A DNA stretch of 64,000 nt from Macrolepiota albuminosa (Eukaryota; Basidiomycota; Agaricomycetes; Agaricales; Agaricaceae): the NCBI GenBank assembly GCA_027475525.1, contig JAMWFC010000025.1, positions 434,001-498,000 of the forward strand, in the 5' to 3' direction. The notes under the pieces are model-generated. The model was not told the origin of the DNA. It did not search any database and saw only the letters and a program-made list of their open reading frames with translations. The translations under genes were made by a program, and so were the position numbers. Shown one piece after another: positions 1-64,000 of this stretch. Each line of letters opens with the position of its first letter. Position 1 is the stretch's first letter.

Positions 1-2
1 TT

Positions 3-2653
3 CCTGATCTCTTCCCGCATTCCCTCGATTATAGTGCCGACGACCCCTTAGCGTCGCCCTTTACCGTGCCGCAACCAATCACCCCCATTACTCCGCTAAC
101 GCCTCTTTCTCAACTCATTTCTCTTACCCCGTCGCCAGTCTCTAGAACTCCTTCCCCATTACCGCTAACCGAACTCGCCAACACAGTCGCTATGGAACAA
201 CAAGTCCAGCGCATGCCGCCACGCAACCACTTCTCGGCACCGAAATGGGACGAGACCAAGCCACGGGAGCTCTCCCAGTATTTCAAGGAGTTGGAGTATC
301 TATTCAGAGATTGTAACATTACCGACCACACGCAGATGAAGGAGTACGCGGCAAGATACGTATCGTATGACACGGCAGAGACGTGGACAGGTCTTACGGA
401 GTTTGCCGCCTTTGTCCCTGCCGCACCGCCAGCTCCAGCTCAAGGCGCTTCGTATGAGGACTGGAAGACGGCAGTTATCCAGCTGTACCCTGGCGCCGAG
501 GAGGCTACCCGATACACGGTAAACGAGTTACAGAAACTAGTACAGGAATCTTTCGACAGTGGCACATCGTCGCTTGGCGCATTCTCTACATATTACCGCG
601 AATTCCAGAAAGTCGCTAGGTGGCTTCTGCAGAACGGCAAGCTCTATATTAACGAGGAGCGTCGCCTATTTCAGCAGGGCATCCCGACTTCACTGTGGAC
701 GCGTATTGCTTGTCGCCTAGAGATAGTTCATCAGGCTCATCACCCAGACGAGCCCTATAACGTTGCCGACGTCTTTGAAGCCGGTAAATGGGTTCTCAAG
801 GGAACGGACACTGGCGTTGGACTGCAGCGCGCTAGGACGAGCCCACCCCCTGAGCGAACTAACGGTATCATTCCCATCCCGCCTCCTGTTGCCGACTTCG
901 TTAAGAAAGAAGAGCTCAATGCTGCTATTACCGCCGCTGTCGCTTCCGCTATGACGCGTATTGAAACCATGATCACCACCAACCTCACGGCTAACCGACC
1001 CGCTAACGTACCCGCGCCTGGCCCTTGCCACTTCTGTGGGGAAATTGGCCATACTATGACTAGAGGACGCTGCGCTACCCTCGAAAACTATATTCGGCAA
1101 GGAAGAATCCGTAGGGCTATCGACGGCAAGATAGTTCTTACCTCTGGCGCCACTATTCCCAACTACCCAGACAAGAAGTCCTTCCAGGAGCGGGTAGATG
1201 AATGGCATAGGCGCAATCCAGGACAAATCGTTACCGGCACGTTATCTGGCAACGCCAACCCCGACCCAGACCAGGCGACTCAACAGCAGATGATCCAGGA
1301 CAAATCGTTACCGGCACGTTATCTGGCAACGCCAACCCCGACCCAGACCAGGCGACTCAACAGCAGATGATCACGAGGTCCTACATTTCGACAGCGTTGG
1401 CGACCGCCCTACTTCTCGCGGGAAGAGCGAATCGCCAAGCTGCAACAGGAGTTGGATTCGCTTAAGAATCAGGTTTTTGATGGGTTGAAGTTAAGCAGCC
1501 CAAACAACCTCTCAAAGGATATAAGCCGATGCCTCCCGCTAGCAAGTTACCGACACCTTCTCCTGCCGCACCGCCTGCTACTGCTCCTGCTCCTGCTCCA
1601 GAACCCTCGTCGTCCGCTACCGCTCCCGAACCGCCTTTGCCGCCTCTCCATCCCTACTCAGGGATTCCCGACCGTTACCATGCTCCCGCACAACGAAACT
1701 TTGCCGCTCCCGAGAAGCGTCCTGAGGGTGGCTACCGACCTACCGCGCCAATTTTCGACATAGAAAAATCGAACCACGTCTTTAACCGCATCATGAAAAC
1801 CGCCGTTACCTTGTCAGTAGAAGAGCTTTGCAGTATTGCTCCCGACGTCCGCAACCAGGTCAAAACGGCAGTCACTCCTCGACGACCCTTGGCGACAGCC
1901 GTTGCCGAGGTTGATGAACTCGACGACGCGCTTCCTGGTTTCTCTGTTACCATTGACGCTCCCGACACTGAAGATACATCTGCCGACTCCATCGCTAACG
2001 CCACCTCTGTGGACCCAGTGGAGACCTACCTTAGGTCGGTGGACCATGGAGAGGACCCCGCGACTCCATCGCTAACGCCACCTCTGTGGACCCAGTGGAG
2101 ACCTACCTTAGGTCGGTGGACCATGGAGAGGACCCCGCTATCCTTACCGTCGCTCAAGAATCACACGCTATCCGCTCAGTCGCGCTAACGGTAGACAACA
2201 AGCACAAGTAGAGGCGATCGTGGATAGCGGTTCCCAGATTATTTCTATGGCAGCAGAAGTCGCTAACGATCTAGGCCTCATTTACGACCCTACGTGATAC
2301 TAAACATGCAGAGCGCTAACGGTACGGTAGACAGATCCCTAGGCCTCGCCAAGAATGTGCCGTGCACCCTTGGCGACATTACGTTTTATCTTCAGATCCA
2401 CATTTTACGCTCCCCGGCTTACGACTTACTACTCGGCAGACCCTTCGACGTCTTGGCGCGATCAGTCGTCAAGACGGTTACCGACGAGGAAACGACCCTC
2501 ACAATTAGCGACCCAAATTCCGGAATCCGACGAACGGTGCCAACGTTCCCTAGGGGACAACGAAAAGGCGCCCGCGCTAAGCCCCCGGAGTTTACCGACC
2601 AGCACGCCAACGAGCCTCCCCACCGGTGTTTTCACAGACCATCAAGGAGGTGA
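3..2653 (+). CDS. gag-pro: Element 1 Gag-protease frame (disrupted, 5' partial)
   Basis: Gag packages the element RNA, and the fused retropepsin cuts the polyprotein. The frame is open from base 3, so it starts outside the window. A retrotransposon Gag core (about 210-720) is followed by a zinc knuckle near 1026-1073 with spacing CX2CX4HX6C, longer at the last gap than the usual X4. The protease shows the catalytic IVDSG near 2216-2233 and a YDLLLGRPF segment near 2420-2447. The frame is interrupted by 77-bp duplications at 1216 and 1984. Single missing bases, judged against element 2, lie near 1372, 1485, 2208 and 2294. The C-terminus ends in CFHRPSRR and overlaps the pol frame by 28 nt, exactly as in element 2. 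Confidence 0.8.
1216..1372. repeat. 77-bp exact tandem duplication A
   Basis: 1216-1292 is repeated at 1293-1369, with identity running on to 1372. It lies in gag just after the zinc knuckle and shifts the frame. One base also seems to be missing just after the second copy. It is probably an unmerged assembly overlap. Confidence 0.95.
1984..2138. repeat. 77-bp exact tandem duplication B
   Basis: 1984-2060 is repeated at 2061-2137. Dropping one copy joins the upstream Gag frame to the segment that reads ILTVAQESHAIRS, matching element 2. Confidence 0.95.
2626..2653 (+). other. Conserved 28-nt gag-pro/pol overlap, candidate -1 frameshift window
   Basis: The protease frame stops at 2653 and the pol frame is open from 2626, in the -1 frame. 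The homologous overlap in element 2 (14426-14453) is also exactly 28 nt and also begins GTGTTTTC. Only this window lets Gag-Pro continue into RT. TGTTTTC is a plausible but non-canonical slip site. An alternative is reinitiation on a separate pol start. Confidence 0.5.
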
Positions 2654-5600
2654 TTGGCGACGATCACGGAGATGTAGCGCTAACGCTGGAATTTGACCAT
2701 TCAACTGGTCTTGTAACTGTTTTGTCTACTGCTTTTCTTGACCAAGACGTTTTAACTACTTTACCCGCTACCGACGCAGAACCTTCCCAGAAAAACCAAA
2801 ATATTACCGACTCCTCTCTTGCCTACTTGTACCTTACCGCTTCCGAGTCATTTCAAAATATTGCGTCTACCGATACTTATCTCACCACTCTTCCCGGAGC
2901 CTCGTCTCCTGCCGTTCTTGGACTTGCCGCTCCTCAGGCTACAGTTCCCCTTTCCACCTCTGTTTATAATCAGGCTAACGCTCCCAAAAGGAAAGGGGTA
3001 CAAGTTAAAAAGAAATATAAGCCAGTTGCGCTTAAAACAAAACCCGTCAGGCTAACGCTCCCAAAAGGAAAGGGGTACAAGTTAAAAAGAAATATAAGCC
3101 AGTTGCGCTTAAAACAAAACCCGTTGCTACGCACTCTCCCGAGACTTTTAGAATCGAGCGCCAGATCATTGGCGACCCTCTTGCCGACATGCCGACCTTA
3201 TCGCCGAATCCGCCACCCTTTCAGCCCACAGGACGTTTTACCGAGGAACGCCAGCAGCAGTTCGCCAAGGAGCACGACACAGGATTTTTGACCAAAGATG
3301 AGTTGAACGTCCTTACCGATCTTGTCGCTAAGCAAGACAAAGCCTTTGCTTGGGAGGACTCAGAACGCGGCAGCCTTCGCACAGATTTCTTCCCGCCTGT
3401 CGTTATCCCGACTATCCCTCACGTGCCGTGGACTGAGCACAACCGACCGCTACCGCCTGGAATCGAAGCCGAGGTCTGCCAAATTATTAGGACCAAGATA
3501 CAGGCTGGCGTCTACGAGCCCTCAAATAGTTCTTACCGCTCCCGTTGGTTCTGTGTTCTCAAAAAGAACGGCAATCTACGCATAGTTCACAGTCTTGAGC
3601 CGCTGAATAGAGTAACCATACGACACTCTGGCGTACCGCCTTTCCCTGACCACTTTGCCGAGTCCTTTGCCGGGCGTGTCTGTGGCGCCACCCTTGATCT
3701 TTATGTTGGCTACGATGAACGCTTAATACACCCATCTTCCCGTGACCTCACCACCTTTCAAACTCCGTTTGGCGCACTGCGCCTAGTCACCTTGCCGATG
3801 GGCTGGACAAACTCAGTCCCCATATTCCATGACGACATCACATTCATCCTCCAACCCGAGATACCGCATAACGTCTTAAGCTTCATTGATGACGTTGGCG
3901 TCAAAGGCCCCAAAGACTGGCGACTCGTAAACGGCTTACCGGCAACCCATCCCGAGAACTCCAACATTCGCTTAGCGCTATGGGACTTTTTCCAGCTGCT
4001 CAATCGAGTTCTCCAGCGTATGAAGTATAGCGGTGGTACGTTTAGCGGTCACAAACTCCTCCTTTGCGCGCCAAGGTTCAAAATACTTGGTCACATCTGC
4101 ACTCCCGACGGTCGTGTTCCCGACGAGTCTCGCTTAGCACTCTTGGAACGCTGGGGTCCTTGCCGCGACTTATCTGAAGTTCGCGCCTTTCTCGGTACCG
4201 TTGGCGTTCTCAGGATATTCGTCAAGAACTTTGCCCATCGCGCACATGCCCTCAACCAACTCACCCGCGCTAACGAGCCCTTCGAATTTGGGCCAGACCA
4301 GGTCACTGCCCAACGCGACTTAGTAAAAGCCTTACAAGACGCCAAGCCCCTAGTCCCCATCGATTATACCTCTGCCGACCCTGTTATCTTGGCAGTGGAT
4401 ACCTCGTACATTGCTGTTGGCTACTTCTTGTGCCAGTGCCTTAGCGACAATCGGAAACAGCGACGCTACAACCGCTTTGGGTCTATCACGCTAAACGACA
4501 GAGAGTCTCGCTACAGCCAGCCTAAGCTAGAACTCTATGGGCTCTTCAAAGCCTTCCGGTCGCTAAAGATGTATTTGATTGGCGTACGGAACCTTATCGT
4601 TGAAGTCGACGCTAGGTACATCAAAAAGCCTTCCGGTCGCTAAAGATGTATTTGATTGGCGTACGGAACCTTATCGTTGAAGTCGACGCTAGGTACATCA
4701 AGGCATGTTGCAGAATCCCGATATTCAGCCATCCGCTAGCATGAATCGGTGGGTAGTCGCCATCCTCATGTTTCACTTTGAGTTGGTACACGTCAAGAGC
4801 TCTTTCCACGGGCTAGCATGAATCGGTGGGTAGTCGCCATCCTCATGTTTCACTTTGAGTTGGTACACGTCAAGAGCTCTTTCCACGGCCAGATGGACTC
4901 TCTAGGCGACCACGGCAGCCTGGCGACCCGGCAGTGGACCCACAGGCTGATAGCGATTTCGAGGACTGGATCGACCGATTGCATGGTTTCGTGCACCTCA
5001 TTCAACAGCCAATTCCCTTACTACGACGGCAACAGCCTACCAGCATCCTGTTACATCCCATAGTCCCTTACCGCCCCGAGACCTTTAGCGCACCCCTCAC
5101 GTTCTACACGGCAAGCATCCACAGTCAAAACTTGCCTCCAGTAAAAGTCGTACAGGAACCTCAGTCGCTAAGAGAAGACAGCAAAAACCTGACCTACGAT
5201 GCCGTTCCCCGATCCGCCAAGGCAAAGGCGGAAGATAGTCGCCTATTGGTAGTCGAGCAATGGATACAAGACCTTAAGCGACCCCCAGACCTTACCGACG
5301 AACAATACGCTACCTTTATCCGCTATGCTACCCACTTCTTCTTTACCGACAACCGACTTTGGCGACGAAATCGAGATGGCGCTCACAAGCTGATCATCAA
5401 GCCAGAAGGTTGCTTACGAGTCTTGCGCGCTATGCATGACGAGCTAGGACATAGAGGTCTGTACGCTACTCGAGCTTCTCTGCTAGAACGATTTTGGTGG
5501 CCACACGCTAGCGCCGACATCGCCTGGTACATCAGCACTTGCCACCTCTGCCAAATCCAACAAACGCGCCAAGTGCTCATTCCGCCAACCGTTGCAACGC

Positions 5601-6604
5601 CAGCTCCACTCTTTAGCAAAATTTACGTCGACACCATGCATATGCCCAAGTCTGGTCGCTACAAGTACATCATTCAAGGTCGTTGCTCGCTAATCCACTG
5701 GCCTGAATTTCGAATGCTTCAAAGAGAAAATACCGAGGCGGTCGCCAAGTGGCTATTTGAGGACGTCATTTGCCGTTGGGGAGCGCTAAGAGAGATCGTC
5801 ACGGATAACGGTGCGCCCATCATCAAAGCGCTAACTTACCTCACCAAGAAATACAACATTCACCACATTCGAGTGTCTGGCTACAACAAACGCGCCAATG
5901 GCCTGGTAGAGAGACCCCACTTTGACGTTCGGCAAGCACTCTTCAAGGCAGTCGATGGCGACGAGTCTCGTTGGAGCGAAGCGACCTATTCAGTGTTCTG
6001 GTCGGAAAGAGTTACTATTCGTAAGCGCATGGGTTGCTCTCCCTATTACGTGGCTACTGGCACCCATCCTTTACTCCCTGCCGACATCATAGAAGCGACC
6101 TATCTTCAACCAGCACCCAACAGTATCTTAGCGACTACCGACCTTATCGCCAGACGAGCCATTGATCTCCAACGAAGGAAGGAAGATTTAGAGCGACTCC
6201 ACGAGGCAGTCTTTAGCGCACGTCGCCAAGCAGCATTACGATTCGAAACCGAGCATAGCGCCACTATCAAGGATTACAACTTCCCGAGGGGCGCGCTAGT
6301 ACTCATGCGTAACTCCAAAATTGAAACCTCATACAACAAGAAAATGCGCCCGCGCTATCTAGGACCTTTGGTAGTTATCGCTCGTAACCGTGGAGGCGCT
6401 TACGTGCTCTGTGAATTAGATGGTTCAGTACTGCATCGACCTGTTGCCGCTTTTCGCCTATTGCCATACCTCGCTAGAGAACAAATCGACTTGCCGCTTG
6501 AAGCGCTAGATATCGACACCACCAAGCTGAGAGAACTTGAAGAAACCGAACTATTGGACGATGATGACTTGCCGACTTTAGTTGAAGAAGAAGAAAACGA
6601 TTAG
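2626..6604 (+). CDS. pol: Element 1 Pol: reverse transcriptase, RNase H, integrase (disrupted)
   Basis: This would copy the element RNA into DNA and integrate it. RT runs from about 3360 to 4050, with KKNGNLRIVHSLEPLN, LDLYVGYDERLIHP in place of the usual palm motif, and FIDDV as the catalytic YxDD equivalent near 3871. RNase H follows at about 4380-4930 (AVDTSY, then SQPKLELYGL). Integrase has an HHCC zinc domain near 5449-5555 and the D,D,E residues in DTMHM, TDNGAP and VERPHF. A GPY/F-type C-terminal domain (RYLGPLVV) and an acidic tail end it; no chromodomain is visible. Duplications of 77 bp at 2970, 4548 and 4735, with one missing base just after the last two, break the frame. Without them the protein would be largely collinear with that of element 2. 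Confidence 0.85.
2970..3124. repeat. 77-bp exact tandem duplication C
   Basis: 2970-3046 is repeated at 3047-3123, in the N-terminal part of pol. Dropping one copy gives an uninterrupted frame collinear with element 2. Confidence 0.95.
4548..4701. repeat. 77-bp exact tandem duplication D
   Basis: 4548-4624 is repeated at 4625-4701, inside RNase H. One base appears missing just after the second copy, compared with element 2. Confidence 0.95.
4735..4888. repeat. 77-bp exact tandem duplication E
   Basis: 4735-4811 is repeated at 4812-4888, at the end of RNase H. One base appears missing just after the second copy. Confidence 0.95.
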
Positions 6605-7032
6605 AAAAGAATATATATTGATAAGCTCTTTCTTTCTATTACTTACTTTACTTATCTTTCTTGCCGATACTTACCATACTATATTCAACAGACAATTCCT
6701 TACGTAGTCAAGTCGCAGCGCTAGCGTGTCGCCAACGCTTAGCGCATTGCGCAACTCTCGCCAAGGGTTTTTCGCCATGATGATTTACTGAGCGTTTCCC
6801 TTTTCTCAAAAATTTGTCTAAGTCCCACACCTACTACTCCTCTTGCTAAAAACTTACTTTAGAACACTTACCGCTTGCTTTCTCGTTGCCATACATTTCT
6901 TGATCTCTGCCGTTGCGTTAACTCAGATTACTAGACTCATCCGTCCACTCGGCAAGGAGGCGGCAAAAACAAATATATATCGAAACGGCAAGAGAAAATA
7001 TAAACAAGACGGCCTATCTACCCTAAGGTCCG
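6605..7032 (+). other. Non-coding spacer of element 1 between pol and the antisense gene
   Basis: No gene is visible in these 428 bases. The stretch is dense in TTRSCG/CGSYAA words: I count eight (for example at 6661 and 6901-6991), against less than one expected. It separates two convergent transcription units, pol on + and the accessory gene on -, so it should contain both 3' ends. Confidence 0.6.
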
Positions 7033-9438
7033 TCAGTCATCATCCTCTGAAAGCGACATCGAGTCGTCGAGCGGCAAGAGATCGCCAACTTGCACGTGGT
7101 TGAGGGCCTGCCACTCTAGCGCCTCGTTGCAGTCCGCCTGGTACTCTTGAAGGGCGTCCATGCTACGAGTCAAATTGGCGTATCGAAGGCGAGAGGCCAT
7201 GATTTGTTGCCGCACCCGCTCGCGCTCGCGACCCAGTACCGCTTGCATACTTGCCGCACGCGTCGCCATCCGCTCTATCACTTGAGGGGGGTACAAAGCC
7301 ACCACCGGATAGACGAGGTCTTCCCCCAGCCACTCGTAAGTGTCGCCAGTGACTCTTGGCTGAGGCTGGGGGGTCCACGATGAAGGCCCACTCGAGCTTG
7401 TCCAAAGCTGCGTCGCCAAGTCACCTTCACTTACCCAGGGGGCGGCAGGCTCCACTGCCGGCAACTCCTGGGACTCGCCAGGGAAGTCCCGCAAAGTCTC
7501 TTCCATCGCCCCTTCGCCCTCTACCACCTCTTCTGCCACTGGCTCCCTAGCCGCGGTTCCCGCCTCGTCGTTTTCGCGTTGAGTCGCCAAGGTTTCTTCT
7601 TCACCCTCGGCGTCCTCAGTCCCTCCCGTTGCCGCCTTCTCGGCCTTCTCTTCATCCTCCATCTCCACATCTGCAGGGACCTCTTCCCGCTCCTCTGGTG
7701 GCGCCGAGTCGCCAACCGCTGCCCGCTCTCCCACCTCCTCCCCCCCGCCAAGGGACCTCGCCGCCAAATGGATGGGCGACAAGAGGCCACTTGGGCCTGC
7801 CTCGGAATCTTGAGGGGGCAGGCGACTCGCCGCTAATGCCCTCTGCAAGTCTTCCATCTCGGTGTCGCGAGGGGCTGGCGAGGGGGGAGGTGAAGAGACC
7901 ACCCGAGGTCGCTTTGCCTTGCCCTTCCCTTTGCTGGGGGAAGGGGCTTGTCGTTTTGTGGGGACCGCAGTCCCTTGGCGCTCTCCGGCGCCACGATTGC
8001 CGACCGTTTCGTTTTCATCCCCTTGACGCGTCGGCAGCGCCAGGGAACTCTTGCTGATTAAGGCCGCGTCGCCAGCGGCCTGCTTCTTCCTCTCCCCCTC
8101 GACGAACTCCCGCGCCCTTCTTACGAGTACGGCACGCTTGAAAGTGCGCTCCACTACCGCGTCGGGAGCCCCACCGCGTTCACGACTCTTGGCGCCGTCC
8201 AAAGTGCAAGCTCGTTTTAGCGTCCCGCACCGGTAGCAGGGCTGGCCACCGGTGGGGTACCAACACCCCTCTGGGTCGTTGTCGGCCCAGCACTTGTCGC
8301 ACTACAGAAGTGTTAACAAACGCGGTAAGAAGAGCTACAACCCTTACCGCTCCTTGGGAGTCCTTGAACTCCCGTCTTGCCGCCGGACTTGCCGTCTTCT
8401 TGTCCTTCATCTCCGGCAAGACCACCCCCGCCTCCAATCCTTCATCTAAAACCGCCTCATCTCGTCGCGCCACCAACAGACCCTTCAGCTCTGAGTCGCT
8501 AAAGGAGGTTTGTGTTGGTACCTGTCAACTAGCTGGTTAGCAGGGGAAGTACCTTGGCGCGACGAGCTTACCGCGTAGCGAGGGGCGGCAGCCTTACGAG
8601 ACTTGAAATAGGATGAACAGCGGTCGCCAACAGTAAGAAAGGAGGAGACTTACCTTCTTTTTCAAAGTCTTGCCCGGCTTAACTGGGGAACCCATGCTGC
8701 TTGCCGGCAGTGCTGGGTTCTGGGCACTGCCGGCGCGGGAATCTTTACTCGACCCAGCGACTGCGGACTCCTGCCTTTTCGTAGCAGGCGCCTTCCCCTT
8801 GCCGACGACCTCCTCCTCACCAGTGACTTCGCGCCCTTCTTGCGCCTGGAGCCTTTCCTGGGCATCCCGTGACGCCTCGGCAAACGCTTCCTCACGAATG
8901 GCAGCCATCTCGGCATCAACCTGAAGGTTGGCGAGAGGCGCCAATACCTCTTGCTTACTGCTAGGAGACAAATCAGACCACAGCTAAAGTTAGAAATAAC
9001 AATCAGAGATACTTACTCAGGCGCGGGAGCGCTTACCGTCATCGGCAAGGCGCCAGACAAAATATCCTCCAGTTCGTCCTCGATTGTCGGGACGGGAGGG
9101 GGCGCCTGGCAACTCGATCAGCTAGCGACACGGCAAGGACTGAAAGCACTCACAAAACGGGAGAAAGGCGCTAACCACTCAGCGCCACGATTGTCTACGT
9201 ACCGCGCCCGGCACCACTCTCGCACCTCAATCTCCCGATCCCACCCAACGCCAAGTACTCGCACCTCATACCACCGCTCCAATAATCTCATTACGCCAAC
9301 GACCAGATTTGCAGGCGCTTCGGCGCCAACACCCTCGATCCGCCGGATAAAGCGGTTCGCCTTGTCAATGTATGCGGAGGCAGCGTCTTGAGCCTCGCGG
9401 GACGGTACTGGGGGCGGAGTTGGAATTCGGAAGGACAT
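7033..9438 (-). CDS. Antisense accessory gene of element 1: 726-aa protein with Zn2Cys6-like cluster
   Basis: I do not recognise a named family. Six exons join in phase: 9438-9154, 9105-9017, 8960-8654, 8601-8522, 8498-8348 and 8301-7033, with GT-AG introns of 42-57 nt, giving 726 residues from the ATG at 9438. Exon 6 opens with a cysteine cluster at residues 305-336, CX2CX8CX8CX2CX6C, close to the fungal Zn2Cys6 pattern but with a longer first loop and without its usual basic residues. A long acidic, Ala/Glu-rich, probably disordered stretch follows. Near the C-terminus is a helical, Arg/Gln-rich segment that could be a coiled coil, then an acidic end. There is no signal peptide or membrane segment. 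It lies antisense between pol and the 3' LTR, so its promoter should lie in or near the LTR. A role in DNA binding is inference. Confidence 0.75.
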
Positions 9439-9597
9439 ATTTTAATTTCTGAGCGCCAGGTAAAAAAGGGGGAGAAGAAACGAAGTCCAAACTCATGCGC
9501 CAGGACTATAAACTAAATCTCAAGAACGCACGGACCACTTGTCACAAAAGCGGTAACGGTAGCCTTATTTGGTGACTGAGGACAGTCAATTTTTCAG

Positions 9598-9608
9598 TTG
9601 GGGGGAGA
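9598..9608 (+). other. Polypurine tract of element 1
   Basis: A G-rich purine run sits directly before the TGATAGG that opens the 3' LTR. This is the expected position of the plus-strand primer in Ty3/gypsy elements. A second purine run at 9462-9485 is not followed by an LTR-like start. Confidence 0.6.
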
Positions 9609-10512
9609 TGATAGGACCCTATACAGGTTAGGCGCATCAACGGCAGGCTCGGCACCGGCCCCGGAAACCTTGCCGCACTCGTTCCGAACTTAGCGCACGC
9701 GTTCTACCTATTTTAAGCCATTTCTGACGGCCGCGCACGGCAAGAAGCAGATCCAATCAGTGATAGCGCCGATCGGCAGACAGAATGACAACTGACAGAT
9801 GGCATCAGTCACTGACGACAGCGCTTAGCGAGAAGTTTGATGATCTATCAAAAACTGACGGACAGCTTGGCGTTTGACCTTGGCGTCTGACACCGCTTAC
9901 CGTCTCGATTTGGCGCCCAACGTCGCTTAGGTGTTTTGACAGACAGAAGGGTGATGGATTGATGGTTTAGCACCGCGATCTGCCGCCTGGTGGCGCCAAG
10001 GGTCCTCAAAGGACGGTAGGGATCGGAAACCGTTGGAGCAGCCCCTTTGAAATTTTCCAGTTTACCGCACTCTGGCGTCATTAGCCACTGGCGACGGCAA
10101 ACTCATTGTAGTATAAAAGTACTTACCGACTTGTACATAGAGGAGAACAATAGACCACAGTTTACTCCCCTTTCCTCAGTCTCCCTTACGCTCAAGAGCT
10201 CATTTACGCTACAGTCGGCAACGTCGAACTCATCGGTAGTTACAGACGCTCGCCAACACTCGACACACTCGCGCCTTGCAACTACGGCAGGCATTATCGA
10301 CGCTTAGACTTCGCTAAGCTTACCGTGCTCTTGCCGCTTACCTTTGCCGTGTTCGCTTACCGCTCTTTCCTAGGCGCTTTACCTTAGCGCTTTACACTTG
10401 CCGACCCCGTTACCGACTTTTACCCTTTTTCACAGACGCGTTCTCTGGGACCTGCCCGGGACTCCTCAAATCACTTATAGCGCGCCCAACGCACACTCTT
10501 GGTACGGTAACA
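9609..10512 (+). repeat. 3' LTR of element 1
   Basis: It starts TGATAGG, the same seven bases that open the LTR of element 2, directly after the purine tract, and ends in GGTAACA. The next base begins element 2 pol sequence. The length is 904 bp. It contains about 22 TTRSCG/CGSYAA words, roughly eleven times the chance rate, with the densest cluster at 10316-10415. The antisense accessory gene starts 171 bp outside its left end, so antisense LTR promoter activity is plausible. The matching 5' LTR is outside the window, so the ends are inferred. Confidence 0.7.
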
Positions 10513-13500
10513 CTCCAGTTACATTTGTTACTGACCAAACTTTGGGCGTCATCATCGTCCACCAACTCAGTCTCTTCAAGCTCTCGCAGTTTGGCCGTGT
10601 CAATGTCTAGCGCCGGCAAAGGTAGTGGAATGTGTTCACGCGCTAAGTAGGGAATGAGTCGAAACGCCGCTACCGGTCGATGCAAAACCGAGCCGTCCAA
10701 CTCGCAGAGTACGTAGGCTCCTCCCCTATTGCGGGAAACTACTATGAGGGGCCCTAGGTATCGAGGTCGCATCTTTTTGTTATGGGTTACTTCGATTTTC
10801 GAGTTGCGCATTAGCACTAAGGCGCCAGCTGTAAAGTTGTAGTCTCGGATAGTAGCGCTATGCTCGCTTTCAAATCGTAATGCGGCCTGTCATCTAGCGC
10901 GCCAGCTGTAAAGTTGTAGTCTCGGATAGTAGCGCTATGCTCGCTTTCAAATCGTAATGCGGCCTGTCATCTAGCTTGAAATACCACCTCGTGTAGGCGC
11001 TCTAGATCCTCCATGTGTCGTTGTAAATCAATGGCGCGCCTAGCGATAAGATCAGTAGAGGACAGGATTGAGTTAGGTGGTGGTTGTAGGTATGTTGCCT
11101 CCACAACGTCTGCTGGAAGCAGGGGATGGGTGCCAGTCGCCACGTAGTAGGGAGAGCAGCCCATCCTCTTCCGTACGGTAACTCGTTCAGACCAAAAGAC
11201 CGAATAAGTCGCTTCGCTCCAGCGACTTTTGTCGCCGTCTACCGCCTTAAATAGCGCCTGTCGTACGTCAAAATGTGGCCTTTCCACTATACCGTTAGCG
11301 CGTTTATTGTATCCTGAGATCCGAATATGCTGTATGTTGTATTTCTTAGCGAGGTAGGTAAGCGCCTTAACTATTGGCGCTCCGTTGTCTGTAACAATCT
11401 CGTGAAGGGCTCCCCATCTGCAAATAACATCTTCGAAGAGCCACTTAGCTATTGCGTCGGTATTTTCCCGCTGGAGCATACGGAACTCTGGCCAATGCAC
11501 CAAGGAACACCTTCCCTGGATAATATACTTGTAGCGCCCCGACTTGGGCATGTGCATAGTGTCGATATATATTTTTCCGAACAAGGGTGCTGGAGTCGCT
11601 ACGGTTGGGGGAATAAGGACTTGGCACGTCTGTTGGATTTGGCAGAGATGACAAGTACGAATATACCATGCGATATCGGCGCTAACTTGAGGCCATCAAA
11701 AATGTTCCAATAAATTTGCCCGCATCGCGTAGAGTCCTCGATGTCCCAGGTCATCATGCATAGCATGCAAAATCCTAACGCAGCCCTCTGGCTTGATTAC
11801 TAATTTGTGAGCGCCCGACCTATTTCGTCGCCAAAGCCGATTTTCCACCATAAAGAAAGTCGTTGCATATCGAATGAAGGTGGCGTATTCTGTATCCGTA
11901 AGGTCTGATGGTCGGCGCAAATCCTGTAACCATTTCCTAACCTGATCAACTCGTTGGTCTTCTGACTTAGCCTTGGCGCTACGAGGTACCACCGAATATG
12001 GAAGGTTGCGACTATCTTCCCGTAAGGGTCTTGGTTCCTCGACTATCTTTAGATCATTATGCGGCTTAGCGACGTTATAGATACTGGCCGTGTAAAAAGT
12101 CGATGGAGCCTGATACGGTTTAGGTTGGTATGGAATGATAGGGTGTAGCCAGGTCGAGATAGGTTGGTCTTCATGAAGGGCCGAAATAGGCAATTGAATA
12201 ATATGTATGAAACTGTGCAACCGGTCAATCCAGTCGTCAAATACGTCATTATCGCTTTCGTCTAGCGCTTCATCCTCCGGCTGCCTAGGTCGCCTAGATA
12301 GTCCATCAGGTCCGTGAAACGCACTTTTGACATGCACGAGCTCGAAGTGGAACATTAGTATCGCTACCACCCAGCGATTCATGCTAGCCGAAGGTTGAAT
12401 GTCTGGATTCTGGAGCATTCCTTTGATGTAGCGTGCGTCAACTTCGACAATCAGGTTTCGAACCCCAATAAGATACATGCGTAGCGCCTGAAACGCTCGA
12501 AACAATCCGTATAATTCCAGTTTGGGCTGACTATAGCGTGACTCTCTGTCGTTAAGGGTAATTGATCCGAAGCGATTGTAGCGTCTGATTTTTCGATTCA
12601 TGCTATCACATTGACATAAAAAGAAGCTGACCGCAATGTAAGAGGTGTCAACGGCAAGTATAACGGGATCGGACGTAGTGTAGTCAATGGGTACCAATGG
12701 CTTCGCTTCCTGCAGCACCTTCACTAAATCTTTTTGGGCGTTAATTTGGTTGGGTCCGAATTCAAAGGGGACCCCTGAACGAGTTAAGCGATTTAGCGCG
12801 TGCGCTCGATGTGAAAAATGGTGTATGAACATGCGCAGCACGCCTACCGTGCCTAGAAACGCAAGCGATTTAGCGCGTGCGCTCGATGTGAAAAATGGTG
12901 TATGAACATGCGCAGCACGCCTACCGTGCCTAGAAACGCACAAACTTCCGAGAGGTTATGGCAGACTCCCCACTTCTCTAGAAGCGCTAATCGGCTCTCC
13001 TCAGGGATCCTGCCTTCTGGCATGCAAACGTGCCCTAAAATTTTAAATTGTTCTCTAGAAGCGCTAATCGGCTCTCCTCAGGGATCCTGCCTTCTGGCAT
13101 GCAAACGTGCCCTAAAATTTTAAATTGAGGCACGCAAAGAACCAACTTGTGTCCTGAGAACGTTCCACCACAATATTTCATACGCTGGAGCACCCGGTTA
13201 ACCAATTGGAAGAAGTCCCATAGCGCCATGCGGATATTAGGATTTTCCGGGTGCACTTCGGGCTTACCATCTACAAGGCGCCAATCTTTTGGGCCTTTAA
13301 TGCCTACATCATCGATAAAGCTAAGCACATGGTGGGGTATTTCAGGTTGTAGAACAAACGTAATGTCGTCGTGGAATATGGGTACTGAATTAGTCCATCC
13401 CATGGGAAGTGTAACCAGTCGTAGCGCTCCGAATGGCATTTGAAATGTCGTTAAGTCGCAAGAGGAAGGGTGAATCAAGCGCTCGTCATAGCCAACGTAT

Positions 13501-14453
13501 AGATCCAGGGTAGCGCCACATATTCTTCCCGCGAACGATTCAGCGACATGATCAGGGAAGGGCGGTACCCCTGAATGACGAATCGTGACTTTGTTTAGCG
13601 GCTCCAAACTGTGAACTATACGTAGCTTTCCATTTTTCTTCAGTACACAAAACCATTGTGATCGGTATGCCGAATTGGAAGGCTCGTAAACTCCTGCCGC
13701 TATTTTGGAACGAATAATTTGGCAAACTTCAGCTTCAATACCCGGTGGTATAGGTCGGTTATGCTCAGTCCAAGGCACGTGAGGTATCATCGGTATAACC
13801 ACTGGTGGAAAGAAGTCGGTTCTAAGTTTACCGCGTTCGGAATCCTCCCAAGCAAATGCTTCATTTTGTTTTCGCATAATGTCGGTCAATACATCTAGTT
13901 CCGCCGTCGATAGAAAGCCTGTATCGTGGGCGCTAAGGAATAGCGCCCGTCGTTCTTCTGTAAATTGTCCTGTAGGCTCGAAGGGTGGTGGGTTTGGATT
14001 AAGTTCGGGAAGGGTCGCTAATGGGTTTCCAATGATCTTTCTCTCAATGCGAAATTCTTCGGGTACGCCGCTCGCTACCGGTTTTGTTTTAAGTGCTACT
14101 GGTTTGTATTTCTTTTTAACCTGAACCCCTTTGCGCTTAGGGGTACTGTTGTTAGCAAACGTATTATAAATGGAACTCTGGTTTCTAGCGAAACCGGATA
14201 TCAAAGGTTCTTTAGCATCAGGAGTAGAAACGAAATAAGTGTCTGTCAAAAGATTTTCAGTAATATCGGATGCAGTGAGGTATAAGTAGGATAAAGCTTT
14301 GCTAGTAAGCGACGTAGAAATGTTCAAGATTTCAGGGGCTAAAGGGGTATGTGATATAAAGGTTACTTGCCCAGTCCGATGATTATAGTCCAAGATAAGC
14401 GCTTCATCTCCATGATCCTCATCACTCATCTCCTCGATGGCGCTGGAAAACAC
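10513..14453 (-). CDS. pol: Element 2 Pol: reverse transcriptase, RNase H, integrase (disrupted, 3' truncated)
   Basis: The domain order matches element 1. RT (about 13720-13190) has KKNGKLRIVHSLEPLN, LDLYVGYDERLIHP and the catalytic FIDDV. RNase H (AVDTSYIAV, SQPKLELYGL) follows at about 12650-12300. Integrase has the zinc domain near 11760-11640 and D,D,E in DTMHM, TDNGAP and VERPHF (11560-11250). The C-terminal domain (RYLGPLIVV) leads to an acidic tail cut by element 1 at 10513. A Trp codon became TGA near 11698. Duplications of 77 bp at 12974, 12786 and 10822 break the frame. The pol frame opens 28 nt upstream of the gag-pro stop, as in element 1. Confidence 0.85.
10822..10975. repeat. 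77-bp exact tandem duplication F
   Basis: 10822-10898 is repeated at 10899-10975, inside the C-terminal part of element 2 integrase. Confidence 0.95.
12786..12940. repeat. 77-bp exact tandem duplication G
   Basis: 12786-12862 is repeated at 12863-12939, between RT and RNase H of element 2. Confidence 0.95.
12974..13127. repeat. 77-bp exact tandem duplication H
   Basis: 12974-13050 is repeated at 13051-13127, just after the RT domain of element 2. Confidence 0.95.
14426..14453 (-). other. Conserved 28-nt gag-pro/pol overlap in element 2
   Basis: The overlap length, -1 frame relation and opening GTGTTTTC are the same as at 2626-2653 in element 1, although the surrounding codons differ. That supports a functional frameshift rather than a random break. 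Confidence 0.5.
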
Positions 14454-17094
14454 TCGCAGGGTTCGTCGCTAACATAAGGTCGCTTTCTTGGTCCTGGCTT
14501 CTGGAACCGTCCTCGAGGAAATGTCAGTACTGTTCTCCTGACTCCAGAATTGGGGTCGCTAATAGTTAGCATTGTTTCCTCCTTGGACGTTGTTTTGACT
14601 ACTGATTGCGCTAGCACATCGAAGGGCCTTCCTAATAATAAATCGTAGGCAGGTGATCTAAGTATGTGAATTTGCAAATAGAACGTAAGATCGCCTATAG
14701 CACATGGCACGTTCCGAGCCATCCCCAAGGATCGATCAATCGTGCCGTTAGCGCTCTGCATGTTAAGAATGATTGTTGGATCGTAAATGATACCCAGCTC
14801 GTTAGCGACGTCGGCAGCCATTGAAATAATTTGTGATCCGCTATCCACGATCGACTCTATTTCGCTTTTCCCATCAACTGTCAGCATGATTGAGCGAATC
14901 ACGTGAGAGTCTTGGGCTACAGTTAAAATGGCGGGATCGTCGCTAGATCTTAGCGATTTTAGGTATGTTTCGACCGGGTCGACGGACGTGGCTTCTTTAG
15001 GTGGTGCGACCTCTTTCTTGGTTTCTGGGGCTACCGTCTCAGTTATATACGCGAAACCAGGCAGCGCGTCGTCGCATTCGTCCACCGTCGCTACATTGTT
15101 AGCTACGTTTCGTCGAGGGGTAACCGCGGTACGCATCTGGTTCCTGACGTCTGGCGCCACGCTGCATAACTCTCCTACCGATAGCGTAACCTGACTTTGC
15201 ATGATGCGATCAAAAACTAACTTAGACTTCTCCAGATCATATATAGGCGCTGTGGGTCGATATCCCCCCGTAGGTTTATCTGGCGCTCCGAAGTTACGAT
15301 TAAGGGGCGGGGCGTAGTTGCCCCCGAGACCAGCGTAAGGATGTAGCGGTGGCTCTGGAACGGCCGGCGCCTTGGCGGCTTCTAATACTTCGTCGTTAGC
15401 GCTAGAGGTTGAGGCTGGTGCTGGGGCGGGGCCTGTCGTAGCGCCCGAAGGTCTATAATCCTTTAAAGGCTGCTTGCCCTTTTTGATCTCCACCCCATCG
15501 AAGACCTGATTCTTTAGCGACTTCAGTTCCTTCTCTAGCGTCTCAATCCTCTCTTCGCGGGACAGTGTGGGTCGGTCGCTGATAGCGTTTAGCTGAAGAA
15601 CTTCGTGAATTAGTGCTTGTTGAGGAGTTGCCTCAGTTTCTGTTGTCGCCGTGCTATTCAGGTTGCCTGTCGCTAAGTTCCCGGGGTTCCGGCGGTGCCA
15701 CTCGTCAATGCGTCCCTGGAACGTCTTATGCTCAGGATAAAGGGGAATGCTAGCGCCCAAAGATAAGACTAGTTTCCCATCCATTCCCCAGCGCGCCTTC
15801 CCTTGTCATAGATACTGTTCAAGGATAGCGCACCTACCCCTGGTCATGGTATGTCCTGCTTCACCGCAAAAATGGCAAAGTCCTGTTTGTACGTTATTTC
15901 TAGGCGCCGATAGACTCGTCGAGATCAAGGTTTCCAGTTTATTCATGACATTAGCGACTGCATTGTTGACGGCAGTTTCCAAATCCTCCTTCTTGACGTA
16001 CCCATTACGGTCATTGGCGGCGCTAGGCGCTGGCGACTCTATCTTGGGTGCCATTCCTCCATGGTCCGCACCAGGTCGCTGTAGTGGTATACCTGTATCC
16101 GTGCCTTTTAATACCCATTTTCCTGCCTCAAAGACCTTTTCTATGTCGTAAGGTTCCTCGGGGTGATGGTCGTGCATAATGATCTCTAAGCGTCGCGCAA
16201 TCTTAGTCCATAATGACATCGGGAATCCTTGTTGAAACAAACGGCGCTCCTCGTTTCCATATAACTTCCCATTTTGGACCAGCCATCTCGCTATCCGCTG
16301 GAAATCACGATAAACAAACGGCGCTCCTCGTTTCCATATAACTTCCCATTTTGGACCAGCCATCTCGCTATCCGCTGGAAATCACGATAATAAGTTGATA
16401 ACGCTCCTAGAGTGTAAATCCCAGCCGCGAAAGTGTCTTGGACTAGCTTCTGGATTTCCATTACCGTATAACGCGTAGCTTCTTCGGCGCCAGGATATAA
16501 ATGAATGATAGCCTTTTTCCATTCATCATAGGTAAAAGGCCTGGGTGGTGCGTCACTAGTAAGTCCTTGGAACTCCTTCAACCCTGTCCATGATTCGGCT
16601 GTGTCGTATGAGACGTATCTGGCGGCATATTCCTTCATCTGTGTATCGTCGGTTATCCGGCAATTGCGTAGCAGATACTCCAACTCTTTGAAGTACTGCA
16701 TTAGTTCATGAGGCTTTGTTTCGTCCCATTTTGGTGACGAGAAGTGGTTTCGGGGCGGCATGCGCTGATTGTTCGGCTGATCCATACCGATAGGTGTGTT
16801 TGTCGAGGTAGGAAGGGTGGTGGTGCTCGTGTTACTTAGCGTCGATGTCGTAGGTACCAGCTCAGTTAGTTCCGAGTCGCTAGGTTCTGGCAATAATAGC
16901 CTAGATAACTCTTCTAGAGGCGTAAGCGGCGTATGGTTTTCGCCTGCTAAGTACTCAAATGGTCGGGAAAAAGGGAAAAAGCTTTCGGCTAAGCTGTCTG
17001 GGGCGGCCTCAAGCTCCTGATCCAAAGTCTGTCTTGGTAGCGTGCCTGGTAAGTGTGGTGAGTCGGTGGTACTTGGTTCAAGCGTGCTCTCCAA
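14426..17094 (-). CDS. gag-pro: Element 2 Gag-protease frame (disrupted)
   Basis: The start is the ATG at 17094, 58 nt downstream of the primer site. A Pro/Ser/Thr-rich N-terminus of about 110 residues precedes the Gag core that begins near MPPRNHFSSPKWDETKP. The zinc knuckle CX2CX4HX6C lies near 15890-15840, with the same unusual spacing as element 1. A disordered linker leads to the protease, with catalytic VDSGSQ near 14850 and YDLLLGRPF near 14640. A CGA codon has become TGA at 15808-15806. A 77-bp duplication at 16235 splits the frame. The C-terminus ends in CFPAPSRR and overlaps pol by 28 nt. Confidence 0.8.
16235..16388. repeat. 77-bp exact tandem duplication I
   Basis: 16235-16311 is repeated at 16312-16388, inside the Gag core of element 2, where it splits an otherwise continuous frame. 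Confidence 0.95.
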
Positions 17095-17151
17095 CAGGAG
17101 GCGGCGCTGTCGCTGGGCTTGAGTTTCCGGCGGAATTCTGTCTCAGAAGAA

Positions 17152-17170
17152 CCCCTCGCGGTGGGCTCCA
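17152..17170 (-). other. Primer binding site of element 2
   Basis: On the minus strand a TGG-initiated stretch of about 17 nt lies three bases after the LTR end, the expected place for annealing of a tRNA 3' CCA end. I cannot name the tRNA. Confidence 0.5.
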
Positions 17171-17318
17171 AAATGATGACGCCAACTGTGGTTGGGTGCG
17201 CTGGACGTATACGCAGTACAACGCCGTCTCCAGCGCTTGGCGCTCCAAAATGATGACGCCAACTGTGGTTGGGTGCGCTGGACGTATACGCAGTACAACG
17301 CCGTCTCCAGCGCTTGGC
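17165..17318. repeat. 77-bp exact tandem duplication J
   Basis: 17165-17241 is repeated at 17242-17318. It spans the LTR/primer-site border, so the first bases of the LTR end appear twice. Confidence 0.95.
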
Positions 17319-18398
17319 ATGCGTAGTTGTGAGGAGTCCTGACAGGGTCCCGGTGTGCTCGAGTGGAGGTAGTAAAACCGTCTCCAGCGCTTGGCATGCG
17401 TAGTTGTGAGGAGTCCTGACAGGGTCCCGGTGTGCTCGAGTGGAGGTAGTAAAATGATGCGCTAGCTTATAGCGCTTCGGGGGCTACCTGGCAGACGGTA
17501 AGCGTCATAGTTTAGGCAAAGATATTGGAGAAAAGACGAATAGCGCAGCGTATTGTGCCCGTAGGTGGCACCGTAAACGATGAAGACAAGATGGACGAAG
17601 CTAGCGCCCGACTTAGTGAAGAAGTCGAAGGAAGCTAGCACGAGTTGAACGCTAAGTGTAACTGTTTGTTTGAGGGGTTACAATTCGTTGTTATATACAT
17701 GTAAAGTAGCTATTTTATATACCATGCGCTACCATGTTTGTCCAGATACAAGTCCACCTGCGGCACTACCTCCTAGCGCCTCTCCTCGTGGTTTCCTCTA
17801 ACGGCAACCTGTCAACGGCAACCTTTGGCACATGGATGACGGCGACCAACGGCGTTCTGACCCACGGTGACCAGCGGCGACTCTATATTGGCTTAGAATT
17901 GCATGAGTCTGCTCACTTTTATTCTAACTCCAATTGGCCAGGCTGTTTTGGGGTATGGTCAGAAAATCCTCGACAGACGCTGTGAGCGCTAGTGTCAGTG
18001 CTACTCATTGTATTAGTTCCTGACAGGTCCAGATGTCGGATTTAAGTATATCCAGTGCTGCCGTCATTGATCCTTTTAGACTTCTGATTGAAGTGCCTCG
18101 TCAAATGGCAGCGCCTGTTGCTGACTCTTTCTGGAAGTGATCAGGGTTTAGTTAGAGTCCTCTCCCGCCGTCGTGTTAGCGCTATACGTTATGGGCCTCC
18201 TTCGTCCTTGGGATAGGTGAATGGAGTGTGCTGAAAGCTGGGTAGCTAGTGGTTAGGATAAATGTCTAGATCCTGTAGTCAGTTGCCAGAGCTAGAGCTG
18301 CTCTATATTCCCAACTGGTCACTAGAGCCTTTAGTACGTCAAGTGTTGGTTGGCCTATAATGTCCCTTGATGCGCTCAGTCCGAGTAGAAGCCTATCA
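17174..18398 (-). repeat. 5' LTR of element 2
   Basis: On the minus strand it runs from TGATAGGC at 18398 to CATCA at 17174. It is 1225 bp here, or about 1070 bp without the two 77-bp duplications. The ends are supported by related copies at 41724-44924, including one of about 1.06 kb at 42949-44009. It contains about nine TAGCGC/GCGCTA words, against about 0.5 expected. The right flank is ACGGT; the matching target-site copy is outside the window. Confidence 0.75.
17301..17454. repeat. 77-bp exact tandem duplication K
   Basis: 17301-17377 is repeated at 17378-17454, within the 5' LTR of element 2 and overlapping duplication J. The decayed LTR copy at 42949-44009 has only one copy of this segment. 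Confidence 0.95.
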
Positions 18399-18723
18399 AC
18401 GGTTGTGAATGATGTAATTGTGTTGTTCGTTATCATAATGGGTGGGGGTTTCCTTGACATGACAGGATGCTGATTCTTCTCTGCACATAACAGGTGACAA
18501 GGAGCGCCAATCGGCGTAGTCGAGACGTCGGGTGTGGGTGCCATGGCGATCGGAGTACCCATGAGGCACACCCGGGTTGTTGGGTAAGGAGTGATTATAT
18601 GGAAGAGCCCCTGGTAACTGACTAGACTTCTTCATTGCCTGTCAGGCATGATAATGTTTGGTGCTCTGGACTTTCAGACCAGAGGGGGCTCTCCAGGTGC
18701 ACAGGGTGTCTTTGTAAGTCTGC
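18399..18723 (-). other. 3' untranslated part of element 3
   Basis: This lies between the integrase stop and the LTR of element 2. A purine run near 18681-18690 could belong to the polypurine region. No gene is visible. Confidence 0.4.
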
Positions 18724-20326
18724 TCAAGAAGGTGCTCCTCGTCTCATAGAAGGATCCATATCAGGAATGGCTGCGAAGTGGGCGGAGTTGAGCTGGAGAG
18801 AGATGGTATAGGTGGTGGCCGGAGTAGGGCGGGGGGTTTTTAACTCCAAAGTAGGAGTCTCTCGAAAGGTATTTATCATAGCTGGACCAATATAACCTAA
18901 ATAGGTCTGTGGGTTGTCGCTAGGAGGCTTTCCTGTTCCGTCTACCAGCTGATCTATCCCCTCTATTCCTAATAGCTCAAGGTACGCCTCCAGGAGGTTC
19001 AATTCTTTGACCTGGTCATATGTGAGCCACGTCTTGTCTCCGGCTGTCCATAATACTTCAAACATAGTGTTTGTTTTAGTACCCTTATGTGCTATAATTT
19101 GTTCTGCAGCCCATTCTTCAGTATCTGTGCCGACGATCTGCTCATCTAAGCAACCAGGGAACAGTCTATCGTCGTTAGGCTTGTGGATGCGTAATAAAGA
19201 TGCATGGAATACATTTCTAATGCCTCGCCTCAGCATTGAGGCCGGTAATTTGACTTGGAACGAGAAGTTCCCAAAATCCTCTAATATAGGGTAAGGACCC
19301 ACATATTTTGGGATCAATTTGCGGGCTAATCCTTTCGGAAAGGTCATGTTCTTCGTGGATACGTAAACCAAATCATTTTTCTCAAATGGACAAGGTTGGC
19401 GGCGCCGATTGGCGTCCCGGGTTTGCTTAACCCTGGCTGCCAGGATGCAATCGTGGGCTGTCATGACGGCAATTCTTAATCTCTGTGCAAAGACTCGGAC
19501 TCCAGGGTATTCAGTAGGTGGGGCTGATTTCCACACCAGTGGTTGTGGCATCCTTCCCGAATTTAGGAAGAAAGGTGCATACCCTGTTGTTTCTGATCGA
19601 GCTAAGTTTATAGCAAACTCAATAGCGGGTAGCTTAGAAATCCAATCCTTCTGTGACAATCCCACACATTGATGGATCATCTGGACAACAGTTCAGTTTG
19701 CTCTCTCTGTAGCCCCGTCTGATTGTGGGTGATATGTCGAAGACATGCGTAACTGTGTTCCTATCAACTGGTGCAGGTGGGTCCAGAAGGTACTCATGAA
19801 GTAAGAGTCTCTGTCACTAACTATGGCTCTCAGTAGTCCGTGAAGTCTATACACCTCCGCAAAGATTAGTTCGGCGACTTGTCTTGCAGTGTAATTAGTT
19901 CTGGCTGCCACCAAGTGCACCATAATGGTTAACAGGTCAATTATTATTACGATGGAATCATAAATCGCATCCCTGTCTCTGGATTCTGGCAACAGGCTCA
20001 CGAAATCCATTCCAATCACTTCCCAGGGTTGAGATGGGACGGAGAGAGGGTGCAGTAGTCCATAAGGCTTTTGATTGGAAGGTTTGCTCCTGTTGCACGT
20101 CATACATGTTGTACAGTACTCATGTACGTCGTGTGCCAGGATTTTCCACCACACATGATCTTGGAGGTATAACAGCGTCTTCCGTGTCCTTAAATGAGCT
20201 AGCAGAGAATGAGCCTCTGCTATCAGAATTCTCGTAAGCCTCTTCCTCTGACAATGACTTCAGAAATACAGAGCAATCTTCCTCTGTCGGTCTTAATATA
20301 TACAATTCCTTCTTCTGTGACTTCAA
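18724..20326 (-). CDS. Element 3 integrase with chromodomain-like C-terminus (disrupted)
   Basis: This would insert element DNA; a chromodomain can steer it to marked chromatin. The zinc domain is partly visible, with CTTCMTC at about 20110-20090. The catalytic triad is complete: D in IGMDFV (near 20000), D in VSDRDSYF (near 19810) and E in SDGATERAN (near 19705). A stop follows at 19693 in the same frame, then the integrase C-terminal domain (KLIPKYVGPYPI, near 19300). The 19150-18960 segment reads WAAEQIIAHK, FEVLWTAGDKTWLTYDQV, a typical chromodomain core. The frame upstream of 20154 is shifted. Confidence 0.75.
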
Positions 20327-20681
20327 AGTTCTTATATGCCTTGGATGCTTCCACTATCCTTCATAGGAGCTTGTCATCCTTGCTTTTTCCTCTCAGTTCA
20401 GCCATCAGGTCTAGTGGGTCTCACCCTCCTCTCAACAGTTCTTCTAGTGATACAGGGTTCATTTCTTCAGTTTGTTCTGCCAAGGCCTGCGACCGCCTTG
20501 CCAACTCATTGTCAGCACTTTGTTCCCTGTTTGGGGCCTCCTTCTGATTACCCGATGGGTTCCCATTTTCCGAATGTGTCGATGCATCACTCTTAGGTAA
20601 ACTCTTCTTTTGCCTTGCTGGCAACTTTATTGTCAGTGTCTTGTCTGTTTTGTTCTGTCTACCTGTATCCTTGCCCTCCTT

Positions 20682-21599
20682 TCATTCTTGAGGTCCCTTC
20701 AGAACAAAACTTTGGGTAGTCCTGGCCATGAATTCAGCAGCAGTCTCTGGTTGCCCAGTCTCAGCCGGTTCTGGTTCCCGCCACCGAGGCAATCTCCAGG
20801 ACTGCTCCTCATCAGCTACCTCAGGAAGGGCCGTGTTCCGCCCTTCCTCCCCAACAAGTACTGGCATTGAAATCATATGGGCATCCAGCCCGTCATTATC
20901 TATTACATCGTGGTATGTATACTCGCTTCTAGCCCTCACCATTCCTGGCTGCTCATTTGAATAAAGCCTCGACAGTGCATCTGAAAGTATGTTCTCCGAT
21001 CCAGGTACATACTCTACGGTGTAGTCGAATTCAGTGATCTTCTTGAGCCACCAAGCCTGACGTCCAGACAGATTTTTCTGATTAAGCAGGTGAATCAACC
21101 CCTTCTGGTCTGTGTACCAACGGAACGTGACACCTTGCAGTATGTCCCGGTGCCGGAGCATTGTCTCTACTCCCGCCAACATCTCTATCTTGTGTACGGG
21201 ATAGTTCTGTTGTGCGGAGTTCAATTTCGCCGAAAAGAAGGCAGCAACTTCTGCCATCTTCCAGTTTTCACCCTGGCTGACGACACCTGCAATCCCGGTG
21301 ACACATCCATCTGTCACCATGTTAACTGGCGGTGTGTTAGGTCCGTAGTTTAGTGGCTTCCGGTGGTGATCGCGACAGTTGAGTGCAAGTCTTTTGATGT
21401 CCTCAAACGCCCTCTGATGGATATAGTCCCATCGAAATGGGACCATATCTTCTGTTATCGCATGAAGTGTACCCATGGGCACCCATATCCGGTCTATGTC
21501 GTCGGCCAGGTAACCCGCCGTGCCCAGGAATCCACGAAGTAAGTTCCGATTGGTCAGTGTTTTCCATTTTATCAAGGCGTCTACCTTATTGGGATCCAT
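20682..21599 (-). CDS. Element 3 RT thumb and RNase H fragment
   Basis: This 305-residue frame starts with DPNKVDALIKWK and LLRGFLGTAGYLADDI, the region right after the RT catalytic palm in chromodomain gypsy elements. It continues through RNase H: MVTDGCVTGIAGVVSQ, AAFFSAKLNSAQQNY, HKIEMLAGVETM, FRWYTDQKGL and VPGSENILSDALSR. The RT YxDD and everything before it are missing, so it could not polymerise. A stop at 20682 is followed by about 200 bases in the same frame without recognisable domains. Confidence 0.75.
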   Translation of the reverse strand: MDPNKVDALIKWKTLTNRNLLRGFLGTAGYLADDIDRIWVPMGTLHAITEDMVPFRWDYIHQRAFEDIKRLALNCRDHHRKPLNYGPNTPPVNMVTDGCVTGIAGVVSQGENWKMAEVAAFFSAKLNSAQQNYPVHKIEMLAGVETMLRHRDILQGVTFRWYTDQKGLIHLLNQKNLSGRQAWWLKKITEFDYTVEYVPGSENILSDALSRLYSNEQPGMVRARSEYTYHDVIDNDGLDAHMISMPVLVGEEGRNTALPEVADEEQSWRLPRWREPEPAETGQPETAAEFMARTTQSFVLKGPQE

Positions 21600-21648
21600 C
21601 TAGTGGTTTGGGCACTAGCTGCGTGTCTGCCTTATGTCTGGCTGTATT

Positions 21649-24600
21649 TCATTGCAGGGCAGGGTAGGTCCCTGCCTCTACTTGTTGGCCATTCAACTCG
21701 ATGACATGGAGCTGAGTTTCCATTTCCGAGAAACGGACCCTCCCCATTCCGCGGAACAACTGAGCTAGCTCAGCAAGGTCACGATCCATCTCATCAGAAG
21801 GTCGGGTGCCTATCTCCAGCAAAGGGGCCACGTCATCATCATGATCTCCATCATAAAAGTCATCCCCTTCCGATCCAAAGATACCCCTTTCTAGGTCATC
21901 AAAGGCCCTCCTTAGTTTCACTCAATACCAGGACACTATGTCAAAGTGCATGTTCTTCAAGTGAGTCTCTTGGATCTGCACTTGAAAAATAATATGATGG
22001 TCCACGATATTGTATGTCCCATTTTTGCAGAGGGATATCTCAAATCGTCCTCCCACCATCCCGTTCCAAGGCTCCTCATTGCCCAAATAGGGTGCCCCAA
22101 GTTCCAGAACTCGCTCAGCGTTCCATGCCCATATGTCATGTCATAGCGTCTGACCAAACCAGGGATGGAAGGAACATGGGATTTCAGCCTCGTTGCTGCA
22201 CCAATCAGCATACCATCTCCCTATCTTGAAATTCTGTTGTGCCACTAATGCTTTTGATATGATTAGGTCACTCCCTCTTACATGGTCGTAAAGACACAAG
22301 TCATCCATTATGATTCCATAGGAGAAGAACCTTCGTCCCCGGTATTGTAATACATTTTCAGGGTCACCAGGGTATGGCTGCATAGATTCCAGCATAAATT
22401 CCAACTTCCGAGCCTCAGCTTCTCTGACTTGCGAAGGTTTGCCGTGGCAGGCTTCCTCCACCCATAATTGATAGAGCTTCTCCTCGGCATTAGGCACTTC
22501 AAACGGGTAAGATTCTTCGAATTGTCTTGGAGGTGCCAGGATAACATCCCCTTCTGCCTCCCCAGAATCCGATATCACTTGTCGCAGAGGATACTCTTCA
22601 TACTCCGATTCTGAGGCGGTTTGCAGATCCGGAAGACTGTCATCTGTCTCCTCCGTTCCTGACTTGCTCACCACATCTGAATCATCTCCTTCGGAGGGCA
22701 TGAGGTCGAAGGATGCCATTGAAATTTGGATACCTTCAATGGTATCTACCAACTCACTCCCCCATGACGAGTCCTGCGTAGGTACATGAATGCTAAATGA
22801 TTTCATTCCTGGTGGCTTGGAGGCTGATGATTTGGCAGTTTTGCCACGAGGACAATTGCGACTATAGTGTCCTATTTCTCTGCAGTTGAAACATTTATCT
22901 GCTGCCCGGTAATCAGCTTCCTCCTCCTTTGTGAGCTTTTGTCTGTTTTCCTCATTTTGAACGTTATTGCTGTTAGGGCTACAGGCATTCTTATCTCTGT
23001 GGTATAAACTGGAGTTCCGTGACGAGGACTGTTGTGGCACAGAGGAATTAGCCTTCGGATTATTGCCTTTCTGATGTGGCCAAGCTCTATTCTCTCGAGG
23101 ATTACTGGGTGATCCCCGTTGATAGTTGTTTTTTGATGCGCTGTCCGCTTTCCTGTGGGAGACTTTGTTTCGTTGAGTACTTTTGTCATCCCAGTCTATT
23201 GAGTCTGCCCGTTCTACATAGGTTGCCTTTTCTATTACTTCGTCCCATTCGGACGTCTCAGAGTTCAGTCCCATCAAGTACAAACACTTCTGAATCCCTT
23301 TTCAGAACCCGTTAAACAGTTTGACCACCTTTTCCCAGTTACTGACATGTCCCACCACCGTGAACAATTCCTCTAGACCAGCGGAATAGTCCCAGATTGT
23401 AAGCTTTCCCTGAGTATAGTTCTTAAGGGCCTCTCGCCGCTTATTGGGGAAATCCAAGGAAAAACATTCATTAAACAAGCCAATGAAAAAGCGATTCAGG
23501 GACCATTCCTCAGGAGCTCGTGAGGTAACCTGGGAATAATAGGTCCATGCTTGTCCTTTCAAAAAGCCAGAAATGGTTAGAACATGCCAGTCCTGTGGTA
23601 CATAACCAAACTTCAAATACGAAGCGCTCTGAGTCATGAATTGTTGGAATATGACAAGATCAGGTTCCCCATTATATTTTTCCGGGGGCATAGGCCTAAT
23701 AAGAGTCTGATAAGCTTCCCTTCTTTCTTTATGTTGATGCCTAGGTCCTCTATCATTCATCTCTTGTACCGTCTGCTCATCCCAAAAAGAGGGTTGTGGC
23801 CTGTGCTCACTGCTGCTGTCTTCTGAGGAAGAGTCAAAATCCGAATCCAAGTCTCCATCTTCTTGTATTCTCTGGAAAGCATGTCCTAAGGCACTATTAG
23901 CTCCAATGTACGTGCTTGGATCCCCCTTTTCCATGTACTTGTTAATTCTTTTCTTTCCAGGACCCAACTGACGGGTTGTTACCCTGCCGATCAGGTTGCC
24001 CAGCTCATTGGATAAAGCTTCTGATGGTCAGCAGTCCAGCCGACTATTAACTTTTCTTTCTTTCTCTTTCTTTAACTCTTTCCTTAGCTGTTTGAGTTGC
24101 AACTCAAGCTCGGCTATGCGGCTCTTCTTCAGGGGTCTCTTTCCCGTTCCAGAGTCTGATTTGTCTTCCATTTTGTCGTCACTGGATTCTTCTACGTCCG
24201 GTTTGTAGTCCGAGTCCGTCTCTTCTTCTGAAGATTCTACCTGATTCCAATTTTGTTGCGTCTTATACTTATTTAGCAATTGTTCCTGAACTTCAGGATC
24301 CAATTCTAAATCGTTTTCCGTGTTGAGTTGCCCCCATTCCCAGGGGTCCACTCCTTTGCCTTTCCTATTCGAAGGGCCTGCTTCTTGAGTCTGTTTCACC
24401 CCTGGACGGATATTCAAAGCTCTGTTCCGGTCAGCGACTAATTTACTTTGTTCCACCGTTAGCTGACGACGAGCTAGTTCTACTGCGTCAGCTTGTTTCT
24501 GAGTCAGTGGGTGGCCATTCCTGCTTTCCTGACCCTTATCCCAGTTATTTTCTACGGAATCAATATTCCCTCGGGTGTCACCATGACCAATGTCTGGTTC

Positions 24601-24744
24601 GTCATCGTTATCCTGACCCTCTGGGATATCTCCCTCCGGGTCTTCCGGACTTGTCTCATTAGCCAATTGGCCTCCACCTTTTGGGTGGGGTTTCTCCCTC
24701 TCTTGAGAAGGGGAATTGGCCTCATCCTTCTTTGGCTCAGACAA
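21649..24744 (-). CDS. gag: Element 3 Gag frame (nonsense-disrupted)
   Basis: One reading frame from the ATG at 24744 is interrupted only by stops at about 24028, 23302, 22141 and near 21922. The N-terminus is acidic and disordered with a Lys/Glu coiled segment (near 24110-24050). The Gag core includes WAYYSQV-like QAWTYYSQVTSRAPEEW near 23555-23510. The zinc knuckle CFNCREIGHYSRNC (CX2CX4HX4C, canonical) lies near 22890-22850. An acidic linker ends in YPALQ at 21649, the usual end of Gag before protease. After that the sequence jumps to post-RT codons, so protease and RT were removed in one deletion. Confidence 0.75.
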
Positions 24745-25009
24745 CGGGGAACTGGTGTCCGCCTCGTCAGGGCTGGGTTTGCCCCAGTTCTCTGAATCTG
24801 AGACATCTGGTGAGATGACTCGACCAGTTTCCTCGGGTATCTCTCCAAACCTGTGTACTGCACCCCTTGTTGGGGAGGCAATCCCAGGTCAAAGGTGTCG
24901 AAAGTTATATCTGCGAGAACTGCTATCAGTAGACATACCGATACTGAAGACTCATGGCTAGGACGAATCCGGTTGATCAGACCAGGGTATGCCCACGGCA
25001 CCAGAGTCG

Positions 25010-25371
25010 ATGATTTCTAGAGTAGTTTAGGACTTTTTGAAGTTCAAAATATGTAACGGAAGTCCGCTCGATAGAGCAGCATTTCGTCACACGGGGTTAG
25101 AGCCTTCACTATAGAACTGGTGTAAGTCCTAATATTGCGAAAAGCTACCTAATACGTGATCTACTAGGCCTTTTATACTAGGGTGTAATAACGGATAATT
25201 TGGTAATCATAACTAACAAATAAGAGCAGGCCCATAATTAAAGGACCTACTGTAGTTAGGCATAGTTCACCATCTTTCGGGTCCCAACATACACGCTCTA
25301 CCGCAGATCGGGTGTGACCATGTGTGTATCCGTCACGACTCCGCTACAGTCCCAGGGTTAACTCAGTGACA
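25010..25371 (-). repeat. 5' LTR of element 3 (3' border uncertain)
   Basis: On the minus strand it opens TGTCACTGAG at 25371. It has a TATA box (TATAAAA at 25177-25171), and the gag ATG follows at 24744. A TGG-starting stretch at 25003 may be the primer site, but the intervening bases do not give a clean CA end, and no second LTR is present to compare. Confidence 0.5.
25171..25177 (-). promoter_or_regulatory. TATA box in the element 3 LTR
   Basis: TATAAAA on the minus strand, about 430 nt upstream of the gag ATG and inside the LTR, fits the LTR promoter. Confidence 0.5.
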
Positions 25372-27902
25372 GCACCCTTCATTCTTCGCATATTTTCCAG
25401 TTGGATTCAACTTGGAAGGGTTTCTTGCTGATTTTTTTCCGCGGCAACTTCCAATTCCCGATTCAACCGTGAGTCCACCTCCTCGACTGTCATTCATCTC
25501 ATCAATTCACATGGTTCCAAGTGGAATTCGAGTCCTGCATGCACAGGACTGGAAGCACTTGTCATGGACTGGGCTTGTCGATTGTTAGGGCTGAGTTCAA
25601 GATTCTTGAACTCTTTGGAGGTTGGCGGGGATGCTATCCAGTGATGCGAAGTGTAAATTTACTTATGTAGTAAAGTAGCCTTAATGAAATAAGACTAGAC
25701 TTTAAATAAGTTAATTTAACTTCACTAAGATCGTGGGGCTCAGTTACGCGCACACACACTTTGTAAAGTGGTGTTGTTATAATTTTTATTGATTTTAAAA
25801 TTGTAATGCAAATCAAAATTCACACTAAAATTTGGGAATCAAATAGTATTAATACTAATAAAACCCGAAGTCAACTATTATGCGTCTGGCCTAAGATGTC
25901 CGCTCCCTGGGGACTCCGAGCCGTGGCAAGTGCGTTGCTTGCCCGACTCCCCCAATTTCGTCCTCCTTTTATACCCTACGTTCCAATGCACGGACCACGG
26001 CGTACTGGTGCGTTTTGACCAGCTTTCCGTCCTGTACCCGCTACTGGGTATTCGGATTGTCGTGTTGCCGGGTCTGGGCTCCGGCAGCTGCGCTTGCCGT
26101 TACTTGGCAGTGAGGCTAAACGTTTTCCGTTTGTCCTCGTCGGCTAAACTCTGTCCCCTTTTCCTTCCTGTCTTCCCATCCCCTTTCCTTGCTCCCTTAC
26201 TTCTCCCTACGCGTGTCTCGTCGTCGTTTCGTAGGTCAGGCGGTGGGATTGGAGTAGTACGGATAGCGGAGTATGGGATGTGGGGGGAACGACACGGTCA
26301 GTTTTGATCGTGATCGATCCGTGATCGTTTGATGGGAGTGATCTCGGGAAATGGCCCGGGGAGCACTGCCATGCCTTGGCTGTTGCCGTTGATCGGGGCA
26401 TCGTTGCGTTACGTGCTGAGCTTCATCGTGTGGTAGTCGTTGTGGTGTAGTCGTGGGCCTGTCGACAAAGAGGGTGTGGAATTGGTGCATTGAGTTGCTG
26501 AGTGACGTCAAGGCTTCAACGGGATCTCGGTGTTTTGATCCGAGATCTTGTTTCTGCCGAGCACTGCCACATCATCGGCAGTTGCCGTTTCATCAACTCT
26601 TGATCGTTGCCTGCCTTGCCTCCCGTTTACCGCTAGCTGACTGGGACTTGTTTTCTATAGCTTGGGTTTTGTCTTTTTGGTGAGCCTCCCCGAGTCTACA
26701 GTTTTCGACTCACGCTTACAGGTTTCAGCGTTCTTACGGGTATATTGGGGACTTAGTGGCTTTTTAGGGTCTGCCTCGAGTGAGGCAGACGTATCACCAG
26801 GTGTACTCTGTCTATATTGGATCTGTATCGTTTTCACACCCTCCTCATCCTACCGCTTCTGAATCTGCATCGACATCCGACTTGTCAATCTTGATGCCTC
26901 TTCTGTGTGGGTCAAAGATTTGACTGATGCCTTGGAGGTCACTCCAACCTTCTTGAGAACGACGCAAGGCGTTGCCGGTCTGTATTTTTTGACACGTTTC
27001 AAAGCGCAAGTGAAAAGTAACTAGGAAAAGTCATCGATTGTCGGAATTGACATCTGGCCCTCCGGTCTCTCAAGTTCTGTTTTGACGTTCAGGGGTTTCA
27101 GAAGCTACATCCGCAAGTCACCACCCTTGTTTCGCTCGCGGGTTTGATCAAGGCTCGTTTTGAATTAGACTATATCTTCTGAATCAAATTTTTTTCTGAC
27201 TTTGTGACCGATTCAGACATGTTGTCTCTCGTCACTCCACCTTCATTTGCGCTCAGTCTTCCGGTTGGACCCCAAATCTAAATCCCTTGAGGAACCCTCC
27301 CATTCATTCCTGAGAAACTTTTAACATCCTGAACAAATTTTTCTACACGCGGCTTTCCGCCCGCCAAAGACGTTGCTTACTGGTGTTGCTTGTATACGAT
27401 TTGCAGAGGGCTCGGCTAGGACAGATGTATCACATATAAAAAAGGCATGCGAATTGATTCACGAAGAGGCAATGGTGACCCTGGGGGGAATGGGAACATA
27501 TGACCATACAAATTACTCGTTAGTTGTTGAACTGGCCTATTATGAACCCAAGTTGCTAGTCTGTATTTTTTTTCTTATGTGTATACCCATGCTGTTATTA
27601 TGGTTTAGAAATAATTTTCTGTTTCACTATCTGTTCTTCCATTACATCGTGGTATTCCTTTTTCCAGGAAATTGGCCAGTAACCCTGGAGCAAGGACATG
27701 AACCCAGGTCAATGGCTAGTGATTCGAAATTTCAAATCATCGGTCTCCCGATCGGGAATGCAAGGAACGATCTATGTACCATCTTTGCAGGAGGCATTGA
27801 GAAAGAAAAAGTGTAGATTCCGCCAACAAGATTATAACATAAGTACTTATGAAATGCAAATCCTTGATACGCATTTCCATAAAGAATAATATAATTTTGT
27901 TT
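25372..27902. other. Intergenic, no gene recognised
   Basis: About 2.5 kb between element 3 and the 3' end of the dehydrogenase gene. Open frames here are short, lack matches to domains I know and have no consistent splice pattern. 25640-25870 is AT-rich. I see no repeat or RNA gene. Confidence 0.5.
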
Positions 27903-29256
27903 TTAGATACCGGCACCTCCGGTGACCTCCAAAGTGTGTCCAGAAACATACGAGGCAAGGGGCGAGGCCAAGCTAAAATAGTTACGAAATCAGGCACTAC
28001 GTTCACGAAAAAAAAGAAACAAGGGACATACAACAACACAGACGAAGCGGCCTCATCGGGCGATCCACCGCGCCTGAGGGGGATGTTGGGGTAAGCTCCG
28101 GTTGTGGGCTTAGCGGGGCCCTTAGCTCCAGGGACACCGAGTGCGACCTTCTTGCCGTCGATCTCGATTGTGGCGCCACTCTCCTTGGCGGCAGTCAAGC
28201 TATTGTCCACCGCTACGCGTTAGCTTCCCCAAGTTCAAAAAGAGGCAAAAGGGCGGAAATACGGACCGAGTGTGAACGAGACCAAAGGCAATGGTGTTAG
28301 CGCGGACACCGAAAGGACCCCACTCCTTCGCGATGGTCTTGGTCATGCCCAGGACGGCGGATTTGGCAGCGGCGTAGTTGGTCTGGCCGACGTTGCCGTG
28401 GAGACCGGTGGTCGAGGAGACGTTGACGATGGAGCGGTTCTCGGGGTTGTCGGACTGGTTGGATATAAGGTCAGTATGAACACGGAGCAAAATCTGAAGA
28501 TGGGCATTACCTTGATGCGGAAGTAGGGAGCGGCCTCGCGGATGAGACGGAAGGGAGCGCGGACGTGGATTTTGATGATAACGTCGAAGACATCGTCGGG
28601 GGTCGTGTGGAGCATCTTGTCGTATGTGAAGCCGGCTGTTACATTGGTCAGTCTTAGGCCGCTCGCGCGCATACACAATACGAATACTGACCATTGTTGA
28701 TGATGTGGTTAATCTTGCCATATGCCCTATAACATGCATGGTTCATACCAAGCCAAACATTTGAAGGTAAAAATTTTACGCACTTCACAGTTGCGTCGAC
28801 GACCTTCTTGGGGAAGTCATCCGCGCCGACATCACCCGCAACACCGATGGCATCTCCACCTGCGGCTTTAATCTCTTCGACGACAGCAGCGAGCTTCTTC
28901 GCGTCGATGCTAGATGAATTCGCGAGATGTCAGTACGTTTTTGGAACGCATGAAACTGGATACACGTACTCGCTGACAACGACTTTGGCTCCTTCCTTAG
29001 CGAAGAGAAGGGCGGCGCTCCTGCCGATTCCCTGTTACAGAAAAGGTCGTACATTTGGTTTGTGTCATGGCGATTTTAAAGAGAGTAGTCATACCTGTCC
29101 AGCACCTAAAAGTTCGTGAAAACATAAGCTCCAAATTGTTGTGCGCTCTGAAGTATCGCAAGACTCACCAGTGATGATAGCTACCTCGCCAGCGAGAAGG
29201 CCGCGTCCGTAGGTGTTGGTGATGTGTCCAGAAACCTGAGCGAGTCTGTTGGCCAT
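27903..29256 (-). CDS. Short-chain dehydrogenase/reductase (290 aa, 9 exons)
   Basis: An NAD(P)-dependent oxidoreductase, 3-oxoacyl-reductase-like; substrate unknown. Exons join in phase: 29256-29169, 29105-29095, 29031-28970, 28909-28784, 28726-28692, 28635-28511, 28454-28267, 28199-28032 and 27972-27903. The cofactor motif TGAGQGIG is at residues 29-36, NNAG near 106-109, and the catalytic Ser163, Tyr176 and Lys180 are present (YAAAK). It ends SGHTLEVTGGAGI, typical of the classical family. Exon 2 is only 11 nt and encodes part of the glycine-rich loop. An insertion of about 30 residues (IDGKKVALGVPG) precedes the last helix. No targeting signal is evident. It is divergent from the gene at 30607, with a 1.35-kb gap. 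All key residues are intact. Confidence 0.88.
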
Positions 29257-30606
29257 GTCGTATGTCGTGAATGTGAAGAGTGCGGAATGAAGAACTCGGA
29301 AAGAGATGGACGAGAATATTTATTCCGGAGCTCGGGTATTGTCGGTTGCCGGACTTTGTGGAAGCGCACGGCCGAATGTAAATCAAGCGACATTCACAGC
29401 GTGATATTTTCCGCCTTTTTTTTTGCGCGCATATTCATTCTCATTTTTTTTGTGGGGCGAATTCAATGGTTGCGATATATTGTGACGCAGTTTCATGCAT
29501 TGTCAGAGTCGGTCCCAGTGATCAGACACCGTGACAATCACTGGAAGTCGGACGGGCCGAAAGAAATGATGGCTCCCGTTTATTTTTGCTTCTTCCGTTA
29601 CCCCACAATCCTACAAGTCCTACTTACCCCGCAATGAGCCACAAGACTCTTTTCCACTATGTATGCACGGCTCAATTGGTACTTCACCTCTCTCGTCAAT
29701 TTTCGCTCCTGTTTGTACGGTGATCAATTGGTTCCATCCGGGCCGCACCTGATCACATTCTGAGACGGACCACGTGCCCTGAACCTGAGGTCTGGGGCCA
29801 TTTTTCAAATACAAAACGAATACCTCTTTTTAAATTTATAAACCTTGTTTCAATCCGACCTAGGCTCGCACTGTGATAACTCTGTCGAAAGCGGCCTCAC
29901 TGCCTTGTCTTTGGCGGTCAATTTTCTCACCTCATTCAAGTACTACAAGAAGAATGTCGCTTCACGCTGGCAAGGATGCTATCGCGGATACAAACCCAGA
30001 CATCTAAGCAACAGGTCACCGGTCACCGGTCAGGCCGAATGTATCGTTAATAGAAGATCCTTGTGGCACGTTTGTTTCATCGAAGCTTAGTACCATATTC
30101 CGACCTCACTAGAAAGGAACTGTCCTTCGATACCCAGCAGCACTAAGCTGAACAACCGCTCAACAGAAGCCATGTACTCAAAACTCATATGCTACTTGAC
30201 GTCTACCCGGGGTCTCAAGACGTCTTTCCTTATGTACTCAGGACATCTTTTGTGATCGAGAGATCATGAGGTCAAGATTAGAATAGATTTACACTCCTTC
30301 TACTTATGTGCTTTAAAGTCTAAAACACGATGTTTTTCTGTATCTCACTGAGTTAGCAGGAGGATAAGTTGCACTCTCAGACTGTCTACACGTGTCGAGT
30401 CGACTATCAGTTTGATTTTGTCTTGAAAGTAAAACAGAGACACAATGAAATGAGACGAATCGGGACAAACACCGAAAATGGTGACAAGAAGTAACCGAGG
30501 GGATGGCTTCGCTCAGGGTCCGGACAACTCTTAAAGCAACGGGCGAGGAATCGTACCATCTTCTTCCGCCCGTGTTTGCTTTGTTGCTCCCCCCACATCG
30601 GCAACG
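29257..30606. other. Divergent intergenic region
   Basis: 1.35 kb between the start of the dehydrogenase gene (-) and the start of the gene at 30607 (+), so both promoters should be here. I see no convincing TATA box and no further gene. Confidence 0.5.
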
Positions 30607-32127
30607 ATGGCTAGCGCCATCAGCATGGTACAACCGACATCCTCGGTCACAATGCCGTCGTCCCCGTCTGAGCTGGATCGTGTTGTCCGCTTCGACAACG
30701 AGTGTGTCCTGATCCCAGAACCTTCCAAGCGCTCCAGGACTACGAAAACTTATGCATTGCCGTTGTGGAAGAAGAAGATCAATGACACTGATGCTGATCT
30801 CAATGCTGGGTCGTCGTCGCGTGCCCCCCAGAGCCCAGAAGAGACACATGTCGTCTTCAAGGTTCCCATTCCGAGGTGCGTGCAAAAAGAAATTCATGAT
30901 AGAACGGATGTTTACTGGTATTTTGCTACCGTCAGCTTCATTGCTCCTTCTCCTACTCGAGGGAGGGGCACATCACCGTCCCTAAAGCCCCTGTCTCCGT
31001 GTCTTGTTCATAGAGAGCCATCAACATCACCGACGACACCCAAAACCATACGGAGGACATCACTTCCTTTAACAACATGCTCGATCCCAAAGCATGACGC
31101 GCTCACGGTCCCCTTGCGACCATGCTGTGACAATTGTGTCCACGTTACAGAAGAGTCCTTCAAAGAAGGCGAAAAGTGGCAAGCAAAGTTTACTAAAGGC
31201 GCCAGAAGACGAAGGAGCGCCAGCCTTGACAACAACGATGGCAATTTTGGTATTGACCCCTCCCGGTCTGGAGTAGGGAAATTGTCTACTCAGATCGATC
31301 TGTCGCCTGGCACGCGGTACAGGACATCCGCATTCGCGCTTAGAGTTGATGAAGTTGACAAACGGCGGAGGTCACAGGAGTTTCCCGAGGAGATGAAGCT
31401 TTTCCGATCCGCCTCCCCACGTTCCAGCTACAATCCCGTATTCTATTCTCCCACCGCCGGCTCGACGCACGCGTCCCGTTCGGCTGGCAAGGAACCATTG
31501 GCGTCTTCGCCACCTCTGGACGTCCCGCCGCGTCCGATGAAGTCTTCTCCCATCCAAGAGGAAGATGAGGACCAGTTGTTCCCTCTCCCCTCCCCTCGAC
31601 GCACTCCGAGCGCTTCGCCAGCGTCGTCCAAAGTGCCCAGTCCCAACCCTAGTCCCAACCCTTCGTTGTCAAACCTTACCCCTTCAGGCTCTGGACTCCG
31701 CTCAGGATCCGACGACATGCTCATAAAGGCTTTGAGCCGGAAATCATCTGACAACAATATAAAGTCCTCTGTCATTGGCACTCCTGCCCTCGTGCCCTTA
31801 GATGGCAACTCTGCCACAGCCACTTCTACGACTCAGGAACAACCCCAACGGAGCATTAACCTCAACACCCACACGCGTTCTAAAAGCGCACCCATCTCCA
31901 TTCCTGTCCCCCAGAAACCCTCGCCACTCTCTGCATCCTCTGCATCTTCGTCCCCAGTCCAAAGTCAGGGCCACGCCAGGCTCGGCCCCAACTCACAACA
32001 CTCCCCTCGCTCACCTACGAGTTCGCCTACGAAGACGCGCTTCCCGTCGTTCTCGTTGCCTTCGATTAAAGACGCAATTAAGGGTGTTAATTCCATGGGG
32101 GGTGGGGTTGTTATGGGGTCCATATGA
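30607..32127 (+). CDS. Basidiomycete protein of unknown function, Ser/Pro-rich (486 aa after splicing)
   Basis: I do not recognise a function. The frame is open for 506 codons, but 30876-30935 has GT-AG borders, is 60 nt long and contains no stop. Its removal joins KVPIP to SFIAPSPTRGRG without a shift, so it is probably a real intron and the protein 486 residues. The N-terminus has a compact segment, RVVRFDNECVLIPEPS and TYALPLWKKK. The middle has CCDNC and a basic patch, GARRRRSAS. The rest is a long disordered Ser/Pro/Thr region with short basic motifs, ending in SFSLPSIKDAIKG. There is no signal peptide or membrane segment. The pattern fits an intracellular phosphorylated scaffold or regulator, but that is a guess. 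Confidence 0.75.
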   Translation: MASAISMVQPTSSVTMPSSPSELDRVVRFDNECVLIPEPSKRSRTTKTYALPLWKKKINDTDADLNAGSSSRAPQSPEETHVVFKVPIPRCVQKEIHDRTDVYWYFATVSFIAPSPTRGRGTSPSLKPLSPCLVHREPSTSPTTPKTIRRTSLPLTTCSIPKHDALTVPLRPCCDNCVHVTEESFKEGEKWQAKFTKGARRRRSASLDNNDGNFGIDPSRSGVGKLSTQIDLSPGTRYRTSAFALRVDEVDKRRRSQEFPEEMKLFRSASPRSSYNPVFYSPTAGSTHASRSAGKEPLASSPPLDVPPRPMKSSPIQEEDEDQLFPLPSPRRTPSASPASSKVPSPNPSPNPSLSNLTPSGSGLRSGSDDMLIKALSRKSSDNNIKSSVIGTPALVPLDGNSATATSTTQEQPQRSINLNTHTRSKSAPISIPVPQKPSPLSASSASSSPVQSQGHARLGPNSQHSPRSPTSSPTKTRFPSFSLPSIKDAIKGVNSMGGGVVMGSI

Positions 32128-34950
32128 ACATTGCACGCGATTATACCCACACGCCCTGGCATGAATCAGAATGACGTCGTGACACCACCTTCTGCCTCGG
32201 TGGCCATTCTTCTTTCTATCCCGCACTCTGCGTTGTACGAATGATATACCCCCGTTATCTGTATTGGAAGACTACATCATCACCTCACCATCATTAACGA
32301 CTACACATCATTATATGACATCCACCACGCACGCAGCCCCTCTCCTCTGGCTGCCGTCGTGTAATTGCTGCTGAGGATCACGATCCTCCTCATGTCGATT
32401 TTACGAACTTTTTTTCCTTAATACTTAATAAGCCCTCTTTTGTTCTCCTTACGAAGTTTTCCTTCTTGGTCGAATCGCTCATTGATCGCGAATCCATACT
32501 TTGTGCCTGCGATGCAGCAGTCTACATACGCCTCTGCGCCCTTTATTTCATCTTTCCGCTTTTGCTCTCAAGTTGATAATGCTTTATAGCTAGTGTTACG
32601 ATGTACCAGTTAATCATTTCTTGCTCATTCGCATTACCTAATTCATTTCCAAAATACCAGTAATACTAGTAAAATGGCGATGCTGAGAAGTGGATAAGTT
32701 CTCAACACGAAATGGTCACGTGAATATTTGACTGGTTCGATAAGCACCGCGAATGCGGGAAAAGGCGCTCAAAATTGTTTTCTCCATAGGTCCAGCGAAA
32801 AACTGCAGCTGCAGTTCAAATCGCGCTCATGAGCTTGTGCAAGCATCTTGGAAGGATGGCCAGTAGACGCTATCAATTACAGCAGGAGTTGGTATCCGTG
32901 ACCATCGTGGCAACTCTGGCGAGCCGCACTGCCAAACTTTGACCTGTACCATTTTATTTGTTGTGGAAAAAAGATATTTGAACTGGTCTAACCACCGAAA
33001 GAACTTTTGTGCCTGCCACTCCTGCCTCTGTACCCTCTAATTACCAGTGGTATCTGTGGGTACTCTAACCGCATCCACCCCCCCACGATTCAAAGCAAAC
33101 CTCGTTGTATGCAGTGTACAATGCCGCCGCCTCTCTCCCACTTTTTTTTTATCTCTCTTCTTAATTTTGCTTTTGTAAGTCTGTATATTGCTTTCAACTA
33201 GCGCGTGTTTGGATGCGAAGGAGGAGGCCTCGAGGAGGGATTGATCGCTCGAGGTCGACGTGTCCCGACCGCAGGGTTTGACAGATTCTTAAAACCTTAT
33301 TTTTGTATTGACATGTATATACGGACGCAGGTCTTTCGGAATATTCTACCTGGTCTTTCTCCCTAGAAATTTACCATTTTGTTACCCTGGCGCGTGTGTC
33401 TCACCAGAGAAGTTGTACGACAAAAGGCACTGACTTAGAAGCTTCTTTTCCTTCTCATTTACCCGTCCTGTAAAATGTGACGTAACTTGACTGTTCGGTT
33501 TACTAGCCATCTATTTTCTTGCGTGATCCCGGAAGCGATATCCAAGGTAATGTGGGTGCGGCTGGATGTGACTTGAGGTAAGTGTAGAAATATTGAAGCG
33601 AAGACGAGGAGTAAATCACGATATTGCGCCACATCAATGGAAGAAAGAATTACGCAACGTGAAGCACAGGAAAATTACGCAACTACTGGTACAATATAGT
33701 TTTTTTATTGCCACGAAAAGAAAAGAGCGAAGGATCTTTCTCGCCGATACGCCTGTGCGATGCGATTTCCTGGTGTGATATTATTCTTACAGGCCTACAG
33801 TATTGAGGCATGTTCCGAATTACTCAGGGGAAGGCGATCTCGCTTATTTGGACTATTAAGGTCGGAAAAATAATTACTAACAGAGCAGGGACTGTTTGTA
33901 GATTTTCTAAAGTCACTTTTCATGGTCGCGCCCATAGTGCGAACCTTTGAATGAGAAGATCGAGTACAGCCGCCACCAACTGTGATTGAAAAATTTTGAG
34001 GGTCTTGATCCAATCTTTGGTAAGAGATGGCGTTAGATATATAAAGTCGGAGTATCAACCACTGCATTGATAATCTGCACCCTGTTAGATTAATATGAAT
34101 GCGGTGTACTTCAATTAGCACATGGGTCACTCAGTCGGTGTACCAACGACTGAAGGTGCCCCTGAAATGGGATCCATATAATACATAATTTAATATATTA
34201 TAACTGTATAGTTTATGTCTATACTTCAATCCCTCCGCCGTGGCGGTGTTTGATGATGTGTTCTTTCATGCGCCCCGCGACCCCTTGCCAACAGATGGAT
34301 CTGACAAAGAAGAAGGTTGCATAAATGATGAGCAGTTGGGCGCTGGGACCAGCATATGTCTTAGGTTCCAGACAAAACATAACATGATAATCAGATATAT
34401 GATTGCCCGGGTGCTGAATATACTTATACCTGATCATCAGCAACTATCATTGATCTTCTGAAGTTGTTTCGACCACCATAAGTGGGATAGCTAGGGGTGG
34501 CTCTTAGTTTCAAAGAAAAGTAGAAACAGACACTCAGAAATAGAATTAGTTTACCGCGCTAATTACGACTGCCACAAGTCAGCCGTTGTTTCTGACGGTA
34601 GAACAGGATTATCGGTAAACATAGACACGATACGATGTTCTCGGGACAATGACGCATATGATATCACATGTATATACTGATCTTTGACATGAGTCCAAGT
34701 CGGTCACCTTTAATTAGTCTCTCTGGAAGATGTCCGAAACTTGTTCATAGCCCAGTGATTAAAAACGAACCCTACCTGACTACAAAATCTAACAATTACT
34801 AACCAGTCAACGTCTTATTTATCGTACAAGGAGGAAATCGGGTATGACGATCTGTACAGGGTAAAAAAAGTATTTTACTGGATGTAGTAACAGCCGAGAA
34901 ATCTTAAATACGATGATTGTTACCACAGGGGAGATAGGTCGAGGTCACGA
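32128..34950. other. Intergenic, no gene recognised
   Basis: 2.8 kb between two convergent genes (30607-32127 on +, 34951-36735 on -), so it holds both 3' ends. Open frames are short and unlike known proteins. The composition is ordinary, with no repeat seen. Confidence 0.5.
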
Positions 34951-36735
34951 TCATGGGTCGGGATTATTGAGTACTGGCTTGAACGGTCGAGCACCAGAGA
35001 ATTGAGCGCTCTGACCGGTACTCAGAGTTCTACCAATACTGACACTCTCCGGGCCTGCAAGGCCCATCTGACCAATTAGTTCATCAATCCCGGATATACT
35101 GGGCCCGCCAGCATCTCGTCGGTGAACAACAGACATTACATCGCTGGTTTTTGAATCAGCTGAGAAGCTTGTATCGCTAGAGCCTGTCTTCTGGTGTGTT
35201 TGTGAAGGCGCGATAGAAGCTTCATAGGCAGGTGGGTTGACACGGGACCTGGTCTGAGAATTTCCCCTGAGGGTGTCCCCAGTGACAACATGGGCGGGCA
35301 GTGAATCTGGTGAATCGTACACGGGAATTATTGCCCCGTCCGCTCGTTTTGTATCAGAGAGAGGGGCATCCAATCCGTATGAAGTTGTGTCCGAGGGAGG
35401 CAAAGTAAATGGGACTATGATGTTTTCAGAGTTGGGTTGGGTGTTTGGCAGGGGTGATGTGGACTGCATTACTGATAAATTCACTGGTGCATTGGGAGGT
35501 GGCGAAACAGAGGTGCCGTACGGAATAACTGAGTGGCTAACAGAACCGAAGTAAGACAAAGAATTTACGCTCGCTGTATGAGTGTGCATAGTTCCAGTCG
35601 TAGGGCTCAAGGGCGGCTGGGAGCTTGGAGACGTCGCAAGGCTTCGTACCAATGGTTGGTATCCATAGGGACCAATCACAGACGTCTGAGTTTGGTCAGA
35701 CACTGTCCTTGCATGCTTCGATCCATCGGGGCCAACATGAGTTGATGATAGCTGGATAAGCTTCTGCTTCTTTCGATGCATGCAGAAGGCAAGGCCACAT
35801 GCCAGGGCAATTACAGCAAGCCCACCAATGATGCCGCCAACTATTGCACCCACAGGGCTCGACGACTTGGGCAGCGGAAGTTGATCCTGTGACGGTGCCG
35901 GTGTTTGAACAAGGTCAGGATGCCCTAAAGAGACAATATCAGTAGACACGCGCGTCAAGCTAGAAATCGAATTACCTTGATCATGAATAGTTCGCGCTTG
36001 TTCAATGTTGAACCTCTGATCGTTCCACGTAGAGGCTAAGGGAAATGTAAGAATCATGCTCGCCAGGAAACTAAGCTTTACTTACGATCTGTCCCAGCGT
36101 AGTATGGAATTCCTGTGCCATTGGGTAGCACCTGAGTAGACGGAAAATATCTATCAAAGTTTGTTAATGAGCCTGTTGAGAAATCACAATCCGGCAAAAC
36201 TTACTGGTCCGATGTTTGACCGGAACAGTTCTCAGAATAGGCAGGCCAGCTGACCAAAAGTCAGAAGAGAGAAGGAATTTCGTGGTCCTAAACACTTACG
36301 TGGATACGCTTTCCTCGAAGCCTTGACATACAGTACATGCCGAAATCAGATTATACGCCGCCCATGAACTTGAAAGGGAGGTGAGTCCTACCGCCTTAAA
36401 AGCACATTCTTTCCCTACCAGCCACACTGGGTCACATTGATTCCTGCTGGCGGGTCATAATGGAAACCAGTCATTAAAGGTGGTATAGTCCAAGCTTTCA
36501 ATCGAGAACTTAGTATCTTCCACTAAACGACTTCTAGACAAGACATACAAGGCCCTTCACAGGTTCCGTATACAATAGCCGCCAACGTACACGGAGAAAT
36601 GTTGTTCTCGTTATCAGTCCACTGGAAATCGGACCTGCAGGCTGGGCCCGTGAAAGCGCGTGGCTCTAATCGAGGAGGGATCCGGGCCGAAACAGCCAAA
36701 ACAACTGAGGTCGCGACCACCAGTTGACCGCACAT
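34951..36735 (-). CDS. Single-pass membrane protein with Cys-containing ectodomain (paralogue A)
   Basis: Multi-exon gene from the ATG at 36735 to the stop at 34951. A signal peptide (MCGQLVVATSVVLAVSA) leads to an ectodomain spread over small exons. This includes SDFQW, SSWAAYNLISACTVCQG, TWPAYSENCSGQT and the VLPNGTGIPYYAG segment. One transmembrane helix follows (VGAIVGGIIGGLAVIALACG, near 35850-35780), then basic residues (HRKKQK) and a Ser/Thr/Pro-rich cytoplasmic tail of about 250 residues ending in FKPVLNNPDP. A 51-nt intron near 35925-35975 has no stop and keeps the frame. I know this architecture as a common agaricomycete family, without assigned function. Its paralogue B lies at 51356-53125, same strand. 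The first introns are not placed with certainty. Confidence 0.72.
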
Positions 36736-37269
36736 AACAATCGTTTTCAGCTCGATGTCAAGAGTTCAAAGGATGCGCAAATTAGACCGATGAGTGGACA
36801 GGAGATGGGGAGGGAAGAAAACCGGTGTTCGACGGCCCACCAATCATGAATCATAGTTCCAGACGTGGTGCTTCCTTCATTCCCAAGTGGGAAGCGACAT
36901 GTGGCCAAAACAAACATCAAAAGATTTGGGGTCAGCCGATGTCGGCAATGGCCCAGCGATCTAACCTGATTATCTTTTCTTTTCTTTTCTTTTGTTTTTG
37001 CTTTCCCAATTCCTTCTATCCTTACTACTGTGGACCGCATGTACGTGTGCATATGTCATGGTGTTGATCTTAATGCTATGGTGCAGAGACACTTAGTTAC
37101 CGCTACTTCTGAACAGCGGCGAAATCTGCTGACCAAAAAAACCAGCTCCTTAATATGACAAGAGGCAGGCTCGAGCAACGCAACGTGGTCATTTGTCGAA
37201 TACTCATAGGCTAGGCTGTCCCGCATGTATGGTGCCAGCACAACCGTAGGCTTGCACAGGTGCAATGAA
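36736..37269. other. Upstream region of paralogue A
   Basis: About 530 bases between the gene start and the first recombinase relic. No gene is seen. CpG is present at normal density up to about 37210 and then drops sharply. Confidence 0.4.
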
Positions 37270-37885
37270 AATATGTTACTGCTTCATTGGCCTCTGTTCT
37301 TGACCATGTTTGTGGGCACACCTTGTAGCAGGTACTCCAGGATGGATCCTATCCTGATGATGTGAAACCTGAGCTGCTTGAGCTTCAGCTGTCCTGCAAT
37401 TAACTGAGTCCAGACATTTGGTTGGTGAATGTTGAGGATGTCAGTTGGCAGCAGGTATTACTATGTTTGTATTCAAATAGATTTTTGACCTAGGAGTGGT
37501 TTCAAGAGTCTTCACCAGGTTTCATGTATCTTACTGATAGGCAAAGTAAAGTACAATTCTTCAACTTCACTTGTTGCTTTTGTCTTTGGAATAAAGATGA
37601 TCATGACTTTGTTATCTTCTCCTTGTCTGACTGCACATCTAAGTGCTTGGTTTGAGTTATTGTGTTAAATGCTTTGATGTTCTTCACCATCAACTCATCT
37701 ACCTGTGCCATTGACCAGAACATTGACTTGAGGCAAGTGTTTGTTGTAGTGTCAAGGAGATTATCAAGATTTAGTCTTGCTGCTAGCTGTTCAATCAGGT
37801 CTGTTGTGAAGGGCTTATGTTTTGTCCTTTTTGAAGCCAGGAATGCTTGAGCTGTGGCCCCTGCTGGCCTGATATGAGAGCCTAT
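37270..37885 (-). pseudogene. Tyrosine recombinase relic of a DIRS-like retroelement
   Basis: On the minus strand, 37885-37660 reads PFTTDLIEQLAARLNLDNLLD and MFWSMAQVDELMVKNIKAFN in different positions of one frame. Near 37360-37275 it reads IIRIGSILEYLLQGVP. These are segments of the catalytic domain and the C-terminal IGSTLEYLLRG-type block of retroelement tyrosine recombinases. The stretch between is degenerate. CpG is nearly absent. It resembles the better preserved copy at 46715-48390. Confidence 0.55.
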
Positions 37886-37924
37886 GGACAGAACAGTAAT
37901 GCCTCAGAAGTCTGTTTTGTATTA

Positions 37925-39509
37925 CAGTGGCTCAAAAAACTGTCCGAATGTTTCATACTTTTTGAAAGATGACATTGGCACAGGGGATGGGAAGTACCTA
38001 AAATCCTGATTAAATTATGTAAAATACTATGGCATTGTAGCTACATAATGGACCTAGGCTTATGTAATTAAGATCAAAACTGATGAAGAAATAGCCATTT
38101 TAAAATATTCACTTTTTTGAGCATCTCTAATTTTTCAGGTTTATTCATGTTTTAGTCAGAAACAAGGAGTAGGTTGCATGTGGGAATACAGACAGAGTCA
38201 TGTGACCATGTTTGGATATATTTGGAAGTGGTTCAAGTTGGTTGATCCACATCTTGATCTTTAACTACCATCATGAAACTTATTTCTTCTGCACAATGCT
38301 CTACTGTTGCTTCTCTTTTTGCTCAAGGGTATTCTCTGCATCAGATTGGGGCTCAAACTGTCTAGAGAAGTCTACTATTGGGAGGATTGGTAGAGAGTTG
38401 GAGATTAACAAGGAAAACCATCCTGAAGGCCATCCTGCTAAGCTTACTCTACATGATAAACAGGCTATGGTTTGACAAATCTCAACTGAGAGACCTTGAT
38501 ACAGCTGTCTAGGCCACCAATTTTATCAACAACATCATTTCCAACCCTGTCTCTCCTCAGACTGTCCAGAATGTTTTGAAGGAGGAGGGGTTTCAGTCTG
38601 CTACCAAAAGAAAAGTTCCTATGTTCAAAGCTAGACATCGACAACTATGGCTTAAATAGGCTCAGAAGCATTGAAACTGGACTGTAAAGGACTGGAAAAG
38701 GGTGTTGTAAACAGATGAGACAAAGATTAACAGGATTGGGTCAGATGGGAAGCAGTATGTGTAGAAGCTATAAGGAGAAGGCATTTCAGACCAAACAACT
38801 ATACCTACTGTGAAGCATGGAGGAGGAAATAATCTCATGGTATGGGGCTGTATGGGTTGGAATGGAGTAGAAAAGCTTGTGGAAGTGGTGGGGATCATGA
38901 ATGCAGAGCAGTACTGTGAAATTTTAGATGATGGAGCAAAAGAGAGCTTTGAGAAGTTGGAGATGGAGAAGGGTGCCTGCTACTTATCAACAGGACAATG
39001 ACCCCAAACACAACTCCAAGAGGGCTGACAAGTGGTTTGAGAACAACAACTTTGATGTCCTTTGATGGCCAGCCCAATCCCCTGATCTCAACTCTATTGA
39101 ACATCTCTGGGAGTATTTCAAGGAGCAACTTAGGCAGTATAAAACACCTCATGGTGTGCATGAATTATGAGAGAGGGTTGCAAAGGAGTGGGATGAAATA
39201 CCACCATAGGTATGCCAAAGACTAATAGAAAGCATGCCTAGAAGGATTCAAGCAGTTATCAAGGCAAATGGAGGACATACAATGTACTAGATACTAAAAC
39301 TAGAGATGCTCAAAAAATTGTCTCAATGAGTGAATATTCTAAGATGGCCATTGCTCCATCAATTTGTTTCAAATTACATAAGCCTAGGTTCATTTTGTAG
39401 CTACAATGCCATAGTATTTTATCAGGATTTTAGATACTTTCCATCCTCTGTGCCAATGTCATCTTTCAAAAGTATGAAACATTGGGACAGTTTTTTCTAT
39501 ATATTTATT
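37925..39509 (+). mobile_element. Tc1/mariner element with about 215-bp inverted repeats (dead)
   Basis: The left end CAGTGGCTCAAAA follows a TA at 37923. The 37925-38140 segment returns inverted at 39286-39509 with about 85-90 percent identity by eye, the outermost bases on the right being decayed. The transposase lies between. It is now nested next to a recombinase relic in the CpG-poor block. Confidence 0.75.
38212..39284 (+). pseudogene. Tc1-family transposase pseudogene
   Basis: DDE transposase remains: DNA-binding part near 38340-38460 (TIGRIGRELEINKENH), the first catalytic Asp in TDETKINRIGSDG near 38715, then LMVWGCMGWNGV near 38840, the second Asp in QDNDPKHNSKRADKWF near 38993 and the Glu in WPAQSPDLNSIEHLW near 39065. 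The triad is still visible. At least six stop codons interrupt it, mostly TGG or CAA/CGA-type codons turned to TAG, TGA or TAA, as expected from C-to-T and G-to-A change. Confidence 0.75.
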
Positions 39510-41479
39510 GGGGTGTTTTTGGAGATATAATTTGTTGAGACTGCTATTAGGAGGCTTACAGTTTTCAGCCTTATAATTAAATGTTTATTTTACAGACTGA
39601 ATATGAGTGACCAATCAGCATATGACACAATGAAGCAATGTGACTACTAGTCTCATGTCCAACTAGGAAAAGGAAAGGGTTCTCCAGTGCAGCAGAATTG
39701 AGAAAGGCAACTTGCTGACCAAGCAAGCTGTGACACAGGTAGACAAGAAAAATAGAATGTCAAATAGTGGTATAGCCTAGGCTGCCAAAGTACTATGTGG
39801 CCCATTTGATTGGAATCAGCTGGAGGTTCATGGACTCTGTCCCATAGGTCTGCTGATCTGAATCATTGCTGAAAGAAGAGTAGAGGGGATGGCTATGAGG
39901 TGTAACCAGCATGCTTGAAAAAGTGTTCAGCCAAAGTACTTACTGGATGTGTCCATAATTACCACCCCTTATTGTACTGTAAGACTTAGAACACAGTTAG
40001 CTCAAGCATATGACCCTTCATATAGTTATGTGCATAAAAATAAGTCATTAAAACAAATAAAACTGATTTCTCCTCCTCCTCCTCTGATGCATATTGTGTC
40101 TCTGACTGCTGGTACAGCATCATATCAACATAAGCTACTATTTTTCTTGTAATGCTATTATAATATCTACAATTACAACTTACTAATTTTACAAATGTGC
40201 TATTGTTTATCCTTTCTTTTTAAGAATCTCATTTACATCTGCTATTTAATTACCTTTTGTTTCAGATTTTTTTTTTAAATATTATATGTACAACTACATC
40301 ATATATCTGTCTTAATTATATCAAAATTAGCAAAGTCCTGTTTTAATATATATTAATAGCTTCTATTTTTTTTTTTGAACTTCAACTTGCTTTTCTCCTT
40401 GTTGTTTAGTCAATTTCTTATCATTTGTTTTTAATATTTTCATTTCAATAGCTTCTGGTCTATCTGCTATTGATCTTGTATGCTCTATATAAATGCTATA
40501 CAACATTTTTAAACTGCCATGCATTCTATCTATTTCTGTGTTTTTGACCATACTTAGCTGCATTAAATATTGCTATAATTTTTAAGTTTCATGCTCATAT
40601 TGTTGTCATTTGCATTTTTTAAAATAAGTCATTTGATATCTTCTGTCTCTCTGCTTATAATAGTTTTGCTCAGTCTGCTAATTCCTTTGATTTTCTGATA
40701 GCTTTTATAAGAAAATATAATACAATTAGAAAATTTTAAATGAAAAATCAGTTTCCATGATTAAACATAACAAATATGATAGTAACAAGATTAAAGACTT
40801 GGCATATTTTTTGAGGCTATACTATGGTATATAGAGACTCAACAAAACCAAAGTTCTTTGAGAAAAAAGAAAGAGCTAGATATGAAAATTGATATAGTCA
40901 ATGCATAGTATAAAACAGGCAGCACAAATTTGGAATAAAACTTTGGACAGCATGTTGAGATGACTTGGTTTTAACAGATTTAAATGTGAAGCTGTCACAA
41001 ATTGCACTAGCACCTTCTCATCCCAGAATCACTCTGACTAAACATCAATAGCACAACTCTGGGACTATCTCAACTGACAAAACTCCATGAGCCAAACTTT
41101 TCACTTACTGCTGGGGCTAGAAGATGTTTTTAATAGAAAAAAAAAAGTCAAAAAAACTTGTTATCTGTTTTTTTAGCTTGCTTTTTATTGTAGAAAAAGA
41201 CAAATCTGCTTTGTTCAAAGACTTTTTCCATCAGAAATTGACACATTGGAAATGGCATAACAGATTTTCTCCTAATTTTTTCCTAAAAAAACTGTCAGGA
41301 GACTAGTTTCCAGACCACATCCAACTTTACTCTGAGCTTAGCCTGATGATGCAGCTACTCTTAGCACATCTGAATAACTGCTTAGCCTGTCCTATTCCCT
41401 TTTATCTTCTAGTAGTCAGCCTTGAAGAGTCATATGCATGTGCATGGACCTTACTTAGTATTAATTATTGTTAGTCATA
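39510..41479. other. AT-rich, CpG-poor decayed DNA
   Basis: No intact gene. 40140-40760 is very AT-rich. A 66-codon minus-strand frame (40563-40363) reads like the relic of a charged helical protein, but it has no domain I know. Presumably older repeats beyond recognition. Confidence 0.5.
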
Positions 41480-41723
41480 CTCCATTACACACTGGAGCCC
41501 AATTAGTTAAGCAGTATTAGTAATAGCACAGCCACCAATATAGTATATAAAAGCAGCCTATGGATAGAATATCTCCTGGCTGAACAATAGCAGCATTCTT
41601 CTGGCCTACACATTGAATCTACTGTAAGCTGTCTAGCAATGTCTGACTACTTAATTAGCTTAGCTAGTCCCTTGCCTAACTCTTGTTTGCTTCTATGCCT
41701 ATTTGACTCCTGCTTGTTACCAG
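41480..41723 (+). repeat. LTR-like fragment with TATA box
   Basis: TATATAAAAG near 41540 is followed by a leader-like stretch. The layout is similar to 45150-45300 (TATATAAG), though the sequences are not clearly homologous. It ends where an element 2-type LTR starts. Low confidence. Confidence 0.3.
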
Positions 41724-42610
41724 TAATAGGCTTCTACTCAGGCTGAGCACATTAAAGGACACTATAGGCCTATCGATACTTGTCAGTTTAGAAATTCAAG
41801 CAACCTTCTTGGACACAGGACATTTCTGGCTTTGACACCTCAATACAGGCTGCACCTACTAGTTTCAACTACCATTCATCATCCATTCATCATCTACTAT
41901 TCATTGACTTTAAAAATTCAAGAGGCTCAGGACTCATAGTACTGCTACAATGATGGAGAGGTGACTTGGAACAAACCCCAATCAATTCTGAAAGAGGTTA
42001 GCATTAGGTGCTGCCATTTGTCAAGGTACCTCAATCAGAGGTCTAAAGAATTAAGAATGACAAGACAAGATATACTAAAGCCCAACATTTCAACTTGTCA
42101 GAAAATAGTACAATGTTTAGCATCAGAATTAGCACTCATGGCATCTGTCAAGGATTTTCTGACCATATTCCAGAGTGGCCTGGCCAATCAGACTTACATT
42201 AAAAAGGGAGCAGACTCATACAATTTCAAGTAGTTTTAGAGTTGCCATGGCTAATAGGCTATAATGCCATTGGTCACCATCACCATGTACTGCTGGTTGC
42301 TATTGACAGGTCACCATTAGTTGTAACCATGAGGAGAGGTACTAATTGATAGCACCACCAATAGACTCATTTCTAAAATACAGTAGCACATAGTATAAAA
42401 GATAGCTACTGAATATGTAAATAACAACAAATCATAACTCATTGAGCATCCAGTTACTCTTAGCATTCAAACTGCACTAGCTTGACCTGACTTTGTTACT
42501 AAGTTGGGCACTAGTATTGTCTATATTGTTTTCATTGTTTACAGTGCCATCTATGGGCACATTTTGTTGCACTATTCTTTCTCTTTATAATATCTTTGTC
42601 CAAGCTATGG
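41724..42610 (+). repeat. Decayed LTR of the element 2 family, 3'-truncated
   Basis: It starts TAATAGGCTTCTACTC, against TGATAGGCTTCTACTC in element 2. It follows the element 2 LTR collinearly to AGCTATGGTG near 42610, where a second LTR begins. The last 170 or so bases are missing. Nearly all CpGs are lost. Confidence 0.65.
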
Positions 42611-44737
42611 TGATAGGCTTTTACTTAGGCTGAGTACATCAAGGAACATTATAGGCTTACCAACATGCAACATACTGGAGACTCTAGTTATCCTCTTGAA
42701 CTCAGGACATCTCTGGCTTTGGCATGCTGCTACAGACTTTACTTATCAGTCTCACCCAGCAGTTATTAGTTCTTCAATGCACACTATCCATTGACTTCAA
42801 GAATTTGGGAGGTCCAGGACTCATAGTGCCAATACAACAGCAGGGAGGTAACTCTGACCAAATCCTGATCACTTCTGGAAGAGATTAGCATTAGGCATTG
42901 CCATTTGATGAGGCACCTCAATCAAAAGTCTAAAGAATCAATGACAACAGTAATGACGCCAACTGTGGTTGAATGTGCTAAATATATATGCAGTACAATG
43001 CCGTCTCCAGCACCTGGCATACATAGTTGTGAGGAGTCCTGACAGGGTTCTGGTGTACTCAAGCAGATGTGATAAAATGATGCGCTAGATAATTGCGCCT
43101 CAGGTGCTACCTAGCAAATGGTAAGCGCCATAGCTTAAGCAAAGATAAAGAGAAAAGGATGAGTAGCGCAGCATAATGTGCCCATAGGTGGCACCGTAAA
43201 CAACAAAGACAAGATAGACAAAGCTAGCACCCAACTTAGTGATGAAGTCAGGCAAAGCTAGTGTGATTTGAACGCTAAGTGTAACTGGGTGCTCAAGAGG
43301 TTACAATTTGTTGTTATGTACATGTGAAGTAGCTATTTTATATATTATGCGCTACTGTGTTTTCCAAGATAAGTCCATCTGCGGCACTACCTCTTAGCGC
43401 CTCTCTTTGTGGTTCTTTCTAACAGTGACCTGTCAATGGTAACTCGTTGCACATGGATGATGGCTACCAATAGCATTATGACCTATAGCGACCAACGGTG
43501 ACTCTAAATTGACTTAGAATTATATGGGTTGGCTCACTCTTAATATAATTCTGATTGGCTAGGCTGTTCCGGAGTATGGTCAAAAAATCCTCAACAGATG
43601 CTATGAGCGCTAATATCAGCACTACTTATTGTATCAATTTCTGACAGGTCTAGATGTTGGATTTAAATATATCCTGTGCCACCGTCATTGATTCTTTTAG
43701 ACTTCTGATTGAGGTGCCTCGTCAAATGGCAGCGCCTACTGCTGACCCCTTTTAGAAGTGATCAGAGTTCCCCTCCTGGTTGTTGTGTTAGCACTATACA
43801 TTCTGAGCCTCCTCAGTCCTTGAAATAGATAAATGGAGTGTGCTGAAGGACTGGTAACTGGTGATTAGGGTAAATGGATAAGTTCTGCAATAAAGCAACA
43901 GAGCTAGGGCTGCTCTGTATCCAAACTAGTCACTAGAGTCTCCAGTATATCAAGCGTTGGTTGACCTATAATGTCTCTTGATGTGCTCAGTCTGAGTAGA
44001 AGCCTATCAACGGCACAGGATATACTCAAACCTGACATTTTAACTTATCAGAAATTGATACAATGTTTAGCACTATCATTAGCACTCATAGCATCTGTCA
44101 AGGATTTTCTGACCATACTCCAGAGTGGCCTGGCCAATCAGAATTATATTAAAAAATGAGCAGACTCATACAATTTTAAGTCAATTTAGAGTTGCCATGG
44201 CCAATGGGCTATAACACTGTTGGTTGCCACCATCCATGTGCTGCCAGTTGCTGTTGACAGGTCACCATTAGCTGGGACTATGAGGAGAGATGCTAATTGG
44301 TAGCGCTACAAATGGACTTATTTTGAAAATATAGTAGTACATAGTATAAAAGCTAGCTACTGCACATGTCTATAACAACAAATCATAACCCATTGAGCAC
44401 CTAGTTACACTTAGCATTCAAATTGTGCTAGCTTGCCTTGACTTTGTCACTAAGTTGGGTGCTAGCTTTGTCTTTATTATCTTTGTTGTTTATGGTGCCA
44501 CCTACAGGCACATTACATTGCACTATTCTTCTACTTTTCTATACCTTGCTTAAAGCTATGGTGCTAACAGTCTACTAGGTAGCATCTGAGGCACTCTTAT
44601 CTAGCACATCATTTTATCACATCTACTTGAGCACACTGGGACTCTGTCAGGACTCCTCACAACCCCACACGCCAGGTGCTGGAGATGGCATTGTACTGTG
44701 TAACATCCAGTGCACTCAACCACAGTTGGTGTCATCA
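42611..44737 (+). repeat. Decayed LTR of the element 2 family, split by an inverted LTR
   Basis: It starts TGATAGGC at 42611 and ends CATCA at 44737. After subtracting the insertion at 42949-44009 it is about 1.07 kb, the full LTR length. CpG is nearly absent. Confidence 0.65.
42949..44009 (-). repeat. Solo LTR of the element 2 family, nested and inverted
   Basis: This 1061-bp minus-strand copy is collinear with the element 2 LTR and lies within the plus-strand LTR at 42611-44737. The flanks ACAAC (left) and ACGGC (right) fit a 5-bp target duplication altered by two G-to-A changes. No internal element genes are present, so it is a solo LTR. It keeps more CpG than its host LTR, so it is younger. 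Confidence 0.65.
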
Positions 44738-44740
44738 ATA

Positions 44741-44924
44741 GCGCTTACAGTTTGCTAGGTAGCACTCAAAGCATTATTATCTAGCATGTCATTTTATTAT
44801 AATCATATTTGCTTGAGCACACCAGAACCCTATCAGAACTCCTCACACACTACACATGCCAGGCACTGGAGATGGTGTTGTACTGTGTAATGTCTAGTGC
44901 ACCTAATCACAGTTGGCATCATCA
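44741..44924 (+). repeat. 3' fragment of an element 2-family LTR
   Basis: It repeats the last 180 bp or so of the preceding LTR, from GCGCTTACAG to CATCA, in the same orientation. It may come from unequal recombination or a third insertion. Confidence 0.55.
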
Positions 44925-46264
44925 CCGGTGCTTGCTGGCTCTGTAGAAGGAGTTCTGCAGACATTAAGCATTCTTTTTACAAGGATGTCAGAGAACAGGT
45001 CCTCAAACTGTCTGCTCTAGCCCTGCTTAGTCTGTGTTGACATTGGCACCTCTATCTAGCCAGTATCTGGACTGCTCAGCCCTATCCTGCTCCATTCCTG
45101 TCTTGGCATTGACACCTAACAGGTCACTAATTGCCAGCAGGCCTTTATACTATTGGCTGGCTTACTCATGCTGATTGTTGCTTACTCATTAGTGCTTAGT
45201 ACATACCAGCCCTGTTAGTCAATACATTGTAGTCATAGTGTGTCAAATGTTGTATATAAGTAGGACTGGTGGATAGAACATTCCCAGTCCTGGCAATAAC
45301 ATTGCTTCTGGGTCTACATACTAGCATAACTGTGAGCTCCTTAGTGTTGACCTTGCCTTCTGTCTTTGCTCTCCTGCTCTACATCTTGTCAGTAGCCAGC
45401 CCTCTTGCCCACCAGCTGCTTGTCACTGTGCTTGCTCAATGCTTGCTTCCCTTGATGGTGGGCTTGAGTAGTTGATGTGTCTGCTTGGCTTTCCACAATG
45501 GAGCATCCCCTTACAGAAACACAATTGAGTGGCAGCAGTGACCAATGATCCCATCATGGAGAAGGCCAACTTCAACTGCCACCACCTAACTGCATCTGAC
45601 ATTTGATATCCATTGCCCTACCAGATCAGCTTCAACACCCACTATTGGTATTTACCAGTTGCTATCAATGCTCTGCCACCTGTCATCAGTATTTTGCCAC
45701 CATGGATCTGACATATGCCCAGTGTTGCTTTGATACCTGCATAATATGCTGCACATGCCTGGTCACCTCAGAGTCCCAGGTCTGATCTGCCCCAGCCCAG
45801 GGCCTACTCTATGCCCAAGACTTAACCTATAGACTGTAATTTGTTAAAGGTAGTTTTGATATTGCCTATATGTCATCCCAGTTGCCTGTAAATCTCTTGA
45901 TTGTTTATCTCCATTGTCTAGTTTTTTTCAACCCAATATTATCTCTTTTTTTGTCATTTCTGTGTCTCTTTTGCAAGTTTGTCAGCCTTTTCTCTGCCTC
46001 ACTCCACTTTGTTAAACTTCACCCAGCCTTGTTTGACTCTTCTTCAGCCTCTATGCTATTCTGGGACTCTCAGCACTTATAATACATAAGACCAGCCTCC
46101 AGAGATTATTTTACACCTTGGAAAGCCCCAAACTTAGTCCACAAGCACCATAAATTTGAAAACAATCCTTGATGACATCATATCTACTTAGTGAGAATTT
46201 GCTTGCCACTAGAAGCCTCTATCATCACTAGAACCTGATAGAAGCTGGCCTATATAATTGAAAA
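44925..46264. other. CpG-poor decayed DNA, possible LTR near 45080-45480
   Basis: TATATAAG near 45253 and the downstream leader suggest an LTR promoter of another family. No open gene is present. Confidence 0.35.
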
Positions 46265-46440
46265 ACAGATTGAGGTGTAATAATTGCAGGAATTCATGTT
46301 GATGATTTCTTGTCAATTACAAGTATAAAGGCAGTAAATGAGCATTTTAGGAAATAGTTGGAAAAAATATAAACAGTTAAAGATTTTATCAATCTTTGAC
46401 TTTACAGTTTGTGTGCCAAGGAATGACTATAGCACTATAT
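46265..46440 (+). pseudogene. Ty1/copia reverse transcriptase fragment
   Basis: The frame reads VIIAGIHVDDFLSIT, containing the copia catalytic block (VDDF), followed by the usual KAVNEHF helix. Several stops follow within 100 bases. This is a short relic only. Confidence 0.55.
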
Positions 46441-46714
46441 GTATTGCTGATCTTATACTATGATGACAACACTAGTAATACTAAATAATTGTTGAGTGAG
46501 AACCCATTGTGGATGCTTTGCACCCCTGCAATATACAAAAGGATGTGAGTGATCAAGATTCTAAACCAGGAAAATAGTCAGCTGTGATTCCCCTCTTTTG
46601 GCATTAGGAGTCTATGACATGTTGTGCTGGAGTTTTTTTGTGATCTCTATGCATGCATAGTGTGGCTCCTTTCTTATGCCATGAAGTGGTTTGACTCACC
46701 AAGAAGTGTGATAA

Positions 46715-46916
46715 CTATCTCCTGAATGCAAGAGTTAGCCTCAAGAAAAATTTGTGCAGTGATGGCACAGCTTGCAGATATAGTGCTAGGATTTGTTTGT
46801 GCTTGGATAGGTATCTATAGAACACATTGCTAGACCAATAACCAATAGCCTTCATGGCCTCAAATGGGACTCCTTGCATTAGGTATTCCAGAGTGGCCCC
46901 TATGCAGATGCTGATG
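46715..46916 (-). pseudogene. Tyrosine recombinase, C-terminal block
   Basis: It reads IGATLEYLMQGVPFEAMKAI, GYWSSNVFYRYLSKH and QILALYLQAVP, the region that holds the last catalytic residues in this family. It is separated from the rest of the gene by the insertion at 46917-47886. Confidence 0.6.
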
Positions 46917-47886
46917 ATGCCCAAAAGTAGATCAGTAGCAGATACAGTTTACAGCTACTGACCTGTGTAACAATGCATTGGGCACACTAAGATTGAGGAA
47001 GTCCCAGGCAGTTCCCAGAGAACAAGTCAGAAAATGAGTTGAATGGCAAGATTTGGTGAAAGTCGGTAATGATAGTTGGCAAGGATGTGTGGTAAGGAGG
47101 GTGCACTAACGACAAAGTGCACCTGAAAGAGGTAGGGAGATGAATATGGGTAAGTGTGGCATGAAGATGCAGGAAGGAAACTAGAGACTTAGCAATGACT
47201 AAGCTGCATGATGCCTGCCATAGGTGCAAGGTGTGTTGGTTCTGTAAGCATAACTGTGGCAAGCAGGATGAGAGCGTTCAGACAATTGGTGACTATGAAC
47301 TTAGTCAGCTCAAAAGAAATCTGAACTGTAGGATGAACTGAGGGGTGTAAACTAAAGTACTCTGTTCTGTTGCTAACTAGAGACAATGGTAAATATTTAT
47401 AGTAAACTGAGTTCACTGTTGCTAAGCGGCTAAGCGTTGCCAAGGAGTGGTGAACTGGAAAGAGTGTAAGTAGTTGCCATGCATTAAAGCAAATATTGAG
47501 AAGTTAACAAAAATACTGTCTGTCCAAGTAATGAGAAGGTGCTAAGCAGTGCCAGGCACCAAGGTGAAATGCCAGGCTGTCAGTCACAGTGAAATACCAT
47601 CATTCCTACTTCTTAAGCACTACCACCAGCTAGCAATACCACATGCTGCCTGAGTGATGCCATCTGTTAATGCTTGCCGACAGCATGATGCCAACTGTCA
47701 CTTGTCATTCTGGCTGCTGTCAGCGCTATCATTGATCAGATATGTTGCTTGCCATATGTGGCCATCAGGAATGGCTTAAAATAAATAAAACATGTGTGCC
47801 AAGTTCAGAATGAGTGTGGCAAGGTTTCTGGAGCCAATGCTGAGCCTGCCATTGATGTGCCTAGCCTGTGTGGGGTCCTATCAATG
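46917..47886. repeat. Putative solo LTR inserted in the recombinase gene
   Basis: 970 bp that starts TGATGATG and ends CTATCA, flanked by ATGC on both sides. The recombinase codons resume exactly at the borders. It is not clearly similar to the other LTRs here, and a TATA-like stretch lies near 47390. Confidence 0.45.
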
Positions 47887-48390
47887 CTGTATCCTTGCAG
47901 AGGTTCCAAGTTTGCTGCTTTTGCTGCTTTGGTAATTGTTTTGATAAACTTCTTTTTTGTCAGAGGGATTGCCTTTTCTTTTTTGTTCTTATACATGAAC
48001 AATGGCCTATCTGTCACTGGGTTATTCACCCTGAAATGCTCTTTTAATGCAGCTTTAGGTTGGTCTTGTTGCTCTGAGCCACCCAAAACACTGATTCTCC
48101 ATAGATAGCTGACTTTGTTTGGAGAAGAAAGAATGATGTGGTGGAGAGCCCAGCACAATCTGTGAAGATGACACATCACTTGGTTTGATATGCATCAACA
48201 GGTTAAACAACGAGAGTGTTGAGACTGTGAATTCTCCTAATCTGGCTGCACTATAGAAGCATGTTGTTGCACAGGCAAACACTGTGACATGCAGCAGTTC
48301 CACATCAAGAGAGTCTATGTTCAGCTGTGAGCATATGGCTTTGAGGAAGGATGGGGTGCAGGGCATTTTATGCTGTGCAAGACATGCCAT
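47887..48390 (-). pseudogene. Tyrosine recombinase, N-terminal and catalytic part
   Basis: It reads SFLKAICSQLNIDSLD, ATTCFYSAARLGEFTV (the block with the first catalytic Arg), then FRVNNPVTDRPLFMYKNK and KAAKAANLEPLQGYSI, the lead into the second Arg block. The gene breaks here at the LTR-like insertion and resumes at about 46916. Frameshifts and stops are present. Confidence 0.6.
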
Positions 48391-48605
48391 GCTCTTATTC
48401 CTACCACAAAGTTTTCAATTGAGGATTTTGAGTAAGCTCTGGCAGACACTGCTATGAAGGCCTCTAGGAGGCTGGATCACTGGAGCCCTTTCTACTTCAG
48501 GTACTTTTCTGAAGTCACAAAATATGTGGAACAACAATAGGCCTGTGCCATAAGTTTCCTTGGTTGATTCCACTCATGCTGCATTTATAACAGTGAATAC
48601 CCTCT

Positions 48606-48809
48606 CTAGGTCTTCCTTGGAGCTCGACCCCCCTTTTTCTTTTGGTCAGAGTAGGCTTGAATGTCAACAAATTTATGTGGTTCTGATATTGCTCTCCTCA
48701 TTGGTTGAGAAAGTATTTGCTGCCACCAGCACAAGTCCTCTGCTGCTCCTCTTGGCAGAGTCCATGGCATGAACAGACAGTTATAGAATACTCCCATGAA
48801 TGTTTCCAA
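48606..48809 (-). pseudogene. RNase H-region fragment of the DIRS-like element
   Basis: It reads LPRGAAEDLCWWQQILSQP and FVDIQAYSDQ, the segment just after RT in this group. Confidence 0.5.
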
Positions 48810-48824
48810 GTTTGTGAGGTAAGC

Positions 48825-49605
48825 TCAACCTCTGGGGACCACACAGCAAGTGTGTAGAAGCTTTTCAAAAAGTTTGAGCTTCTTTGAGAGTGTGGGTGCT
48901 AGACCAGTCCCATTTGGCAATTGCTTGGACATACTTCTCTTGTTTGTTTTTTTAGCATGCTGACTGAGCAGCATGCAATGTCTCAGTGAAACCCAATATA
49001 AGGGACTGAAAACATCCTTGGTGGATTTCCAAGGAATACCCAGTTCTTTGGATAACGCATTGATGTTGTGCACTGCATAGGTGAATAAACTGTCTTCTTT
49101 TGATCTTGAAGAGGCTGATGACAAGTTGACAATGGAGCAGGCCATGTCCTCATTGTATTTGTTGTGTTTGTCTTCTGCATTTTTCTTACTGAAGTACCAT
49201 ATCCACCCACCTTTATGTTTCCCACCTCCATTTTCACAGACCTTGCTTGCCCAATTACTATGGGCTGCATTGTAGCTTTGAATGTGTTCCTGCCTAATGC
49301 AAAAGAATATATGATTGTCAACCCACTTAGAAACCAGGCCTATGCCATGTGCTTGGATGACCTGGAGTCTGGCATCCCCCATGGATGCCATAGCACCCAC
49401 ATCCTTATCCCAGACCAATGCAGTCCATCATGTCAATGGCAAATGAGTTCAGTTGCCGGAGTTTGACCACCAGCCCAGGCCATTGCTCAGGCATGATCAG
49501 GATGGTCCAGTATGCTTCTTTAATATCCCATATTGCTGTGTGAGATCTGGGAGGCAGCCTTGAAATGAGGAGGTAGATGCTATTAAATGTCCTCCAAGTG
49601 CAGGA
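48825..49605 (-). pseudogene. DIRS-like RT catalytic region, active-site mutated
   Basis: It reads SRLPPRSHTAIWDIKEAYWTI, PEQWPGLVVKLR, then SKWVDNHIFF in a second frame, where functional relatives have VDDH. The Asp-to-Asn change fits G-to-A decay. A frame change lies near 49410. Confidence 0.6.
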
Positions 49606-49609
49606 AACA

Positions 49610-50045
49610 ACAACAACAACCACCCCACCCCACCCCAATGACTAAACTATTTAAAATGACTTATACCATCCCTTATTTCTAGAACTGGTTGAGAAGGGAT
49701 CTCTCTCACAAGAAACTGACCCCCGAGATCAAGTGACAGGCTCATCTTTTTGCCTCTTTGTGGCACATGTCTGCCATTTGATTAGCTGGATGCATTTGGG
49801 GTCAAGTTTAAAGGCTTGCTGCAAGGGACATTAATTTGTAATTTCATCTCATTTCTAGTGTAGGCATTGTGCAACTCTGTATATTTCATTTGCAGTGGTG
49901 GCAAGCTTTCCCTATGGGGTTTTGCTGCTACCCCACTTGCCCATTTTTCATATACTATTTACTAGGTCTATTGAGGCATGTCCTTACAGATTTGTCCTTA
50001 GCTATTAATTTAGCAGAAGTAGATAACAGAATAGTAACATAGTAA
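49610..50045. other. Unidentified insertion inside the DIRS-like RT
   Basis: RT codons reading HSINSAIDSE end near 50050, and the next RT codons, CTWRTFNSIYLLISRLPP, begin near 49605. The sequence between fits no RT and carries a CAA/CCCCAC-rich simple stretch at 49605-49640. Ends and type are unknown. Confidence 0.4.
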
Positions 50046-50104
50046 CAATTCAGAATCAATGGCACTGTTAATAGAGTGAGAGGCATTAGGGTCCTTTCCT
50101 GAAT

Positions 50105-50475
50105 CACTGGGTGCAGGGAATGATATTTCTTGGCAAAACAATGTAAAAACACTGTGAAAATAATCCAATTAATTTCAGAATTTTATTTGAATATTTCTGG
50201 AAAGACTATTGAAAAAATATTTTAACTGAACTCAAAAGAATTACAGAACAAATTGCCACAGGATGCTTGCTCTGATTCTTAGGTTCAAGGATGACTGATA
50301 TAGTCCTCTCCAATGAATTTGAGAGAATCAGACCAAGTACCATTCAAAATTTGGTTACAATATTTTTTCTATAGTTTTGACAGAAATATTCAAATGAAAT
50401 TCTAAAATTAATTGGATTATTTTTACTATGTTTTTACATTGTTTTGTCAAAGAATATCATTCCCTGCACCCAGTG
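50105..50475. mobile_element. MITE-like element with about 125-bp inverted repeats
   Basis: CACTGGGTGCAGGGAATGAT at 50105 is mirrored at the right end to 50475, with similarity extending about 125 bp inward from both ends. AAT flanks both sides, a possible 3-bp target duplication. There is no coding capacity. It sits inside the RT gene of the DIRS-like element, which restarts on the other side. Confidence 0.7.
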
Positions 50476-51068
50476 AATATGGATATGACAGGTTTTGAAC
50501 AATTCTATATTTGCCCGGCTTATTGGGCTTGGGTATGATACTAAGTGGAGAAGATTGGAAGGGACCCAGGACATCTTCCACCTGCTCCTTGGTGAAGGGT
50601 CCCAAATACCGTCCTTTAGACAGCTCAGCTCCGACGATCTTGTTGAATTCATCTGCCAACTGAAGAATAGATGGCCTATTGTCTGGAATGAAGGTGTGGG
50701 ATATGAGGGTTGGCCAGGCTTCGGGCTTGTAAGGCATGGCGAATTTAAAGCTTTTGCACGAGATCGCAATCTTGAACTCCGTGGTCTTTTCGCCCGCAGC
50801 CCGAGCATTCGTGTTTGTTGTCGTGCGAATCCTCTCGGCTTTTGCCAGTCGGTGCAGAGCTCTCTTCCCTCGGAGTTGATAAGCCTGTCGTGCGTGTTTC
50901 GAGAGACAAAAGCCTTTTGTCCGTTCCATAGGTCTCGAGCGGAGCCATATGTTGTGGGTGTGAGACAAACCGCGCAGGCCGCGTTGGTCGAACTGGCTTG
51001 GCCTGAAGATGCTCCTGCGCAGGACTGAAAAGACTCGTAACCTCCTTTGTCCTTTTTGGTACGAACAT
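50447..51068 (-). pseudogene. DIRS-like gag end and RT N-terminus
   Basis: One frame carries a CX2CX4HX4C zinc knuckle, CSGCGRKDHGVQDC (near 50805-50760). A second frame carries GRYLGPFTKEQVEDVLGPF, SSPLSIIPKPNKPGKYRIV and NLSYP (50630-50480), the RT start of tyrosine-recombinase retroelements. The MITE interrupts it right after NLSYP. Unlike the rest of the element, this part is rich in CpG. Confidence 0.6.
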
Positions 51069-51355
51069 TGTGATAGATTCTAAAAACCTCAGTCTACATG
51101 TGGAATTTCTGACTTGGTGCTGTGTCAGAAATTACCAGCCAACACTGCCTTTTAGTAGATAATCTAGTTACTACATACATACGATTGCTGAGTGGCAGGC
51201 TAAAGTCATATTCATAAGAGAAATCGAACGGGACGAAGTTAAGTTGACGAGGAAGGGAAGCATTTCAGTCTAATGTCATAATCCGCGAGACATTGGAAAT
51301 AGTCAAAGTGAGAATTTTATTATTGTCCCACGCAAGAGACGCCACAACGTCACGA

Positions 51356-53125
51356 TTATGGATCAGGATTTCCGAGGACTGGCCTAAATGGCCGCGCACC
51401 GGGAAGTTGACCGCTCTGACCTGTGCTCAGAGTTCCCCCAGCACTTACGCTCTCCTGGCCTGAAAGTCCCATCTGGCCAATCACTTCTTCGATCGTAGAT
51501 ACACTGCCATCGCCACTATGTTTCTGAACAACCGAGTCGGTCTTTGAATCAGTCGAGAAATGTGTATCATTTGAGTCCTTCTTCTGGTGTATCTGTGTTG
51601 ACGCTACATCGCTGTACGCAGGCGGGTTAACACGGGGCCTGTTTGTAGAAGTTTCACTAAGCGCGGGAGTAACATTTGGAGGCAGCGAATTTGGCTGATC
51701 GTAAACTGGAATTATTGCTCCGTCTGGTCTTTTTCTATCAGATACGTTGGTACTTGACCCCTGGAAAGAAGTCATATCCGAAGGGGGCAAAGTAAATGGC
51801 ACTATGATCCCTTCACGGCCGAGTCCCTGAGCGTTTGGTTGGTATGATGGGGAAAGCATGGCGGACGATATCGTTGTAGTACCGGGAGGTGGCGAAGTGG
51901 AAGTACCATAAGGATTGACTGAATGACGAACAGAACCGAAGTAAGATAGAGAATTTGCACTCGCTGTATGAGTGTGCATAGTTCCCGTAGTAGGACTCAA
52001 GGGCGGCTGGGATGTCGGGGACGTCGCGAAGCTTCGCTCAATTTGCTGGTATCCATAGCCGATCCCAGATTTCTGGGACATATCGGACATTTTCCTTGCG
52101 TGTTTAGACTCATCGGTATCAAAATGAGTTGCTGACGACTGAATTCGTTTTTGCCTCCTCTGATACAGCCAGAAGGCAAGACCACCCGCCAGGGCAAATA
52201 CAGCAAGCCCTCCGATGACACCGCCGACTATTGCCCCCACCGGGCTTGATGACTTGTGCGATGGTTGCGGCGATGATGGAAAAAGGTCAGGATGTTCTAA
52301 GGATATAATGTCAGAAAGCATATCCAGACAACCACAAATTGAGTTACCCTGATCAGCTAACTTTTCGGCTTGCGAGACATCGAATCTTTGCTCGGTCCAC
52401 CCAGTGGCTGTGCAAATGTAAAAATTGGTTTTTGCTGGGAAATGAGGCAATACGTACGGTTCTGGCTCGCGTAGTATGGGATTCCTGTGTCGTCGGGGAA
52501 TGCCTGATTGGATGGAAAATATCTATCATTCATTGGTTCAGACAGGGTCTTGCAAATTTACAGTCCAACGTCGACTTACATGTTCGATGTTTGACCCGTA
52601 CAGTTCGTGATATATAGAGGCCAACTAACCTTTCGGTAAGAAATAATGAGGATTTAGTGTCCGGAATACTTACGGAACAACTTCTTGTCCCAATCCTTGA
52701 CATACAGTACATGCCATAAGCAGGTTATATGCCGCCCATGAGCTTGACGACCAGTAAATCTCTGTAATCCTTAATCTAGACTATTTCCTTACCAACTGCA
52801 TTGAGTCACATTTTTCCCCGCTGGAGTTTCATAACTATGACCATCTACTAAGGGGTCTATGGTCCAATCTTGCGAACCAGAACTGAGCCTTTGACTATTC
52901 AACGACTTCAAGACAAGACTCACCAGTCCCTGCACAGGATACCATTACAGTAGCCGCCAAAAAACATGGCGAATTCTTTTGTTGACTAAAAGTCCATTGG
53001 AAACCGGACTCGCACTGCGGAACTATGATTGTACGAGTCTGTAAATGGGAAGAGGGAATCCGAGCTGAGGCAGTCGATACAGCTAAGGTCACAAGCAGTA
53101 GTTGCATGAAGTCCGTAACGATCAT
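51356..53125 (-). CDS. Single-pass membrane protein with Cys-containing ectodomain (paralogue B)
   Basis: Same plan as the gene at 34951-36735. A signal peptide (MQLLLVTLAVSTASA from the ATG at 53107, or MIVTDF from 53125) is followed by ectodomain segments ESGFQW, SSSWAAYNLLMACTVCQG and the GIPYYA equivalent. The transmembrane helix is VGAIVGGVIGGLAVFALAGG (near 52245-52180), then basic YQRRQKR and a Ser/Thr/Pro-rich tail ending in FRPVLGNPDP. The cytoplasmic tail aligns with paralogue A almost throughout (SPTTGTMHTHTAS, NSLSYFGSV, GAIIPVYD). A short intron near 52300-52348 keeps the frame. Early exon borders are uncertain. CpG content is normal, so it is a maintained gene outside the decayed block. 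Confidence 0.72.
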
Positions 53126-53991
53126 TATTTCGATACAATGGGTCGAGAGAGAGCAAACCAATCAACCTATGGGCTAACAGCGAGTGGGGAAGGAAGTAAA
53201 CCGGTGTGCGATATGGACCACTGAACTTAGTTTATAAAAAGTGTTTCTGCGATCACAAGGAGATCGCATATCAGAGTTGAGCATTTGGGGTTAGACGAGA
53301 TCTTGCTGACCCGATTGGTTCGGCTTACACGTGAGACTGTTCTTGTGACCACGGGAATGATTGAGCGCGTGGAGAAGTTTCATGTACAAAGGAGCGCTAA
53401 TCTCTGAGATAAAAGAAGTGAGCTTAAGCACAAGGGTATAGTAATTTCCGTACTTTGTGTCGATTATGCATTGTGCATGGTACTGTGAAGAAAAAAAAAC
53501 ATTTTCAAGGGCAACAGCACTTGTAAAGAAAGTGATATCAACAAGGCAGGGTGAAATAAACAAGCACTGCAAAAAGATGGTGAGGGACGTTGTGGAGAAA
53601 CTCATCCCACGACAGTCAAAGATAGCTTTTCATGCACACGTTTCAGCACCGAGCTCTATTAGTATTGGCCATTCAGATGACAGATATGACCATTAAAAAT
53701 GTTGAAACGTCGCATGTGATGGATATAGAAGCCCAAACATATGCACACAGCCATGGATCGGCTCAGCCGGTGGGACTCTTCGCGAAGATGGTGCGCGCGA
53801 ACCCACGGACAAAATGGAGGAATCTGATGAAATCAGTGGCTCCACTCACTCACTAGTCCGATTTCAGAGTGTAGACATGAATTAGCATATTTCGTCACGA
53901 GTCGAGAGGTCTAGGTAAATGAATTCTCGTACAGGTTCGGTCCGTCATAGAGCGCTAAAATGAGAATAGTTCAGAAATTAGAAAACAAAGT
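53126..53991. other. Intergenic, no gene recognised
   Basis: It lies between the start of paralogue B and the 3' end of the RSC1/2-like gene. Only short unmatched frames are present. Confidence 0.5.
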
Positions 53992-56920
53992 CTATGCTCC
54001 AGCATTAACATCTCTCCAAGCAGAGGCCAACGACTCAGTAATAGTCGGTGGTACATCGAACCGACCACGCTTCCGGTCACTGTCATCGTCGTCCAGTCCC
54101 GTAACGTCGCGTTTCCGTTTGGTTGCCAGGAAGTGAAGGTAAGTCAGACTATATTTTGGTTTTGTTGGCCGAGCGATGTCCACTGGGGCGGCCGGAAACC
54201 AAAGGACTTCATTTGTCACCGGATCACGATCGAAGTGCTTGGCTAACAGCGACATTGGACAGGAGGTAAGATTCGCATTTAGTTGCATCTTAACGTAAAG
54301 TGAAAAACTGCGAAACACGCACCGGTCTCAGCAGGCAGCTTCTCTGTGTGGGCGCCGACAGCAAGGGCACCTGCGGCATTCAACACCGATCTATCAGGGC
54401 CTGGTGGTCTTGATGGCTGAGTCGATTGCAAGAGGGGTAGACCACCAGTAGTTGGTAACATGCTTTGAGAGTTTCCACTGACATGGCCCTTCGTGCCGCC
54501 AGTATGGTCGTCTGTTGCGCTTTTTCTAGCTCTAAGATTTCTACCATTGGTCAGAGTCTCAGTCTGGTTGTCTGTCGCTAGGTGCTCGACCGTTTCAGTA
54601 GCCACAAGCCCTCCAGGGCCCTTAACACCTCGCCCATTGAAGGGACTCGGGAACTGGCTCGGAGAAACCAGTCGCTCGAACGGGTAGATTGGCATGAATT
54701 CCGTGCTTTTACGAACTTCCTCCGGTACACAAGAATTCCAGTTTTTAATTTTGACAAATACGCGGTCGCGGTCGTTGTATCGCGAATCGCAGACGTATAG
54801 CGGCCATCCGAGGTACCAGTAAGGCGGCCGAGGGCGGCCGCGAACATGGCGCGCTGTGAACTGGCATGCAATTTTCTCGATGATATCTTCCACGGGATGA
54901 TCGGCAAAATGACCTTCAAGTCATCCATAACTTCCTTCGTTCGGTGGAGCAATACATTTGAACTTACTCGTCTTGAAGACCTCTCCTTCCCAGAACAACC
55001 TAGTCGATGGATGAAACGTCTGATTGAACCCATTAACTCCCGTGGAAGTCGACAGATTTGTGATAGGAACATAAGCAACTGACCTGCTCTGGCCGATAGT
55101 ACCAAGAAACTGTCAAACCCGGCTGGCCCATTTTGGTACTGAATACCACAAGGTCAAAGACCTCTTTAAAAATAGGTGAGGCACATCTTACGGTTCATCA
55201 GATACCCAAGTTCTGAACACTTGAGCTACAATAGGTCGACTCGGGTCATCGGGATTACTGAGATGCACCCAATCTCCGAGCTTCAAAGTCCATCCCTTAT
55301 AGTGAACCTCATCCATAAAGGTCCTATCTTTGCTCAGGACCCGGTGTGTCGTGACTCCAGCTACACCAGGTGCGTCTCCGCCGTGAACGGGCTTTACGTT
55401 CCCAGGGCCAGCGCGGCATGCCGCAAAGTTCGTGCTAGTGTGATAGGGTGGCCCGGGAGGAGGATCAGCAGACAAGAGAGCCTGATAAAGCCTCTGATGG
55501 TGGTGATAATGTTATCGGAAATACAACATTGATGATCGTGTGATCAACATACCTGAAGTAAAAGGGTGCGTCCATAGGATTCGGGGGTTGTTTTGTGCCA
55601 CCGCCGAGCTTTCTCAAAAAGGCGAGCCATATCTTTATCAAAGTCCTTCGAGGACTCGTAATTTTTGGAACGAAGACGGTTCTAAGACGATTTGTAAGTC
55701 CGCTAGAGCCTGGTAACATGACGATCCGACTTACTTCAATCACCTTTAAGGAAAGCGGCGACTATGCAAACTAGTGTGTCATCTCGAGGGAAACACGAGA
55801 TGCTAGGACTTACATTGTAAGATAGGTGGGGGATTACTGACTCTTCTGGTATAGCCTCAAGTGCTATAGCAAGCCTATTGCCACTGAAAGGAAGGTTAAT
55901 GAGAATAAGCATCTCACAATGAGGAAAATATGATACTCACATAACATCTTTGTAGCTTTTAATTGCTTGTAGGATCTCGACAAGACGTTCCTGGTTTGAA
56001 TGTAGAAGGGACCACCTATTTTCAGTACAATGCTGACAAGACTTACCTGGCCGATATCTTCTGACCACCCTTCTTCACCAAACCCAGGCCAAGGAGGAAG
56101 ACCCTTCTCGAGCTGCTTCACGATTTCATCACTCTCTTGGTCACGAGGCATTGCTGCTGGCACATCATGGCCTCCATCCTCCGACATGATATCGACGACC
56201 ATGTCAGGTGAAAGACGGGATTTAGGGCGAATTGGAACGGGCTTGGCGTACGTAGGTTGAGACGTGCTTGTACTCGCTGCTGGAACCGGTGTACTTCGTA
56301 TTGCAGGTGTCACGACGCGAGGAGCCAGCGCAGGTGTTGAGGCTTGGGTGGTTGTTGGCGTGGGCGCAGCTGATGCAGAAGTAGCGGATGATTCTTCCTC
56401 TTCAACGACTTTATGTACTTTCTGCGCGGAGGATGGTGGAGGTGAACTTCGTGTCGAGGGCAGAATTGACTTCTTTTTCCATTCACTTTCCAGTAAAGTC
56501 TGTATGTAAGCAAATTAAGCGACCTCGAGTATTGTTGGTAGTCGAGTTACTTGCTTTTAGTGTTTTCGCGTCAGAGGCAATCTGACTTGTGGACTCGTTG
56601 TAAAACAATGCATTCCAGAAGACGAGTGATAGATCAGTATATACGTCTGTTGGTTCTTTGTATCTGCCTTTTTCAACACCGCTTTTAATAGCATTTAAAC
56701 ATCTAGGCTCCGGTATTATCTGATTCAATTAATTAATTGTGTGACGTGAATTATTATCAACACGAACCTCATAATATTGTGGCCAGTCTGTTCTATCAAC
56801 CAACTCCAAGAACATTCCTGCAAGCTGGCGCTTGCCTTTCGTCGCTGTTGCCGCGAGTATAATGTCGATTATTTCCGAAATGGCTGCACTTTGAGCAGGC
56901 GTCATCGGCATGGTGGGCAA
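53992..56920 (-). CDS. RSC1/RSC2-like chromatin remodelling subunit: two bromodomains and a BAH domain (765 aa)
   Basis: A nuclear subunit of the RSC (SWI/SNF-type) remodelling complex that reads acetylated histones. Twelve exons join in phase: 56920-56768, 56719-56555, 56499-56047, 55990-55941, 55883-55814, 55761-55735, 55681-55553, 55493-55192, 55138-55084, 55019-54968, 54913-54323 and 54242-53992. Bromodomain 1 is at residues 8-115 (WPQYYE, FWNALFYNESTSQIASDAKTL). Bromodomain 2 is split over exons 4-7, about 255-345. The BAH domain is at about 410-545 (LKLGDWVHL, VSWYYRPEQTFH, FVKIKNW). A disordered tail with a basic nuclear signal (KRKRD) ends it. Intron 2 begins GC rather than GT. All exon phases fit, so I am confident in the model. 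Confidence 0.88.
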
Positions 56921-57375
56921 TCCCGACAGGGAAAGAGTATATGGTTTAAGTGCGAAAAGGTCACACGCAAATCACGAGAAACGTGATGCGGGATAAACTT
57001 CCATAAATCGGCATTCGTTTTTTTTCTGTGTCTCTTTAAAATCAAGAAGTAATTGCATGTAATCAAAAAAATTGGTACGCCAGCTCTATAGTCAACTGTT
57101 ATGAGTAACCACGTTGCGACGATACCGACAGACTTTAGGTACTATCAGATATCTGACGTAGCGAACAGAAAGTATCTCGCAATCCCAAAACGTATCAATA
57201 AAAAATTGGAACCACGCCATTCCATATCCTTCCAAATTCCAATCCAACCCTGGTCGTGATTATCCACCAAAAACTCTCAGGGAAAGTCCCAAACAAACCC
57301 CTTGCACCCATTGACCATCCGTTGCACCACCTGTAATCCAGAGTGGGCGTTTAAAAATGATGTTAAACAAGAATT
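56921..57375. other. Intergenic between the RSC1/2-like and zinc-finger genes
   Basis: 455 bases holding the promoter of the gene at 56920 and the 3' end of the zinc-finger gene. No feature stands out. Confidence 0.5.
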
Positions 57376-58954
57376 CTATCGGCGTTCTTCATGATTCAAA
57401 TCCAAGACCAACACGCGGCCTAACATGTACCCCCCATTGCTTCCAATATTTAAATTCCTGACGTCCTTTCCACCAAGCCCAAGTCCCAATCCAGGGCCAG
57501 GAAGAACGTTTTTCCAGCCTCGCGGGTGATACGGCGTCGACGAGACATTCTCATCCCAAGAGTCCCTCTCCTCCTCAGGCAAGTTCCGGCGCACAGGAGG
57601 AAGAGGGACTGGCGTACACTTTTTCGCCTCGGGAGGATTGAGGTTGAAGCCAAGGAGGGAAGGTGGAATCCAACGGGATGGCGATGGTGCACGGCGGCGA
57701 CGTTTGGGCCCTCCGGGGGGCCTGGTTTGGCGTGAAGGGGGCGAAGCAGCAGCCCGACTAGGAGAGTTGGCCTTGTCCGAGCTAGAAGGGGGGGATGAAG
57801 GTTCGGTGGTACGAGTAGTTCCGCCGGCAGCTAACTGTTGCGGTTTGCCGGTGGCGTGAGCCGCATTGACGGGCTTGAGGATGCATCGTCTAACATGCCT
57901 GTTCAGGTTGGACGGGACGCCGAAGCGACGGCCACATGTATCACAGACGAAGGCTAATAAGCGAGTTGAGTCTCATTGATGGACTTAACATGGACTCAGT
58001 GCTCACCTTTTTCGCCAGTATGAACGAGGAAATGCTGACGTTTGATTAGTTCCTTGTGTCAATGGAGCCAAAAGCGCATGCTCACCTTTTTGAGTGTGCT
58101 TGGTCGATCAAATCTGCGAGGTTTAATGTAATCAGACAACCCTGGCAATACGCGTTACCAACGGATTGGCTCACCGTTTATGGCACATCGTACAAGCGTG
58201 CTTCCTTTCTCGTGAGAGGCCATCCTCATGCGCCGGCTGAGCTGGATGAGGCTCCACAGGTTGTGTCATAGGGGCTTGCTGCGCCTGGCTGCTGCGAGTA
58301 GTGTCAGAGGGCGCGCGAAAAGAAACTTGAGGCGGGTTTGTGTCATAGGGGCTTGCTGCGCCTGGCTGCTGCGAGTAGTGTCAGAGGGCGCGCGAAAAGA
58401 AACTTGAGGCGGGTTCTTTGTATCGTTGCGTGCTGAGGTCTGGTTGAGCAAGACAGCCATAGATGCAGGGGTGGGGCGTTTGCGGCCGGTGAAAGAACCG
58501 ATGATTCGATTGCGTAGGTTGTTTGGCTCCTTTTATTTGACGCAAATTCACGCTCAGTAAGCTGAACCTGCGGTACGTGAGGTACAGACGCTAGAGGAAG
58601 TCCGTGGAGAAATTCGGCGCCTGCAGTCCATTGCCATTGCTGCGAGGGAAAATCCATTATTGCCTCGGCTTGAAGGCCACTTGTTGAAACCCGGCCGGAG
58701 ATCCCCAGTCCGGTGGCGCACAGACTAGTGCTGGACAGGTTCAGCGGAGACCCGCCGACTGGCTCTCCGCGGTCAGTGGGGTATCGATACCCTTGATGTG
58801 GATATGTGAGTGATGATCCTCTGGAGAAGTTTGCAAGATCCAGCCCAGTCGGCGACGCATAGCTACTACTGGACGCGGTCTGTCCAAGGTATGATGGCTG
58901 CATATGATAGATGTCTTGGTGAGGAAAGGGATGAGGATGATACTGTGTCTGCAT
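57376..58954 (-). CDS. C2H2 zinc-finger transcription factor (frame broken by a 77-bp duplication)
   Basis: A probable DNA-binding regulator. The N-terminal exon from the ATG at 58954 is Ser/Tyr/Pro-rich. An intron near 58585-58528 leads to GSFTGRKRPTPASMAV. The finger region is spread over short exons near 58230-57880: CTMCHKRFDRPSTLKKHFLVH (C2H2, CX2CX12HX3H), the linker HTGEK, then CDTCGRRFGVPSNLNRHVRRC, whose last ligand is Cys rather than His. A basic, Pro-rich C-terminus ends at 57376. The exact duplication 58261-58414 shifts the frame just before the fingers. With one copy removed, QQAPMTQ continues into PVEPHPAQPAHEDG and the first finger. The gene is therefore probably intact in the organism. 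Confidence 0.75.
58261..58414. repeat. 77-bp exact tandem duplication L (in a host gene)
   Basis: 58261-58337 is repeated at 58338-58414. The period is the same as in the eleven duplications of elements 1 and 2, but this one lies in single-copy coding sequence. Confidence 0.95.
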
Positions 58955-60027
58955 CGTTAGTGACTGGGAAAGCGGGTGACTGGACCTGCCCTCCTGTAGT
59001 TATATATTCGATGAAGCTCATACGTGCAACGCTCCCCTTAAACGAGGTGGGAATTCTGAAGACTGCCCACCTGCCACGATATTTTTACGTACGCGGAACG
59101 GCAATTCAACCGCTTGTTTCGATCTTCTCAACCAGAAAAACTATATTATAATCGTGTCTCGTGCATGCAATCCATTTAATGTGACCCCGATCCTACTTTT
59201 AGCGCGCTGAAATTTCGTTCCGAAACTGGTTCTCCTTCTCAGAACCCTAGATCTTCGCTGATTATTCTGATAGAGCTCTCGTATTCGGAACCATCATCAA
59301 CCTCATGTTCGGCCTCGTGTTGATACTTCAAATCGGTTATATCGGCGTCCTTGAACAAACAACTTTTTGGCTTTAGGCAGAAGTGTTTTACAATGCTCTC
59401 AATGAACAGGCCAATAAGTAGACGGCAATGCTTATGGATGGTAATCCGCCGGGACTTCTTCGTTTACCTCATTGTTGCTGCTTGTAGCAGCTGTACCTAA
59501 CTAGCCGATTCGGCGCCAGGCAACAGAAGTAACATGTACATATGCATTCTACGAAGGTACAGAAGTGTTCAAAGTGCCTGTCACGTTTCCTGGATAGAGT
59601 ACTTTAGAATTTCTTGGGATCGGGTCTACAAATATTGAGAGCAATCCATTAAGCCAAAGCACTGTCTACAATAGGGTTCAAGTATATAAACAGGAATAGC
59701 AAAGGAGATTGCACAACGACATTTTCTAAAATGACAAGGCATCATACGAGTAACAGGACATTTCCTACAGATAAAGTCTTATCCTTACTTGGTAAGTTTA
59801 TGGAGAAGCTTCGTACCCGCTGTCAAGACTCGAATGTTGGTGATTAAAAGGCACAAGAGACGAGAAACGCACATTGAGCGACCGATTCAAGTTGCTCCCT
59901 TGTCTTCTTTCCTGCAACCCTATCAACGGCACTTAAAGCACTCCCTAGGAGCCCCGGAGATGCTGTCGAAGGCCAAGGAGCAGAACTCGAGTATGGCGAT
60001 TGAGTTGACGATCCTAAGATAATAACA
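58955..60027. other. Intergenic, no gene recognised
   Basis: 1.07 kb between two minus-strand genes. It holds the zinc-finger gene promoter and the 3' region of the hydrolase gene. Confidence 0.5.
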
Positions 60028-63000
60028 TTAGAAATTGTTTGTCCTGTTGAGAAAGGTAGTTGGTTGGCTGGGCTCACGTCCTGGGTGAACTGGAGGAGCA
60101 GCAGAGGTGCTCGAACTTCCTGGATACCGACTCGATGAAGAGGGCATCATGCTAGAGGCACTGTAAGGCGTCGACCCACCGATGTAACCTGGGCTGTAGC
60201 CCGACGATTGTGGTTGAGAGTTACCAAAGTAACTATCTCCGCCCAGCTTATGGGGAATACGGAACCCACCTCCTTGCACCGGGCCATCGCTCTGAGGATT
60301 TGGCATTCCATGCGGAGGACCGTACAGTGGCAAAGAGTGCCCATCGTAAGAAGTGAATCCGGGATAGGAAGACCCTTGTACAACAGGGAAACCGTGTCCC
60401 GTCGTCTGGCCTGGGTAATATGATGTCTCAGTTACTGGGCTACGAGGGGGCGACACGTGAGAGGGGTCTTCAAATCCTAGATTGTGCGATGCAGGCGGGT
60501 AATATCCAGATGGGGAATAGGGTAAAGATACTATCTGACTTGAATTCGCCGAAGTATTATTCGATGAGTAGGAAGATATATCACTGGGTCCTTGAGGGAA
60601 GAGAGGAGCGCCACCAGTTGACGGATATGGCGAGCCCCCAAGTGGGTGTGTCGACGTATCCGGCCCATGGATCGGAGGGACGCCAGGTATCAAGTATGCT
60701 GTTTGTACGGGCCCGCATAAAGGCCCCCCCTGCTGACCTGCAGTAGGAGTCCCACCAGACGTCGTGAAATATGGATGCACTGAACTCATGGCAGAGTGCG
60801 GGCGTGGAGGTAATGGCCCTGATGGCATTGAAAGATTGCCAGGATATGACGATTGTTTAGCCGGCGGTGGTGATTGGTGTCGAAGGTCGTCCTTAATGCC
60901 CCATTCTGGAGGTGCCCACAGTCCCTGGCTTGTCGGAGGCCGAGTTGGTGGCGTCGGTGAGCTCAATCGTGTGTGAGTTGCTTGCAACTGAGCGAGAGAA
61001 TGGAGAGGTCCCGGCCGATCATGATACACCGTTGAAGGACGAGAAGCGTGGACTAATGGTGGTGAAGCAGTTTGTCTTGAATCAACGGGATCAAGCCCAT
61101 GACCGCTGAATTCATTTGCAAGCGAAGCTACAGGGTCATATACGTTACCGCCAGCCGAAGGAGTATTGTTGAGTGCGTGTGTTGGGTATGTATTTATCCT
61201 GTCCGGAGTTGAAGAAGTCTGATCATATCCTCCAGGGGAAGTATGTGGAGAGATGCTGTGACGACCGTGACGATGCTGTGGTCGTGAGCCAGTGTTGACT
61301 GGTGGAGGTCCTATTGCTTGATGGGTCGAGCCGATATATGATTGACTTTGTGTAGATGTATCAACACCTGCTGTTAAAGTCGTGTCTTTTCTAGCAACAG
61401 ATGAAACGCTTGGAGTGGTAGCTGAATGAGTTATTGCCGTCGAGACATGAGCGACAGATGAAGGCTCGCTTGAGGGCCCTTCTGCCTCCAGTGAATAGGG
61501 TGGTGGAGGCTGCTCTTCCTTGTCTTCCTTTTGTGCAGCTAACCAGTCCCGGTAAGACATTCCTTCACCACCACCAGCAGTTCCGGCATGCTTGTTTACG
61601 CAGGATGCCCCCGAAACGAAATCGCCAGATTTGGTGTCCACAGCTTCGTACTTTGGGCGAGAAGACCAGTAGTCTTCAACTTCCTTAGATGGGAATGTTT
61701 CAAATATTTGCCGTTCGCTCCGTAAACCTTCGGCTGCAAGACCACAAATTCGCATGTACCTGCCAGATATTCAATGTGAGTTATCCATATTCAAGGGCTA
61801 TGCTTTGTAACGAACCAATCGGATGGAACATTATATCCATCTTCATCGAGGGACAGGAATCGGTGGCTCGCAGATACAGGGAGCATACGTTTGTTCTCGA
61901 TAGCGGGCATAAAAGCAGTTCCTTCATCGTACCTTGAATAGACGTTAAGAATGGGATGAAACGATGAGTGGAAATGAAACACGATCAACTCACTCATCCC
62001 ACATTGCACCATACATTGTACGGACCCCCAGGCGTTTGGCATTGAAGATTTGTTGCCACAAGAAACGGCCACCGTTTCGCTTGATATCATTGAAGCCCCA
62101 TTTTCCTTGAGAGACATTAAAACCCTGGTACTACTTGAACAAAACGTAAGCTGGGTAACAGGGAACTTACAGAACCTCCTGGAAGAACGACAGGTATGTA
62201 ATCAATTTGTCTCCAGCACCCTTCCTCATTGCGTTTCTTAATGAGCGCAACATCTCCCTTCATTTTGGTTTCTGCGAAATCATCGGCTTCCTTCTCATCA
62301 CGGTACCTTCCGACCGTCCAAGGTGAAATGGCGTCGAAGTCATTAAGCCAAACATCCAGAAATCCGGGATCTCGATCCGCGTCGCTAGTGGCCGTGCGCC
62401 AGTGCGCAGGAGTACCAGCCATGATATAGGCCCCCCCAGGAGTCACATCTCGGATATATTTGGTGACCGCTCTGACAAGCGCAGGCGTGTGCCCCGCATT
62501 CTCGAAGCCAAAGCCTAGAATGCAACGTAAGGTTGAGGGTATTGAGAAAAAAGTTCATCAACCATACCCCAAAGAGCAACAACAGCCTTTCCCTTTTCTC
62601 TGAGATAATTCGGACTGTCAAGGACACCTTGATCGCGAATAAGATGGATCCAATCGCATTGTAAAACCCTCTGGATATCGTCTGCAGGAACACCGGAGAC
62701 GTCGTACCTCAAGGTCAGTTATGAGCCGCAAAATCCATTTAATTGTCAAAGAAACGCATACATGATTGCAAAAGTTCTTCCCTCCTTCTCCGCAGCTTCC
62801 CTTACACGATCGCCAACTTCATCGCGTATTCGTCTAATTTCCCCATTCCCACTTTCGAGGTCGCATTGACTAGCGAAGCGCTGGAGGAACGCACCATCGA
62901 CTCCGTGCTCCGCCATCCAACGAAAGTGTCTGCAGAGTCGTTTCAGTGAACAAAAGAGAATCCAAGATTTTGTGCATACCTTTGAACGGTTTTGGGGTGG

Positions 63001-63488
63001 CGTGAAGAAAACAGGAAGACCTGTTCTCCTGATGCGGTCTTGAGTCCAGGAGCAGGAAACAATTCCGATGGAGAATAAGATGATACGTCGGGCCATAAAT
63101 CGATATTGGCTCGCCCTCCATCGGAAATCGGGGCGTCAAACCAATGAAGCCAACCATGATGTCCTGCAGAATTTGATGAATGAGCGGTGCCCAGACGAGC
63201 ATCGGTACCTACGCACCTGGACCGACCGGTTCTCCATCTCCTCCACAAGTAAACCTGCAATGAAATGTTATCTGATTATGAAATCGACTTCCCATTGCAA
63301 AATGATCCCGACTTACCATCCTTGGTAACCGACCATAAACTTGTCCTGGATCGTGGATGGATTGGCCCTGCAAAAGAAAGTCGAGACGAATCGACATGAA
63401 CAGACTGAGTAGAGTCGTACCGCTTTAGAACCTCCCCTTTTCCCTGGTTCTGATCATAAGAAGACATAGTCTGTACTTTTGTACTCAT
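60028..63488 (-). CDS. GH71/GH99-like glycoside hydrolase with long disordered C-terminal tail (990 aa)
   Basis: Relatives in basidiomycetes are often named xylosidase/arabinosidase; the substrate is not established. Ten exons join in phase: 63488-63421, 63367-63317, 63254-63217, 63163-62980, 62929-62762, 62707-62568, 62514-62171, 62124-61994, 61932-61816 and 61759-60028. The catalytic domain covers residues 25-430 (MVGYQGWFTCGGDG, DLWPDVSSYSPSELFP, AEHGVDGAFLQRF, YIMAGTPAHWR, MYGAMWDEYDEGTAFMP). Then come about 530 residues rich in Pro, Ser, Gly and Tyr without a domain. No signal peptide is visible at either possible start (63488 or 63467), so it may act inside the cell. The catalytic acids cannot be named with certainty. 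Confidence 0.8.
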
Positions 63489-63698
63489 GACATATGGTGG
63501 CTGAAACGAAATCGAAGTTGCAGTCTAAGCGTTCACAACGGTCGCAAGGTTATAACTAAATGACCCCTTGAAGGGACTGACAAAGATTTGACGGATAGTC
63601 CTAAGTAACGTGTGACGTGTCTCCTTTACTCCAGTGGGTTAACTTTCAATTTGAGAGCAGCTATTAAGGCTCCAACCCTTTAGTTTATTTACCATTTT

Positions 63699-63717
63699 TA
63701 AACGGTAAAACCGTTTA
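63699..63717. repeat. Perfect hairpin, 8-bp arms
   Basis: TAAACGGT, three spacer bases, then ACCGTTTA. It lies 11 bases left of the T run. It may be a transposon end or a palindromic protein site. Confidence 0.6.
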
Positions 63718-63725
63718 CTTTTACT

Positions 63726-63728
<3 letters not shown>

Positions 63729-63803
<75 letters not shown>
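63729..63803 (-). repeat. 75-nt homopolymer T run (A run on minus strand)
   Basis: An uninterrupted run of 75 T. It could be the poly(A) tail of a minus-strand non-LTR retroposon. Its length is close to the 77-base period of the duplications, so it may be extended or collapsed by assembly. Confidence 0.8.
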
Positions 63804-63804
<1 letters not shown>

Positions 63805-64000
63805 GTGGTTCTATTGATTGTTAGACGTATCTACATGTGTTAGCTTCTACCAATCTGAGAAAAAGGTTATCTATGTCATTTGTGTTGCAGGAGTTGTCTC
63901 CTAGTCAATTTAGGAAGGAGTTCTGTTGGCCCACCTCAGGGAAATGCCGTTACGCACATTGTGTGGGGCTCGGTTGTTCCTATCTGTTTCGTCCCGGGGG

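What the first reader, a model, noticed from the sequence alone, without database searches (positions are those of the whole stretch)
1..10512. Element 1 is saturated with the degenerate hexamer TTRSCG/CGSYAA
Seen: all four forms (TTACCG, TTGCCG, TTAGCG, TTGGCG) and their complements recur throughout. By hand count: 23 in 9421-10440 (mostly LTR), 8 in the 426-bp spacer 6605-7030, 12 in 1-600, 10 in 5041-5640 and about 34 in the antisense gene. Chance is about 2 per kb. Controls gave 4 in 18721-19680 and 3 in 30601-31600. Enrichment in non-coding parts and on both strands argues against codon bias alone. Known parallel: VANDAL DNA transposons of Arabidopsis carry dense short motifs that their own VANC proteins bind to remove silencing. 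Inference: a motif-based self-recognition system in a fungal LTR retrotransposon.
Basis: partly seen in the sequence, partly recalled or inferred. Interest (0 to 1): 0.9.

Follow-up and report, generated by a model that had tools for sequence, protein, structure and literature searches.

The report
Retrotransposons saturated with self-specific DNA motif
Two related fungal jumping genes each carry their own short DNA signature scattered through their whole length and apparently kept by selection, and each has a related accessory gene that may read it, which resembles an anti-silencing system known from plant transposons.

Summary
Element 1 (window 1-10554; Ty3/Gypsy-like; its 5' end lies outside the window) holds 173 TTRSCG sites against 24.6 in dinucleotide shuffles; the four forms are the four most enriched hexamers. 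DNA outside the elements (18501-64000) is at chance (63 vs 56.5). The excess survives codon-preserving shuffles, lies on both strands, in LTR, spacer and coding parts, and recurs in 30 of 30 accessory-gene loci cut out.

New here: the relative it is nested in, element 2, with pol 81% identical in protein, has a different saturating word, CGCTA (104 vs 29.0), and keeps only 3 of 47 aligned element-1 sites. Element-1 sites are lost at half the neutral rate, other CpG hexamers at 0.85. Both elements carry a homologous antisense gene with a six-cysteine cluster, without Pfam or PDB match; all listed homologs are from Termitomyces.

Best reading: an element-encoded protein recognises its own family's word along the whole element, most likely to oppose silencing, as VANC does for Arabidopsis VANDALs. 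It is not a VANDAL.

The parts
1..9608 (+). Element 1 (E1), internal region held in the window (5' LTR and leader lie upstream, outside the window); TTRSCG at about 14-19 per kb in its main parts
   Evidence: 5' LTR at L040 7866-8811
3..1370 (+). gag-like ORF (only a weak, sub-threshold CCHC match); 24 TTRSCG vs 5.7 in codon-preserving shuffles
3036..4643 (+). RT/RNase H ORF; 27 sites vs 7.0
4859..6604 (+). integrase ORF (H2C2 zinc domain); 24 sites vs 4.1; also carries the E2-type word TAGCGC (10 vs 1.7)
6605..7030 (.). non-coding spacer between convergent gene ends; 8 sites vs 1.1
7033..9441 (-). antisense accessory gene in several exons (start codon near 9439); 38 sites in 7031-9441 vs 5.1
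8206..8301 (-). six-cysteine cluster CX2CX8CX8CX2CX6C, candidate DNA-reading domain
   Evidence: three cysteines invariant, three at 90% or more in 21 aligned proteins
8302..8347 (-). predicted 46-nt GT-AG intron of the accessory gene; splicing it gives the QGA-CD junction also seen in P0011
   Evidence: read by eye; compared
9609..10554 (+). 3' LTR of E1 (946 bp, 100% identical to the 5' LTR; TG...CA ends, 4-bp TSD TCGT); 23 sites in 9611-10554
10555..17173 (-). Element 2 (E2), gag-pol part of the element into which E1 inserted; saturating word CGCTA
   Evidence: the rest of E2, with its own accessory gene, is at L040 1587-7865
17174..18398 (-). E2 5' LTR region (97-99% identical in matched pieces to the other E2 LTR at L040 1587-2734)

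Best explanation
E1 and E2 are two lineages of Ty3/Gypsy-like LTR retrotransposon in a Termitomyces-like fungus. Each encodes, antisense to pol, a Cys-cluster protein that recognises a short family-specific CpG-containing DNA word (E1: CGSYAA = TTRSCG; E2: CGCTA, often GCGCTA). Selection keeps this word at about 16 (E1) or 8 (E2) per kb along the whole element, coding parts included. Occupancy of many weak sites marks the element as self and most likely keeps its own inserted copies from being methylated and silenced, without touching host genes or the rival family. Shown: the excess, its family specificity, its retention above expectation, and the homologous accessory genes.
For: E1 173 vs 24.6; 45.5 kb of other sequence at chance. 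30 of 30 accessory-gene loci cut out (L009-L038, the best of 62 listed matches) hold 11.5-17.5 sites per kb; 14 E1-lineage loci tested against shuffles hold 39-86 vs 7.4-12.5. Codon-preserving shuffles: gag 24 vs 5.7, RT 27 vs 7.0, INT 24 vs 4.1, accessory exon 17 vs 3.7. E2: CGCTA 104 vs 29.0; 10 of 10 E2-type loci (one being E2 itself) 22-28 vs 6.8-9.5, and two more divergent copies 21 vs 7.1 and 13 vs 4.9. Twelve loci of one other retrotransposon family show CGCTA at chance, 3-5 vs 2.7-3.5. Pol of E1 and E2 is 81% identical in protein, 69% in DNA; E1 sites kept in E2: 3 of 47; 17 of the other 44 lie where the amino acids are the same. Site loss 94 vs 188.5 expected (0.50), pooled other CpG classes 0.85. 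Both orientations are used, 93 and 80, which favours duplex DNA over RNA as the thing read. The accessory proteins are homologous, 48% identical over 132 residues beginning at the Cys cluster, and differ within it. The host has DNA methylase domains, and older E2 copies show CpG>TpG at 2.4-3.4 times the non-CpG rate, as expected if dead copies are methylated.
Against: No binding, methylation or expression data exist here. The Cys cluster has no Pfam, NCBIfam or PDB match, and AlphaFold gave no confident fold for it. Only two motif lineages were found, so co-change of word and protein rests on n=2. In E2 the protection is relative only: losses 131 vs 136.1 expected (0.96), gains 39 vs 47.0, other CpG 5-mers lose at 1.45; 9 of 117 classes were as low. 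11 of 292 control classes were kept as well as TTRSCG in E1. New sites arise at or only slightly above the neutral rate. The branches share sequences and are not independent. E1 also has an excess of CGCTA (77 vs 24.6, 36 of these being TTAGCG), so the two words are not cleanly separate. The one other retrotransposon family shows a two- to threefold TTRSCG excess, 8-15 vs 4.0-4.7 in 12 loci, largely the word CGCCAA in coding sequence; against codon shuffles 9/5.8, 12/8.3, 13/7.2, 2/1.2 and 13/8.0 in five of those loci.
Confidence: 0.5

Rival explanations
1. The accessory protein coats the newly made cDNA (or the pre-integration complex) of its own family, protecting or importing it; the dispersed word gives cis-preference among mixed families.
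For: Sites are spread over the whole element including coding parts, slightly more evenly than random (CV 0.87 vs 0.98, 3.6% of random placements as even), as a coating role would need; both orientations are used.
Against: An antisense, intron-bearing gene beside the 3' LTR looks nuclear-regulatory rather than part of the gag-pol particle (inference); nothing here shows the protein in particles.
Confidence: 0.15
2. The accessory protein is a conventional transcription activator of its own LTR; sites elsewhere are auxiliary.
For: Densest in the LTR (11 in 9611-10112, 12 in 10113-10554; 22-27 per kb).
Against: A promoter activator does not need about 16 sites per kb through gag, pol and its own coding sequence, where losses are also below expectation (loss ratios: pol 0.30, acc 0.55, spacer 0.53, LTR part 0.25 on 2 vs 8.0).
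Confidence: 0.12
3. The word is read by a repressor: element-encoded self-limitation, or a host silencing factor.
For: The evidence so far does not say which sign the effect has.
Against: Host-repressor sites should be lost, not retained; here loss is half of expectation. Self-limitation would be unusual for a lineage with identical LTRs and seven full-length matches to the accessory region at 100% identity.
Confidence: 0.08
4. A mutational or compositional bias (codon use, reverse-transcriptase context bias, CpG decay sparing one context).
For: Every site contains CpG, and CpG decay is visible in old copies; another retrotransposon family has a mild excess of one of the four forms.
Against: Excess over both dinucleotide and codon-preserving shuffles; different words in two elements whose RT/RNase H is 82% identical; no excess of the deaminated forms TTRSCA (19 vs 18.0) and TTRSTG (14 vs 18.3); CpG not hypermutable in E1 lineages in four of five trios (C>T ratio 0.53-0.80; the fifth 1.80).
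Confidence: 0.05
5. The word is an RNA signal (packaging or RNA binding).
For: Gag-like proteins bind repeated RNA words in some elements (recalled).
Against: Both orientations used about equally (93 and 80), although the form TTACCG alone is lopsided, 30 to 4; a signal in sense RNA should favour one.
Confidence: 0.04

Closest known systems
Arabidopsis VANDAL21/VANDAL6 (Mutator-like DNA transposons) with VANC21/VANC6 anti-silencing proteins (PMC5735166, PMC10398659; passages read)
   Same: Mobile element with dense short family-specific DNA words; related families use different words and encode related but different accessory proteins; density rather than a single site marks the target.
   Different: LTR retrotransposon in a fungus; words dispersed through coding and non-coding DNA, not in non-coding tandem repeats; six-Cys accessory protein antisense to pol; binding and desilencing shown for VANC, not here.
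Fungal DNA transposons encoding TET/JBP dioxygenases (PMC12730594; passages read)
   Same: Proposed escape from silencing by element-encoded factors in mushrooms and other fungi.
   Different: An enzyme rather than a motif reader, as far as the passages show; [quoted passage not shown]
Plant LTR retrotransposons with additional ORFs, some antisense (PMC7264820, PMC11963269; start of abstracts in search listings only)
   Same: Extra ORF beside gag-pol; PMC11963269's title points to a long stretch between pol and the 3' LTR.
   Different: No motif saturation mentioned in the text seen; different hosts; shared protein family not tested.
Fungal Zn2Cys6 (Gal4-type) regulators, which read CGG/CGC-type triplets (recalled, not searched)
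   Same: Six-Cys cluster, and words built on CG-S.
   Different: Spacing CX2CX8CX8CX2CX6C departs from the recalled CX2CX6CX5-12CX2CX6-8C; no Pfam match; single sites without clear dimer spacing.

Membership tests
Ty3/Gypsy-like LTR retrotransposon | paired LTRs with TG...CA ends, TSD, PBS and PPT | tested here: met
   LTRs 946/946 identical, TSD TCGT, purine tract before the 3' LTR, PBS-like stretch after the 5' LTR read by eye
Ty3/Gypsy-like LTR retrotransposon | order RT-RNase H then integrase | tested here: met
   RT_RNaseH and RT_RNaseH_2 above cut-off in ORF 3036-4643, Integrase_H2C2 in ORF 4859-6604; RVT_1 itself below cut-off
VANDAL/VANC anti-silencing system | Mutator-like DNA transposon | tested here: not met
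   LTR retrotransposon
VANDAL/VANC anti-silencing system | family-specific dense short motif, different in a related family | tested here: met
   E1 TTRSCG, E2 CGCTA
VANDAL/VANC anti-silencing system | motif in non-coding tandem repeats | tested here: not met
   sites throughout coding DNA; the only tandem repeats reported in 1-10554 are five 77-nt pairs, probable assembly artefacts
VANDAL/VANC anti-silencing system | accessory protein binds the motif and removes methylation | not testable with these tools
   needs EMSA/DAP-seq and methylation data
VANDAL/VANC anti-silencing system | accessory protein homologous to VANC | not tested
   no VANC sequence was compared; the homology searches listed only Termitomyces proteins
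Zn2Cys6 (Gal4-type) DNA-binding domain | match to the Zn2Cys6 family or its fold | tested here: inconclusive
   no such Pfam match, no such PDB sequence match, AlphaFold models unusable for the cluster; Cys spacing differs from the recalled consensus

The most novel reading that the evidence does not exclude
A retrotransposon family has rewritten its whole genome, coding sequence included, into a dense address code for a self-encoded DNA-binding protein, and sister families in the same nucleus have diverged to different codes so that each protein protects only its own copies: a fungal, retrotransposon counterpart of VANDAL/VANC, evolved independently and spread over the entire element.
Probability: 0.45. 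Interest if true: 0.92.

Novelty: new variant of a known kind. Interest (0 to 1): 0.85.

Why it matters
In the papers seen here, sequence-specific anti-silencing by a mobile element is documented for plant VANDAL DNA transposons. A second, apparently independent case in a fungal LTR retrotransposon would suggest that motif-coded self-recognition is a general way for parasites to escape silencing while sparing the host. It would supply a new candidate DNA-reading protein family with two natural specificities to compare, and would show that selection on DNA words can reshape synonymous sites across a whole element. It is directly testable with two proteins and two short words.

Tried and rejected
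Codon bias alone: rejected by codon-preserving shuffles. Tandem-repeat amplification as in VANDAL: not seen, no repeats in 1-10554 other than 77-nt pairs. Dimer or fixed-spacing sites: no clear spacing; the commonest same-strand distance, 13 nt, occurs 7 times among 52 close pairs. Targeting of new insertions into motif-rich DNA: not supported as a rule; of 8 LTR loci, three have 0 and one has 3 sites in the kilobase beyond the LTR 3' end, the other four 6, 10, 16 and 17, which may be other elements or the element's own interior and were not resolved. A third specificity inside the E1 lineage (L052-L055): not seen, the same forms are enriched in the same region. Other Termitomyces accessory types (P0011, P0002) in this genome: the best matches looked E1/E2-type, so no third motif lineage could be read (lists capped). 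Relatives in viral contigs: none. Structure: full-length model of P0002 mean pLDDT 54.8, Cys-cluster fragment 46.8; Foldseek with the full-length model gave 0 matches at E<=0.001. Papers on such a system: none recognised in the listings of the nine searches.
Full report
What was checked. The window is C77:434001-498000 of an unnamed 100-Mb genome. The accessory-protein relatives listed are all named Termitomyces (19 of 19, 9 of 9 and 85 of 85 hits; two of these searches scored only the best of their candidates), so the host is probably Termitomyces or a close relative; this is an inference. In 1-10554 there are 173 TTRSCG sites against 24.6+-4.7 in 200 dinucleotide shuffles (maximum 40); in 18501-64000 there are 63 against 56.5+-7.5. 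The four forms are the four top-ranking hexamers.

Anatomy. Element 1 (E1) is a Ty3/Gypsy-like element of about 11.7 kb: 946-bp LTRs, 100% identical, TG...CA ends, 4-bp TSD TCGT, gag-like, RT-RNase H and integrase ORFs, a spacer, and an antisense gene in several exons ending at 7033 and starting near 9439. E1 sits inside a second element, E2, in opposite orientation, whose LTRs are 97-99% identical in matched pieces. E2's remaining part, outside the window in L040, has its own antisense gene with similar exons (by eye).

Not codon use. Shuffling synonymous codons within each ORF, which keeps the protein and the codon counts, gives gag 5.7, RT 7.0, INT 4.1 and accessory 3.7 against 24, 27, 24 and 17 observed. 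The non-coding spacer (8 vs 1.1) and the two LTR parts (11 vs 1.4 and 12 vs 1.2) are at least as dense. As a control, five ORFs of another retrotransposon family give 9/5.8, 12/8.3, 13/7.2, 2/1.2 and 13/8.0. That control is one family: its 12 loci (of 150 RVT_1 matches) resemble E1 RT at about 24% identity in 11 of 12, and those 11 are 96-99% identical to one another; L064 gave no clear match.

Across the family. 30 of 30 accessory-gene loci cut out (L009-L038, of 62 matches listed) carry 11.5-17.5 sites per kb; 14 E1-lineage loci tested against shuffles, including four with 67-72% identical accessory proteins (L052-L055), show 39-86 against 7.4-12.5. Sites turn over but the number stays: between the window and L052, 49 and 53 sites in the aligned part, 28 shared. 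In nine three-way comparisons, losses were below the mean expectation in 18 of 18 branches and gains at or above it in 15 of 18. Pooled over 7 trios (14 branches, sharing sequences and so not independent), losses were 94 against 188.5 expected, ratio 0.50, while CpG hexamer classes not overlapping the sites gave 0.85 pooled; 11 of the 292 classes with enough data were as low. Retention by reduced loss, rather than a rush of new sites, is what the data show.

A different word in the sister element. The unbiased hexamer test on 10441-17500 ranks GCGCTA/TAGCGC first (34 vs 4.6). Over 12.9 kb of E2, CGCTA is 104 against 29.0, and TTRSCG only 59 against 28.4, 30 of these being TTAGCG, which contains CGCTA on the other strand. 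Ten of ten E2-type loci (L041 being E2 itself) show 22-28 CGCTA against 6.8-9.5, and two divergent ones 21/7.1 and 13/4.9. The other retrotransposon family is at chance for CGCTA (3-5 vs 2.7-3.5 in 12 loci) and two- to threefold above for TTRSCG (8-15 vs 4.0-4.7), largely through CGCCAA. Aligned pol of E1 and E2 (1077 codons) is 81% identical in protein and 69% in DNA; third positions at conserved amino acids agree in only 33-46%. 3 of 47 E1 sites are E1 sites in E2, and 8 of 30 E2 sites are E2 sites in E1. E1's integrase part is an exception, with TAGCGC 10 against 1.7. In E2 the retention is relative: 131 losses against 136.1 expected (0.96) while other CpG 5-mers lose at 1.45; 9 of 117 are as low (24 overlapping trios of 9 loci).

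The candidate reader. The antisense proteins of E1 and E2 are 48% identical over the 132 residues that begin at the Cys cluster; short stretches of the first and last exons also look alike (by eye). The cluster, CX2CX8CX8CX2CX6C, has three invariant and three nearly invariant cysteines in 21 aligned proteins. No Pfam, NCBIfam or PDB family is recognised, and structure prediction failed for the cluster, although N- and C-terminal helical parts were modelled with fair confidence. Both words share a CG-S-Y-A core (E1 CGSYAA, E2 CGCTA), as expected of homologous readers that shifted specificity; that zinc-cluster regulators read CGG or CGC triplets is recalled and suggests, but does not show, a related mode. 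Because the gene is antisense to the genomic RNA, its introns can survive retrotransposition (inference).

How it most likely works. Sites lie in both orientations (93 and 80), without clear dimer spacing, slightly more even than random. I infer that the protein occupies many weak sites along its own DNA, that density gives family specificity, and that the outcome most likely is protection from CpG methylation. In favour: every site contains a CpG; the host has DNA methylase domains (4 matches); and old E2 copies show CpG decay (C>T 2.4-3.4 times non-CpG in 4 of 4 trios), whereas E1 lineages do not in 4 of 5 trios (0.53-0.80; the fifth, with L055, 1.80). The sign of the effect is not known; coating of cDNA, ordinary activation and self-limitation remain open.

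Comparison with the known. The closest system is VANDAL/VANC (PMC5735166, PMC10398659; passages read). This works like it in having dense, family-specific words and related but different accessory proteins. It is not a member: the element class is different, and VANC motifs lie in non-coding tandem repeats. Fungal TET/JBP-bearing DNA transposons (PMC12730594; passages) are another proposed route of escape, said there not to have been found in retrotransposons. Nine literature searches listed nothing that I recognised as a motif-saturated retrotransposon; the library lacks most subscription papers.

Verdict. The self-recognition reading is the best available, at about one half for the anti-silencing form; binding and methylation assays would settle it.

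Noticed in passing
window 1216-1369, 1984-2137, 2970-3123, 4548-4701, 4735-4888, 10817-10970, 12786-12939, 12974-13127, 16235-16388, 58261-58414: Ten tandem duplications with a 77-nt unit (nine exact, one 97%) in E1, E2 and elsewhere, some breaking ORFs; the constant length suggests a k-mer assembly artefact rather than biology.
   Followed up: partly
window 4859-6604: The E1 integrase region carries, besides TTRSCG, an excess of the E2-type word TAGCGC (10 vs 1.7 in codon shuffles), perhaps a trace of recombination or of an ancestral word.
   Followed up: partly
window 3036-6604 and 10560-14468: E1 and E2 pol are 81% identical in protein but third positions at conserved amino acids agree only 33-46%: synonymous sites look close to saturation.
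   Followed up: partly
L040 4217-5197: In this E2 copy the accessory exon departs, within the Cys cluster, from the frame that is open in other copies (326-aa vs mostly 348-aa ORF).
   Followed up: no
L041-L050: E2-type copies show CpG to TpG change at 2.4-3.4 times the non-CpG rate in 4 of 4 trios, pointing to CpG methylation of silenced copies in this host.
   Followed up: partly
window 42065-44698: Rearranged fragments similar to the E2 LTR region, in direct and inverted copies (76-87%).
   Followed up: no
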